Positions 1 through 42,110 of a stretch of DNA of 42,110 nucleotides are shown here, one piece after another; within the stretch, counting starts at the first letter, position 1; each line of letters opens with the position of its first letter. The stretch is from Anaerolineales bacterium. Lineage in GTDB: Bacteria; Chloroflexota; Anaerolineae; 4572-78; NAK82. Below the pieces are notes generated by a model. It searched no databases. It was given only the letters and a program-made list of their open reading frames with translations, and had not been told where the DNA came from. The position numbers and the translations under genes are program-made. Where the stretch lies: positions 1 to 42,110 of the forward strand of contig JAHELX010000003.1 of NCBI GenBank assembly GCA_024643945.1, given 5' to 3'.

Positions 1-1
1 G

Positions 2-88
2 AACAGCTACAACTGCACGGGGGTTACCTACTCGAACCGCGTCGACACCGGCTATGCGCTGGACTTCATCAACAGCTTCCTCGAGTAA
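2..88 (+). CDS. C-terminal end of an exported protein, possibly trypsin-like protease (partial)
   Basis: Only the last 28 codons are in the window, ending with TAA at 86-88. The visible tail contains a Cys followed by GVTYSNRVDTGYALDFINSFLE, which resembles the end of chymotrypsin-fold (S1) proteases, where a YTRV-like strand leads into a terminal helix ending in WI or FI. The catalytic residues lie outside the window, so the family call is tentative. A strong terminator follows within 25 nt, and the downstream neighbours are exported hydrolases, which fits a secreted enzyme. Confidence 0.4.
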   Translation, partial: NSYNCTGVTYSNRVDTGYALDFINSFLE

Positions 89-109
89 GTGCAGCAAGGT
101 TATTAATAG

Positions 110-138
110 AGCTCCACCCGTCCAGCGGGTGGAGCTTT
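110..138 (+). terminator. Rho-independent terminator
   Basis: An 11-bp stem (AGCTCCACCCG paired with CGGGTGGAGCT) with a short loop is followed by TTTTCCTT. It ends the partial gene and lies directly before the first copy of the recurrent promoter and leader. Confidence 0.85.
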
Positions 139-156
139 TCCTTATGTCTCAGGCCA

Positions 157-190
157 GAATTCAAACCGAAATCTAACCGGTTTATAATGA
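157..190 (+). promoter_or_regulatory. Recurrent promoter module, copy 1
   Basis: TTCAAA (160-165) and TATAAT (183-188) are separated by exactly 17 nt, and the block is bounded by GAATTC on both sides. Between the hexamers lies a direct repeat of AACCG with 11-nt period, which could be an operator for a direct-repeat-binding regulator. The same module recurs at 3294, 5844, 14605 and 16093. Transcription would begin near 195, giving a leader of about 660 nt before the M6 protease gene. Confidence 0.65.
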
Positions 191-194
191 ATTC

Positions 195-858
195 GATGTA
201 TTTTTCCTGCCCGTTTGCCCCTCTATTATACATGGGATGTCGAAAGGCGGGCCCATAGCCTCTTCCAGTTACGGCCCACGCGCGCCCACATCAGATCAGG
301 AGATCGATTTTGGGGCTTCTTTCTTACTCTGGTATTTTAGGGGTGATTTAGGCTCTTGAGCGCATTTCCTTTCTCATTCGTTGTTTTTTCTCCACGTTGT
401 TTTGCCAGACCGGCAGTTCCAGACTAGAGACAATCCTGGGAGCTATCTGCATTGAGGCAGACGAAGGTTAGTACGCAGCCATGTCAAAGCGGACCGCGGG
501 GTAAGCACCTCATATGGGGCACCAAGATGCCACCGGGTGTCCCCATGGAGTATTGGCCCTGCAACCGGCAATCCTGCGTTATTCTAGCGACGGGGCCCCG
601 CTGACAACCCTGTAGCTCGGACCGAGTTATCTCGGCAAGCCTGTTTTGGTCCCACAACACGACCGCGAATGTCGTAGCCACATGAAAAACCAATACTCGC
701 CAACGCGAAAGGGGGTGATGGAGAAAGACGGCAGGGACTGAAGTAGACGCTTAACCAGCCAGTGTGCCCAAGCATACCGGACCTGCAGCAGCGAAAATCA
801 ACTGCAGAACACCACAATTACCCTAAGACAATCTCGAGATAAGGAGCAGAAACTCACC
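195..858 (+). ncRNA. Recurrent long leader, copy 1 (candidate structured 5' UTR of the M6 protease gene)
   Basis: No gene is supported here, but the stretch is clearly homologous to 3332-3790 and 5882-6260. Conserved blocks are TCTTCCAGTTACGGCC (about 259-275), a TCTGC-ATTGAG-GCAGA hairpin (445-460), and a larger hairpin at 510-548. In the larger hairpin ATGGGGCACC pairs with GGTG-T-CCCCAT around the loop AAGATGCCACCG. The loop is identical in the other two copies while the stem changes with pairing kept. A box complementary to the 16S 3' end follows at 707-719. This is read as an untranslated regulatory leader; no known riboswitch family was recognised. Confidence 0.6.
707..720 (+). promoter_or_regulatory. 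Extended Shine-Dalgarno box far from any main start (STAB-SD-like)
   Basis: GAAAGGGGGTGATG is nearly fully complementary to the universal 3' end of 16S rRNA, yet lies about 140 nt before the M6 protease ATG, which has its own AAGGAG. An ATG sits within the box and opens only a 7-codon frame (718-741). Similar remote boxes in Bacillus cry3A mRNA (STAB-SD) bind ribosomes and stabilise the 5' end. Confidence 0.6.
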
Positions 859-3120
859 ATGAAACGCACAATTTCTATTGTCTTACTGATTGCCATGCTG
901 GCCAGCCTGGCGGCCACGCCGGTGCTGGCCATGCCAGCGCAGCCGCTTGACACCTCTGCGTCACAAGTAAATCCAGCCTCCGGTGGCAAGGACGGCCAGC
1001 CCGAAAAAGAGGACAACCGGCCTGACCCGCTGACTACTAGGCAGGCAGAGCTAAAAGAGAAGGCACTTGAAGCCAAACTCAACGGCAAAGCTTATGGGAA
1101 GACCCACGAAGTGGCTCGCGGCCAGTACGTTGAGCTGGAGCGCCAGGGCGAAGACGCGATCTGGACGGTGCTGGGTGAGTTCAGTGACTTTCCTCACAAC
1201 AGGATCGCGGAACCAGATCGCTCCTACGACAACACCACCATCTGGACATCCGATTTCAACCGTGACTACTTCATGAATATGCTCTTCGCCGACAGTCCTG
1301 GGGCAAATTCGATGCGCAATTTCTACATCGAGCAGTCCTCCAATCGCTACACGGTCAACGGCGATGTGACCGACTGGGTTGCACTCCCCGGTCTAGCCTG
1401 TGATTATGACGACGGCGATCCAGGACCCGGCGATGCCACCGACGTCTGGCAGTTCCTGATCGATTCGATCAATGGCTGGCACGACGCACAGATCGCGGCG
1501 GGCAAAACGCCGGAAGAGATCAACGACTACCTGAGTCAGTTCGACGTCTGGGACCGGTATGATTATGATGGCGACGGCAATTTCAATGAGCCGGATGGCT
1601 ACATCGACCACATGCAGTTTGTGCACGCCGGAGAGGGCAATGAAGCTGGCGGCGGGGCGTTGGGCGACTGCGCCATCTGGAGCCACAGTTGGTACGCCTA
1701 CTCCAACCTGATCGGGACGGAGGGCCCGGACTTTAACAAGTATGGCGGCGTCCGGATTGGGAACAGCAACTACTGGGTCGGTAAGTACACCATCCAGCCC
1801 GAGAACGGCGGCGTCGGTGTGTTTACCCACGAATACGGCCACGACCTGGGCCTGCCCGACCTGTACGACACCTCCGGCGGCGAGAACGGGACCGGCTTCT
1901 GGACCCTGATGTCCTCGGGTTCGTGGATGGGAGACGGAACCGTGGATATTGGTTCCAAATCAAGCCATATGGGCGCCTGGGAAAAGTTCCAGCTTGGCTG
2001 GCTAAACTACGAGGTGGCCTTTGCCGGCCAAAAGTCCGAGCATAAGCTCGGCCCGATGGAGACCAATACCAAGCAAGCCCAGGGCCTGTTCGTGATACTG
2101 CCCAAGAAAGAGGTCATCACGAATATCGGTCGTCCGTATGAGGGAGAGCAGTACTATTACAGCGGCGCGGGCGACAACCTGGACCACTTTATGGTCAAAC
2201 CCTTCAGCCTGGCTGCCGGATCGAGCCTAACGGCCAAGGTCAGATACAGCATTGAGGTCGACTGGGACTATGCCTACCTGATCATTTCGACCGACGGTGG
2301 TACTACCTGGAGCAGCCTGGAAACCAATCTGTCGACCACGACGGATCCCAACGGCCAGAATTTTGGCTTCGGCATCACCGGCTCCTCCGGCGGTTGGGTC
2401 GATCTGACGGCAGACCTCTCAAGCTACGAAGGTGATGTTCTGCTCGGTTTCCGCTATTGGACGGACGCCAACACCGGCGGCTTCGGCTTCATGGTCGACA
2501 ATATCCAGATCACTGGCTATGACCTCGATGGCGCTGAGGCCGACGCCAGCTGGACCTTCGATGGCTTCCGCGTGACGAACGGCACCGAGGCCGCCTTGTA
2601 CAACCACTACTATGTGGCCGAGTTCCGCCAGTATCGTGGTTACGACACCACCCTGCGCGATGGCCCGTACAACTGGGGCTTCCAGGATGTTCCAGTCGTG
2701 GGCGACTACCGCGTAGAGCACTTCCCCTACCAGGATGGCTTGCTGATCAACTACTGGGATACATCGCAGCGGAATAACCAGGTCTTGCGCCACCCCGGCC
2801 AGGGGCTACTGTTGCCCATCGACGCCCACCCCACAGCGATGATTCGTCCCGACGGCGGCGTGTGGCGCAACCGCATCCAGACCTTCGACTCGACCTTCAC
2901 CCTCGAGCCGACGGATGAACTCAACCTGCACTGGTTGAGTGTGCCGTACCCTTTCCCCAGCCAGCCGGCGGTTCCGGTCTTTGACGATAGCAATACGTAC
3001 TACGACCCGGTTAATGCTTGGGGCAGCGTGATCGTCCCCAACACCGGCACGCAGATTCGGATCCAGAGCATAAGCGCCCAGGGCAACTTCATGCAGGTAG
3101 AGGTTCGCCCGGCGAAGTAA
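859..3120 (+). CDS. Secreted M6-family (immune inhibitor A-like) metalloprotease
   Basis: The 753-aa product begins with a signal peptide (cleavage predicted after VLA, residue 24). A zinc-protease motif HEYGH is at residues 324-328, followed by GLPDLYD and a MSSGSWMG segment, as in M6 peptidases related to immune inhibitor A. Residues of about 450-570 form a MAM or jelly-roll-like beta domain (DGGTTWSSLE, then GGFGFMVDNIQI) typical of this family. It should act outside the cell on proteins. The start is supported by AAGGAG 12 nt upstream. The gene is monocistronic, with a very long conserved leader and hairpins after the stop. Family assignment is firm; substrate is unknown. Confidence 0.9.
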   Translation: MKRTISIVLLIAMLASLAATPVLAMPAQPLDTSASQVNPASGGKDGQPEKEDNRPDPLTTRQAELKEKALEAKLNGKAYGKTHEVARGQYVELERQGEDAIWTVLGEFSDFPHNRIAEPDRSYDNTTIWTSDFNRDYFMNMLFADSPGANSMRNFYIEQSSNRYTVNGDVTDWVALPGLACDYDDGDPGPGDATDVWQFLIDSINGWHDAQIAAGKTPEEINDYLSQFDVWDRYDYDGDGNFNEPDGYIDHMQFVHAGEGNEAGGGALGDCAIWSHSWYAYSNLIGTEGPDFNKYGGVRIGNSNYWVGKYTIQPENGGVGVFTHEYGHDLGLPDLYDTSGGENGTGFWTLMSSGSWMGDGTVDIGSKSSHMGAWEKFQLGWLNYEVAFAGQKSEHKLGPMETNTKQAQGLFVILPKKEVITNIGRPYEGEQYYYSGAGDNLDHFMVKPFSLAAGSSLTAKVRYSIEVDWDYAYLIISTDGGTTWSSLETNLSTTTDPNGQNFGFGITGSSGGWVDLTADLSSYEGDVLLGFRYWTDANTGGFGFMVDNIQITGYDLDGAEADASWTFDGFRVTNGTEAALYNHYYVAEFRQYRGYDTTLRDGPYNWGFQDVPVVGDYRVEHFPYQDGLLINYWDTSQRNNQVLRHPGQGLLLPIDAHPTAMIRPDGGVWRNRIQTFDSTFTLEPTDELNLHWLSVPYPFPSQPAVPVFDDSNTYYDPVNAWGSVIVPNTGTQIRIQSISAQGNFMQVEVRPAK

Positions 3121-3188
3121 AAACGCCACGCAGTTGGCGATGAACTGCCTGGCAGCCTGGACAGGGCGTTGCCGGGTTGATCTTTAGG

Positions 3189-3221
3189 GAAGTCCCCCTT
3201 GCCAGTGGCAAGGGGGACTTC
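3189..3221 (+). terminator. Perfect 15-bp hairpin after the M6 protease gene
   Basis: A 15-bp perfect stem (GAAGTCCCCCTTGCC and its complement) has a 3-nt loop. No U-tract follows, so it may act as a 3'-end stabilising hairpin rather than a classic terminator. Confidence 0.6.
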
Positions 3222-3245
3222 TAGCTGTAGGCCAACCCCCACTAA

Positions 3246-3276
3246 AGCCCCACCCGCTGGATGGGTGGGACTTCTT
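3246..3276 (+). terminator. Rho-independent terminator
   Basis: CCCACCC pairs with GGGTGGG around a 7-nt loop and is followed by ACTTCTTAT. The sequence resembles the terminators at 110 and 16043, and like them it immediately precedes a copy of the promoter module. Confidence 0.65.
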
Positions 3277-3293
3277 ATACAAGCCCCAGGCCA

Positions 3294-3327
3294 GAATTCA
3301 AACCGAAATCTAACCGTTTTATAACGA
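3294..3327 (+). promoter_or_regulatory. Recurrent promoter module, copy 2
   Basis: TTCAAA (3297-3302), 17-nt spacer with two AACCG repeats 11 nt apart, and TATAAC (3320-3325). The flanking GAATTC sites and the AGGCCA preceding them match copy 1. Confidence 0.6.
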
Positions 3328-3331
3328 ATTC

Positions 3332-3873
3332 TATGTATTTTTCCGGCCGATTTACCCCTCTATTATACAGGAAAGTTGAAACGCGGGCCCATAGCCTCTT
3401 CCAGTTACGGCCCACGCGCGCCCCACACCAAATCGAGGGGTGTATTTTGGAGCTTCTCCCTTCTTCTGGTATACTAGGGGCGATTTACACTCGCGATCGC
3501 GTTTCTTTTGATCCACTGTTTTTCTCCAGGTTACTTTACCACAGCGGCAGTTCCAGATTTGAGGCCATCCTGTGAGCTATCTGCATTGAGGCAGACGAGG
3601 GTCAGCACGCAACCATGTCAAAGCGAACCGAGGGGTAAGTATCCCATATGGGGCACAAAGATGCCACCTGGTGCTCCCTATGGGGTATTTGCGTTTCGGT
3701 CGGCAATCCTGCGTTATCCCAGGGACGGGGCACCTATGGCAATGAGGTGTCACGCTGGCAAAGGAGGTGATAGCCAAACCATCTTGTTTCAAAGCCTGTA
3801 GCGTCACGGGTGTGCGCTACGCCGCCCAACGAGGTGTAAACCACTATTCCAACCTGATGGAGGTTAATCTCTG
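3332..3873 (+). ncRNA. Recurrent long leader, copy 2 (candidate structured 5' UTR of the 5'-nucleotidase gene)
   Basis: Homologous to the leader at 195-858, with the same order of conserved blocks. The hairpin at 3643-3684 pairs CCCATA-T-GGGGCAC with GTGC-T-CCCTATGGG around the constant AAGATGCCACC loop. Its stem is longer than in copy 1 and differs at several paired positions. The 16S-complementary box is at 3760-3771. From GTG at 3767 an open frame of 35 codons runs to a TGA overlapping the nucleotidase ATG, but it has no usable ribosome site. Confidence 0.6.
3760..3771 (+). promoter_or_regulatory. Extended Shine-Dalgarno box (STAB-SD-like)
   Basis: AAAGGAGGTGAT is a 12-nt perfect complement of the 16S rRNA 3' end, 103 nt upstream of the nucleotidase start codon. 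The gene itself uses a separate GGAGG 10 nt before ATG. Confidence 0.65.
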
Positions 3874-5532
3874 ATGAAGCGACATGCACGCAATCGCTGG
3901 CTTGTACTCGGCATCCTGCTCCTGTTACTGACCCTGGTCTTGCCCTCGGCTGCCCTGGCCGAAGGCCCCGATCTCAGAACGGTTACCGTGGTCAGCACCA
4001 ACGACCTCCACGGCGCGCTGGTCGGCAGTGTCCAATCCTTTTCCCACGGCGACATGGTGGGTGGAGCCGACTGGGTGGCCGGTTACCTGAACATCGTCCG
4101 ACAGGAGAACCCTGACGGGGTCCTCTATCTCGACGCCGGCGACATGATGCAGGGCACGCTGATTTCCAACTACTTCTACGGAGCCTCGACGATCGACGCT
4201 TTCAACCGCATGGGCCTGGCTGCTATGACCATCGGCAACCACGAGTTCGACTGGGGTCAAGAAGTGCTCCAGGAGCGCTACGACCAGGCCAACTTCCCCT
4301 TCCTGGGGGCTAACATCTTCTATAAGAAGGAGAACGGAAACCCGGACGAGGGGCACGGCGGGCGGCCCCACTGGGCCAAGCCCTACATCGTCCGGGAGGT
4401 GAAGGGTATCAAGGTGGGCATCATCGGCATCGCCAACCCCGAAACACCCTCCATCACTAACCCGGTTAACGTGGCCAACCTGATGTTCACCGATCCGGTG
4501 GAGGCCGTTAACGATGTGCTGCCCAAGGCCGAGGCCGAAGGGGCGACCATGATCGTGGTGGATGCCCACATCGGCGGCTTCTATCCCGACTTCGAGGGCA
4601 TCAAGGACCTGGCCTGTGGGCTCGATCCAGACAAAGTTGACCTCATCGTCTCTGGTCACACTCACTCTCGCCTTGACGACGTGATCTGCGGCATCCCGGT
4701 GGTGCAGGCCTATTCCAGCGGCACCGCCTTCGCCCGGGTGGACTTCAGCGTAGACGCTCAGACGGGCGAAGTGGCCAGCTATAACATGAACTACAGCGCT
4801 ACTACCACCTACCAGACCTATTACGGCAACCCGGCCACCTACAAGCGATGGGATACGGGCGAGCAGGTGGAAGTCGTACCCGACCCCGAGGTTCAGGCCA
4901 TCGTGAACGACTACGCGGCGCAGATTGAGGCCCTCAAGAACGAAGTGATCGGCCACGCGAACGCACCCCTCACCCGTGACTCCTGCGGCGAATCAGTGAT
5001 GGGTGACTGGGCGGCCGATATCATGCGCGACTACGATCCTTCCATTGACTTCGCCTTTACCAACAGTGGTGGCCTGCGAACGGACCTCCCCGCCGGGGAC
5101 CTCACTTTCGGCCAGATCTTCGAGGTTATGCCCTTTGACAACACCTTAGTCATGGTTACTGTGCCTGGTGACCAGCTCAAGAATGTGCTCGAAGATGGTG
5201 TGGGACCGGGAACCAACTACTGTGGCGGAACGCTGCTGCACGGGATCATCCAGGTATCCGGGCTCAAATTCGACTGGGATGCCAGCCAACCCCTTTACAG
5301 CCGTGTCAGCAACATCAGATACTACGATGATACCCCAGTTGGCCTCAGCGCAGCGGCAACCTACACGATTGCCGTAAATGATTTCATGGCCACCGGGGGC
5401 GACGATTCCCCTACGTTAGCTACACTTCCTCAGACCAACACCTATGAACTGATCAGGGACCTCATGGTCAATTGGGTCAAGGCTAACAACCCCTTTGACC
5501 CGCCGGCTCTCTCGGGCCGCATCACACCCTAG
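3874..5532 (+). CDS. Secreted 5'-nucleotidase / metallophosphoesterase (UshA family)
   Basis: The 552-aa product has a signal peptide ending LPSAALA (residue 29). The N-terminal metallophosphatase domain shows every metal-site motif: NDLHG (D44, H46), DAGD (D87, D90), GNHE (N122, H123) and GHTH (H262, H264). The C-terminal nucleotidase domain carries NSGGLR and a VMPFDNTL segment that normally bind the nucleoside. It should hydrolyse extracellular nucleotides to nucleoside and phosphate. Length and domain order are normal for the family. Substrate range (5'-nucleotidase, 2',3'-cyclic phosphodiesterase or UDP-sugar hydrolase) cannot be told from sequence. A small protein follows 77 nt downstream. 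Confidence 0.93.
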   Translation: MKRHARNRWLVLGILLLLLTLVLPSAALAEGPDLRTVTVVSTNDLHGALVGSVQSFSHGDMVGGADWVAGYLNIVRQENPDGVLYLDAGDMMQGTLISNYFYGASTIDAFNRMGLAAMTIGNHEFDWGQEVLQERYDQANFPFLGANIFYKKENGNPDEGHGGRPHWAKPYIVREVKGIKVGIIGIANPETPSITNPVNVANLMFTDPVEAVNDVLPKAEAEGATMIVVDAHIGGFYPDFEGIKDLACGLDPDKVDLIVSGHTHSRLDDVICGIPVVQAYSSGTAFARVDFSVDAQTGEVASYNMNYSATTTYQTYYGNPATYKRWDTGEQVEVVPDPEVQAIVNDYAAQIEALKNEVIGHANAPLTRDSCGESVMGDWAADIMRDYDPSIDFAFTNSGGLRTDLPAGDLTFGQIFEVMPFDNTLVMVTVPGDQLKNVLEDGVGPGTNYCGGTLLHGIIQVSGLKFDWDASQPLYSRVSNIRYYDDTPVGLSAAATYTIAVNDFMATGGDDSPTLATLPQTNTYELIRDLMVNWVKANNPFDPPALSGRITP

Positions 5533-5568
5533 GAACCTGATGTCGTAGGCAGCAGTTCTTGAGGAAAG

Positions 5569-5594
5569 GGAGGAGGGCCGGCCGGCCCTCCTCC
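5569..5594 (+). terminator. 26-nt perfect GC-rich palindrome
   Basis: GGAGGAGGGCCGG and its exact complement meet without a loop. It lies between the nucleotidase stop and the next start, overlaps neither, and has no U-tract. It may be an attenuating or stabilising hairpin between two co-transcribed genes. Confidence 0.5.
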
Positions 5595-5609
5595 TATCCA
5601 GGAGTGGGC

Positions 5610-5828
5610 ATGACACAGAGACAGTTAACCTTTTATGTGAACGACCAAGCCTATACCCGCTGGTATGGTGCTACCGTGGAGCACGCGGTGATCGCCTACG
5701 ACCAGCGCATCCTCAAGGATATCCGCGAGGGCCGCGCCTGGGTAGTGGACGCGCGCGGGGACCGGATGGGGATGGGCGGGACGTTGCAGAACGGGGTACG
5801 CCTGTACATCCGAGCTGAAGCTCCTTAA
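5610..5828 (+). CDS. Small beta-grasp-like protein
   Basis: A 72-aa product beginning MTQRQL, chosen because AGGAG lies 6 nt before this ATG; a longer reading from 5559 would run through the palindrome. The pattern is a beta hairpin (LTFYVND), TVEHAVIAYD helix, AWVVD strand, DxxG turn, and a final GVRLYI strand. This resembles ubiquitin-like or ThiS/MoaD-type beta-grasp folds, but there is no C-terminal GG. It has no signal peptide and follows a secreted nucleotidase. The fold is inferred and the function is unknown. Confidence 0.6.
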   Translation: MTQRQLTFYVNDQAYTRWYGATVEHAVIAYDQRILKDIREGRAWVVDARGDRMGMGGTLQNGVRLYIRAEAP

Positions 5829-5843
5829 ACAAGCCTCAGGCCA

Positions 5844-5877
5844 GAATTCAAACCGAAATCTAACCGTTTTATAATAA
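5844..5877 (+). promoter_or_regulatory. Recurrent promoter module, copy 3
   Basis: TTCAAA (5847-5852), 17-nt spacer containing AACCG twice at 11-nt period, TATAAT (5870-5875). Confidence 0.65.
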
Positions 5878-5881
5878 ATTC

Positions 5882-6548
5882 CATGTATTTTTCCTGCCTG
5901 TTTGCCCCTCTATTATATAGGGAAAGTCGAACCCCGGGCTGATAACCTCTTCCAGTTATGGCCTATGCCTGCCCTACACCAGATCGGAAGGGGTGTATTT
6001 TGGAGCTTCTTGCTTCCTTTGGCATATAGGGGTGATCAGGCTCTTGAGTGTATTTCCTTTCTCATCCGCTGTTTTTTCTCCACGTTATCTTGCCAGGTCA
6101 GCAGTTCCAGACTAAAGACAATTCTGTGAGCTATCTGCATTGAGGCAGACGAGGGTTGCTACGCAATCGTGTCAGAGCGGACTGGAGGACAACCGCCCTA
6201 TGCAAGGCACAAGATGCCACCTTGCGCCCTGCACGGGATACTTGGCCCAGGATCGACAGTCCTGCAACATCCCTTCGTTCCATTCTAAATTTCTAAATTC
6301 GTTACGGGGTGCGCCTCTATGTGCGATACGTGGACGAGAGTGAACGCCGGTAGCTGAGGGGGAATGCTTGGTCAATGCCACCTGCTCGACGATTCATCAC
6401 CGTCGAACAGTCCGGGGATCCCATCCAACAAGACGGCGAAAGGAGCGAAACAGCGCGAAAGGGGGTGATGAAACGGGACACGCCAGACTGAAACCACCTC
6501 ATTTATCCACACAGAAACATACCACAATGTATGGAGGGAGAAAACACC
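5882..6548 (+). ncRNA. Recurrent long leader, copy 3 (candidate structured 5' UTR of the second metalloprotease gene)
   Basis: Homologous to 195-858 and 3332-3873 up to about 6260. At 6196-6237 the hairpin again shows AAGATGCCACC, but the stem is now CCC-TGC-GGC-C pairing with G-GCC-GCA-GGG, so both strands have changed together. After 6285 the leader differs from copies 1 and 2 and instead resembles the sialidase-gene leader (about 12090-12150) around ATTCGTT-CGG-GTG. The 16S-complementary box is at 6457-6470. No gene is supported in this stretch. Confidence 0.6.
6457..6470 (+). promoter_or_regulatory. Extended Shine-Dalgarno box (STAB-SD-like)
   Basis: GAAAGGGGGTGATG lies 79 nt before the protease start, which has its own GGAGGGAG. 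The included ATG opens a frame of 7 codons ending TGA (6468-6491), with the residue pattern M-K-R-D-x-x-D parallel to the frame at 718-741. Confidence 0.6.
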
Positions 6549-8684
6549 ATGAAGCACAAGATTTTGGCTGTGTTGGGCATCGTTGCCCTGCTGGCGGGCA
6601 TGTTGGTGGTTGCAGCTCCGGCTTCCGCCGACGGTCCACCACCGGTATCTCCACCAACCAAGATGGCCCGACCTGGGCCGGATCCCATGGACCTCAGCGT
6701 CGAGATGTTGGGTGAGGATGAAATCGCCATCCGCGAGCTGGCTGCCCAGGTAGGCCCGGCAGCAGCTACCAACGCCTTACCTTTTGGTGAGCCGGCCACC
6801 ATCGGTGACGAGTTCACGATCACCGTCTCTGATGATGGCCTGGGCGTCGATTACGACGAGACTTTCGTGGTCCTGATGGACGGGGCCAATGGGATCATCC
6901 TCATCGAGAAGGCAGCCCTCGACAACTACGACGCGACCACCGACGAGTACGTCTTCCCCAACCCGAATGGCTGCTGGCGGCCGGAGGACCGCATCTCCAC
7001 AGCCCAGTTGGCCTATCTTCTGGATCAGTTCGACACGGTCATATGGCCCACCGACACCTCAGTTTACGGCGAGCCGCTGCCGCGCGGCGAGGAGGGCCAG
7101 AAGATCTGGATCCTGATTTTCAACATCCGTGACGCTTCGTACTATGATTGCTCGCAAACCTCCTACATCGCCGGCTACTTCTCAGCCAGCGAGAGCGCCG
7201 AGAACAACAAGAACATCATGCACATCGACTCCTACGACTGGGCCAACCGCACCGGCCCCGGCGTGGGGCGCCCCTACCTGTATGAGGGGGTCTTCGCCCA
7301 CGAGTTCGAGCACCTGATCCACTTTGACCAAGACCCCGACGAGCCTTCCTGGGTTGATGAAGGTTTAGCCGATCTGGCCGGCTTCCTGTGCGGTTACGGC
7401 CACCCCGACGGGCACATCTTCAACTATCTCGCCTATCACCCCATGGTCTCGCTTACCTTCTGGGGCGGCGGGCTGGAGGATTACGGCGCCAGCTACCTGT
7501 TCCAACTCTATCTGTACGAAAAGTACGGTGGCAAAGCCTTTACCTCAGCCCTGGTGCAGGAGCAGGCCAATGGCATTCAGGGCATCCAGAAGACACTGTC
7601 CGCTTTCGGCTACCGCGACAGCTTCGATGAGATCTTCGACAACTGGGTCATCGCTAATTACATCGACGACACCCGCAAAGGGGGCGGTAAGTACGGCTAT
7701 GAAACACTCGAGATGGGGAGCAGCGATACACGGGGTGCAACCATCGAGTGGGTGTTGACCAACTACTGGTGGGGCCCACCCGACGAGGCGCCCTTTGCTG
7801 TGCCGTCCGACTGGTTCTTCGGCATCGAGCCGCAGCCCTACACCGCCCACTACTTCCGCTTCAATAACAAGAAAGCGGCCAATGTATGGGTTAACGGTGA
7901 CGACTTCGCCGGCACTTTGCCCCACGGCGGCAGCTACGAGTGGTACTCGGATGCTGACGCCTGGGCCTGGCGCAGCTTCTACCAGACCTTCACTATTCCG
8001 GCTGGTGGCGCCACCCTCAATTTCTGGACCTTCTACGAAATCGAGGATGACTGGGACTACGGCTACGTGGAGGTCTACGACCAGGACACCGGCCAATGGT
8101 ACACGCTGGACGCCGCGGGCACCGTGAACTACGTGGCCCACGGGCAGGACAACCCCAACACGCCTGATGAGCGTGAGCCTACCGCCTACGAAGCGGCCGG
8201 CCGCTGGCACGCCTTCACCGGCTACAGCGGCGGCTGGATTCCGGCCTCGATGGACCTGAGTCCCTTCGCCGGGCACACCATCGACCTCTACTTCACCACC
8301 TGGCAGGATGGTGCCTTCACCCTGCAGATGATGTACGTCGACGACATCTCAATCCCGGAGATCGACTTCTCCGACGACGTCGAGGCGGGTGAGGACGGCT
8401 GGACAAGCACCGGCTGGTACGTCACCGATGGCATCCTGGCTAATGGCTTGACTATCGTCAGCGCCGACACCAAGTGGGTGCCCATCGCGCTCTATCCCGA
8501 GCCGGCTGGCAACAATGCCATGGAACTGCACCGCGTATACACGATGATGACCGATCCGGCTACGCAAGAAGGTGTGGTCAAGGTCCCGGCCACACCGGGC
8601 AAGTCCGGGCGTGTGCAGGTAGCCATCATTTCCAACCACGCCAACCACATCTTGTCATCTCACTACGAGTTCAACGTGGATTAG
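6549..8684 (+). CDS. Secreted HExxH zinc metalloprotease with MAM-like C-terminal domains
   Basis: The 711-aa product starts at the ATG preceded by GGAGGGAG at 8 nt; an ATG 18 nt earlier lacks a ribosome site. The signal peptide ends PASA (about residue 28). HEFEH is at residues 251-255 and a likely third zinc ligand is E271 in the DEGLADLAG segment, giving an HExxH-15-E arrangement like M30 hyicolysin-type gluzincins. Residues of about 440-640 hold beta-sandwich regions with DDWDYGYVEVYD and MYVDDISI, as in immune inhibitor A-like proteins. It is probably an exported protease acting on environmental protein. A strong terminator follows. Confidence 0.85.
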   Translation: MKHKILAVLGIVALLAGMLVVAAPASADGPPPVSPPTKMARPGPDPMDLSVEMLGEDEIAIRELAAQVGPAAATNALPFGEPATIGDEFTITVSDDGLGVDYDETFVVLMDGANGIILIEKAALDNYDATTDEYVFPNPNGCWRPEDRISTAQLAYLLDQFDTVIWPTDTSVYGEPLPRGEEGQKIWILIFNIRDASYYDCSQTSYIAGYFSASESAENNKNIMHIDSYDWANRTGPGVGRPYLYEGVFAHEFEHLIHFDQDPDEPSWVDEGLADLAGFLCGYGHPDGHIFNYLAYHPMVSLTFWGGGLEDYGASYLFQLYLYEKYGGKAFTSALVQEQANGIQGIQKTLSAFGYRDSFDEIFDNWVIANYIDDTRKGGGKYGYETLEMGSSDTRGATIEWVLTNYWWGPPDEAPFAVPSDWFFGIEPQPYTAHYFRFNNKKAANVWVNGDDFAGTLPHGGSYEWYSDADAWAWRSFYQTFTIPAGGATLNFWTFYEIEDDWDYGYVEVYDQDTGQWYTLDAAGTVNYVAHGQDNPNTPDEREPTAYEAAGRWHAFTGYSGGWIPASMDLSPFAGHTIDLYFTTWQDGAFTLQMMYVDDISIPEIDFSDDVEAGEDGWTSTGWYVTDGILANGLTIVSADTKWVPIALYPEPAGNNAMELHRVYTMMTDPATQEGVVKVPATPGKSGRVQVAIISNHANHILSSHYEFNVD

Positions 8685-8706
8685 CGCATCCGACGAGCAG
8701 AATCAG

Positions 8707-8738
8707 AAGCGGGGAGGCAGCACTGCCTCCCCGCTTTT
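8707..8738 (+). terminator. Rho-independent terminator
   Basis: A 13-14-bp stem (AAGCGGGGAGGCAG with its complement) with a 2-nt loop runs into TTTT. It lies between convergent genes and may serve both. Confidence 0.85.
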
Positions 8739-8756
8739 CCGTGGGCGCCTCAATGC

Positions 8757-9365
8757 TTACTTTCGTTCCGCCGGCGGCACAATGACCACGTCGTTGTCGC
8801 GGGTCTGGTTGGGCCAACCATCCTGCACCGAGGCATCCGGTCCTTTGGATGGTGCCGCCCCCGACGGCTTCCCCTTCTCGCACAACACCACAAACCGCCC
8901 TGTATCCGTATGATACTCATACCTCTGTCCCCCCGCCTCCAATATCACCCGGAACCCGGGCGTGATGACCTGGGCATACATCATGCCCGGCTGCGGGCAG
9001 CCCAGGCTGGTGTCGGACCAATCGACCGCTTCCACCGAGACCAGTTGGATCTGGTCAACCGCCACGCTCAGCCGCTGAGCCAGATCCTCTTTGGCCAGCC
9101 GCACCACCTCCTGCGCCTCCGGTGGCGGCGTCACCGCTGTTCCTGCCGGTGCAGACTCGGGAGTCGTCCCCGCCGGCCCTGGCTGAGGCGGGCGGATAGT
9201 TGGCGTTGGCAGCGCCCGTTCCACCCCGCGAGTCTCGGTGCTGCCCGGCTGCGTCGGAGTCGGTGCCGCTTGAGGTGCTATGGGCGCCAGCTTTCCGCCG
9301 CAACCGGCGGTCCCCAAGCCTACCAGGAGGAGTAGCACCACTGCTATCAACCAATGATGTTCCAC
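8757..9365 (-). CDS. Lipoprotein with SLGCPQPG domain
   Basis: The 202-aa product starts at GTG (GAGGTGA 6 nt upstream). Residues 1-22 are a lipoprotein signal ending GLGTAGC. A Pro/Thr-rich linker (to about residue 80) leads to a conserved domain with AKEDLAQRL, WSDTSLGCPQPGMMYAQ, ITPGFRVIL and YEYHTD. The same domain is found at 14124-14420. It should be anchored to the outer face of the membrane. I recognise the domain pattern but not a function. The promoter upstream resembles an ECF-sigma promoter shared with the paralog. Confidence 0.75.
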   Translation of the reverse strand: MEHHWLIAVVLLLLVGLGTAGCGGKLAPIAPQAAPTPTQPGSTETRGVERALPTPTIRPPQPGPAGTTPESAPAGTAVTPPPEAQEVVRLAKEDLAQRLSVAVDQIQLVSVEAVDWSDTSLGCPQPGMMYAQVITPGFRVILEAGGQRYEYHTDTGRFVVLCEKGKPSGAAPSKGPDASVQDGWPNQTRDNDVVIVPPAERK

Positions 9366-9401
9366 GCTTTCTCACCTCGTTCTCATTCCAGTCCCAGGTT
9401 C

Positions 9402-9437
9402 ATTATACAGACGCTTCCCTCTTCTGAAAAGTTCCCT
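9402..9437 (-). promoter_or_regulatory. ECF-sigma-like promoter shared with the paralogous gene
   Basis: On the minus strand GGAACTT is followed after 16 nt by GTCT and then TATAAT. The same GGGAACTTT and TATAAT with identical spacing precede the paralog at 14531-14566. GGAACTT is the classic -35 element of many ECF sigma factors. Confidence 0.55.
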
Positions 9438-10093
9438 CAGCCTTAGTGCTATATATCACATTTTCCTTAAAACTTGAAATCTGACATCACTGAGTGTATT
9501 TTAGGCAGTTTTCCTGCCTCTGTATGATTGGAAATACATGACCCAGAATATCCACTACCAACGGGCGAAGGGTTGACAAAAAGGCACATATCACCCGGAT
9601 CAACGTTTTTGCACGCGCTATCTCGTTCTATCAATGGTCCAGATTAAAGCGTTGACCTCGTACCTGTTACCATTGAGACACCAGTACTTAAAATAGCCAT
9701 CATCTCGCTTACGTCTAATATATTGCTGTCGCATCCAAGCCCTTTTGTGGCTTCCAGATTTACTTCCTCCCACAACGCCGACTCCCGACCCCAGACTGCC
9801 TAGTACCCCATCAAAGTGATCTTGATAAGCCCGATTCAGCCGACATGGGCGTGGCCTTGGTATATCATAATCTCTGTGATGGGGTACTAGTACTATTTCA
9901 TCCTCTTTGCCTCTCATACAACCAGAACCTCGTCCGCTGACCAGGGCTTTTCGCGCTACCAACGCTGCATAGCCGCAGCTAGCACGGATTGGTCTGGCGT
10001 ATGAGAGTCCATAGGGATTTCTCGCTATCGCTCGAAATGACATGGGATTCTATGTCGAACAAGGGTCTAGTGTGGGGTAACGAAAGGGTCTAT
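9438..10093. other. Intergenic stretch with no supported gene
   Basis: A minus-strand open frame of 141 codons (9618-10043) exists but has no ribosome site and begins inside a dispersed-repeat-like sequence. Nothing else recognisable was seen. Confidence 0.4.
10011..10043. repeat. Dispersed intergenic repeat-like sequence
   Basis: The stretch reading ATTTCTCGCTATCGCTCG, partly palindromic, resembles a short repeat common between genes in many bacterial genomes, whose reverse translation gives SFRAIARN. Recognised from memory of such repeats; only one copy is in the window. Confidence 0.4.
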
Positions 10094-10121
10094 CAAATCA
10101 GTCAAGGTAGCAACTTGGGTT
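10094..10121. repeat. Left arm of inverted repeat flanking the S8 protease gene
   Basis: CAAGGTAGCAACTTGGGTT (10103-10121) is repeated exactly in reverse complement at 11644-11662. Matching extends outward through CAAATCA with one small indel. The arms enclose only the subtilase gene. Confidence 0.8.
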
Positions 10122-10160
10122 GTTATTCATATCACGCAGTTTACTGAAAGGAGGCAGGAC

Positions 10161-11507
10161 ATGAACCGATGGAAATTAGCCTTACTTGTGACCACACTCG
10201 CCGTGGCCACTGTCGGACTGAGCGCAGTGGCGCTGGCTGCTGCAACCCCGGGTGACCTGGTCGCCATCTGTGACAGCCTCTACAGCGGTGTCTTCGGAGT
10301 GCCCAATGGCGAGCCGCTGGGTGTGTGTCAGTGGGACATGGCGTTGATCAACGCCTCCGATGACGGCAGCTACGCCACGGCCACCGGGAAAGGGGTCACG
10401 GTCGGCATGATTGACAGCGGCGTCGACTTCACCCATCCCGACATCGCCCCCAACCTCGACGAGGATCGGTCGTGCTCGTTCATCTTCGACGACACGCCCA
10501 CCGCCGATCCCCAGGAGATCGCCAACGGCGACTGCTTCAACAAGGCTGCCGTGCAAGACCTGAGCGGTCACGGCACCCACACCGCTTCGACGGTGGCCGC
10601 GCCCATCAACGGCATCGGCATCGCCGGCGTCGCTCCCGAGGCGACCATCGTGGCGTTGAAGGCCTGCACCGCCCAGGGTTTCTGCTTCGCCGATTCGGTA
10701 GCAGCAGCGCTGCGCTACGCCGGCGATAACGACATCGACATCGTCAACCTGAGCCTGTTCGCCGACCCCTACCTGTACTACTGCAAGTCTGAGGCAGAGC
10801 AGCGCGCCATCCTCAAAGAGCTGGAGGACGCCGCCCGCTACGCCCAGCAGCGGGGCGTGCTCATCGTCGCCTCCGCCGGCAACGAGCAGGCCGATCTGCA
10901 GCATCCGGGTCTTGACGACATCAGCCCCGACTGGCCGCCCGACACGGCCGAGACGCGCTACGTGAAGAACAACTGCCGCGTGGCTCCGGCCGAACTGCCC
11001 GGCGTGATGACTGTGTCGGCCACCGGCCCCGTCGGCTACCCCGGCTACGACCTATGGATCGCCGATTACTCCAGCGTGGGCATGTCGCGCGTGGACGTGA
11101 CCGCTCCGGGTGGTGACTACTTCCGGGCCACCGGCACCGTCCAGGACGCTGTGCTCGGGGCAGTCCCCTTCGACTCAGAAATCTGGAACGGCTACGACCC
11201 ACTCAACGCCTTCTACCCCGGTATTACCGTCACCGACCAAGGCGCTGGCTACGTCTATCTGAACGGCACCTCGATGTCGTCGCCGCACGCAGCTGGGGTA
11301 GCAGCCCTGGTGAAGGAGATGCACCCGAAGTGGGGCCCGGGCGCGATCAAAGCGGCGGTGCAGCGCTCAGCGCAGCATCTCGACTGCCCGCCCAACTGGG
11401 AGCCGCTGGGTACTGCCGACGAGCGGTATCGCTGCTACGGCAACGGGGGCCGCACCTCGTTCTTCGGTCACGGCCTGGTGGACGCGGCGGCGGCGGCTCA
11501 GCAATGA
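10161..11507 (+). CDS. Secreted S8 subtilisin-like serine protease
   Basis: The 448-aa product starts after a very strong ribosome site (GAAAGGAGG, 6 nt before ATG). The signal peptide ends SAVALA (about residue 26). The catalytic triad is complete: D85 (GMIDSGVDF), H137 (SGHGTHTAS) and S371 (NGTSMSSPHAAG). The oxyanion-region motif ASAGNEQ is present. There is little room for a long propeptide and no extra C-terminal domain is visible. It should degrade extracellular protein. Unlike its neighbours it lacks the recurrent leader and is flanked by a long inverted repeat. Confidence 0.93.
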   Translation: MNRWKLALLVTTLAVATVGLSAVALAAATPGDLVAICDSLYSGVFGVPNGEPLGVCQWDMALINASDDGSYATATGKGVTVGMIDSGVDFTHPDIAPNLDEDRSCSFIFDDTPTADPQEIANGDCFNKAAVQDLSGHGTHTASTVAAPINGIGIAGVAPEATIVALKACTAQGFCFADSVAAALRYAGDNDIDIVNLSLFADPYLYYCKSEAEQRAILKELEDAARYAQQRGVLIVASAGNEQADLQHPGLDDISPDWPPDTAETRYVKNNCRVAPAELPGVMTVSATGPVGYPGYDLWIADYSSVGMSRVDVTAPGGDYFRATGTVQDAVLGAVPFDSEIWNGYDPLNAFYPGITVTDQGAGYVYLNGTSMSSPHAAGVAALVKEMHPKWGPGAIKAAVQRSAQHLDCPPNWEPLGTADERYRCYGNGGRTSFFGHGLVDAAAAAQQ

Positions 11508-11643
11508 GCCTGCGGTTGTTGGAATCGAAGGCAGCCTAACTGAATGTGATTACTTCGGCAAACCAGAGCAAAGCAGGTGCTCTGTTGGGCTGAGTACGAG
11601 GGACAATTTCGAGTTAGGTTGCGGCGATAACCTTACTATGTGT

Positions 11644-11670
11644 AACCCAAGTTGCTACCTTGGTGATTTG
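11644..11670. repeat. Right arm of inverted repeat flanking the S8 protease gene
   Basis: Reverse complement of 10094-10121: 19 nt are identical, then an indel, then CAAATCA again. The interval including both arms is 1577 bp. No transposase is encoded and no clear target-site duplication was seen. Confidence 0.8.
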
Positions 11671-12019
11671 TCAGCAGAGTGATTTACCCATAGATTTGCT
11701 CATATCAGCCTCCCGGTGGTCAACGCTAAGCCCTGAGCTAATGCTTCTTATCACTGGGTGTCAGTGTTTAACGTAGCTCGCAGATCACTACGTTCGATAT
11801 ATTGCCGGGATATCTGGGCTCCTCATCGCAGCCGGTCACCGTCTCCACCTGCTCAATGTTGTCTTTTCTCCCGTCCATATCCCCATTTCCCAGAACCCGG
11901 CACACAGAGCAGGCCTTGCAACCCGCCTGGATCTGAGTAGTCCTGACTAGCGTAGGCTGGCCAAGCATTGAGATCAACTACCTTCAGGTCACCTTAAGTG
12001 CCGAGCCCAATCCCTGAAA
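11671..12019. other. Intergenic stretch with no supported gene
   Basis: A minus-strand open frame of about 65 codons (11768-11977) has four Cys residues and a GNGDMDG run but no convincing ribosome site. It could be a gene remnant; nothing else was recognised. Confidence 0.3.
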
Positions 12020-12112
12020 AGTGCTTGCTGCCAAGCACTACACCGTAAGGCGGCAGAATTCAACGAATGATTGGGAAATACGTTATTTTCTCAATTCGTT
12101 GCGGAGTGCCGC
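12020..12112 (+). ncRNA. Two strong hairpins in the leader of the sialidase-like gene
   Basis: AGTGCTTG pairs with CAAGCACT at 12020-12039. A long multi-part hairpin follows at 12050-12112: GCGGCA with TGCCGC, CAACGAAT with ATTCGTTG, and an inner GAAATA/TATTTT helix. The right arm resembles the metalloprotease leader near 6290. This replaces the AAGATGCCACC hairpin found in the other leaders. Confidence 0.5.
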
Positions 12113-12167
12113 TCTGCAGTGTTATGTTCTGGGAGTGAGCCAGACTTTCCAAAAGAACTCTCAACCC

Positions 12168-12181
12168 GAAAGGAGGTGATG
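12168..12181 (+). promoter_or_regulatory. Extended Shine-Dalgarno box (STAB-SD-like)
   Basis: GAAAGGAGGTGAT is a 13-nt perfect complement of the 16S 3' end, 105 nt before the true start codon. The adjoining ATG opens a 13-codon frame (12179-12220). Confidence 0.65.
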
Positions 12182-12285
12182 AAAAGAGGACGTTTCGGAC
12201 TGGTATGGACATCTGACTAACTACACACTTGATGAGTGAATATAGACCACTAATCGCAGAATATCAGCTTTGGAGGAAACTTGAG

Positions 12286-14031
12286 ATGAAGAAAGCTACA
12301 CTCTTTGCCCTGATCGCCATCCTGGTGATCGTGATTCCCGCCGCCGCCGCTGGCGGCGACGTACTGGTCACTGGTGGCAGTCCCGTCACGCCATTTTCAC
12401 AGAACAAACAGAACGAGCCGTGGATCGCGGTCGACCCCAACAACTCGACGGTCCTGGCGGCTGGCGCCAATGAGGAGATCGACATGGAAGCCTGCGCCGC
12501 CGGGGTTCCGACTAATTGCCCCTTCACCCCCGGCGTCGGCGTCTCGGGTATTTACTTCTCCTTTGATGGCGGTGCCACCTGGAGCCAGCCCACCTACACC
12601 GGCTATTCCGCCCGCAACTGCCTGGGTCCCGCCCCTTGTGTACCAGAAACGAACGGTCCGATTGGTACGTTGCCCTGGTACTATGAGAGTGGCATTGTCT
12701 CGGACGGCGACCCGGCCCTCGTCTTCGGGCCCCGTCTCGGGCCCGATGGGAAGTTCTCCTGGGACAACGGCTCGCGCCTGTACTACGCCAACCTGACCTC
12801 CAACCTGAGTTCCGCACGCCACGAGGAAACCTTCAAGGGCTTTGAGGCCATCGCCGTGTCACGCACCGATGATCTTCAAAAGGCCGCACAAGGCGGCGAG
12901 TCCGGCAAGAACGCCTGGATGCCACCGGTGGTCATCTCCAAGCAAAGTTCGGCCACCTTTTCCGATAAGGAAGCCATCTGGGCCGACAACGCCGCGTCCA
13001 GCCCCTACTTCGGCAACGTCTACGTCTGCAACGTGGCCTTCCGCAGCATGGGCGGCCCGCCCGAACCGGTCGTCTTCCTGCGCTCCACGGACGGGGGCGA
13101 CACCTGGAGCCAAAAGCAGATCAGCCAGGCCTCCAACACCGGCTCCGGAGCGGGTCGCTCCGGCGGGCGCCAGGGCTGCGCCATCCGCACTGATAGCAAA
13201 GGCACTGTCTACGTCTTCTGGGACGGCAGCTTCAAGAAGCAGGCAGTACAGTGGATGGCACGCTCCTTTGACGGTGGCGTGAAGTTCGATCGGCCGCGGC
13301 CGGTAGCCACCATCACGGAAGTCGGCGTATTCGATCCGGTCCAGGGCGACTTCGCTTTCGATGGCGTGGCCGGCGCCCGTACCAACAGTTTCCCCATCGT
13401 CGACATCGCCAACGGCACCCCCAGCGGTGCCGACGCCCCGGACACGATTGTCATGATCTGGTCGGATGCCAGCAACGGATTAAACCACGAACAAGCGCTG
13501 GTGCAATACTCAACGGATGGCGGTGAGACCTGGTCAGAGCCGGTTAGCGCATCGGCCGGAACTGCTTTAGAGAACGGAACCAGTCCCCTGCGCGATGATC
13601 GCCCCGACTTCCCAGCCATCGCCATCTCCCCCGACGGCCAGGATGTTTACGTCACTTACATGGCCTTTCTTGACCCCTGGCGTGATAACACCAGCGACAC
13701 CCGCCGCATGCAGGGCGTCGTCCGCCACGCCAAGTTCAGCGACCTGAATAACTGGGAGACTTTGCATCGAGGAGTAGAAGGTGACGCCCGCGCTTCCAGC
13801 GCCAACAGCCTGGCCTTTGAGTTCCTGGGCGACTATAACTACGTCGCTGCCACCAATGACTTCGCCGCCGCCGTCTGGAACGATGTGCGCAATGCGGCGG
13901 TCTGCGATGACATCAATGAGTGGCGCCAATCGCTAGTTGATGGTACCCCAACGGCCAAGCCAGCCCCAGCCACGGACTGCCCGGCCACCTTCGGTAACAC
14001 GGACATCTACGCATTCACTGCTACACCTTAG
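12286..14031 (+). CDS. Secreted Asp-box (BNR) sialidase-like protein
   Basis: The 581-aa product starts at the ATG with GGAGGA 8-10 nt upstream; an ATG at 12229 lacks a ribosome site and would hide the signal peptide. The signal sequence ends PAAAAG (about residue 22). Four Asp-box repeats (S-x-D-G-G-x-T-W type) are at residues 92-99, 267-274, 327-334 and 409-416, which implies a multi-bladed beta-propeller as in sialidases. The classical catalytic RIP arginine, Tyr and Glu were not identified with certainty, so glycosidase activity is inferred only from fold. It could equally be a binding propeller. Confidence 0.75.
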   Translation: MKKATLFALIAILVIVIPAAAAGGDVLVTGGSPVTPFSQNKQNEPWIAVDPNNSTVLAAGANEEIDMEACAAGVPTNCPFTPGVGVSGIYFSFDGGATWSQPTYTGYSARNCLGPAPCVPETNGPIGTLPWYYESGIVSDGDPALVFGPRLGPDGKFSWDNGSRLYYANLTSNLSSARHEETFKGFEAIAVSRTDDLQKAAQGGESGKNAWMPPVVISKQSSATFSDKEAIWADNAASSPYFGNVYVCNVAFRSMGGPPEPVVFLRSTDGGDTWSQKQISQASNTGSGAGRSGGRQGCAIRTDSKGTVYVFWDGSFKKQAVQWMARSFDGGVKFDRPRPVATITEVGVFDPVQGDFAFDGVAGARTNSFPIVDIANGTPSGADAPDTIVMIWSDASNGLNHEQALVQYSTDGGETWSEPVSASAGTALENGTSPLRDDRPDFPAIAISPDGQDVYVTYMAFLDPWRDNTSDTRRMQGVVRHAKFSDLNNWETLHRGVEGDARASSANSLAFEFLGDYNYVAATNDFAAAVWNDVRNAAVCDDINEWRQSLVDGTPTAKPAPATDCPATFGNTDIYAFTATP

Positions 14032-14051
14032 ACGCAGCACCGGCCGGAATG

Positions 14052-14088
14052 AAGAGGGGGTGGAGCCGAAAAACTCCACCCCCTCTTT
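14052..14088 (+). terminator. Rho-independent terminator, probably bidirectional
   Basis: A 14-bp perfect stem (AAGAGGGGGTGGAG and complement) with an 8-nt A-rich loop is followed by TTTG. It lies between converging genes. Confidence 0.9.
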
Positions 14089-14123
14089 GTTATTAGTTGG
14101 CCACCCTCCAGCGGGTCCAACCG

Positions 14124-14420
14124 CTACTTCTCGTACAACATCACGCTTCGGCCCCGATCGGTGTGGTAGTCGTACTTTTTTCCCGCGGCTTCCAACACCA
14201 CCCGGAACCCGGGCGTAATGACCTGAGCATACATCATGCCCGGCTGCGGGCAGCCCAGGCTGGTATCGCGCCACTCCACCGTTTCAACGGAAACCAGCCG
14301 GATTGCCTCGGGGGCCAGACCCAGTTTTTGGGCCAGGTCTTCCCGGGCCAGACGGACGGCCTCTTTGGCCTCGGCCGGCGGCTTGACCTCGTTCGGTTCG
14401 GTGACAGGGTCAGGAGTCAT
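14124..14420 (-). CDS. SLGCPQPG-domain protein, shortened paralog without signal peptide
   Basis: The 98-aa product starts at the ATG preceded by GAGGAGG at 6 nt on the minus strand; an ATG 60 nt upstream has no ribosome site. It aligns over its whole length with the C-terminal domain of the lipoprotein at 8757-9365 (AREDLAQKL, WRDTSLGCPQPGMMYAQ, ITPGFRVVL, YDYHTD). The in-frame sequence upstream still resembles the linker of that lipoprotein (TR-V-R, PTPT) and is cut off by a stop codon. The lipoprotein signal therefore appears to have been lost. It may be cytoplasmic, or a decaying copy. Confidence 0.65.
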   Translation of the reverse strand: MTPDPVTEPNEVKPPAEAKEAVRLAREDLAQKLGLAPEAIRLVSVETVEWRDTSLGCPQPGMMYAQVITPGFRVVLEAAGKKYDYHTDRGRSVMLYEK

Positions 14421-14530
14421 TGTGGCCTCCTCTCTCCGGGATTCGACTGTCGGCGTTGGCACGCCGGTCCCTTCACGCATCGTCTCCCGGACTACGCGGG
14501 TCTCAGCTCTTGTTCCAAGTCCACTTTCTA

Positions 14531-14566
14531 ATTATAACGCCGTTTTCCTTTCGCAGAAAGTTCCCT
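14531..14566 (-). promoter_or_regulatory. ECF-sigma-like promoter of the shortened paralog
   Basis: GGAACTT and TATAAT on the minus strand, with the same 34-nt span as at 9402-9435. Conserved together with the gene, which suggests a duplicated transcription unit. Confidence 0.5.
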
Positions 14567-14604
14567 CCTCCTGGCATCCGGCGCTCAAAGTCCTTATCCA
14601 GGGT

Positions 14605-14638
14605 GAATTCGAACCAAATTTTAACCATTTTCTAATGA
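14605..14638 (+). promoter_or_regulatory. Recurrent promoter module, copy 4 (diverged)
   Basis: TTCGAA (14608-14613), 17-nt spacer with AACCA and AACCA direct repeats, TCTAAT (14631-14636), flanked by GAATTC on both sides. Confidence 0.55.
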
Positions 14639-14642
14639 ATTC

Positions 14643-15117
14643 CACGTGTCTTTAGTGCAGATTTGTGATATAATATAATAGATTAGTGTAGACTCCACTT
14701 TAGGCACACTGCGTGCCACGCATATGTAGCAAATGGGAGGGAGATCCAGATTACATTGCAATAGTCCCACTTATTGCCGCCTATACTTGCGCCTCCCCTT
14801 TCTTCTACTGGTATTCCGCTCATTCCCACACCCCCATTCCGGAACAAGCGCCTCTCCTGAGGGATCTGCAGCGAGGCGGACGAAGGATATAAGGCCATAA
14901 AGTCAGAGCCGAACGTTAGCAAGCTGGGTGCTCGGAGACACTATTTCGGCCCTCTCTCCAAGAGCCTGCCACTCTGGCAGCAACACGAGGAGGTGATGTC
15001 TACTGATTACGCGTACGGGTATGATTGGCTGGTGATCTCAAATCCGGCCAGCCCCGGTTTTCAAATTGCGATTGTGTCCCATAGGGACCGCACTTCATTG
15101 CACAAGGAGAAAATTCG
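14643..15117 (+). ncRNA. Recurrent leader, diverged copy (5' UTR of the broken secreted-protein gene)
   Basis: Keeps the block GATCTGC-AGCGAG-GCGGACGAAGG (about 14861-14886), which matches the other leaders with a G-U pair replacing A-U in the small hairpin. The 16S-complementary box is at 14987-14998. The AAGATGCCACC hairpin was not found. No gene is supported, although a frame from ATG 14996 stays open for 41 codons and its TGA overlaps the next ATG. Confidence 0.5.
14987..14998 (+). promoter_or_regulatory. Extended Shine-Dalgarno box (STAB-SD-like)
   Basis: GAGGAGGTGATG, with nine consecutive bases (GGAGGTGAT) complementary to the 16S 3' end, lies about 120 nt before the next gene, which uses its own AAGGAG. 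Confidence 0.5.
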
Positions 15118-15993
15118 ATGAAGAAGCTTATGTTTCTGCTGGTAGTACTCGCTTTGCTGGCCATACCGCCAGCGGCGATCGCCGAGGGGCCTGGTAACGG
15201 GACACAGGTTTATCGCTTCTCAGATGAGCCGTTCGACTTTCCGCAATTCTACTCCACGGCCGACTTCTTCCCAGGCCCGGCAGAGACCTTTGGTGAGGAT
15301 GTCTGGGTACATTATGAGGCGATGAACTCCGAAACTGTGCGCATCCATGGGAGCGACGTGTCGTGGTCGCTGATTCAGGTCGGGACCGCAACCGTGTACG
15401 CAGCGGACGATCAGGAGGTTCTTTACAGCGGTCCCTTCCAGGTCGAGGAAATAGCCCGGGACATTGGGGGCGACGCGGGTTGCCTCTGGACAGATGGGCA
15501 GCATGCATGGGCCGGCAATTGCCAGAATCTCTACATAGGTATGGACTTCCTCAACTACAACTGGAAAATTACCGGCGCCTCAGTCTACTACTTTAATCTA
15601 TCGATCTCATCCCCTGGAATGTGGTGTCGCTCGTCGAAACAAGGCGGTAAATCAGGCCCCGGATGTTAGCTGGCGGGTGACCCCACCTACGCCAACGACC
15701 ACCTGGTGATGAAATGGTCAAAAGCATGGGATAATGCCAGGTTCCACAACGCTTCCTGGACGTGCGACGCCTGGGAAGACAACGAGTGGAACGGCAACGT
15801 GCCAGGCGGAAGCGGAGAAATCTGGCATTACAAGATCGTATGGGTAGGCCCGGACCTTGAAGACAGTCCGTGCTGGAGAGATGGGGGCTATCCAATCTGG
15901 AACGAGTTTGAAGTGATAATGTCACACGGTACCGTCGCGAACGAACACTTTTGGGATGCCCATGCGATACCGACCGGTTACGGCGGCTACTAG
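15118..15993 (+). pseudogene. Secreted protein of unknown function, broken by frameshifts and an in-frame TAG
   Basis: The reading frame begins with a signal peptide (ends PPAAIA, residue 22; AAGGAG 8 nt before ATG) and is open for 183 codons to TAG at 15667-15669. The same frame then continues for 108 codons (LAGDPTYANDHLVMKW onwards) with a normal-looking protein ending PTGYGGY. Just before the TAG, plausible protein is found successively in the other two frames (DLIPWNVVSLVET, then PDVSW), so several small indels in about 100 bp explain the break. They sit near homopolymers, so sequencing error is possible. The 3' half looks like one continuous domain rich in Trp. No function was recognised. 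Confidence 0.7.
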
Positions 15994-16042
15994 AAGACTA
16001 TTTCACTCGCTTGGTTAAGATGAGCCCAGGCCAGGCGAACCA

Positions 16043-16076
16043 GGCCCCACCCGTCTGAGGGGTGGGGCCTTTTTTG
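16043..16076 (+). terminator. Rho-independent terminator
   Basis: GGCCCCACCC pairs with GGGTGGGGCC and is followed by TTTTTT. As at 110 and 3246, a promoter module follows within 20 nt. Confidence 0.9.
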
Positions 16077-16092
16077 TGGCAGCTAAGGGCGA

Positions 16093-16125
16093 AATTCAAA
16101 CCGAAATCTAACCGTTTTCTAATGA
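16093..16125 (+). promoter_or_regulatory. Recurrent promoter module, copy 5 (no protein gene downstream)
   Basis: TTCAAA (16095-16100), 17-nt spacer with AACCG repeated at 11 nt, TCTAAT (16118-16123). The next gene downstream lies on the opposite strand, so any transcript here is non-coding. Confidence 0.55.
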
Positions 16126-16129
16126 ATTT

Positions 16130-16240
16130 TTGGGTAACACGGCAGAAGCCCCACAAAGGTCCTTTCCCGAGTGCAGTCCCCCTGTGGGGCTGCACTCGGG
16201 ACTGTGGGCGGGAAAAGAGCCGGTGCCAGGCCGGTTTTTC
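16130..16240 (+). ncRNA. Candidate small non-coding RNA
   Basis: Starts just after promoter copy 5. The core is a large hairpin at 16150-16208: CCCACA with TGTGGG, an internal loop, then TCCCGAGTGCAG with CTGCACTCGGGA and CCCC with GGGG around CTGT. A short CCGG/CCGG stem followed by TTTTT (16218-16239) could end the transcript. No open frame with a ribosome site exists. Not recognised as a known RNA family. Confidence 0.5.
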
Positions 16241-16256
16241 TGAGGAAATCTACCCA

Positions 16257-16280
16257 GCACCGCCTGTTTTACGGCGGTGC
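16257..16280. other. Short GC-rich hairpin
   Basis: GCACCGCC pairs with GGCGGTGC around an 8-nt loop. It lies beyond the 3' end of the minus-strand DUF167 gene; its role is unclear. Confidence 0.4.
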
Positions 16281-16375
16281 GGCCCATGCATCGGCTACCC
16301 ATTTAATTTCTCACGCTTCATTCAGTCCCAGGCGAGCCTGGCGGCGTTACTAATTGCCTGATGAGGGGGGCGGCT

Positions 16376-16726
16376 CTACGCCCCTGCTTCCGTGTCCGAT
16401 TCCTCCCCACCCTTGACCGGGTACCCACCCAGTCGCTCTTCAACTGCTTGAGGTGACAAGCCGATCACACACACCACCTTATCGCGGGAAGTGTGACCGC
16501 TCAGGATTTCGATCTGGCTTTTGCGGACCTCCAATATTTCAGACAGGAAGTCTACCAATGCTTCATTCGCTGCTCCTTCGACGGGCGGAGCGGTGAGCCG
16601 AATCTTGACCGCGTCCCCGTGGCGCCCACTGATCTCATTCTTGCTGGCGCGGGGCACAACCCGCACCGGGAAGGCGGCGCCACCTTCAGCACTGGTAATC
16701 TTGAAATCGATTTCGCGCTCGCGCAT
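16376..16726 (-). CDS. DUF167 / YggU family protein
   Basis: The 116-aa product matches the UPF0235 family: VRVVPRASKNEI near the N-terminus, then the conserved VKIRLTAPPVEGAANEAL and a GHTSRDK loop. GAGGTGA lies 4 nt before ATG. The family is small and cytoplasmic with no established role. It is last in the pgeF-yggS-proC-yggT-DUF167 order, the usual neighbourhood of this gene, though 162 nt separate it from yggT. The C-terminal tail past GYPVK is acidic and probably disordered. Confidence 0.88.
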   Translation of the reverse strand: MREREIDFKITSAEGGAAFPVRVVPRASKNEISGRHGDAVKIRLTAPPVEGAANEALVDFLSEILEVRKSQIEILSGHTSRDKVVCVIGLSPQAVEERLGGYPVKGGEESDTEAGA

Positions 16727-16888
16727 GGTTTCACCTCATTCTGTAATTGTGGTAAGGACAGAACCGTTCCTATAATACCCACTGGTGCGTTGGGTATAAC
16801 ATCACGCCTCCCACGCCAGCCCCCATAATTGACTATGACCATGCTTTCAGCAGAGGTCTTGATAAAGAATGCCTATTTACACTCCATT

Positions 16889-17170
16889 TTATAGGCTGCC
16901 AACAAGAACACCCACCAGAACACGTCGAATGACCTCCAGTAGGATCAGGGCGACAATAGGACTGAAATCAACCATCCCGAAAGTGGCAAAGCGACGGATT
17001 GGATCCAGAATAGGATCGGTGATTCGGAATAGGAAGCGGATCAACGGATTATATGGGTCGATGCGTACCCCTGCCATCGGCAGCCACGACAGGATGACCC
17101 GCGCCAGGATGGCCAGCGCAGCCAGTTGAAAGACGGCGTTGACGACGGTAATTACTACGCTAACGATCAC
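16889..17170 (-). CDS. YggT family membrane protein
   Basis: A 93-aa product starting at GTG, with GGGAGG 8 nt upstream; the start overlaps the proC stop by 11 nt, which suggests translational coupling. It has two hydrophobic segments (about residues 5-27 and 64-90) separated by RIDPYNPLIRFLFRITDPILDPIRR, the characteristic YggT loop. It should be an inner-membrane protein; the family is linked to osmotic or envelope functions, though the mechanism is unknown. A longer upstream reading would run into proC. Confidence 0.88.
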   Translation of the reverse strand: MIVSVVITVVNAVFQLAALAILARVILSWLPMAGVRIDPYNPLIRFLFRITDPILDPIRRFATFGMVDFSPIVALILLEVIRRVLVGVLVGSL

Positions 17171-17990
17171 CGCTGAGACCTCCCAGGTATTTAGATTTTT
17201 GATAGGCAGCCCAGACCGCCTTGGAGATGACGGTCCGCAATCCACCCTTTTCCAGCTGATACAACGCCTCGGCCGAAGTACCTCCGGGTGAAGTGACCAT
17301 GTTGCGCAATTCAACCGGGTGCCGGTGCGATGCCCGGGCAAACTCGAGGGAACCCCGCATAGTCTGCAGCACCAATTGCTCCGAGACCCGACGCGAGAAG
17401 CCGAGATGCACACCAGCATCTATCAGCGCCTCCATCACCAAGAAAACATAAGCCGGGCCAGTGCCCGACAGGGCTGTGGCCATGTCCAGATAATCCTCCT
17501 GGTCCAGATACAGTTCTTCGCCCAGAGCAGCCAACATCGTCCGCGCCTGCGCCCGCTGTGCCTCATCGGTCTCTGGCGTGGCCGTCCACACCGACATCCC
17601 CATGCCCACCTGGGCGGGAGTGTTAGGCATCACGCGCACGATGGCTTGATGGTTGAGCCCTTTGGCAATGCGTCCAATGGTAGCCCCTGCCACAATGGAA
17701 AGCACCAACGCTTCAGACCTGATCACCCCGCCGCCAAGCTCAGCCAACACTTCGCCCAAAATTTGCGGCTTGACTGACAACACGGCGATGTCACGGTTCG
17801 CGGCGGCTGCAACGTTGTCTTCGGTCACCTCGATTCCATACCGTTCTGCCAGTTCAGCCCCCCGCTCAGGGCGAGGGCCACTGGCAATGATGCTCTGGGC
17901 CGGCAATAATCCCTGACTCACCAGGCCTTTGATCATCGCCTCGGCCATCACACCACTACCAATAAATGCAATTCGCGCCTCTTTCAACAT
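17160..17990 (-). CDS. proC: Pyrroline-5-carboxylate reductase
   Basis: The 276-aa product reduces pyrroline-5-carboxylate to proline with NAD(P)H, the last step of proline synthesis. The Rossmann nucleotide-binding loop (FIGSGVMAEAMIKG) is at residues 9-22. The family signature regions VMPNTPAQVGMG, ALSGTGPAYVF and VTSPGGTSAEAL are all intact. Length is normal. It is in a minus-strand operon after yggS and overlaps yggT. Confidence 0.95.
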   Translation of the reverse strand: MLKEARIAFIGSGVMAEAMIKGLVSQGLLPAQSIIASGPRPERGAELAERYGIEVTEDNVAAAANRDIAVLSVKPQILGEVLAELGGGVIRSEALVLSIVAGATIGRIAKGLNHQAIVRVMPNTPAQVGMGMSVWTATPETDEAQRAQARTMLAALGEELYLDQEDYLDMATALSGTGPAYVFLVMEALIDAGVHLGFSRRVSEQLVLQTMRGSLEFARASHRHPVELRNMVTSPGGTSAEALYQLEKGGLRTVISKAVWAAYQKSKYLGGLSGDR

Positions 17991-18035
17991 AATCTGGATC
18001 GATTCCTCACTTAGTTCTCACTTTCATTTTCGACA

Positions 18036-18911
18036 TTAGAGATTGGTTTCCCGGGGGCCGAAGATGGCACGGCCGACCCGAACCAATGTCGCCCCTTCTT
18101 CGATGGCTACCTCAAAATCGTCGGTCATTCCCATCGAAAGATGTCGCCACTCAACGGCAGGGAACTCCTCTGCCAGCGCATCACGCAAGGTACGCAAAGC
18201 GGCAAAGACAGGACGCACCTGTTCCGGCTCAGGGACGATAGGAGCCATCGTCATCAGCCCTTGAAGACGAAGCTGGGGTAGCTCAACGATACGCCGCACC
18301 ACATCAAACAAAGCGGTGCGCGCCTGCCGATCTTCCTGCCATCGGCTCAGCGCAAATCCATATTTGCTGACCTCGCCGGAGACGTTGCACTCTAGCAGGA
18401 TAGGCATTGGTAGCCGGTCACGGAGTACCCCAGCAGTCCCGATCCCGCCCCGTCCCGTCCCGATCCCGCCCCGTCCCGGATCCCCGGTACGGGGTCCGGG
18501 AGAGACCGGGACGGGATCCGGGACATCGCGCTTAGCCAGACGATTCAGTCGTTGGGCCAGCTTGAGACTGTCCACGGAATGGATGACGTCGAAATAAATC
18601 AGTGCGTCGCCCGCTTTGCGACTTTGCAGGTGACCGATCATGTGCCAGGTGGGTCGCTGAGAAGCCTCTGAACTGGCAGCCAGCCACTCATCGAAAGCAG
18701 GTATCTTCAGTTGCCCTTCTTCGACCCGGTTTTCGCCGAAGTGTCGAACACCCGCCTGGTAAGCAGCCCGTACCATCTCAACTGGGTGTGTCTTGGTGAC
18801 GGCGACCAGTGTCACCTCAGCCGGATCGCGCCCGGCACGTCGGGCAGCCACCTCAATCCGCTCCCGCATGCATGCCAGGTTGGTGGGGATATCAACGCGA
18901 GCGCTCACCAT
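18036..18911 (-). CDS. yggS: YggS/PLPBP family pyridoxal-phosphate homeostasis protein with in-frame insert
   Basis: The 291-aa product is a PLP-binding TIM-barrel protein of the PROSC family, which controls cellular PLP and amino-acid balance. K40 in LVAVTKTHP is the expected Schiff-base lysine; [31 protein letters not shown] and [13 protein letters not shown] follow in the normal order. The family is usually about 220-235 aa. Here residues of about 129-164 are a Gly/Pro/Arg-rich insert between the DS helix and the [14 protein letters not shown] strand, encoded by a repeat. It follows pgeF by 5 nt. Confidence 0.9.
18420..18537. repeat. GC-rich tandem and palindromic repeat inserted in yggS
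   Basis: Two copies of a 20-21-nt unit containing CCCGATCCCGCCCCGTCCCG are followed by the hairpin GGATCCCCG-GTA-CGGGGTCC and by further CCGGGACGGGAT-type inverted pieces. The length keeps the reading frame. Composition is unlike the surrounding gene. Confidence 0.75.
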
Positions 18912-18916
18912 CTCGC

Positions 18917-19771
18917 TTACTCCCGATAGCCAATGATCACGCCAAAACGCCCGGTGTGCCCATGATCAGCCCGGTGCGAGAAAAAGTGGTCAGTATGACA
19001 GGCAGTGCAAAGTCCCGCGACTACCACTTGACCCACACCGGCTGCTGTGAGTTGTTGTCGATTGGCCTCCCACAGGTCAAAGTAGGCCTTATGTCCATTA
19101 CGACGGCTCAGGAGACGCCCGGTGTTGTCATAGGTAAGTCCCCTCGGAGGAAAGGCCGCTTCCACAGCCTGGATCACCTCGCTCCCCACCTGGTAGCAAC
19201 AGGGGCCGATGGACGGTCCAATCACGGCCGTGATGGTTTCCGGCGAACACCGCAGCTCATCGACCATCGTCTGCACCACAGCTCCGGCGACATTTTTCAC
19301 TGTGCCGCGCCAACCAGCGTGCGCCAGGCCAACTGCCCCTTGTACCGGGTCATGCAGCAGAATTGGCACGCAGTCAGCAAATCGCATGCTCAGGTACACA
19401 CCCAGATCGGCGGTGACCAATGCATCCCCCCGCCCTACTACTCGCCCCCCGTCGGCAGCCGTCACCACCAAAACGTTGGCACTGTGGGTGAGATGGCAAG
19501 TAACCGTCTGTGAACGATGGATGCGCAGAGCCCGGTACACCCGACTGTAGTTGATTTCAACCGCCATAGGATCATCGCCCACCGTGTGTCCCAGGTTGAG
19601 TGAGGCATAAGGCGGCAGGCTGACGCCTCCTAGCCGGGTAAAGGCAGCGTGTACCAGCGATGGTTCAGCACTAAACTGGTCAAAGCGATAAACGGGCAAT
19701 GTGTCGGCACGCTCGTAGCGAAGGCCATTGTCTGGGAACATTTCCCTTTTGCCAGAAGGTGTTATGACCAT
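18917..19771 (-). CDS. pgeF: Polyphenol oxidase / peptidoglycan editing factor family protein
   Basis: The 284-aa product belongs to the YfiH/PgeF (DUF152) family, whose members hydrolyse misincorporated muropeptides or act as purine nucleosidases. The predicted zinc ligands are H96 (LTHSANV), C134 (RFADCVPILL) and H151 (LAHAGWRGTV). GPSIGPCCYQVG and the FFSHR terminus are also present. The start has no clear ribosome site; an internal Met at residue 11 is an alternative. First gene of the minus-strand operon with yggS, proC and yggT. Confidence 0.9.
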   Translation of the reverse strand: MVITPSGKREMFPDNGLRYERADTLPVYRFDQFSAEPSLVHAAFTRLGGVSLPPYASLNLGHTVGDDPMAVEINYSRVYRALRIHRSQTVTCHLTHSANVLVVTAADGGRVVGRGDALVTADLGVYLSMRFADCVPILLHDPVQGAVGLAHAGWRGTVKNVAGAVVQTMVDELRCSPETITAVIGPSIGPCCYQVGSEVIQAVEAAFPPRGLTYDNTGRLLSRRNGHKAYFDLWEANRQQLTAAGVGQVVVAGLCTACHTDHFFSHRADHGHTGRFGVIIGYRE

Positions 19772-19967
19772 AGTAGATTCAGTGTATCACAAACAAGGAC
19801 TTAAGGCAAACATTCTGCCACTTCGCTTGCTCTCATACCCCGGTCGTGATAGAATGGGACGCGTGTCACTGGCTCTGGATTTTTGATTTCGGTTGACAAT
19901 CCACAATTAGCGATCTGCACACTGTCCCCTCAACAAGAAGGTAGTTTCTCTAAGGAGACGTCACCCT

Positions 19968-21131
19968 ATGGAACATAGTCAACTGTCACAAATGGTCACC
20001 TGGCTCGATAAAGAGCATCAGCGTGACCGCGCCGAGCTGCATCAACTTCAGCAACGAGTGGAAACGCTGACCGGGGAACGGGAGAACCAGGCGAAACGCA
20101 TCATCGATCTGGAGGCTGAACTGGCTGCCCTCCATGCTTACGTTGACCGGGTGGCTCAAATCGAAGGCTACTTCGAGCGATTCAAGCACGAGATGAACAC
20201 TCTTCTGGAGAAAAGCGAAGCACGGCGCCAGCACGCATTGCGAGATAGTGACCGGGTGCGCCAGGTGGAGATTGAGAACGTTACCCAAACGATCAGCGAA
20301 ATCCGCAAGGAAGTTGAGAAATTTCGCCGCTACGACGAAGAACTCGCTGCCCGTCGCGCCGATACGCAGCGCCTGTCGGAAACTATTGCCCGCTTGCAAC
20401 AGCAAATGATGGATACCAACAAAAGCCAGGATGAACGGGTCCGCAGCATCAGCTATCTGGAAGAACAGCGTCAGCAGGATAATAAACGCATCGCCCAACT
20501 GCAAGTTATGATCCCCGAGTTGTTCAAGAAAAATGAATTGCAGCTCTCCAGAATTCAGCAACTTGAGCAACTTCCAGCCCGCATGGGTGAGATGAGATCC
20601 ACTGTTGATGAAATGCGCCAACAACAGAATCAAGAACTGGAAAGAGTGCAATTTCAGGATGCACAACGCGAACGCCAGATGAAGAGCTGGCTCGAAGAGG
20701 CCGAACTGCAACGTCAACGGATGACCGAATATGAACAGCGTATGGAACGCTACGCCGAGCAGTATCAGCGCATCAAAAAGGCGATGGAAGACTTGCAAGA
20801 ATTCAAAGAGCAGATTCAACGTCAGCAACATGAAACGGCCGAACTCCAGCGGCTGGCCGAAAACCGTCAAAGGTCCCAGTTGGAAGAATGGCAGACCCAA
20901 GAGGAACAACGCTGGAAAAAGCACACGATGGAATGGGACCATCAATGGAGCGAATACGATAAGGCCCTGGCTGAGCTGACCGAATGGGCCACTGTCCTCG
21001 AAAAACGGGTCAAGGCCAACGAGAAGCAACTGCAATCGCTGCTACAAATGGCGGAAGAAGATGCTCAGATGCGAACCATTGCCGCTCAAGATTGGCAGGC
21101 ACGATTTGAAGAGATGGTAGAACAGGAGTAA
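19968..21131 (+). CDS. Long coiled-coil protein of unknown function
   Basis: The 387-aa product is almost wholly charged and Gln/Glu/Arg-rich, with heptad-like spacing of Leu and Ile from residue 1 to the end and almost no Gly or Pro. It should be a long helical rod. No signal peptide, membrane segment or globular domain is visible, so it is probably cytoplasmic. AAGGAG lies 9 nt before ATG. The stop is 2 nt before the selB start, so the two genes are very likely translated from one message. I do not recognise a function. Confidence 0.8.
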   Translation: MEHSQLSQMVTWLDKEHQRDRAELHQLQQRVETLTGERENQAKRIIDLEAELAALHAYVDRVAQIEGYFERFKHEMNTLLEKSEARRQHALRDSDRVRQVEIENVTQTISEIRKEVEKFRRYDEELAARRADTQRLSETIARLQQQMMDTNKSQDERVRSISYLEEQRQQDNKRIAQLQVMIPELFKKNELQLSRIQQLEQLPARMGEMRSTVDEMRQQQNQELERVQFQDAQRERQMKSWLEEAELQRQRMTEYEQRMERYAEQYQRIKKAMEDLQEFKEQIQRQQHETAELQRLAENRQRSQLEEWQTQEEQRWKKHTMEWDHQWSEYDKALAELTEWATVLEKRVKANEKQLQSLLQMAEEDAQMRTIAAQDWQARFEEMVEQE

Positions 21132-21133
21132 TT

Positions 21134-23050
21134 GTGCACGTCATCGGAACTGCTGGCCATGTTGATCACGGCAAATCAACGCTGGTCAAGGCGCTCACCG
21201 GCATTGACCCTGACCGTCTAAAAGAGGAACAAGAGCGCGAGATGACTATCGACCTGGGCTTCGCCTGGCTCACACTCCCCTCTGGCGAACAGGTGGGCAT
21301 AGTGGACGTGCCCGGTCACCAGGATTTTATCAAGAACATGTTGGCCGGTGTGGGGGGCATTGATGCTGTCCTCTTTATCATCGCTGCCGACGAAAGTGTA
21401 ATGCCCCAAACCCGCGAGCACCTGGCCATCCTCGACCTGCTCAAAATTCCCACCGGCGTCATCGCTCTCACCAAAGTTGATCTGGCTGAAAGCGAAGAGT
21501 GGATCGAGTTGGTGGAAGCCGAGGTGATGGACGTAGTCGAGGGCACAGTCCTCGAGGGGGCTCCCATTGTGCCTGTCTCAGCCGTCTCTGGCCAGGGTCT
21601 CGATCGCCTACGCCAGACGCTGGACAAGGTGTTGGCCAAAATCCCGCCGCGCGCTGATCGGGGCCGTCCGCGACTGCCGGTGGACCGGGTATTCACTGTG
21701 GCTGGCTTCGGCACGGTCGTGACCGGCACCCTTAGTGACGGAAATCTGCGCGTAGGCCAGGAGGTGGAAATTTCGCCGGCCAGGCTCAAGGCTCGCATCC
21801 GCGGCTTGCAGACTCACAAACGCAAAATCGAAGTAGCAGTACCCGGCAGCCGGGTCGCCGTCAATCTGACCAGTGTGAGTACCGAGGATGTTAAGCGGGG
21901 CGATGTGGTAACTATCCCGGGCTGGCTGGAGCCGACGCAACTGGTGGACGTACGCCTGGACTACCTGACCGACGCTCCCAGGGAACTGCGTCACAACCAA
22001 GAAGTAGAGTTCTTCACCGGCGCTGCTGAAGTGATGGCCCACGTTCGCTTGCTAGGTACGCGCAGTCTGGCGCCTGGCCAGAGCGGTTGGGCGCAGCTTC
22101 GCCTGGCCGAGCGCGTTCCTCTGGTAAAAGGGGATCGCTTCATCATTCGCCAGCCGTCGCCCTCGTTGACCATCGGCGGCGGTATGGTGGTAGACCCTCT
22201 CCCCCGCCGGCGACATCGGCGCTTCCGTCCGGCAGTCATCCAGCGACTCGAGACGCTGGCCCATGGAACCCCCGCCGACCTATTGCTGGAAGCCCTCGAC
22301 CGGCGAGGACCTATGCCGGCTCGGACGCTCATCAGCGACACGCCCCTGCCGGCCGAAACGGCTGCTGAAGCCTTACGCCAACTACTGCAAGAGGGACAGG
22401 TTTTTACCCTACTGCCTGGATCATCCCCATCAGACGATGTACTCAGATCGCCGCAATACGTTGCCTCGCCAGTCGGCTGGGCGATGCTACGCAACCGTCT
22501 CACCGGTGAGGTGGGGGACTTTCATCGTACCTACCCTCTGCGCCAGGGAATGCCCCGCGAGGCGCTCAAGAGCCGGCTCAAGCTAGATACTCGCCTCTTC
22601 AACGAGGCGGTGGCCCGCGCCTCAGCCGAAGGAGCGCTGGTCGAAACTGAGACGATCATCCGCCTGCCTGAACACGCCGTCCGCTTTAGACCCGACCAGC
22701 AAGCACTTATCAATCGCTTGCTGCGCGAGTTTCAGCGCACTCCCTACACCACTCCTTCCTACAAAGACTCGGTGGCTGCAGTAGGCGAGGATGTAGTGCT
22801 GGCTCTGATTGAAACCGGTCAACTGGTGCGTCTCGGCCCCGATGTATTGCTTTTGTCCGAGACCTACGATGAACTGGTAGCCTGGGTCAAAGAATATATC
22901 GCCGAGCACGGCAGTGTAAATGTGGGGCAGGTGCGAGACGCCTTCAATACCAGCCGCAAATATGCCCTGGCGCTACTGGAGTATCTGGACGATCAGCGTA
23001 TCACCAAACGGGTAGGCGACGAACGAGTGCTACGCCCGGGAAAATCTTAA
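21134..23050 (+). CDS. selB: Selenocysteine-specific elongation factor SelB
   Basis: The 638-aa product starts with GTG (AGGAG 5 nt upstream). The GTPase domain shows [10 protein letters not shown] (7-16), MTIDLGFA (37-44), DVPGH (58-62) and TKVD (113-116). Translation-factor beta barrels follow, and the C-terminal third has winged-helix repeats ending in [19 protein letters not shown], typical of SelB. It delivers Sec-tRNA to UGA codons at SECIS elements. Length fits bacterial SelB. No selA, selD, selC or selenoprotein gene was found in the window. Confidence 0.95.
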
Positions 23051-23078
23051 TTACTATCAATGTTTTGATAAAAAACCG

Positions 23079-23107
23079 TTGACAACACTCGTAAAATAGC
23101 ATATAAT
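23079..23107 (+). promoter_or_regulatory. Consensus sigma70 promoter
   Basis: TTGACA (23079-23084) and TATAAT (23102-23107) are both perfect and exactly 17 nt apart. Transcription would start near 23114 and read a 200-nt leader into the radical SAM gene. Confidence 0.85.
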
Positions 23108-23113
23108 GCAGGG

Positions 23114-23313
23114 TGTTAAGAAGAGTGATTGACTCCGAATAAGGCAACGTCCTATACCTTGGCACCGGGATACCGCCGCCCATAGATTTCTGGACAGGCT
23201 CCAAGAGCGCATGTGAAGCCGAAACCCGAACTTTCAAATGCCCTCCAAGAGGCTGTCTGAAAAGTCATGGGGCTGCCTGAGCAGCCTTTAACGGGAGAGG
23301 AGGAAAGAAACTG
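23114..23313 (+). promoter_or_regulatory. 200-nt leader of the radical SAM gene
   Basis: Contains several short possible helices (CTTGG with CCAAG, GCTC-CAA-GAGC, GGCTG-CCTGAG-CAGCC followed by TTTAA). The last could be a weak attenuator at about 23270-23291. A known riboswitch consensus, including the cobalamin type, was not recognised. Confidence 0.35.
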
Positions 23314-24756
23314 ATGGCACGTATCCTCTGGGTAGAAAAGCAGATTGACTATGAACCACAGGGTATTATGTCTATGTCTGCCGTACTCAAAGAGGCAGGG
23401 CACGAAGTTGCGCTCACCATCGCCGCCCAAGAAGATCCAGTCAAGTTAGCCAAAGACTTTCAGCCGGACATCGTAGGCTATAGTGTGATGACCGGGTCAC
23501 AGCGTTACTATTTTAATCTCAATCGTGAAATCAAGCGGGCCTTAGGCGACCGGGAGCCGATATCGGTTTTTGGCGGGCCGCACCCCACTTTCTTTCCAGA
23601 TATGATCGAAGCCCCCGGTGTAGACGGCGTGTGCGTTGGGGAAGGTGAAGGCCCCATCGTGGATCTGGCAAACGCGCTGAGCAACGGCGGTTTTCACCCC
23701 GACATCCCCAACTGGTGGTTCAAAGCAGATGGCGAAATTGTGAAAAACCCGGTTCGCCCCCTCATACGCAAGTTGGGCGACCTGCCCATGCCTGATCGTT
23801 CTCTGATTTACGACAAACACGAGGCCACCCGCATCAGCCCCATCAAGCACTTTATGGCCAGCCGGGGCTGCCCCTATAACTGTACCTATTGTTTTAACCA
23901 CGCCTGGTACCAGATTTACACGCGCGAAAAGCGGGGCTACCAGCGCAGCGTCGACTCGGTCATTGAAGAAGTGCTGTGGGTGAAAGAACACTACCCGCTG
24001 GAGCAGGTGGTCTTCCTTGACGACCTGTTCATTATCTTTGTGGATTGGCTTGAGGAATTTGCCGAGAAATTTCCTCGAGAGGTGGGATTACCCTTTTTCT
24101 GTAACGTGCGGGCCAACCTGCTCATCCCCGAGAAAGTGGCATTGCTCAAGAAGGGCGGTGCCAACACAGTCAGCATGGGCATCGAGTCGGGCAACGACGA
24201 ATTGCGCAACGGGTTGCTCAAGCGCAAGATGCCGCGCGACACGATTATCGAAGCGGGGCAGATGCTTGACGAGGCCGGCATTAACCTGACCGCCACCAAC
24301 ATCCTGGCCCTGCCCACCGCTACCCTGGAGGACGATTTCGCCACCATGCACCTCAATGCCGAAGCGAAAGTCAAATACGCCCACGCCTTTCTCTTCCAGC
24401 CCTATCCGGCAACAGAACTGGGCGAGTTCACTACACAGAACGGGCTGATGGCCGGCAGCTTCGAAGACATTGGGGCCATTGCCTGGGACAGTTCGATCAT
24501 CATTCGCGATCCCAAAGAGAAACTTCAGATGGAAAACTTGCAACGCTGGTTCGCCCTGGGCGTGGAGTTTCCCTGGTTGGAGCCTCTTATCCGCCTGGCT
24601 ATCAAAGTGCCCCACAATAAAGGGACCGACAGCCTATACTGGTGGATGCATAAGCTGTTCAAAGGCTACGCGATCACCCATCGAGTACACCCCATCAAGC
24701 TCAATTTGCGCACCATTCTCAAGCAGATAACCCATTACTTGCGGATGGAAGCATAA
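23314..24756 (+). CDS. Cobalamin-binding-domain radical SAM protein
   Basis: The 480-aa product has an N-terminal B12-binding-like Rossmann domain (about residues 1-150; [27 protein letters not shown]). A radical SAM domain follows, with the cluster ligands C186, C190 and C193 ([14 protein letters not shown]). The B12 His loop DxHxxG is not evident, so cobalamin may bind base-off or not at all. It resembles BchE/P-methylase-type enzymes that modify unactivated carbons. The substrate cannot be told; there are no pathway neighbours. The start follows GGAGG at 10 nt. Confidence 0.88.
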
Positions 24757-24793
24757 TTTGGCTGTTGCTTCATTACTTCAAATTGAGTGCGGA

Positions 24794-24829
24794 ACGAAAC
24801 GGGGTGCAGCGTGCTGCGCCCCGTTTCGT
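24794..24829. terminator. Long hairpin between convergent genes
   Basis: ACGAAACGGGG pairs with CCCCGTTTCGT and the stem continues through TGCAG/CTGCG. No long U-tract on either side; it is placed to end transcripts from both directions. Confidence 0.6.
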
Positions 24830-24865
24830 CGAGTTATCTCCCATCGTACTTAGCCAACGCGCTCA

Positions 24866-25552
24866 CTATGCCACGCCTACATTTGAGCCTGCTTCCGAGG
24901 AAATCTCCTCCATCCGTCCCGTCGCAACAAAGGCGACCCGTTCGCAGATGTTGGTAACTCGATCGGCGATGCGCTCCATGTTGTGAGCGCAAAAGAGCAG
25001 ATACATGGCCCGGGTCACCGTCCGCGGGTCTTCGATCATGAAAGAGATCAACTCGCGAAAAATCTGGTTGTAAAGCTGATCTACTTCTTCGTCTCTTTCG
25101 GTAATGGCCATGGCCGACTCTGCATCCTCAGACATAAAGGCATCCAGACTGGAACGCAACATCTCTTGCGAAATCTGGGCCATACGCGGCAGGTCAATAA
25201 GCGGTTTGAGCAAGGGTGCATCGCCCATACGCAAGACAATGGTCGCATTGCCGGCGGCGTGGTCGGCCATGCGCTCCAGGTCGAGCACGATGTTCATAGC
25301 TGCCACGATGAAGCGCAGGTCACGGGCGGCCGGCTGCTGGCGGGCGATGAGGCCCAGGCAATCCTCTTCGATCTTGAAGCGCAATTCGTTGATCTTCTCG
25401 TCGTCGGCGATGATCTGCTGCGCCAGCATCCGGTCACGCTCTTTAAGGGCATGAATAGAGCGCCCGATGGCAGCATCTACCATGCTGCCCAAGCGCAGCA
25501 CGTTGTCGCGTAAGACCTGCAACTCCTGGTCAAAAGCCGAGCGGATACTCAT
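24866..25552 (-). CDS. phoU: Phosphate signalling regulator PhoU (copy 1)
   Basis: The 228-aa product is an all-helical PhoU: two three-helix bundles, each with the metal-binding pattern (ExxRxxDHAAG at about residues 90-102 and NMERIADRVTNICE at about 190-204). PhoU connects the Pst transporter to the sensor kinase and represses the Pho regulon when phosphate is ample. AAGGAGG lies 9 nt upstream. It is last in the minus-strand cluster, 14 nt after the second phoU. Confidence 0.92.
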   Translation of the reverse strand: MSIRSAFDQELQVLRDNVLRLGSMVDAAIGRSIHALKERDRMLAQQIIADDEKINELRFKIEEDCLGLIARQQPAARDLRFIVAAMNIVLDLERMADHAAGNATIVLRMGDAPLLKPLIDLPRMAQISQEMLRSSLDAFMSEDAESAMAITERDEEVDQLYNQIFRELISFMIEDPRTVTRAMYLLFCAHNMERIADRVTNICERVAFVATGRMEEISSEAGSNVGVA

Positions 25553-25566
25553 GATAACCGTCCTCC

Positions 25567-26313
25567 TTACAACACCCTTGCATTTCCCCTCCGTTTATTT
25601 CCAGGATTTGACGGGGACGAATTCGATACCCGATCTGTATCCATGTTCCTCATCTCACCAGTGACGGCGAAGGTCACCCAATCACAGATATGAACTACCT
25701 GGCCGGCGATACACTCCACATGGCGGGCTATCTGTGCCAGATACCGAGCCTGGTTAATGAGTGCCCGCGAGTTGTCATTCACCCGCGAGTTCTCCTTCAT
25801 AAAGGCTAGCGAGTCCTGATAAACCTGATGGTACAGAGCATCTACTTCATCATTCCCGGCACGGACGGCTTGCGCCACGGCTAAATCCCGCTGCACAAAA
25901 GCTTGCAGCGCCCGGTGGAGCATATCCTGCGCCTTTGTGGCCATGTGGTGAATGTCAACCAGCAGATTCAGAACAGGCTCTTCAATTATAAGCATAAACG
26001 GAGAGCTGGCAATGTCCCTGGCGTAATCCCCGATGCGCTCCAACTCGGTCGCAATCTCCAGGATGGAAGCAATGGTATGCAGATCACCGTCGACAGGCTG
26101 CTGGGTAACGACAAGACTCACACAGTCCATTTCAACGGCAAACCGCTTTTTCTTGATGCGCTGGTTTAAGGCGATGAGATGCTGTGAATCTGCCAGATCA
26201 TGTCGCTTGAGGACATCCACCGACTCGGTGATAGCGCTCTCTACCATGCTACCCAAGACCAGCATCTCATCCTGAAGGCGCTGCAGCTCCCCTTCAAAGG
26301 TCTGCATTAGCAT
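25567..26313 (-). CDS. PhoU-like protein (copy 2)
   Basis: The 248-aa product is a second PhoU homologue with the same two-bundle layout (ELERIGDYARDI at about residues 90-101; ARHVECIAGQVVHICDWV near 200-217). It is more diverged, and the second metal-site ExxxD pattern is altered. It has a basic, Asn/Ser/Pro-rich tail. The gene overlaps the end of the arsenate-reductase gene by 20 nt. Two PhoU copies may share or split metal, kinase and transporter contacts; their division of labour is unknown. Confidence 0.88.
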   Translation of the reverse strand: MLMQTFEGELQRLQDEMLVLGSMVESAITESVDVLKRHDLADSQHLIALNQRIKKKRFAVEMDCVSLVVTQQPVDGDLHTIASILEIATELERIGDYARDIASSPFMLIIEEPVLNLLVDIHHMATKAQDMLHRALQAFVQRDLAVAQAVRAGNDEVDALYHQVYQDSLAFMKENSRVNDNSRALINQARYLAQIARHVECIAGQVVHICDWVTFAVTGEMRNMDTDRVSNSSPSNPGNKRRGNARVL

Positions 26314-26737
26314 AGTCTATCTCCTTCCCCAGATACTCAAGCACCTGTTGCCGGATTGCATCCCGCACCCGGCGGAATATCGCCAACTGTTCAGCATGGT
26401 TCCCGGTGGCCCGGGCCGGATCGGGAAAGCCGATGTGGACTACCTGGCCTGGCCCCAACCAGACCGGACAGTTCTCGGCAGCATCATCACATAGCGTGAC
26501 CACCAGATCAAAATGGGTATCCCGGAACTCATCCGCCCGCTTGGAACGATGACCGGAGATGTTAACATCCAGCTCAAGCATCGCCTGAATGGCGAGGGGA
26601 TGCACGTAACCAGCCGGGTGAGTGCCTGCCGAATACGCCTCCCACTCCGCTCCCAGGAAGTGGTTAACTAACCCCTCGGCCATCTGGCTGCGGGCCGAGT
26701 TACCCGTACACAGAAACAGCACTCGTTTCTTTTTCAT
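26294..26737 (-). CDS. arsC: Thioredoxin-type arsenate reductase / LMW phosphatase fold
   Basis: The 147-aa product has the P-loop CTGNSARS with C10, plus the Cys pair C83 and C90 (TLCDDAAENCP) that defines the thioredoxin-coupled ArsC class; a FPDPA segment follows. These three cysteines relay electrons while arsenate is reduced to arsenite. The start giving C10 is preceded by another ATG and by GGAGAG. Its place inside a pst-phoU operon is sensible, because Pst imports arsenate along with phosphate. An efflux pump (Acr3 or ArsB) is not in the window. A protein-tyrosine phosphatase role is the alternative. Confidence 0.88.
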   Translation of the reverse strand: MKKKRVLFLCTGNSARSQMAEGLVNHFLGAEWEAYSAGTHPAGYVHPLAIQAMLELDVNISGHRSKRADEFRDTHFDLVVTLCDDAAENCPVWLGPGQVVHIGFPDPARATGNHAEQLAIFRRVRDAIRQQVLEYLGKEIDYANADL

Positions 26738-26833
26738 CATCGCCACTCTCTCCGTTGTGATGACTTGGGGGCGACGCCTCATCACCCCCATCACCATAGA
26801 TGGAATGGTCCCATTGCGTTAATCGCACATAAC

Positions 26834-27676
26834 CTATCCGAACCTTCCGGTGATGTAATCCTCAGTGCGCTTATCGCTGGGCCGGGTGAAAATCTGCTCA
26901 GTCGGCCCATACTCCACCAGTTCACCCGCCCGGTCTTCCATCATCATGAGGAAGGCAGTGAAATCCGACACCCGGGCCGCCTGCTGCATGTTATGGGTGA
27001 CAATGACGATGGTGATGTCTTGCACCAGTTCCCGCATCAGTTCCTCGATCTTGAAGGTGGCGATAGGGTCCAGAGCCGAGGCCGGCTCGTCCATGAGCAG
27101 GATTTCCGGTTGCACGGCCAACGCCCGGGCGATGCACAGCCGCTGCTGCTGCCCGCCCGAAAGGGCTGCTCCCGACTGGTGCAGCTTGTCCTTCACCTCG
27201 TCCCAGAGCGCGGCCCGGCGTAACGCCTGCTCAACCCGTTCCTCCAGGCCAGGCACATGTCCCCAGTGGTTGAGCCTGAGCCCGGCTGCCACATTGTCGA
27301 AGACTGACATGGTGGGGAAGGGGTTGGGCTTCTGGAAGACCATACCCACCCGCCGTCGCACCTGAACCGGGTCGGTACCAGGCGCGTAGATGTCTTCATC
27401 GCCCAGCCAAACCTGCCCGTGCACCCAGGCGCCCCGCACCTCCTGATGCATACGATTCAGACTGCGTATGAGGGTGGACTTGCCCGAGCCCGAAGGCCCG
27501 ATGATGGCCGTGATCTGGTTGGGCTCGATGGTCAGGTTGATGTGCCGGATGGCAGTGAAATTGCCAAAGCCGGCGCTCAGGCTTTCGACACACATACTCC
27601 TGGCCGCCGTGCGCACGATAGTCGTCTCCCGTTCTGCCACGGTGGCCCTCAGTAGCTGCAGCTCGATCATAGTCAT
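26834..27676 (-). CDS. pstB: Phosphate ABC transporter ATP-binding protein PstB
   Basis: The 280-aa product has Walker [10 protein letters not shown] (60-68), a Q-loop in [12 protein letters not shown], signature LSGGQQQR, Walker [14 protein letters not shown] and the H-loop VTHNMQQA. These are diagnostic of PstB. It powers high-affinity phosphate uptake with PstC and PstA. The chosen ATG follows GGAAGAGAGA; the N-terminus is about 25 residues longer than typical PstB. Longer upstream readings overlap pstA and lack a ribosome site. Confidence 0.95.
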
Positions 27677-27701
27677 TCTCTCTTCCATACAAATTGAGTT
27701 C

Positions 27702-28598
27702 TCATCCCACACGTCGCTGCCAGCCAAAGTGGCGAGCGAGCAGACTGGCCAGCAACACCAATGCCGCCAGCACCAGCGCCGTTCCCCAGGCCTTGGTCCG
27801 CCAGTCGTCGTAGGGTGAGATGGCGTAAGTGAAAAGGGTGTGCGGCAGGGTGGCAATGGGTTGATTGATGTCCACGTTCCAGAAGGGATTGCCAAAGGCG
27901 GTGAACAGCAAGGGTGCGGTTTCCCCAGCCACCCGGGCCACTGCCAGCACCACCCCTGTAATCACCCCTCCGGCCGCCGTCGGCAGCACCACGCTGATCG
28001 TGGTCCGCCAGCGGGGCAGACCCAGGGCCAGCGCCCCCTCCCGCAGGGAGTCGGGCACCAGGCGCAGCATCTCCTCGCTGGTGCGAGTGATGGCCGGCAA
28101 CATCATCACCCCCAAAGCAAAACCGGCCGATAGGGCCGAGAAGTGGCCCTGCCTGGCGACGATGAGGGTGTAGGCAAAGATGCCCATCACGATAGAAGGC
28201 ACGCCGGAAAGCACATCAGCCAGGTAGCGCACCAGATCACCGAAGCGGTTGTGGCCAAATTCGCTCAGGTAGATGCCAGCGCCCAGCCCGATGGGCAGCG
28301 CAAACAGAGTCGCCAGACCTACGACGATCAGGCTGCCAACGATAGCGTTGGCGATACCGCCTCCGGGCACCCCCACAGGTGTGGGCAGCCGGGTGAAGAA
28401 ATCCACGCTGAGAGCGGAAACACCATTGACCACCACGTAGCCCAGCACCGCCATCAGGGCGACCACGGCCAGGGCTGTGCTCAGGGCAGTGCACCCTATC
28501 ATCAGCCAGTTGACCCCTCTGCGCCAGGCATAGACGTTCCCCTTCGCTTCATTCAGGGTCAGTCCAGGTGTGAGATCTCGGCTACTTCTCTGGCTCAT
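27702..28598 (-). CDS. pstA: Phosphate ABC transporter permease PstA
   Basis: The 298-aa product has six predicted membrane segments and the binding-protein-dependent transport motif [14 protein letters not shown] (EAA loop). Typical PstA features VPSIVMGI and [15 protein letters not shown] are present. The ATG overlaps the pstC stop as ATGA, with GGAGAGG upstream. It forms the channel with PstC. Confidence 0.95.
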
Positions 28599-29560
28599 AC
28601 CCGCCCCCTCTCCGGACCGCGGCCCACGCGCCACACCAGCAGGCGGGCCACGGCGTTCAGGATCAGCGTCACCCCAAAGAGGACCAGCCCCAGCTCAATG
28701 AGCACCGAGACGTAAAGGTCATAGGTGGCCTCCGTGAATTCGTTAGCGATGAGGCTGGCCAGGGTATAGGCCGGATTGAACAGGCAGGTCGAAATCTCCG
28801 GGCGGTTGCCGATGAGCATGGTCACGGCCATGGTCTCGCCCACAGCCCGGCCCAATCCCAGCATCAGCCCGCCCACGATGCCCGAGCGAGCATAGGGCAC
28901 TACCGCCCGCCAGATGGTCTCCCAACGGGTGGCGCCCAGGGCCAGCATCGCTTCCCGCTGGTGGTCCGGCACCGCGCGCAAGACGTCCCGGGCGACGGCG
29001 GTGATGTAGGGCAGGATCATAATGGCCAGAATGGCTACGGCGGCCAGCATGCCGATTCCCAACGGGGTGCAGCTAAAGAGAGGCAGGAAGCCCAGGTTGT
29101 CCTGCAAGATGCGCCCGACGGGCTGGCGCAGAATGGGAGCCAGCACATACAACCCCCACAGCCCGTAGACCACGCTGGGGATGGAGGCCAGGAGCTCGAT
29201 GAGGAAGGAGAGGGGGGCCTCCAGCCAGGCAGGGGCCAGCTCAGCCAGGAAAATAGCGGCCAGCAGCCCGAGCGTCCCGGCAATGATCAGCGCCAGGAGC
29301 GACGAGACCACTGTGCCATAGATAGCGGGCAGCGCCCCGAACCGCTCGAAGACCGGGTTCCAATCCTGGTCTAACAGGAAGCGCAGGCCATAGCGGGCCA
29401 GTCCCAGGCGCGAACCGGCGTATAGCTCATACACCAGCAGGGCGATGAGAGCCAAAAGCGTGGCCGCCATCAGCCAGGTCCAGCTCTGGAAAAGGATATC
29501 CCCCAGGTTGCGGGGGAGGTTGAATGCTCGACGAGTAATCGTCCTGTCTGGCAGATTCAC
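28595..29560 (-). CDS. pstC: Phosphate ABC transporter permease PstC
   Basis: The 321-aa product has six membrane segments, the IPSVVYGLWGL motif, EAA loop REAMLALGATRWETI and GRAVGETMAVTMLIGN. GTG at 29560 with AGGGGGA just upstream is chosen. An ATG at 29617 would add 19 residues (MRDAWCVFLRAP) that do not look like PstC. It follows pstS and overlaps pstA. Confidence 0.92.
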   Translation of the reverse strand: MNLPDRTITRRAFNLPRNLGDILFQSWTWLMAATLLALIALLVYELYAGSRLGLARYGLRFLLDQDWNPVFERFGALPAIYGTVVSSLLALIIAGTLGLLAAIFLAELAPAWLEAPLSFLIELLASIPSVVYGLWGLYVLAPILRQPVGRILQDNLGFLPLFSCTPLGIGMLAAVAILAIMILPYITAVARDVLRAVPDHQREAMLALGATRWETIWRAVVPYARSGIVGGLMLGLGRAVGETMAVTMLIGNRPEISTCLFNPAYTLASLIANEFTEATYDLYVSVLIELGLVLFGVTLILNAVARLLVWRVGRGPERGRV

Positions 29561-29631
29561 GCGTCCCCCTGATATCGAGCGTGGTGCGCGAAGGAACACG
29601 CACCATGCATCACGCATTGTCTCTTCATGGG

Positions 29632-30759
29632 TTACTGTCCCAACACCGGCTTGCCCCCTTCGCAGGTCAGGCCCTGGAGGCGCTCGATCACCTTCTGCTC
29701 CACGCTGGCGCCCAGCGGGGCGTAGAGGAGTTCTGTGACGTACTGATCACCCGCGGTCAACGCCCACTGCACGAATTCGGCCAATTTGCGTGCCTTGGCG
29801 CAGTCTGGCATATCCTGGTAGATGAGGAGGAAGGTGTAGCCAGCGATGGGATAGGAGTCATCGCCGGGAGCGTTGACCAGTAACTGTCCCATATCTTCAG
29901 GCATCTCGGCGACGAAGGCATTGGAAGCAGCGGTGGTGCTCTCCAGGCTTGGCTCGATGAACTTGCCGGCCTGGTTCTGGACGAAGGCATAGGAGATTTT
30001 GTTCTGCTCGGCGTAGGCCAACTCGATGTAGCCCAGGGCACCCGGCTGCTCGCGTACCACCCCGGCCACGCCTTCGTTGCCCTTACCGCCCAGGCCCACC
30101 GGCCATTCCACCGAGGTGCCGGCGCCGACCTGAGCCTTCCATTCCTCGCTTATCTGGCTCAGGTAGCTGGTGAAGAGGAAGGTAGTGCCAGACCCGTCGG
30201 AGCGGTGGGCAACGACGATCTCCTGGCTGGGTAGCTTGACATCCGGGTTCAACGTCGCCAAGCGGGAGTCATCCCATTGGGTGATCTTACCCAGGAAGAT
30301 GTCGGCAATGACGTCCGGGGTGAGCTTAAGGCCGCCGGGGATGTCGTTCCCATCCGCGTCTTTGACGTTATACGCCACGACTATGGCCCCGGCCACAGTG
30401 GGGAACATTTCCAGGCCAGGCGCAGCCGCCTTCTGTTCGTCGTTCAGAATGGCGTCCGACGCACCAAAGTCCACTGTCTTAGCCGTGATCTGGCGGATGC
30501 CGCCACCCGAGCCGATAGATTGGTAGTTGAAGCGCACCGAAGGGTCTACGAAGGCGTACTCGTAGAACCAGCGCGAATAGAGGGGAAAGGGAAAGGTTGC
30601 CCCAGCACCAGTGAGCTGAATGGAGCCCGGTGCCGCCGTAGGTTGCTCGACCACTTTCCCCTGCGCCGCTGGCGTGGGCTGCGACGTGGCTCCCTGGCTG
30701 TTGCACGCTGCCAGCAGCAGGGCTGCCAGTATCAAACCAATCGAAAACTTGTAACGCAT
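29632..30759 (-). CDS. pstS: Phosphate-binding lipoprotein PstS
   Basis: The 375-aa product has a lipoprotein signal (LLLAAC, Cys at residue 19) and a Pro/Ala-rich linker. The periplasmic-binding-protein fold carries the phosphate-site motifs GAGATFPFPLY, SIGSGGGIRQI, FGASDA and RSDGSGTTFLF. It captures phosphate outside the membrane for PstCAB. AGAGGAGA precedes ATG. First gene of the pst operon, with a Pho box upstream. Confidence 0.95.
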   Translation of the reverse strand: MRYKFSIGLILAALLLAACNSQGATSQPTPAAQGKVVEQPTAAPGSIQLTGAGATFPFPLYSRWFYEYAFVDPSVRFNYQSIGSGGGIRQITAKTVDFGASDAILNDEQKAAAPGLEMFPTVAGAIVVAYNVKDADGNDIPGGLKLTPDVIADIFLGKITQWDDSRLATLNPDVKLPSQEIVVAHRSDGSGTTFLFTSYLSQISEEWKAQVGAGTSVEWPVGLGGKGNEGVAGVVREQPGALGYIELAYAEQNKISYAFVQNQAGKFIEPSLESTTAASNAFVAEMPEDMGQLLVNAPGDDSYPIAGYTFLLIYQDMPDCAKARKLAEFVQWALTAGDQYVTELLYAPLGASVEQKVIERLQGLTCEGGKPVLGQ

Positions 30760-30835
30760 AGTCTTCTCCTCTCAATGGAATGGTTGATTTCACACATGAG
30801 AATACCATGCGCTAATTAACGGGGCTTCAAGAACC

Positions 30836-30874
30836 AGTTAAAGTTGTATTAAGGGGATGTAAACATTCTGTTAA
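30836..30874 (-). promoter_or_regulatory. Pho box upstream of pstS (four direct repeats)
   Basis: On the minus strand the hexamers TTAACA, TTTACA, TTAATA and TTAACT follow one another with exactly 5 nt between them (11-nt period). This is the TT(A/T)ACA-N5 arrangement known for PhoP of Bacillus. It lies 77 nt upstream of pstS and should bind the response regulator encoded at 33153-33875. Confidence 0.8.
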
Positions 30875-30913
30875 GGCCGGCAGTGAGAAGTAAACAGAAT
30901 ACATAAGGAATTG

Positions 30914-31075
30914 CGCGATGAGCATAGGCTCACTTTGCCGCCTGATCTGCCACCAGGGAGCTACCGCCTTCAAGCCGGCGCCTATGATGGGCAGACCCTG
31001 GAGCGGCTGCCGGTGCTGGAGCAGGGCATCCCGAGCAACAATTATGTAGAGATCGGCCGCGTCGTTGTTGAATGA
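30914..31075 (+). pseudogene. C-terminal remnant of an unrelated membrane glycosyltransferase-like protein
   Basis: About 53 codons read as protein-like sequence with LPPDLPPGSYRLQAGAYD, then RLPVLEQG, then YVEIGRVVVE and TGA. This resembles the C-terminal beta domain often seen on GT39-like or other multi-pass proteins, with PPGTY-L-GLYD and RLPV motifs. No start codon, ribosome site or upstream part is present. It lies on the opposite strand to the Pho genes around it. Confidence 0.5.
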
Positions 31076-31172
31076 TGAAGTGTCGAATCTGGTGGGGGAG
31101 AATCGGTCGGGGCTTGATGATCTGGCTGGATGGTAGACAAGATCTGAATGTCTAGCTATGCCCACGCCCGGA

Positions 31173-33095
31173 TCACACAAAAGCCGGCAAAGTGAAGTAA
31201 AACGTGCTTCCCTGCCCTTCGATGCTTTCGGCCCAAATACGTCCGCCGTGGCCCTGCACGACGTGCTTGGCGATGGCCAATCCCAGACCGGTGCCACCGC
31301 CACTGCGGGCCCGGTCGGCCTTGTAAAAGCGTTCGAAGATGCGCGGTAGGTCGTCAGCCGGGATGCCTACCCCGGTGTCAGCCACCTCGATGATGACCTC
31401 TAAGTGGTGGCGGTCAGCCTTGGGTAGTAATCCTTCGTCCTGGACGGCGTAAGCTCGTACCATCACCCTGCCGCCAGGCCGCGTAAACTTGATCGCATTG
31501 TGGACCAGATTGGTGACCACCTGTCGCACCCGTTCTGCATCAGCCAGAAGCGGAGGTAGATCAGAGGGTAAATCGACGGTGAGACTCAGCCCGGCCCGCT
31601 CGGCCTGGGGATACAGCCGCTCTACAGGAGGAGCCACCACGTCGGCCACAGGGGTAGGAACCAGGCTCAATGGCACCCGCCCCGACTCGATGCGCGAGAG
31701 TTCTAGCAATTCCTGTACCATCTGGGTCATGGCGTCCACCTCGGTCTCGATGCGATCCAGGAAACGCTGGGCGGCCGGGGGATCGTCCAGCGCGCCATCC
31801 CGCAAGGTGTCTACCAACGCCTTGAGTGAAGCCAACGGGGTACGAAGTTCGTGAGAGATATTGCTGATGAAATCCCGGCGCACAGCATCCAGGCGGCGAA
31901 TTTGGGTCAAGTCCTGGAGGATGGCCACTTGTGCCTGCCTGTACTTGGGCTGCAAGTGCCTGTACTTGGGCTGCAAGTGCCTGTACTTGGGCTGCCGGCC
32001 CAAGTGCGCCCCACCTGCACCTGGGCTATAGGTAGCGCCAGGCGCAGGCAGATGGGGCCGGGCATAGATCTCTTGGAGGGGTGTGACGATAACCTGCAAG
32101 AACAGCCCCAGACGATCCAATTCCAGCGTTGTGTTCTGTTCCACGTTCTGCTCACAACTCTTTTCCCATAGTTCGACCAGGCGATGATCCCACACCACCT
32201 GGACGAAGGAACGCCCCAGGGCCGCAGACTGGGTAGTACCCAGGAGCCGGGCAGCAGCCGGGTTGATGAGTTGTACCTTCCCCGCAGGATCGGTGATGAG
32301 CACCCCATCGGCCATATGCTCCAGCACGACCGCGAGCCGGTCCTGTTCTTCGGCCAGGGTCGTCACCTTCTCCCGCAGTTGGTCGGCCATATGGTTGAAG
32401 GCCAGGGTGAGCTGCCCCACTTCATCCCGGCTCATGGGCAAGAGGCGGGCACCCAGGTCACCTTCAGCCATACGTTCCGCCACGTCAGTCAAGCGGCGCA
32501 CCGGGCGCGCCGTGCGCTCGGCGATGAGCAAGGCCATCAGCGCCGCCAGCAACGCCGTGAACAGCCCCGCCGTCAGGATGGTCTGGCGCAGGCGCCCGAC
32601 GCTGGCCTCGATCTGGCGCAAGGGAAGCGCAACCCGTACCACACCCATCACCCGCCCCCCCGACGGAGTCCTCACCGGGAGCGCAACGTACATCATTTCG
32701 TAGCCGACCGTCTGGCTGAAGCGAATGCTGCTGCCCTGTCCGCTGGTCAGTGCCTGTTGCACCTCCGGGCGGTCCAGGTGGTTTCCCATCTCCGTTCGAT
32801 CGTGTTGCGACTCGCCCAGCACGGTGCCATCCACCCCGATGATGGTGATCCGCGCCCCGAGCAGGTCAGCCCAGCGCCGGGCCAACGAGTCGAGGGCGTC
32901 GGCGCTTTCCCCCTGGGCCATCAAAGGCTGGACGCTATCGACCAGCACCCGGGCCTCGGCCAACAACTGAGTCTCCAAATCCGCCAGGCGTACCTTGCGC
33001 ACTTGATTCGATATGAAAAAGGTCAACCCCAGCGTAGACAGCAAGATAAGGACCACATAGGGGATGGCAATGCGCCAGCGAATGGTATGAAACAT
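31173..33095 (-). CDS. phoR: PhoR-type sensor histidine kinase
   Basis: The 640-aa product has a transmembrane segment (about 8-28), an extracytoplasmic sensor (30-165), a second segment (about 168-190), HAMP (190-245) and PAS (about 255-340). The HisKA site is H415 (ISHELRTPLASL). The ATPase domain shows NLVHNAIKF, VADTGVGIP, FERFYKADRA and GTGLGLAI. It phosphorylates the regulator encoded just upstream. The PAS-HisKA linker contains an odd tandem insert (PKYRHLQ three times) encoded by a 21-nt repeat. GAGGGAGA precedes ATG. Confidence 0.93.
   Translation of the reverse strand: MFHTIRWRIAIPYVVLILLSTLGLTFFISNQVRKVRLADLETQLLAEARVLVDSVQPLMAQGESADALDSLARRWADLLGARITIIGVDGTVLGESQHDRTEMGNHLDRPEVQQALTSGQGSSIRFSQTVGYEMMYVALPVRTPSGGRVMGVVRVALPLRQIEASVGRLRQTILTAGLFTALLAALMALLIAERTARPVRRLTDVAERMAEGDLGARLLPMSRDEVGQLTLAFNHMADQLREKVTTLAEEQDRLAVVLEHMADGVLITDPAGKVQLINPAAARLLGTTQSAALGRSFVQVVWDHRLVELWEKSCEQNVEQNTTLELDRLGLFLQVIVTPLQEIYARPHLPAPGATYSPGAGGAHLGRQPKYRHLQPKYRHLQPKYRQAQVAILQDLTQIRRLDAVRRDFISNISHELRTPLASLKALVDTLRDGALDDPPAAQRFLDRIETEVDAMTQMVQELLELSRIESGRVPLSLVPTPVADVVAPPVERLYPQAERAGLSLTVDLPSDLPPLLADAERVRQVVTNLVHNAIKFTRPGGRVMVRAYAVQDEGLLPKADRHHLEVIIEVADTGVGIPADDLPRIFERFYKADRARSGGGTGLGLAIAKHVVQGHGGRIWAESIEGQGSTFYFTLPAFV
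31938..32000. repeat. Tandem 21-nt repeat (three units) inside the sensor kinase gene
   Basis: Units at 31938-31958, 31959-31979 and 31980-32000. The first two are identical and the third differs only in its last bases. A CTTGGGC-TGCC-GGCCCAAG palindrome overlaps the last unit. The reading frame is kept. Confidence 0.85.
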
Positions 33096-33112
33096 GTTTC
33101 TCCCTCATGCAT

Positions 33113-33147
33113 AAGAAACCCGGCTTCTCCGAGCAACCGGGTTTCTT
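33113..33147 (-). terminator. Hairpin between response-regulator and kinase genes
   Basis: AAGAAACCCGG pairs with CCGGGTTTCTT around a 13-nt loop. It lies 5 nt after the regulator stop and 17 nt before the kinase ATG, so it could lower kinase expression or stabilise the upstream message. Similar palindromes are common intergenic repeats. Confidence 0.55.
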
Positions 33148-33152
33148 GCAGT

Positions 33153-33875
33153 TCATCCCTCGAAACGATAACCGATGCCTCGCACGGTAACGATGCGGGT
33201 GGGCTGGGCCGGGTCGGGCTCGATCTTCTCCCGCAGCCAGCGCACGTGAACGTCTACCGTGCGGGTGCCTCCAGCGTAATCCCAGCCCCACACCCGTTCC
33301 AGGATCAAGTCGCGGGACAAGACGATGCCCTGGTTGCGGGCCAGAAAAACAAGCAACTCGTACTCCTTCGGCTTGAGGTGCAGAGGAGTCCCCTGGCGCA
33401 AAACCTCGCGGCGAGTCAGATCGATAGCCAGGTCTTCAAAAGTCAGGATGTCGCCTATCCCCCCCATCGTATCGGGCTTGTCAACTTCCGCGGCCAGCTC
33501 CTCCCGGATGAGGCGTACCCTCCGTAACAGAGCTTTGACCCGGGCCAGGAGTTCCCGCATGCTGAAGGGTTTCGTCAGATAGTCGTCAGCGCCGACTTCA
33601 AGTCCCACGATTTTGTCCACCTCGTCTGCCCTTGCAGTAAGCATAAGGATGGGCACACTCATCTCCTGGCGCAGGATACGGCACACCTCAAAGCCGTCCA
33701 GGCCGGGCAGCATCACATCCAGCACGATCACGTCTGGGCGTTCCCGTCGGGCTAGCTCCAAAGCAGCCACTCCATCGGCCGCTGTGTAGACCTGGTAACC
33801 CTGGCGAGTCAGGTTGTATTCCAGCGTCTCGAGCAGGATGGGTTCATCCTCCACGATCAACACTTTATTATCCAT
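33153..33875 (-). CDS. PhoB/PhoP-type response regulator
   Basis: The 240-aa product has a receiver domain with acidic pocket E9/D10, phosphorylated D53 ([10 protein letters not shown]), T80 and K102 (LTKPF), and an OmpR-type winged helix (about 145-238; [35 protein letters not shown]). It should bind the 11-nt direct repeats upstream of pstS. ATG 33875 is used here. A TTG 9 nt upstream has a better-spaced GAGGA and may be the true start. Confidence 0.93.
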
Positions 33876-34023
33876 AATCCCCAATACCCGTTCCTCGTAT
33901 GATGCATGCAGCACCCTCGCCTGGGTCGAACAGAGCCCCCCGTGAAAAATCGTCCAGGTTGAAAACCCCTGGTTGAGGGTGCCGGGCGCCAGTCACTAAA
34001 CGAAACCATACATTAATTCCAGC

Positions 34024-34072
34024 ATGGTAGGGGTGCCCCGCGCAGGCGACCACGAGGGTCGCCCCCACCATT
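34024..34072. repeat. REP-like palindromic repeat
   Basis: TGGT-GGGGTGCCCCGCGCAGG and the partly complementary GGGTCGCCCCCACCA form an imperfect hairpin. This type of GGGGCGACC-based repeat is common between genes in Chloroflexota and others (from memory). One copy in the window. Confidence 0.5.
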
Positions 34073-34094
34073 CCGAAGAATTTTTGTGGTTTCA

Positions 34095-34120
34095 TTCAGG
34101 CTGGCGTCAGACAGCCTGAA
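34095..34120. other. Perfect 9-bp hairpin
   Basis: TTCAGGCTG pairs with CAGCCTGAA around 8 nt. It lies in the gap between the divergently oriented regulator and gatC genes; no U-tract on the plus strand. Confidence 0.5.
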
Positions 34121-34255
34121 CTGTCCCTTACGGATTATAGCAGCAACCGACGTTTGGCGAAATTTCGAATCAACCTGCGCCTCCGCAGACTGATACCCGT
34201 TCGTACTCCTGTGCATATCGCTCAGAGACGGATAGCCAATTCCCATCCGCTACCC

Positions 34256-34284
34256 TTGCTACCCAACTGGGAAAATGATATAAT
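34256..34284 (+). promoter_or_regulatory. Promoter of gatC-gatA
   Basis: TTGCTA (34256-34261), 17-nt spacer, TATAAT (34279-34284). Because the -10 element contains the upstream ATG (34283), the real gatC start must be further down. Confidence 0.7.
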
Positions 34285-34321
34285 GAGAGCTGTAATTCCC
34301 ATTTCCTCCCTGGAGCGAACA

Positions 34322-34612
34322 GTGCCCAAACTGAGCCTCGAAGAAGTAGAACACATCGCCGAACTAGCTCGACTTAGCCTCAGCAGTGCTGAGAAAGAGA
34401 TGTTTCGCGATCAACTTTCGGCCATTTTGGACTACGCCGACATGCTGAATCGCCTTGACACTTCGGGAGTATCCCCTACTGCCAGTGCCCTATGGTTAAG
34501 CAGTGGGATGCGCCCTGACGAGGTGACACCCTCGATTTCCACCGATGAAGCCCTGGCTAATGCTCCTGACGCCGACGCCAACCAATTCCGGGTGCGGGCC
34601 ATCCTGGAGTAA
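34322..34612 (+). CDS. gatC: Asp/Glu-tRNA amidotransferase subunit C
   Basis: A 96-aa product from GTG, preceded by GGAG at 6 nt; the earlier ATG at 34283 overlaps the promoter. It shows the GatC pattern [18 protein letters not shown], the [18 protein letters not shown] segment and a MRPDEV motif. It stabilises GatA against GatB in the complex that converts Glu-tRNA(Gln) or Asp-tRNA(Asn) to the amidated form. gatA follows 5 nt later; gatB is not in the window. Confidence 0.93.
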
Positions 34613-34617
34613 AGGTG

Positions 34618-36081
34618 ATGGCTGATCTAAACTGGCTGACAATCCACGAAGCCCAGGCAATGTTACGCAAGGGCGAAATCTCATCGGTTGAGCTGACCCA
34701 GGCGGTACTCGACCGGGTTCTGGCTATAGACAACGAGGTGCGGGCCTACATTAGCCTCCTTCCCGAAGAAGCGCTGACCCAAGCCGAGGCGGCTGACCAC
34801 CGTCGCGCAGCCGGCGACGATACCTCCTTACTGGGTATCCCTCTCGCCATCAAAGATGTCATCTCCACTCTGGGCATCGCCACTACCTGTGGCTCACGCA
34901 TCTTAGAGAATTTCGTACCCCCCTTCGACGCCACCGTCGTCACCAGGCTACGCGCTGCCGGGGCCGTCTTCCTCGGCAAAACCAACACCGACGAATTTGC
35001 TATGGGTTCTTCCACCGAGTATTCGGCCTTTTTCACTACTGGTAACCCCTGGGATTTGGGGCGGGTGCCAGGCGGCAGCAGTGGAGGAAGCGCGGCTGCG
35101 GTTGCTGCGGGTGAAACGCCAGGTGCTTTAGGCAGTGATACGGGGGGCAGCATACGCCAGCCAGCGGCCATGTGTGGTATCGTCGGCCTCAAGCCCACCT
35201 ACGGCCGCGTCAGCCGCTATGGGTTGGTCGCCCACGGTTCTTCGCTGGACCAGATAGGCCCTCTGACCAGAGACGTGGAAGACGCCGCCGTTTTACTGGG
35301 CTGCATCGCCGGCCACGACCGGCTAGACTCCACCAGCCTCGGCGCCCCCGTGCCTGATTACGTACGCGAGATGAAAGCGAACGATGGTTTGAAAGGCATG
35401 AAGGTGGGGGTGCCTAAGGAGTACTTTGTTGAGGGGGGAGTCGAACCGGGTGTCGAAACAGCCGTTCGCGCTGCATTAGATGTGATGGCTGACCTGGGCG
35501 CCGTGTTGATCGAGATTTCGCTGCCTCACACCGAATATGGCATTCCCATCTACTATTTGGTAGCCACTGCCGAGGCCAGCAGCAATCTGGCTCGCTACGA
35601 CGGTGTGCGCTACGGGCTGCGGGTGGAAGCCTCGGATATGTGGCAGACTTACTACGACACGCGCCAGGCCGGCTTTGGCCCGGAAGTAAAGCGGCGCATT
35701 ATGCTGGGCACTTATGCGCTTTCGGCCGGTTATTACGACGCGTACTACCTGAAAGCACAGCAAGCTCGCACCCTGTTGCGCCGCGACTTTGAACGTGCCT
35801 GGGAACAGGTGGATGTGATCGCCTGTCCCACCTCGCCCACTGTTGCCTTCAAAAGGGGGCAAAAAGTAGACGATCCACTGCAAATGTATCTATCGGACGT
35901 GTTCACCGTTTCTCTCAACCTGGCGGGTATGTGCGGCATCTCCGTCCCGTGCGGCTTTTCCGAGGGGATGCCGGTCGGCCTGCAATTAATGGGTCCAGCT
36001 TTGGGCGAGAGCCTCATCTTGCGAGCTGCTTATGCCTACGAGCAGGCGACGGGATGGCATAGGCGGAGGCCGCCGCTGTGA
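34618..36081 (+). CDS. gatA: Asp/Glu-tRNA amidotransferase subunit A
   Basis: The 487-aa product is the glutaminase subunit that releases ammonia for tRNA amidation. With the start at ATG 34618 the amidase-signature triad falls at K79, S154 and S178 ([23 protein letters not shown]), the numbering seen in characterised GatA, which supports this start over GTG 34615. The rest of the signature ([19 protein letters not shown]) is intact and length is normal. Confidence 0.96.
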
Positions 36082-36136
36082 ACCGAGAATCAGATGTCCG
36101 GGTCTGGCTGGAATTCGCGATGGAGTGTATCTGGCA

Positions 36137-36553
36137 ATGGCTTACGGAGACCTTGAACTTACCAACCGAATAGCTCGCTACCTGACATTTGTGGGTGAGC
36201 ACGCGCGAATAGAACGGGTGTTCCTATACGGCTCTTACGCCTATGGCGCCTCCCACTCGCACAGTGATATAGACCTGGTGGTATTGTCACCAGACTTTGC
36301 ACAGATGGACCGACGCCGCCGCCAGGAGCAACTGGCTATCTGGGCCTGGCAAGCAGGGGTAGGGGACATCGAGGCCCTGGGGCTTACGCCGGAAGAGTTT
36401 GATGCCATCAGTGACCTGAGTCTGCTTGGCGAGGTGCGTGAGAAGGGTATCGTCGTCTATGACGCGGCATACCCTGAGCGCACTCCCGCTGTGGCGTTGC
36501 GCGAGCATCGCGCGGAGTACAAGAGCGCGGAGGGAGAGGAGAAGTCAGTGTAA
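36137..36553 (+). CDS. Nucleotidyltransferase-domain protein (MNT-like)
   Basis: The 138-aa product has the minimal nucleotidyltransferase motif GSYAYGASHSHSDIDLVV (about residues 34-51), with G-S and D-x-D metal ligands. MNT proteins often pair with a HEPN partner as a toxin-antitoxin system, but no HEPN gene is adjacent. The stop overlaps the galU ATG (TAATG), which implies co-translation. The start ATG 36137 has only a distant GGAG. The role is uncertain. Confidence 0.75.
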   Translation: MAYGDLELTNRIARYLTFVGEHARIERVFLYGSYAYGASHSHSDIDLVVLSPDFAQMDRRRRQEQLAIWAWQAGVGDIEALGLTPEEFDAISDLSLLGEVREKGIVVYDAAYPERTPAVALREHRAEYKSAEGEEKSV

Positions 36554-37440
36554 TGAAAATCACCAAAGCTGTCATCGCGGTGGCCGGCTATGGAACCCGC
36601 TTCATCCCGGCTACCAAAGTCCAACCCAAGGAGATGTTGCCCATCGTCGACAAGCCGGTGGTCCAATACCTGGTCGAAGAAGCAGTCGCCTCAGGCATCA
36701 CCGACATCATCCTGGTTACCCGTTCCGGCAACCAGGCAGTAGAAGACCATTTCGACAATTCCCGTGAGTTGGAGGTTCACCTGGAAGCCCAGCAAAAGTG
36801 GCGGGAATTAGAGGAAGTTCAACGCATCCCCGACCTGGCGAACTTCATCTACATTCGCCAGGGCAAGAACCTGCCTTACGGTAACGGCACGCCCCTGCTC
36901 TGTGCCAAGTCACTTATCCACTCTGACGAGGCGGTGGTCTACATGTTCGGGGACGACATCGTAAAATCCGAAGTGCCCTGCGCCAAGCAACTGATCGACG
37001 AGTATTACAAGTATCAACCGGCGGCGGTCATCGCCGTGCAAGAAGTGCCCATGCAGGAGATCAGCCGCTACGGAGCAGCCAAACTAAAGCCGGGCACCGA
37101 TCGAAACGAACTGGAGCACATCGTCGAAAAACCATCCCCAGCCAGTGCTCCCTCGAACCTGGCGCAACTGGGGCGCTTTGTCCTCTCGTACAAAGCGATC
37201 GAAGTGTTGGAGAAATTGACGGTGGGGCAGGGTGGCGAACTGTGGTTGACCGACGCCATTGACCGCCTGGCCGCGACCGACTCGGTCATCGTGCATACCA
37301 TCGAGGGTAAGTGGTTCACCACCGGCGATCCTCTACGCTTTCTAAAAACTACGGTAGAATTCGCCCTGGACCGCCCCGACATCGGCCCCGAGTTTGCTGC
37401 ATATCTGCGGGGGCTCGACCTATCGTCTTTCGAGAAGTAG
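36553..37440 (+). CDS. galU: UTP-glucose-1-phosphate uridylyltransferase
   Basis: The 295-aa product makes UDP-glucose from UTP and glucose-1-phosphate for polysaccharide and glycolipid synthesis. The nucleotide-binding motif AGYGTRFIPATKVQPKEMLP is at residues 11-30 (usual form GLGTR). VDKPVVQYLVEEA, the metal-site FGDD, EKP and GKWFTTGDP follow as expected. Length is normal. Confidence 0.94.
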   Translation: MKITKAVIAVAGYGTRFIPATKVQPKEMLPIVDKPVVQYLVEEAVASGITDIILVTRSGNQAVEDHFDNSRELEVHLEAQQKWRELEEVQRIPDLANFIYIRQGKNLPYGNGTPLLCAKSLIHSDEAVVYMFGDDIVKSEVPCAKQLIDEYYKYQPAAVIAVQEVPMQEISRYGAAKLKPGTDRNELEHIVEKPSPASAPSNLAQLGRFVLSYKAIEVLEKLTVGQGGELWLTDAIDRLAATDSVIVHTIEGKWFTTGDPLRFLKTTVEFALDRPDIGPEFAAYLRGLDLSSFEK

Positions 37441-37454
37441 CAAGACTGAAAACG

Positions 37455-37721
37455 ATGAACGAAACGGTTGAAGTAGAATGTTACTCCGGCTACACCTACG
37501 CCCAGGAGCCGAGGGCTGTTGAGTGGCACGGCCAGCGATATGAGGTCAAGCGCATCGTCAAACGCTGGCGCACCCCTCAGGGTCCCCATTTTCGTGTGGA
37601 AGTGGCCGGAATCTCCAATCTCCAGTCTCCGATGTCCAGACTGGTAGATCTAACCTATTTGGAAATTGAAGACAAGTGGACAATGGCCGTCCCAAAACTG
37701 ATTCAGGAGGATCAACGATGA
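37455..37721 (+). CDS. DUF6504-like small protein
   Basis: The 88-aa product has [41 protein letters not shown] and a [10 protein letters not shown] end, a pattern I associate with the short DUF6504 family found in Chloroflexota and Actinobacteria. The function is unknown; the strand-rich pattern suggests a small beta domain. The stop overlaps the ald start (ATGA). It lies 14 nt after galU. Confidence 0.7.
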
Positions 37722-38827
37722 TCATCGGAGTGCCAAAAGAGATCAAGGACAATGAATACCGGGTAGCAATGACTCCCGGCGGAGCCCGCCAGTTGGTGGA
37801 GGCGGGGCACCAGGTGTGGGTTGAGACAGGCGCTGGCGAAGGCAGTGGCTTCCCCGACGCGCAGTACGAAGCTTCTGGGGCTAAAATCGTGCCCATCAAT
37901 GCCGACGCCTGGAGCGCCCAGATGGTGGTCAAAGTAAAAGAACCTCAACCCAGCGAATATGAGTGCATGCGACCTGACCTGGTGCTCTTCACCTATCTAC
38001 ACCTGGCAGCAGAGGAGCGGCTGACGCGTGAGATGATGGAGCGCGGGCTGACCGGCATTGCTTACGAAACGGTCGAACTGGCCAACGGCCACTTGCCTCT
38101 GCTGACGCCGATGAGCGAAGTGGCGGGACGCATGGCTATCCAGGTTGGGGCACACTACCAGGAGAAGATGAACGGCGGGCGCGGCAAGCTGTTGGGGGGC
38201 GTGCCGGGCGTGGTCCCCGCCGACGTGGTCATCATCGGTGCGGGGGTGGTCGGCACTAACGCAGCCCAGATGGCACTGGGCATGGGGGCGCACGTCGTCA
38301 TCATTGACATTAATCTGGACCGACTGCGTTATCTCAACGAGGTAATGAGCGGGCGACTGACTACCTTGAGCTCTAACCCTCTCAATATTGCCGAAGCGGT
38401 GCGACGAGCCGACCTGTTGGTGGGTGGTGTGCTCATCAAGGGGGCCAAAGCACCCAAGCTGGTGACGCGCGAGATGATCAGCACTATGAATCCTGGCAGC
38501 GTGGTGGTAGACGTAGCCGTTGACCAGGGGGGCTGCATTGAGACCACGCATCCCACCACTCACTCCAACCCCACCTTCCTGGTGGATGGCGTCGTCCATT
38601 ACTGTGTGGCCAACATGCCTGGGGCCGTACCCCGCACCAGCACTTACGCCCTGAGCAACGCTACCTTGCCTTACACAGTCAAACTGGCTAACATGGGGGC
38701 CGAGGCCGCCATCCAGGCTGATCCGGCTCTGGCCAAGGGAGTGAATAGTTACAAAGGTAACATCACCTATCCGGCTGTCGCCGAAGCCTTCGACCTGGAG
38801 TGTACGCCCCTGGAAAAGTTACTTTAG
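37718..38827 (+). CDS. ald: Alanine dehydrogenase
   Basis: The 369-aa product oxidises alanine to pyruvate and ammonia with NAD, or runs in reverse. Substrate-site residues are in [18 protein letters not shown] and [11 protein letters not shown]. The NAD-binding loop is [17 protein letters not shown], followed by DINLDRL. The family motifs [23 protein letters not shown] and the C-terminal [14 protein letters not shown] are intact. AGGAGG lies 6 nt before ATG. Confidence 0.95.
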
Positions 38828-38840
38828 ACATAAGGAAGAA

Positions 38841-38961
38841 TAACTACTCAGGTGCCCGGCACTTTTACGACCTTTAAGGCGCAACTTGGTGCCCGATAGC
38901 GGCCCAGACACAGCTCGTTCTCATATAATGAAGTGCCGGGCACCTCAAGGCTGAGCAGTTA
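38841..38961. repeat. Long interrupted inverted repeat upstream of bcp
   Basis: AGGTGCCCGGCACTT (38850-38864) is exactly complementary to 38931-38945. Outside these arms TAACTACTCAG pairs with CTGAGCAGTTA (38951-38961) with one mismatch. The 66-nt loop contains TATAAT at 38924-38929. It could be a small mobile palindrome or a leader structure of the peroxiredoxin gene. Confidence 0.75.
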
Positions 38962-38977
38962 CAAAGAGGAGATGGTT

Positions 38978-39448
38978 ATGACTATACCGCTTAAAATTGG
39001 GGATTTAGCTCCCGACTTTGAGGCGCTGAGCGATACGGGCGAGAAGGTGAAGCTCAGCGATTATCGCGGCCAACGGGTGGTGCTTTATTTTTACCCCAAG
39101 GACAACACCACAGGCTGTACCACGCAGGCCTGTGGCTTTCGCGATAACTACCCCGTGATAGAAGAGCACAACGCCGTCGTCTTGGGCGTCAGCCCGGATG
39201 GGATGACCAGTCACCAGGAATTCAAAAGCAAGTACAATTTGCCTTTCGCCTTGCTGGTCGACCAGGATCATGCCATCGCTGAAATGTATGGCGTCTGGGG
39301 CGAAAAGTCAACGTACGGCAAAAAGTATATGGGGATCGTGCGCAGCCACTTTGTCATCGACGAACAGGGAAGAATTGTGGATGCGCGCGTGAAGGTCAGC
39401 CCTACCGACAGCGTTAAACTCGCCGTGCAGACGCTGGAAGAGAGCTAA
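38978..39448 (+). CDS. bcp: Peroxiredoxin, Bcp/PrxQ type
   Basis: The 156-aa product reduces peroxides using thioredoxin. The peroxidatic Cys C47 (KDNTTGCTTQAC) is followed by the resolving Cys C52 five residues on, the atypical two-Cys arrangement of PrxQ. The YFYPKDNTTGCTTQACGFRD core is intact. Start chosen at the second ATG, because GGAG is 6 nt away; the first ATG abuts the ribosome site. A large inverted repeat lies just upstream. Confidence 0.93.
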   Translation: MTIPLKIGDLAPDFEALSDTGEKVKLSDYRGQRVVLYFYPKDNTTGCTTQACGFRDNYPVIEEHNAVVLGVSPDGMTSHQEFKSKYNLPFALLVDQDHAIAEMYGVWGEKSTYGKKYMGIVRSHFVIDEQGRIVDARVKVSPTDSVKLAVQTLEES

Positions 39449-39466
39449 GCGATTCAGGTCAATCCA

Positions 39467-40237
39467 TCACAGAAATTCGTGGGGAAGCCACGATCGCCCT
39501 GTCGGCACGTTGCGCTGAGAGGCAGACCCGGGATCCTCGGTCGGGCCCAAATCATCCGGCGCTTCAATGGCCCTCACCGAGTCCCCTTCTATCACCACGC
39601 ATCGGCCTGCTCGCAGCGCCTTCACAGCCGCCGCGAGTCCATCCGGGCGATGAAGGGGTGCAGCGACGATATGCGGCCCGTCCTGTGACAAATCGTCGGC
39701 AGCCAAAACTTCCAGACCTGACCAGTTGATCCCCTCGGCCGCAAAACGCACCCACGGGACGTCCGCCTCCGGCTCCATAGAAGGGCGAATAGGAGGATAG
39801 TAGGCCACAATGTCTTCAAAATTGGCCGTGTCTACCGCGCCCCGTAGCGGGATGAGATGTTCCACGCTATTCACGTCAAACCAGATCTCGTGCACCAGGC
39901 CGCCCTGCGCCAGCCCGTGAAAGAGGGTGCGGGGGCTATGTTCGTTAATGGCCGTAATTAAGGCCTCAGGCGAGGCAGCAGGATCCAGGAGCAACGCCGT
40001 CAGGCCCAATTTGCCGGCTGCTACAACAATTTGAAGTACGTCGTCGCTGGGTGTCGAAAGCAGCCCGATAGAGTCGCCAGGCAGCAATCCCACCCATTGC
40101 TCACAGAAATGCGCGATTTGATTGGCACGACTATCAAAACTGCGAAAGGTGTGCCGCCGGCCGCTGGCCGCGTCCATGACGGCGATACGGTTGGGGTGAC
40201 GCTGGGCACAGTCGCCTAACCAATCTGCCCAAGACAT
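39467..40237 (-). CDS. Shortened AMP-binding (acyl-CoA synthetase-like) protein
   Basis: The 256-aa product starts at the ATG preceded by AGGAG. Residues 1-120 match the N-terminal lobe of acyl-activating enzymes (RHPNRIAVMDAASGRRHTF, ANQIAHFCEQWVGLLPGDSIGLL, AAGKLGLTALLLDP). Residues of about 180-230 recall the region after the P-loop (HIVAAPLHRPDGLAAA, LRAGRCVVIEGD). The P-loop itself (TSGTTGxPK) is replaced by FAAEGINWSG. The adenylate-binding motifs and the C-terminal domain are missing. It is therefore probably not a synthetase; it may be a binding protein or a degenerate gene. Confidence 0.65.
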   Translation of the reverse strand: MSWADWLGDCAQRHPNRIAVMDAASGRRHTFRSFDSRANQIAHFCEQWVGLLPGDSIGLLSTPSDDVLQIVVAAGKLGLTALLLDPAASPEALITAINEHSPRTLFHGLAQGGLVHEIWFDVNSVEHLIPLRGAVDTANFEDIVAYYPPIRPSMEPEADVPWVRFAAEGINWSGLEVLAADDLSQDGPHIVAAPLHRPDGLAAAVKALRAGRCVVIEGDSVRAIEAPDDLGPTEDPGSASQRNVPTGRSWLPHEFL

Positions 40238-40551
40238 GGTCCTCTCCTGAAAGGGATGGAATTGCAGTTTACTATCAGTTGGCTGCCTTGTCAATGGGCT
40301 CGTCCGCCAGGGTATGTCCAAGATCTCTAGCAGAACCCCAGGGTTTTCAGAAACTTCTGAGGATCTTATACCTATTGCCAAAAGGAAACGAGGGCTGGCC
40401 AAACGACCAACCCTCGCAATGGGCCATGTCCCCAGCGGCTGAACCCGCCGATGAACACCCCACATACCACCTTGACCACAGACTGGCTAACGGGGCATCA
40501 GCGACCGCCGCTCAATGCACCGCCCAATGCACCCAAACCCAGCGCCCCAAC
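40238..40551. other. Intergenic stretch
   Basis: Contains the GAACCCCAGGGTTTTC palindrome (about 40334-40349), of a repeat type common between genes, and the hairpin at 40389-40416. Nothing else was seen. Confidence 0.5.
40389..40416 (-). terminator. Terminator of the YIP1-family gene
   Basis: CGAGGG and TGG pair with CCA and CCCTCG with one mismatch. Read on the minus strand the stem is followed by TTTCCTTTT. Confidence 0.6.
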
Positions 40552-41082
40552 TCATAACACGGCGCCGACCACCAGGGTGATGATCAGAACGATAACCCAT
40601 CCAATAATTACGGTAAGAACCGCCTTGGACGTGTCAAAGTCCAGCGCCTGGCGCACGGCGATCACACCCGCAACCAGTGCCCAGACGGCACCGACCAGCG
40701 CGACCAAACCGCCCAAGAACGGAATGAAGGTCAGAATGCTCAACACGCGCGGGCCACTGGCATAGCCCAAGGTGCGCAGCAACTCACCCACGTCCGCCGT
40801 GCCATTGAAGAGGTTGGTGCCTACAAAGTAGGTGATATAGGCCCAAATGTAGTAGTTCACCACCCCTAGCACCGCACCTAGAATCAGTCCCCCCACGGCT
40901 GCACCGATACTCCCACCAATAATACCTGCCAGGAAGCTACCGATACCGCCGGCGATGGAGACCAGAATCACAACCATCAGCGCTTCCTGGGTTAAACTGG
41001 TGTCTGCCTCTACCTCTTCGTAGAGGTTGACGTCGAGCATGGCCGCACGCAACACACGATTAATCATTGCTGCAAAGTCCAT
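40552..41082 (-). CDS. YIP1-family integral membrane protein
   Basis: The 176-aa product starts at the ATG with AGGAGG 5 nt upstream. After a short amphipathic N-terminus (MDFAAMINRVLRAAMLDVNLYEEV) it has five hydrophobic segments, with Gly/Ala-rich helices and a GPRVLSILTFIPFLGGLVALVGAVWALV block typical of YIP1-domain proteins. Bacterial members have no settled function; membrane organisation or stress roles have been proposed for the family. Monocistronic. Confidence 0.82.
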   Translation of the reverse strand: MDFAAMINRVLRAAMLDVNLYEEVEADTSLTQEALMVVILVSIAGGIGSFLAGIIGGSIGAAVGGLILGAVLGVVNYYIWAYITYFVGTNLFNGTADVGELLRTLGYASGPRVLSILTFIPFLGGLVALVGAVWALVAGVIAVRQALDFDTSKAVLTVIIGWVIVLIITLVVGAVL

Positions 41083-41164
41083 TTTTACCTCCTGCTGTGA
41101 ATTGATAGAAATTGGATAAATTGATAAAACGGACATTTATTATAACCCTATAATCCGCACTTGG

Positions 41165-42110
41165 TTACGCGATCCCGGCAAACGCCGCCGGGTCACGCCA
41201 CGCCAGGCGCTCGCTTCCCTCATCACTGAACCTTGGCCCCCGGGGTGCGCTGACACCCGGCAGGTATACCTCACCAGGGATGGACGATCTCACCGTCCTC
41301 AATGCTTTCTGCACCCACGCCAGCGGCAGCCAATAGCGCGTTCCCCACGAGCCCATATAGCTGGAAAGCCAGGGGGCCGTCTCCAGATTGACCCGACTTC
41401 GCCACTCGCTGTGATCCAGCGTCAACGCATCGCCCGTGGCATAGTCAATCAGATTGTAGAGAGCCATCAACGGATATTGTTTGGCTTCGGGATAGCTGGC
41501 GTGAGAGCCAGCCGCCACGTAGATAACGGGGTGAGTGCCGACCCTCTCCACCTCAGGGTGGTCCCAGGGCTTGGTGATGCGCGAATTGTGGTCCAGGTAG
41601 CAGACGTAAGCCGGCGGTTCCATGAGATGATTCCCGCTGTCTAGCCTAAAGAAAACGTGAAAGCCCTCCCAATCCCCTTCATGATCGTTGAACCCCGCGT
41701 AACCACTGGCCCAATCATTGTAGGCATAAAAGAACCAATACTGTAAGACTTCATAGCCGGACTGGCGCATCCTTCGATAATAATAGGTGTAATTCCGCTC
41801 ACGGCCCTGGCTGGCCTGATAGCCTTCGATGGCGGATTCTCTTACCTCTGGTGGAAGATCGAAACGGGGCAGCTCTTCTCGAACTCCCCTTCTTTTGTCG
41901 GCGTAGGTCTTGGGCAACAGCAGTTTGTTCCACCAAAAGAGGCGGGTTGCTGCCTTAGTCTTCTGGCTGAACCAGTCGTAGGCACTGCACGCCCACTCCT
42001 CGGTCCAGGTGACGACCGGATTCTGAGACCATTGGTAGATCAGGCGCATGGCCCCCACCCCCCATTTGCTCGCCACCTCCACTCCGTGGAAGGGCCCGGT
42101 CGCCACCGAA
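41165..42110 (-). CDS. VPS62-like protein (may continue past the window)
   Basis: At least 313 residues are visible; the frame stays open to the window edge, so the true start may lie outside (a GTG at 42106 is the first possible in-frame start seen). The conserved core YWFFYAYNDWASGYAGFNDHEGDWE, then YLDHNSR, and THPVIYVAAGSHASYPE matches the VPS62-related family, found widely in bacteria and fungi. No function is established for bacterial members. The HEGDWE and GSHASY motifs suggest a conserved polar site. Confidence 0.75.
   Translation of the reverse strand, partial: SVATGPFHGVEVASKWGVGAMRLIYQWSQNPVVTWTEEWACSAYDWFSQKTKAATRLFWWNKLLLPKTYADKRRGVREELPRFDLPPEVRESAIEGYQASQGRERNYTYYYRRMRQSGYEVLQYWFFYAYNDWASGYAGFNDHEGDWEGFHVFFRLDSGNHLMEPPAYVCYLDHNSRITKPWDHPEVERVGTHPVIYVAAGSHASYPEAKQYPLMALYNLIDYATGDALTLDHSEWRSRVNLETAPWLSSYMGSWGTRYWLPLAWVQKALRTVRSSIPGEVYLPGVSAPRGPRFSDEGSERLAWRDPAAFAGIA

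Follow-up and report, generated by a model that had tools for sequence, protein, structure and literature searches.

A repeated, probable promoter-plus-leader unit ahead of genes for putative exported hydrolases in an Anaerolineales contig

Introduction

Why should genes for different enzymes carry the same long sequence in front of them? The window analysed here, a stretch of 42,110 nt from contig JAHELX010000003.1 of an Anaerolineales bacterium, raises this question on its plus strand, where an M6 protease of the immune inhibitor A type (859-3120), a 5'-nucleotidase/metallophosphoesterase (3874-5532) and an HExxH-motif protein with an InhA-like MAM domain (6549-8684, NCBIfam matches below cut-off) follow putative 5' leaders at 206-858, 3343-3873 and 5893-6548. 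A preliminary description saw in these leaders a possible shared regulatory RNA for exported hydrolases and named spread by recombination as the alternative. In our reading, to which we assign a probability of about 0.5, one cassette of promoter and leader, controlled by a response regulator and serving exported hydrolases, was copied to give the three leaders and a fourth that has diverged. If this is true, an uncultured Chloroflexota lineage builds a regulon of different exported enzymes by copying a module, secreted proteases and a nucleotidase are tied to a phosphate-type regulator, and a candidate leader RNA without a known family becomes directly testable.

Extent and origin of the copied unit

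Comparison of the window with itself by blastn gave three homologous stretches of 77-83% identity, at 148-607, 3271-3742 and 5821-6230, which precede the M6, nucleotidase and HExxH (hereafter MAM) genes, respectively. The M6 copy (150-607) matched the nucleotidase copy (3287-3742) at 82% over 460 columns (E 1e-126) and, at 148-534, the MAM copy (5835-6221) at 82% over 390 columns (E 7e-105), and the nucleotidase copy (3271-3679) matched the MAM copy (5821-6230) at 78% over 415 columns (E 1e-88). As such, the ordered conserved blocks described earlier at 195-858, 3332-3873 and 5882-6548 were borne out, and their order is collinear in all three copies. Their upstream edges had to be moved by about 45-60 nt, to about 148, 3271-3287 and 5821-5835, so that the unit includes a promoter block, which had been overlooked and is the best-defined shared regulatory signal. 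On the other side, homology ends at 607 in the M6 leader, at about 3742 in the nucleotidase leader and at about 6221-6230 in the MAM leader, and the gene-proximal 130-320 nt are without shared sequence except for a short element, denoted S.

Two further genes had been described as carrying partial copies. The region at 14.6-15.1 kb, ahead of a small protein (15118-15669, plus strand), is a true but diverged homologue with the promoter block, an 83-nt core and a ribosome-site-like element. The region at 12.0-12.28 kb, ahead of a BNR-repeat gene (12286-14031, plus strand), has in common with the MAM leader only a AAAGGAGGTGATG element and 29 nt (E 0.03), and neither promoter block nor core was found in it. 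Signal-peptide-like N-termini were recognised by eye in the M6, MAM and small proteins, and sequence thus supports a common leader ahead of genes with exported-like product starts. The frame of the small protein extends to 15993 beyond an in-frame TAG.

The genes behind the leaders had been called unrelated. This holds for the M6 protease and the nucleotidase, whereas the M6 and HExxH proteins are not wholly unrelated, because they have a C-terminal MAM domain in common (29% over 174 aa). The closest pair of leaders is that of M6 and nucleotidase, yet the proteins behind them are unrelated. The likeness of the leaders is thus not that of the genes behind them, which supports recombination as the origin of the copies.

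If recombination copied the upstream regions, only the promoter block might be functional, and the 450-nt leader would be passive sequence in decay. The identity of 77-83% with several indels, mostly of 1-2 nt, is what such decay would leave. We consider this a serious alternative, albeit a rather unlikely one, because conservation is clustered. Downstream of the promoter block (M6 200-590), the alignment of the three copies has 395 columns, of which 260 are invariant, and by 5000 permutations both their clustering (p 0.0002) and the longest invariant run of 25 nt (p 0.002) exceed chance. Furthermore, the 14.8 kb copy has kept the core in spite of its much greater divergence.

Promoter block and phosphate genes

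The promoter block lies on the plus strand at 157-205 in the M6 copy, where it reads TCAAACCG-AAA-TCTAACCG-GTT-TATAATGA followed by TATTTT, and at 3294-3342, 5844-5892 and 14605-14653 in the nucleotidase, MAM and diverged copies. A fifth block, without leader, stands at 16093-16128, 22 nt past a terminator-like hairpin. Its persistence alone is in line with promoter duplication as the whole of the matter. The pattern of 11-bp direct repeats, which was picked after the blocks had been seen, has five copies in the window against 0.30 expected, and five copies arose in none of 100 shuffles; with one mismatch allowed, there were 15 matches against 7.9 expected, a number reached in 2 of 100 shuffles. 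Two of the three top-scoring sigma-70-like sites (10/12) are such blocks. In Pho promoters, a -10 element is expected some 10 bp downstream of the boxes. By reading, TATTTT follows the third, weaker repeat by 8 nt in three copies, TGTCTT takes its place in the fourth, and TATAAT itself overlaps the third repeat.

Pho promoters are marked by two or more direct repeats spaced at 11 bp, and an excerpt of PMC1906773 gives their boxes as 8-bp direct repeats with 3-bp linkers, an 11-bp period. The same period occurs here, for the blocks as for a Pho-type box upstream of pstS (30832-30875, minus strand; CTTAACA/GTTTACA/CTTAATA/TTTAACT) in the same window. The half-site TC(A/T)AACCG of that excerpt differs from CTTAACCT here. 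We scored the window with a profile of nine published cyanobacterial Pho sites, the letters of which come from the same excerpt. With three repeats, the pstS region ranked 2, 3, 5 and 6 and the block at 14609 ranked 4 among 84,162 positions, the M6, nucleotidase, MAM and 16 kb blocks were weak (ranks 353, 373, 390 and 557), and the top site was an unrelated spot at 23073. With two repeats, the weak blocks ranked 5153 of 84,184 and the 14609 block 17. Column-permuted versions of this cyanobacterial profile (n=400) ranked the weak blocks as well in 7.5-15% of cases, the 14609 block in 1.25% and pstS in 3%. Against profile and controls, the half-sites thus fare better at 14609, the top match of the five blocks to the published box, and at pstS than in the other four blocks. 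When the half-sites of the window's own pstS box were used, the five blocks ranked 36-332 (three repeats) and 483-910 (two repeats). A spacing of 11 outranked 8, 9, 10, 12, 13 and 14 at each of six sites, the registers of which had already been set at 11. Considering these scores, the likeness of the promoter block to response-regulator boxes of the PhoB type is strong at 14609 and only weak in the three long leaders.

A PhoB/PhoR-type system is encoded in the window itself, on the minus strand. The pstS box ends 72 nt ahead of the start codon of pstS (29632-30759). After pstS come pstC, pstA and pstB, then a gene resembling low-molecular-weight phosphatases and two phoU genes, the series reaching 24866; pstS, pstC, pstA, pstB and one phoU score above NCBIfam cut-offs. 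Nearby are a histidine kinase of the WalK/PnpS/PhoR type (31173-33095, all matches below cut-offs) and an OmpR/PhoB-family response regulator (33153-33914) whose nearest solved relative is RegX3. Both belong to the right family, yet fall below the equivalog cut-offs, the regulator with a score of 223 against 296 for PhoB. A nucleotidase among the putative targets adds to the likeness to the Pho regulons of PhoB and SphR. In contrast to these, the -10 is weak here, proteases are among the putative targets, and the leaders measure 460-660 nt, compared with the 72 nt between box and start codon at pstS.

Leader core and element S

The 83-nt core lies at 416-498 in the M6 leader, where it holds the hairpin UCUGC-AUUGAG-GCAGA and GUCAAAGC, at 3550-3632 and 6104-6186 in the nucleotidase and MAM leaders, and at 14837-14917 in the diverged copy, always on the plus strand. 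A model search, with the 14.8 kb copy included in the model, found the core in these four leaders and no other match at E<1 in the window. All four copies are on the strand of a following gene and ahead of its start. Since several sharp-edged, similar copies lie close together, the unit could also be a mobile, MITE-like repeat that came to lie before genes by chance. We give this hardly any weight, given the constant sense orientation of the core, the inverted matches of only 7, 6 and 5 nt at best between the two ends of the copies, too short for terminal inverted repeats, and the lack of any blastn match in plasmids and phages with the MAM leader as query.

Could the core instead be a separate small RNA, made from the promoter block and lying outside the mRNA, with the enzyme genes read from nearer promoters of their own? 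The unshared gene-proximal sequence would fit, as would the 16.1 kb block, which has no evident plus-strand gene after it. In a crude scan, however, no plus-strand terminator-like site was found inside the three leaders, either between core and gene or elsewhere (12 sites in total against 12.6 in shuffles), so that read-through into the gene is plausible; with a same-strand gene behind each of the four cores, a separate RNA seems improbable.

The core also recalls the targets of ANTAR-type antitermination, which likewise have two conserved hexaloop segments: UCUGC-ANNGAG-GCRGA and a GUC-ARAGC(G/C)-GAC-like segment are present in 4/4 copies, with A1 and G4 in both loops. The second stem is weak, being intact in two copies and containing a non-pair in the other two, and the linker is 21 nt here against 5-12 in the E. 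faecalis eut leaders reported in an excerpt of PMC3369931. ANTAR targets are expected to carry an intrinsic terminator at the second hairpin. Considering also the absence of terminator-like sites from the three leaders, and that Pfam at E up to 0.001 gave no ANTAR domain in 32 window frames (31 distinct), such a target is very improbable.

Element S, which is complementary to the 16S tail and is separated from the start codon by about 80-140 nt, was located at 708-720 (AAAGGGGGTGATG, with 138 nt between its end and the M6 start codon), 3760-3772 (AAAGGAGGTGATA), 6458-6470 (AAAGGGGGTGATG) and, in the diverged copy, 14990-14998 (GAGGTGATG). It also occurs ahead of the BNR-repeat gene (12169-12181) without promoter block or core, all on the plus strand. 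AAAGGRGGTGATG has three exact copies in the window against 0.00 expected, two in long leaders and one ahead of the BNR gene.

Folding of the leader

In folding stability, the shared parts of the leaders do not exceed shuffles (z 0.45, -1.43 and 0.0), as expected of passive sequence. A fold signal came from 2 of 11 alignment windows on the plus strand, with z of -3.0 and -3.5. Of the 32 consensus pairs there, 3 are altered on both sides and 19 have lost pairing in one copy. Among the four copies, no double-sided change occurs in any of the 8 pairs of the two core hairpins. Candidate hairpin A (M6 249-277), with CCTCTTCC in its loop, is not stable above shuffles. Candidate hairpin F has a conserved AAGATGCCACC in M6 (490-577) and reaches -46 kcal/mol (z -5.3) in the nucleotidase copy (3624-3712), and in the MAM copy (6178-6264) the opposite strand is more stable. 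The whole window had no match at gathering score to 4227 Rfam families, and when E up to 5 was allowed over 1-15300, two matches far below cut-off appeared, neither in the three leaders. Of the shared regulatory RNA, then, the common leader ahead of exported-like genes stands, a folded RNA is weakly supported, and an RNA function of the leader is a candidate one. Each of the two earlier ideas, regulatory RNA and recombination, is right in part. The leaders are like Rfam cis-regulatory leader RNAs in being long, conserved and repeated before genes of one functional class, and differ from them in having no family match, weak fold evidence and no ligand hint.

Relatives of the leader

Two metagenome pseudo-proteins, P0121 and P0122, cover the nucleotidase leader at 3333-3572 and show that relatives in metagenomes have this leader. 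They match gap-free, at 88% and 83% identity, an 80-codon frame open at 3333-3575 in the nucleotidase copy, as would be seen if the leader encoded a small protein. However, the corresponding reading of the M6 and MAM copies has stops and frameshifts, the ATG of the frame sits within the promoter block, and the openness of the metagenome frames was selected by the search, because protein databases can contain open frames only. A coding leader is thus highly improbable. Codons conserved in these relatives are not enriched at positions invariant among the paralogs (24/29 vs 37/51, p 0.41), a result that sides with a passive leader.

An exact pattern of the core, which would miss divergent cores, matched once in 84,980 species genomes, within a coding region of Exiguobacterium, and this was taken as chance. 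Three patterns gave 0, 1 and 0 matches in viral contigs, and the lone match, at the meeting point of two ORFs and without the GTCA part, was rejected. A protein-level search with frames of the leader core against 35 candidates gave none at E up to 10. In the collections scanned, no relative lay outside the present lineage, a further difference from Rfam leaders, and no title among the literature matches listed describes this leader. The idea of slower evolution in the leader than in the enzyme was dropped, because nucleotidase P0010, compared by eye, is near-identical to the present enzyme for some 340 residues from its start and departs from it only after that.

Proposed mechanism

In the cassette reading, the promoter block would bind a PhoB/RegX3-type response regulator through its 11-bp direct repeats, most likely the product of 33153-33914 near the pst/phoU genes, and would drive transcription from some 10-50 nt downstream. 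The transcript would carry an untranslated leader of 460-660 nt, in which the conserved core (a UCUGC hexaloop hairpin and GUCARAGC) may modulate stability or translation and element S may help to load ribosomes. Recombination would have copied the cassette ahead of exported-hydrolase genes, and the genes that carry it would therefore be induced together, perhaps at low phosphate. A bolder version, which we regard as doubtful, takes the leaders for a cis-regulatory RNA class of Anaerolineae-like Chloroflexota that has yet to be described. In it, the 450-nt leader, with its conserved hexaloop core and its element complementary to the ribosome tail, would be linked to a phosphate-type response regulator and would travel as a module, so that any exported hydrolase could be controlled jointly in transcription and after it.

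The idea of C-rich, G-poor Rho-utilisation sites was dropped for the three main leaders, the best 78-nt stretches of which are unremarkable, being equalled by 2.8-5% of all windows. The regions upstream of the 14.8 kb, BNR and S8 genes do stand out, with 0.03-0.15% of windows as high.

The duplicated promoter-plus-leader cassette

The upstream regions of an M6 protease gene (859; PF05547 plus InhA-like domains), a 5'-nucleotidase gene (3874; PF00149/PF02872) and a HExxH/MAM protein gene (6549; InhA-like MAM) are homologous over 390-460 nt, as the preliminary description had proposed, with pairwise identities in the shared part of 83% (M6-nucleotidase), 79% (M6-MAM) and 77% (nucleotidase-MAM) and indels mostly of 1-2 nt. 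By inspection, the three products have signal-peptide-like N-termini. The homologous unit starts earlier than first described, at 148-150 (M6), 3271-3287 (nucleotidase) and 5821-5835 (MAM), and takes in a promoter block of direct repeats; past about 607, 3742 and 6230 the sequence is gene-specific up to the start codon, except for a short element S. Since all 18 frames of the three shared parts contain at least two stops each, the shared part is non-coding as a whole. The analysis as a whole covered a single 42-kb window, with a few scans of sequence collections and searches for related proteins; the duplicated cassette is the most secure part of our finding.

The most similar leaders (M6 and nucleotidase) precede unrelated proteins, indicating that copying of the unit did not follow the genes, in agreement with the recombination suggested earlier as an alternative. 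No terminal inverted repeats were found at the ends of the unit and the MAM leader matched no plasmids or phages, so ordinary recombination within a gene cluster is more likely than spread as a mobile element.

An open frame of the nucleotidase leader was translated and searched against 5.8 billion proteins, and two 80-aa metagenome 'hypothetical proteins' matched 3333-3572 without gaps (88% and 83%). For one of them, P0121, the longest contig is of the same length (7690) as that of the nucleotidase relative P0010, so this leader probably lies upstream of the orthologous gene; its divergence is roughly 5-8% by simulated decay. Considering that the first part of P0010, next to the leader, is nearly identical to that of the window's nucleotidase, the leader similarity does not show extra constraint. 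Furthermore, codons conserved in the leader relatives were not enriched at paralog-invariant positions (24/29 vs 37/51, p 0.41), and this argues against the sequence of that part being strongly constrained. P0010 itself is nearly identical over about 340 residues and strongly diverged afterwards, and looks like a recombinant. Among the 120 nucleotidase relatives listed, the two top-scoring named ones come from an Anaerolineae and an Anaerolineales bacterium (65-66% identity), and an uncultured member of the Chloroflexota, class Anaerolineae, is the probable source of the window, although two lower-scoring relatives with names carry the labels Gammaproteobacteria and Promethearchaeota.

A possible fold of the leader, and element S

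In the three-leader alignment, 260 of 395 columns are invariant, with a longest run of 25 nt (p 0.002) and significant clustering (p 0.0002). A hairpin, UCUGC-ANNGAG-GCRGA, is present in all four copies of an 83-nt conserved core (pairing in 20/20 cells, with a single change from U-A to U-G), as is GUCARAGC. Two of 11 alignment windows, around M6 450-595, out-folded 60 column shuffles on the plus strand (z -3.0 and -3.5; minus strand, -1.9 and -1.35). For region F, a candidate hairpin after the core, single-sequence z values were -1.6 (M6), -5.3 (nucleotidase) and -1.9 (MAM), while the minus strand of the MAM copy gave -4.0; of its 32 consensus pairs, 3 changed on both sides and 19 were broken in one copy, with an unfavourable covariation term (+3.9). 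The whole shared parts gave 0.45, -1.43 and 0.0. The evidence for a folded leader RNA is weak, and an RNA function of the leader, as raised in the preliminary description, is possible but unproven.

When five upstream regions were aligned, including that of the BNR gene (12286-14031), AGG-R-GG-TGAT was invariant save the R. For this element S, AAAGGRGGTGATG occurs in three exact copies against 0.00 expected; the shorter GRGGTGATR occurs nine times, five of them inside these upstream regions, against 1.7 expected. Element S is complementary to the 3' tail typical of bacterial 16S rRNA; the organism's own 16S gene lies outside the window. It ends 78-138 nt ahead of the gene start. No start codon is nearby other than a GTG and an ATG that overlap the element, nearer than usual; we read it as a site for standby or loading of ribosomes. 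Short frames from element S reach the gene start in the nucleotidase copy (3767-3874) and the copy before the 15118 gene (14993-15121), where coupled translation would thus be possible, while those of the M6 and MAM copies, by eye, end after about 8 codons.

Further copies in the window

Of two partial leaders reported earlier, the one at 14.6-15.1 kb stands as a fourth copy (14605-14998) with promoter block, core and element S, before a small exported protein gene at 15118, whereas the 12.0-12.28 kb region has no more in common than element S and 29 nt. Within the window, a covariance model built from the four cores recovered, by construction, these same copies (E 2.3e-18 or better), with no fifth match below E 1. 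The frame of the 15118 gene continues to 15993 beyond an in-frame TAG (15667-15669); a pseudogene, a sequencing error or two genes are candidate explanations.

A solitary promoter block lies at 16093-16128, 22 nt past a terminator-like hairpin, and over 86 columns hairpin plus block show 77% identity to the M6 and nucleotidase copies. Downstream of the block are an inverted repeat (16165-16201) and a GC-rich stretch that includes a T run; 16093-16250 could be a small RNA gene.

The promoter block and the phosphate genes

In the three leaders the block reads TCAAACCG-AAA-TCTAACCG-(G/T)TT-TATAA(T/C)(G/A)A, with 11-bp direct repeats. The general repeat pattern occurs five times in the window against 0.30 expected (15 against 7.9 with one mismatch); as it was picked after the blocks had been inspected, the excess means no more than that the blocks are copies of a single element.

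The minus strand encodes a histidine kinase (31173-33095) and a response regulator (33153-33914). It also has pstS, pstC, pstA and pstB, two phoU genes and one gene resembling a low-molecular-weight phosphatase. NCBIfam cut-offs were passed by the transporter genes and by one phoU, while the regulator fell under that for PhoB (223 vs 296) and the kinase was also under its cut-offs. The best solved relative of the regulator is RegX3, a phosphate-response regulator, and by its neighbourhood the product is assigned as PhoB/RegX3-like. Upstream of pstS are four phased repeats by scan, perhaps six by eye; the four end 72 nt ahead of the start codon, so a long leader is no general trait of phosphate genes here.

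As an independent test, we built a Pho profile from 27 half-sites, those of nine cyanobacterial Pho sites taken from PMC1906773. With three repeats over 84,162 positions, this profile ranked the pstS upstream region 2, 3, 5 and 6, the 14609 block 4, and the other four blocks 353, 373, 390 and 557. The top rank went to an unrelated minus-strand spot between SelB and a radical-SAM gene (23041-23073), probably just AT-rich. With two repeats over 84,184 positions, the 14609 block ranked 17th and the four weaker blocks down at 5153. Among seven spacings 11 bp was best at 6/6 sites, with registers pre-set at 11. When the profile columns were permuted 400 times, 1.25% of the permuted profiles did as well for 14609, 3% for pstS and 7.5-15% for the other blocks; when the comparison was limited to positions of equal or higher AT content, 2 of 352 reached the 14609 score (itself counted) and 9-15% those of the other four. 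A profile made from the four pstS half-sites of the window placed the five blocks at 36-332 (three repeats) and 483-910 (two). Taken together, these ranks and controls mark 14609 as a good Pho-type box, with weaker relatives of it in the blocks of the long leaders. A response-regulator box is moderately supported, its phosphate link less so.

Other features

Very C-rich, G-poor stretches lie upstream of the S8 (9732-9809), BNR (11821-11898) and 15118 (14763-14840) genes, with 0.03-0.15% of windows as high; judging from composition, they are possible Rho-utilisation sites. Two minus-strand genes among the exported-hydrolase genes, 8757-9365 and 14124-14531, are related (72% over 292 nt), appear lipoprotein-like by eye and had no Pfam match. 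A GC-rich repeated stretch seen by eye at about 18426-18530 (CCCGATCCCGCCCCGTCCC and near-complements) lies within minus-strand ORF 18036-18911. A SelB-type elongation factor is encoded at 21134-23050, so the organism may make selenoproteins.
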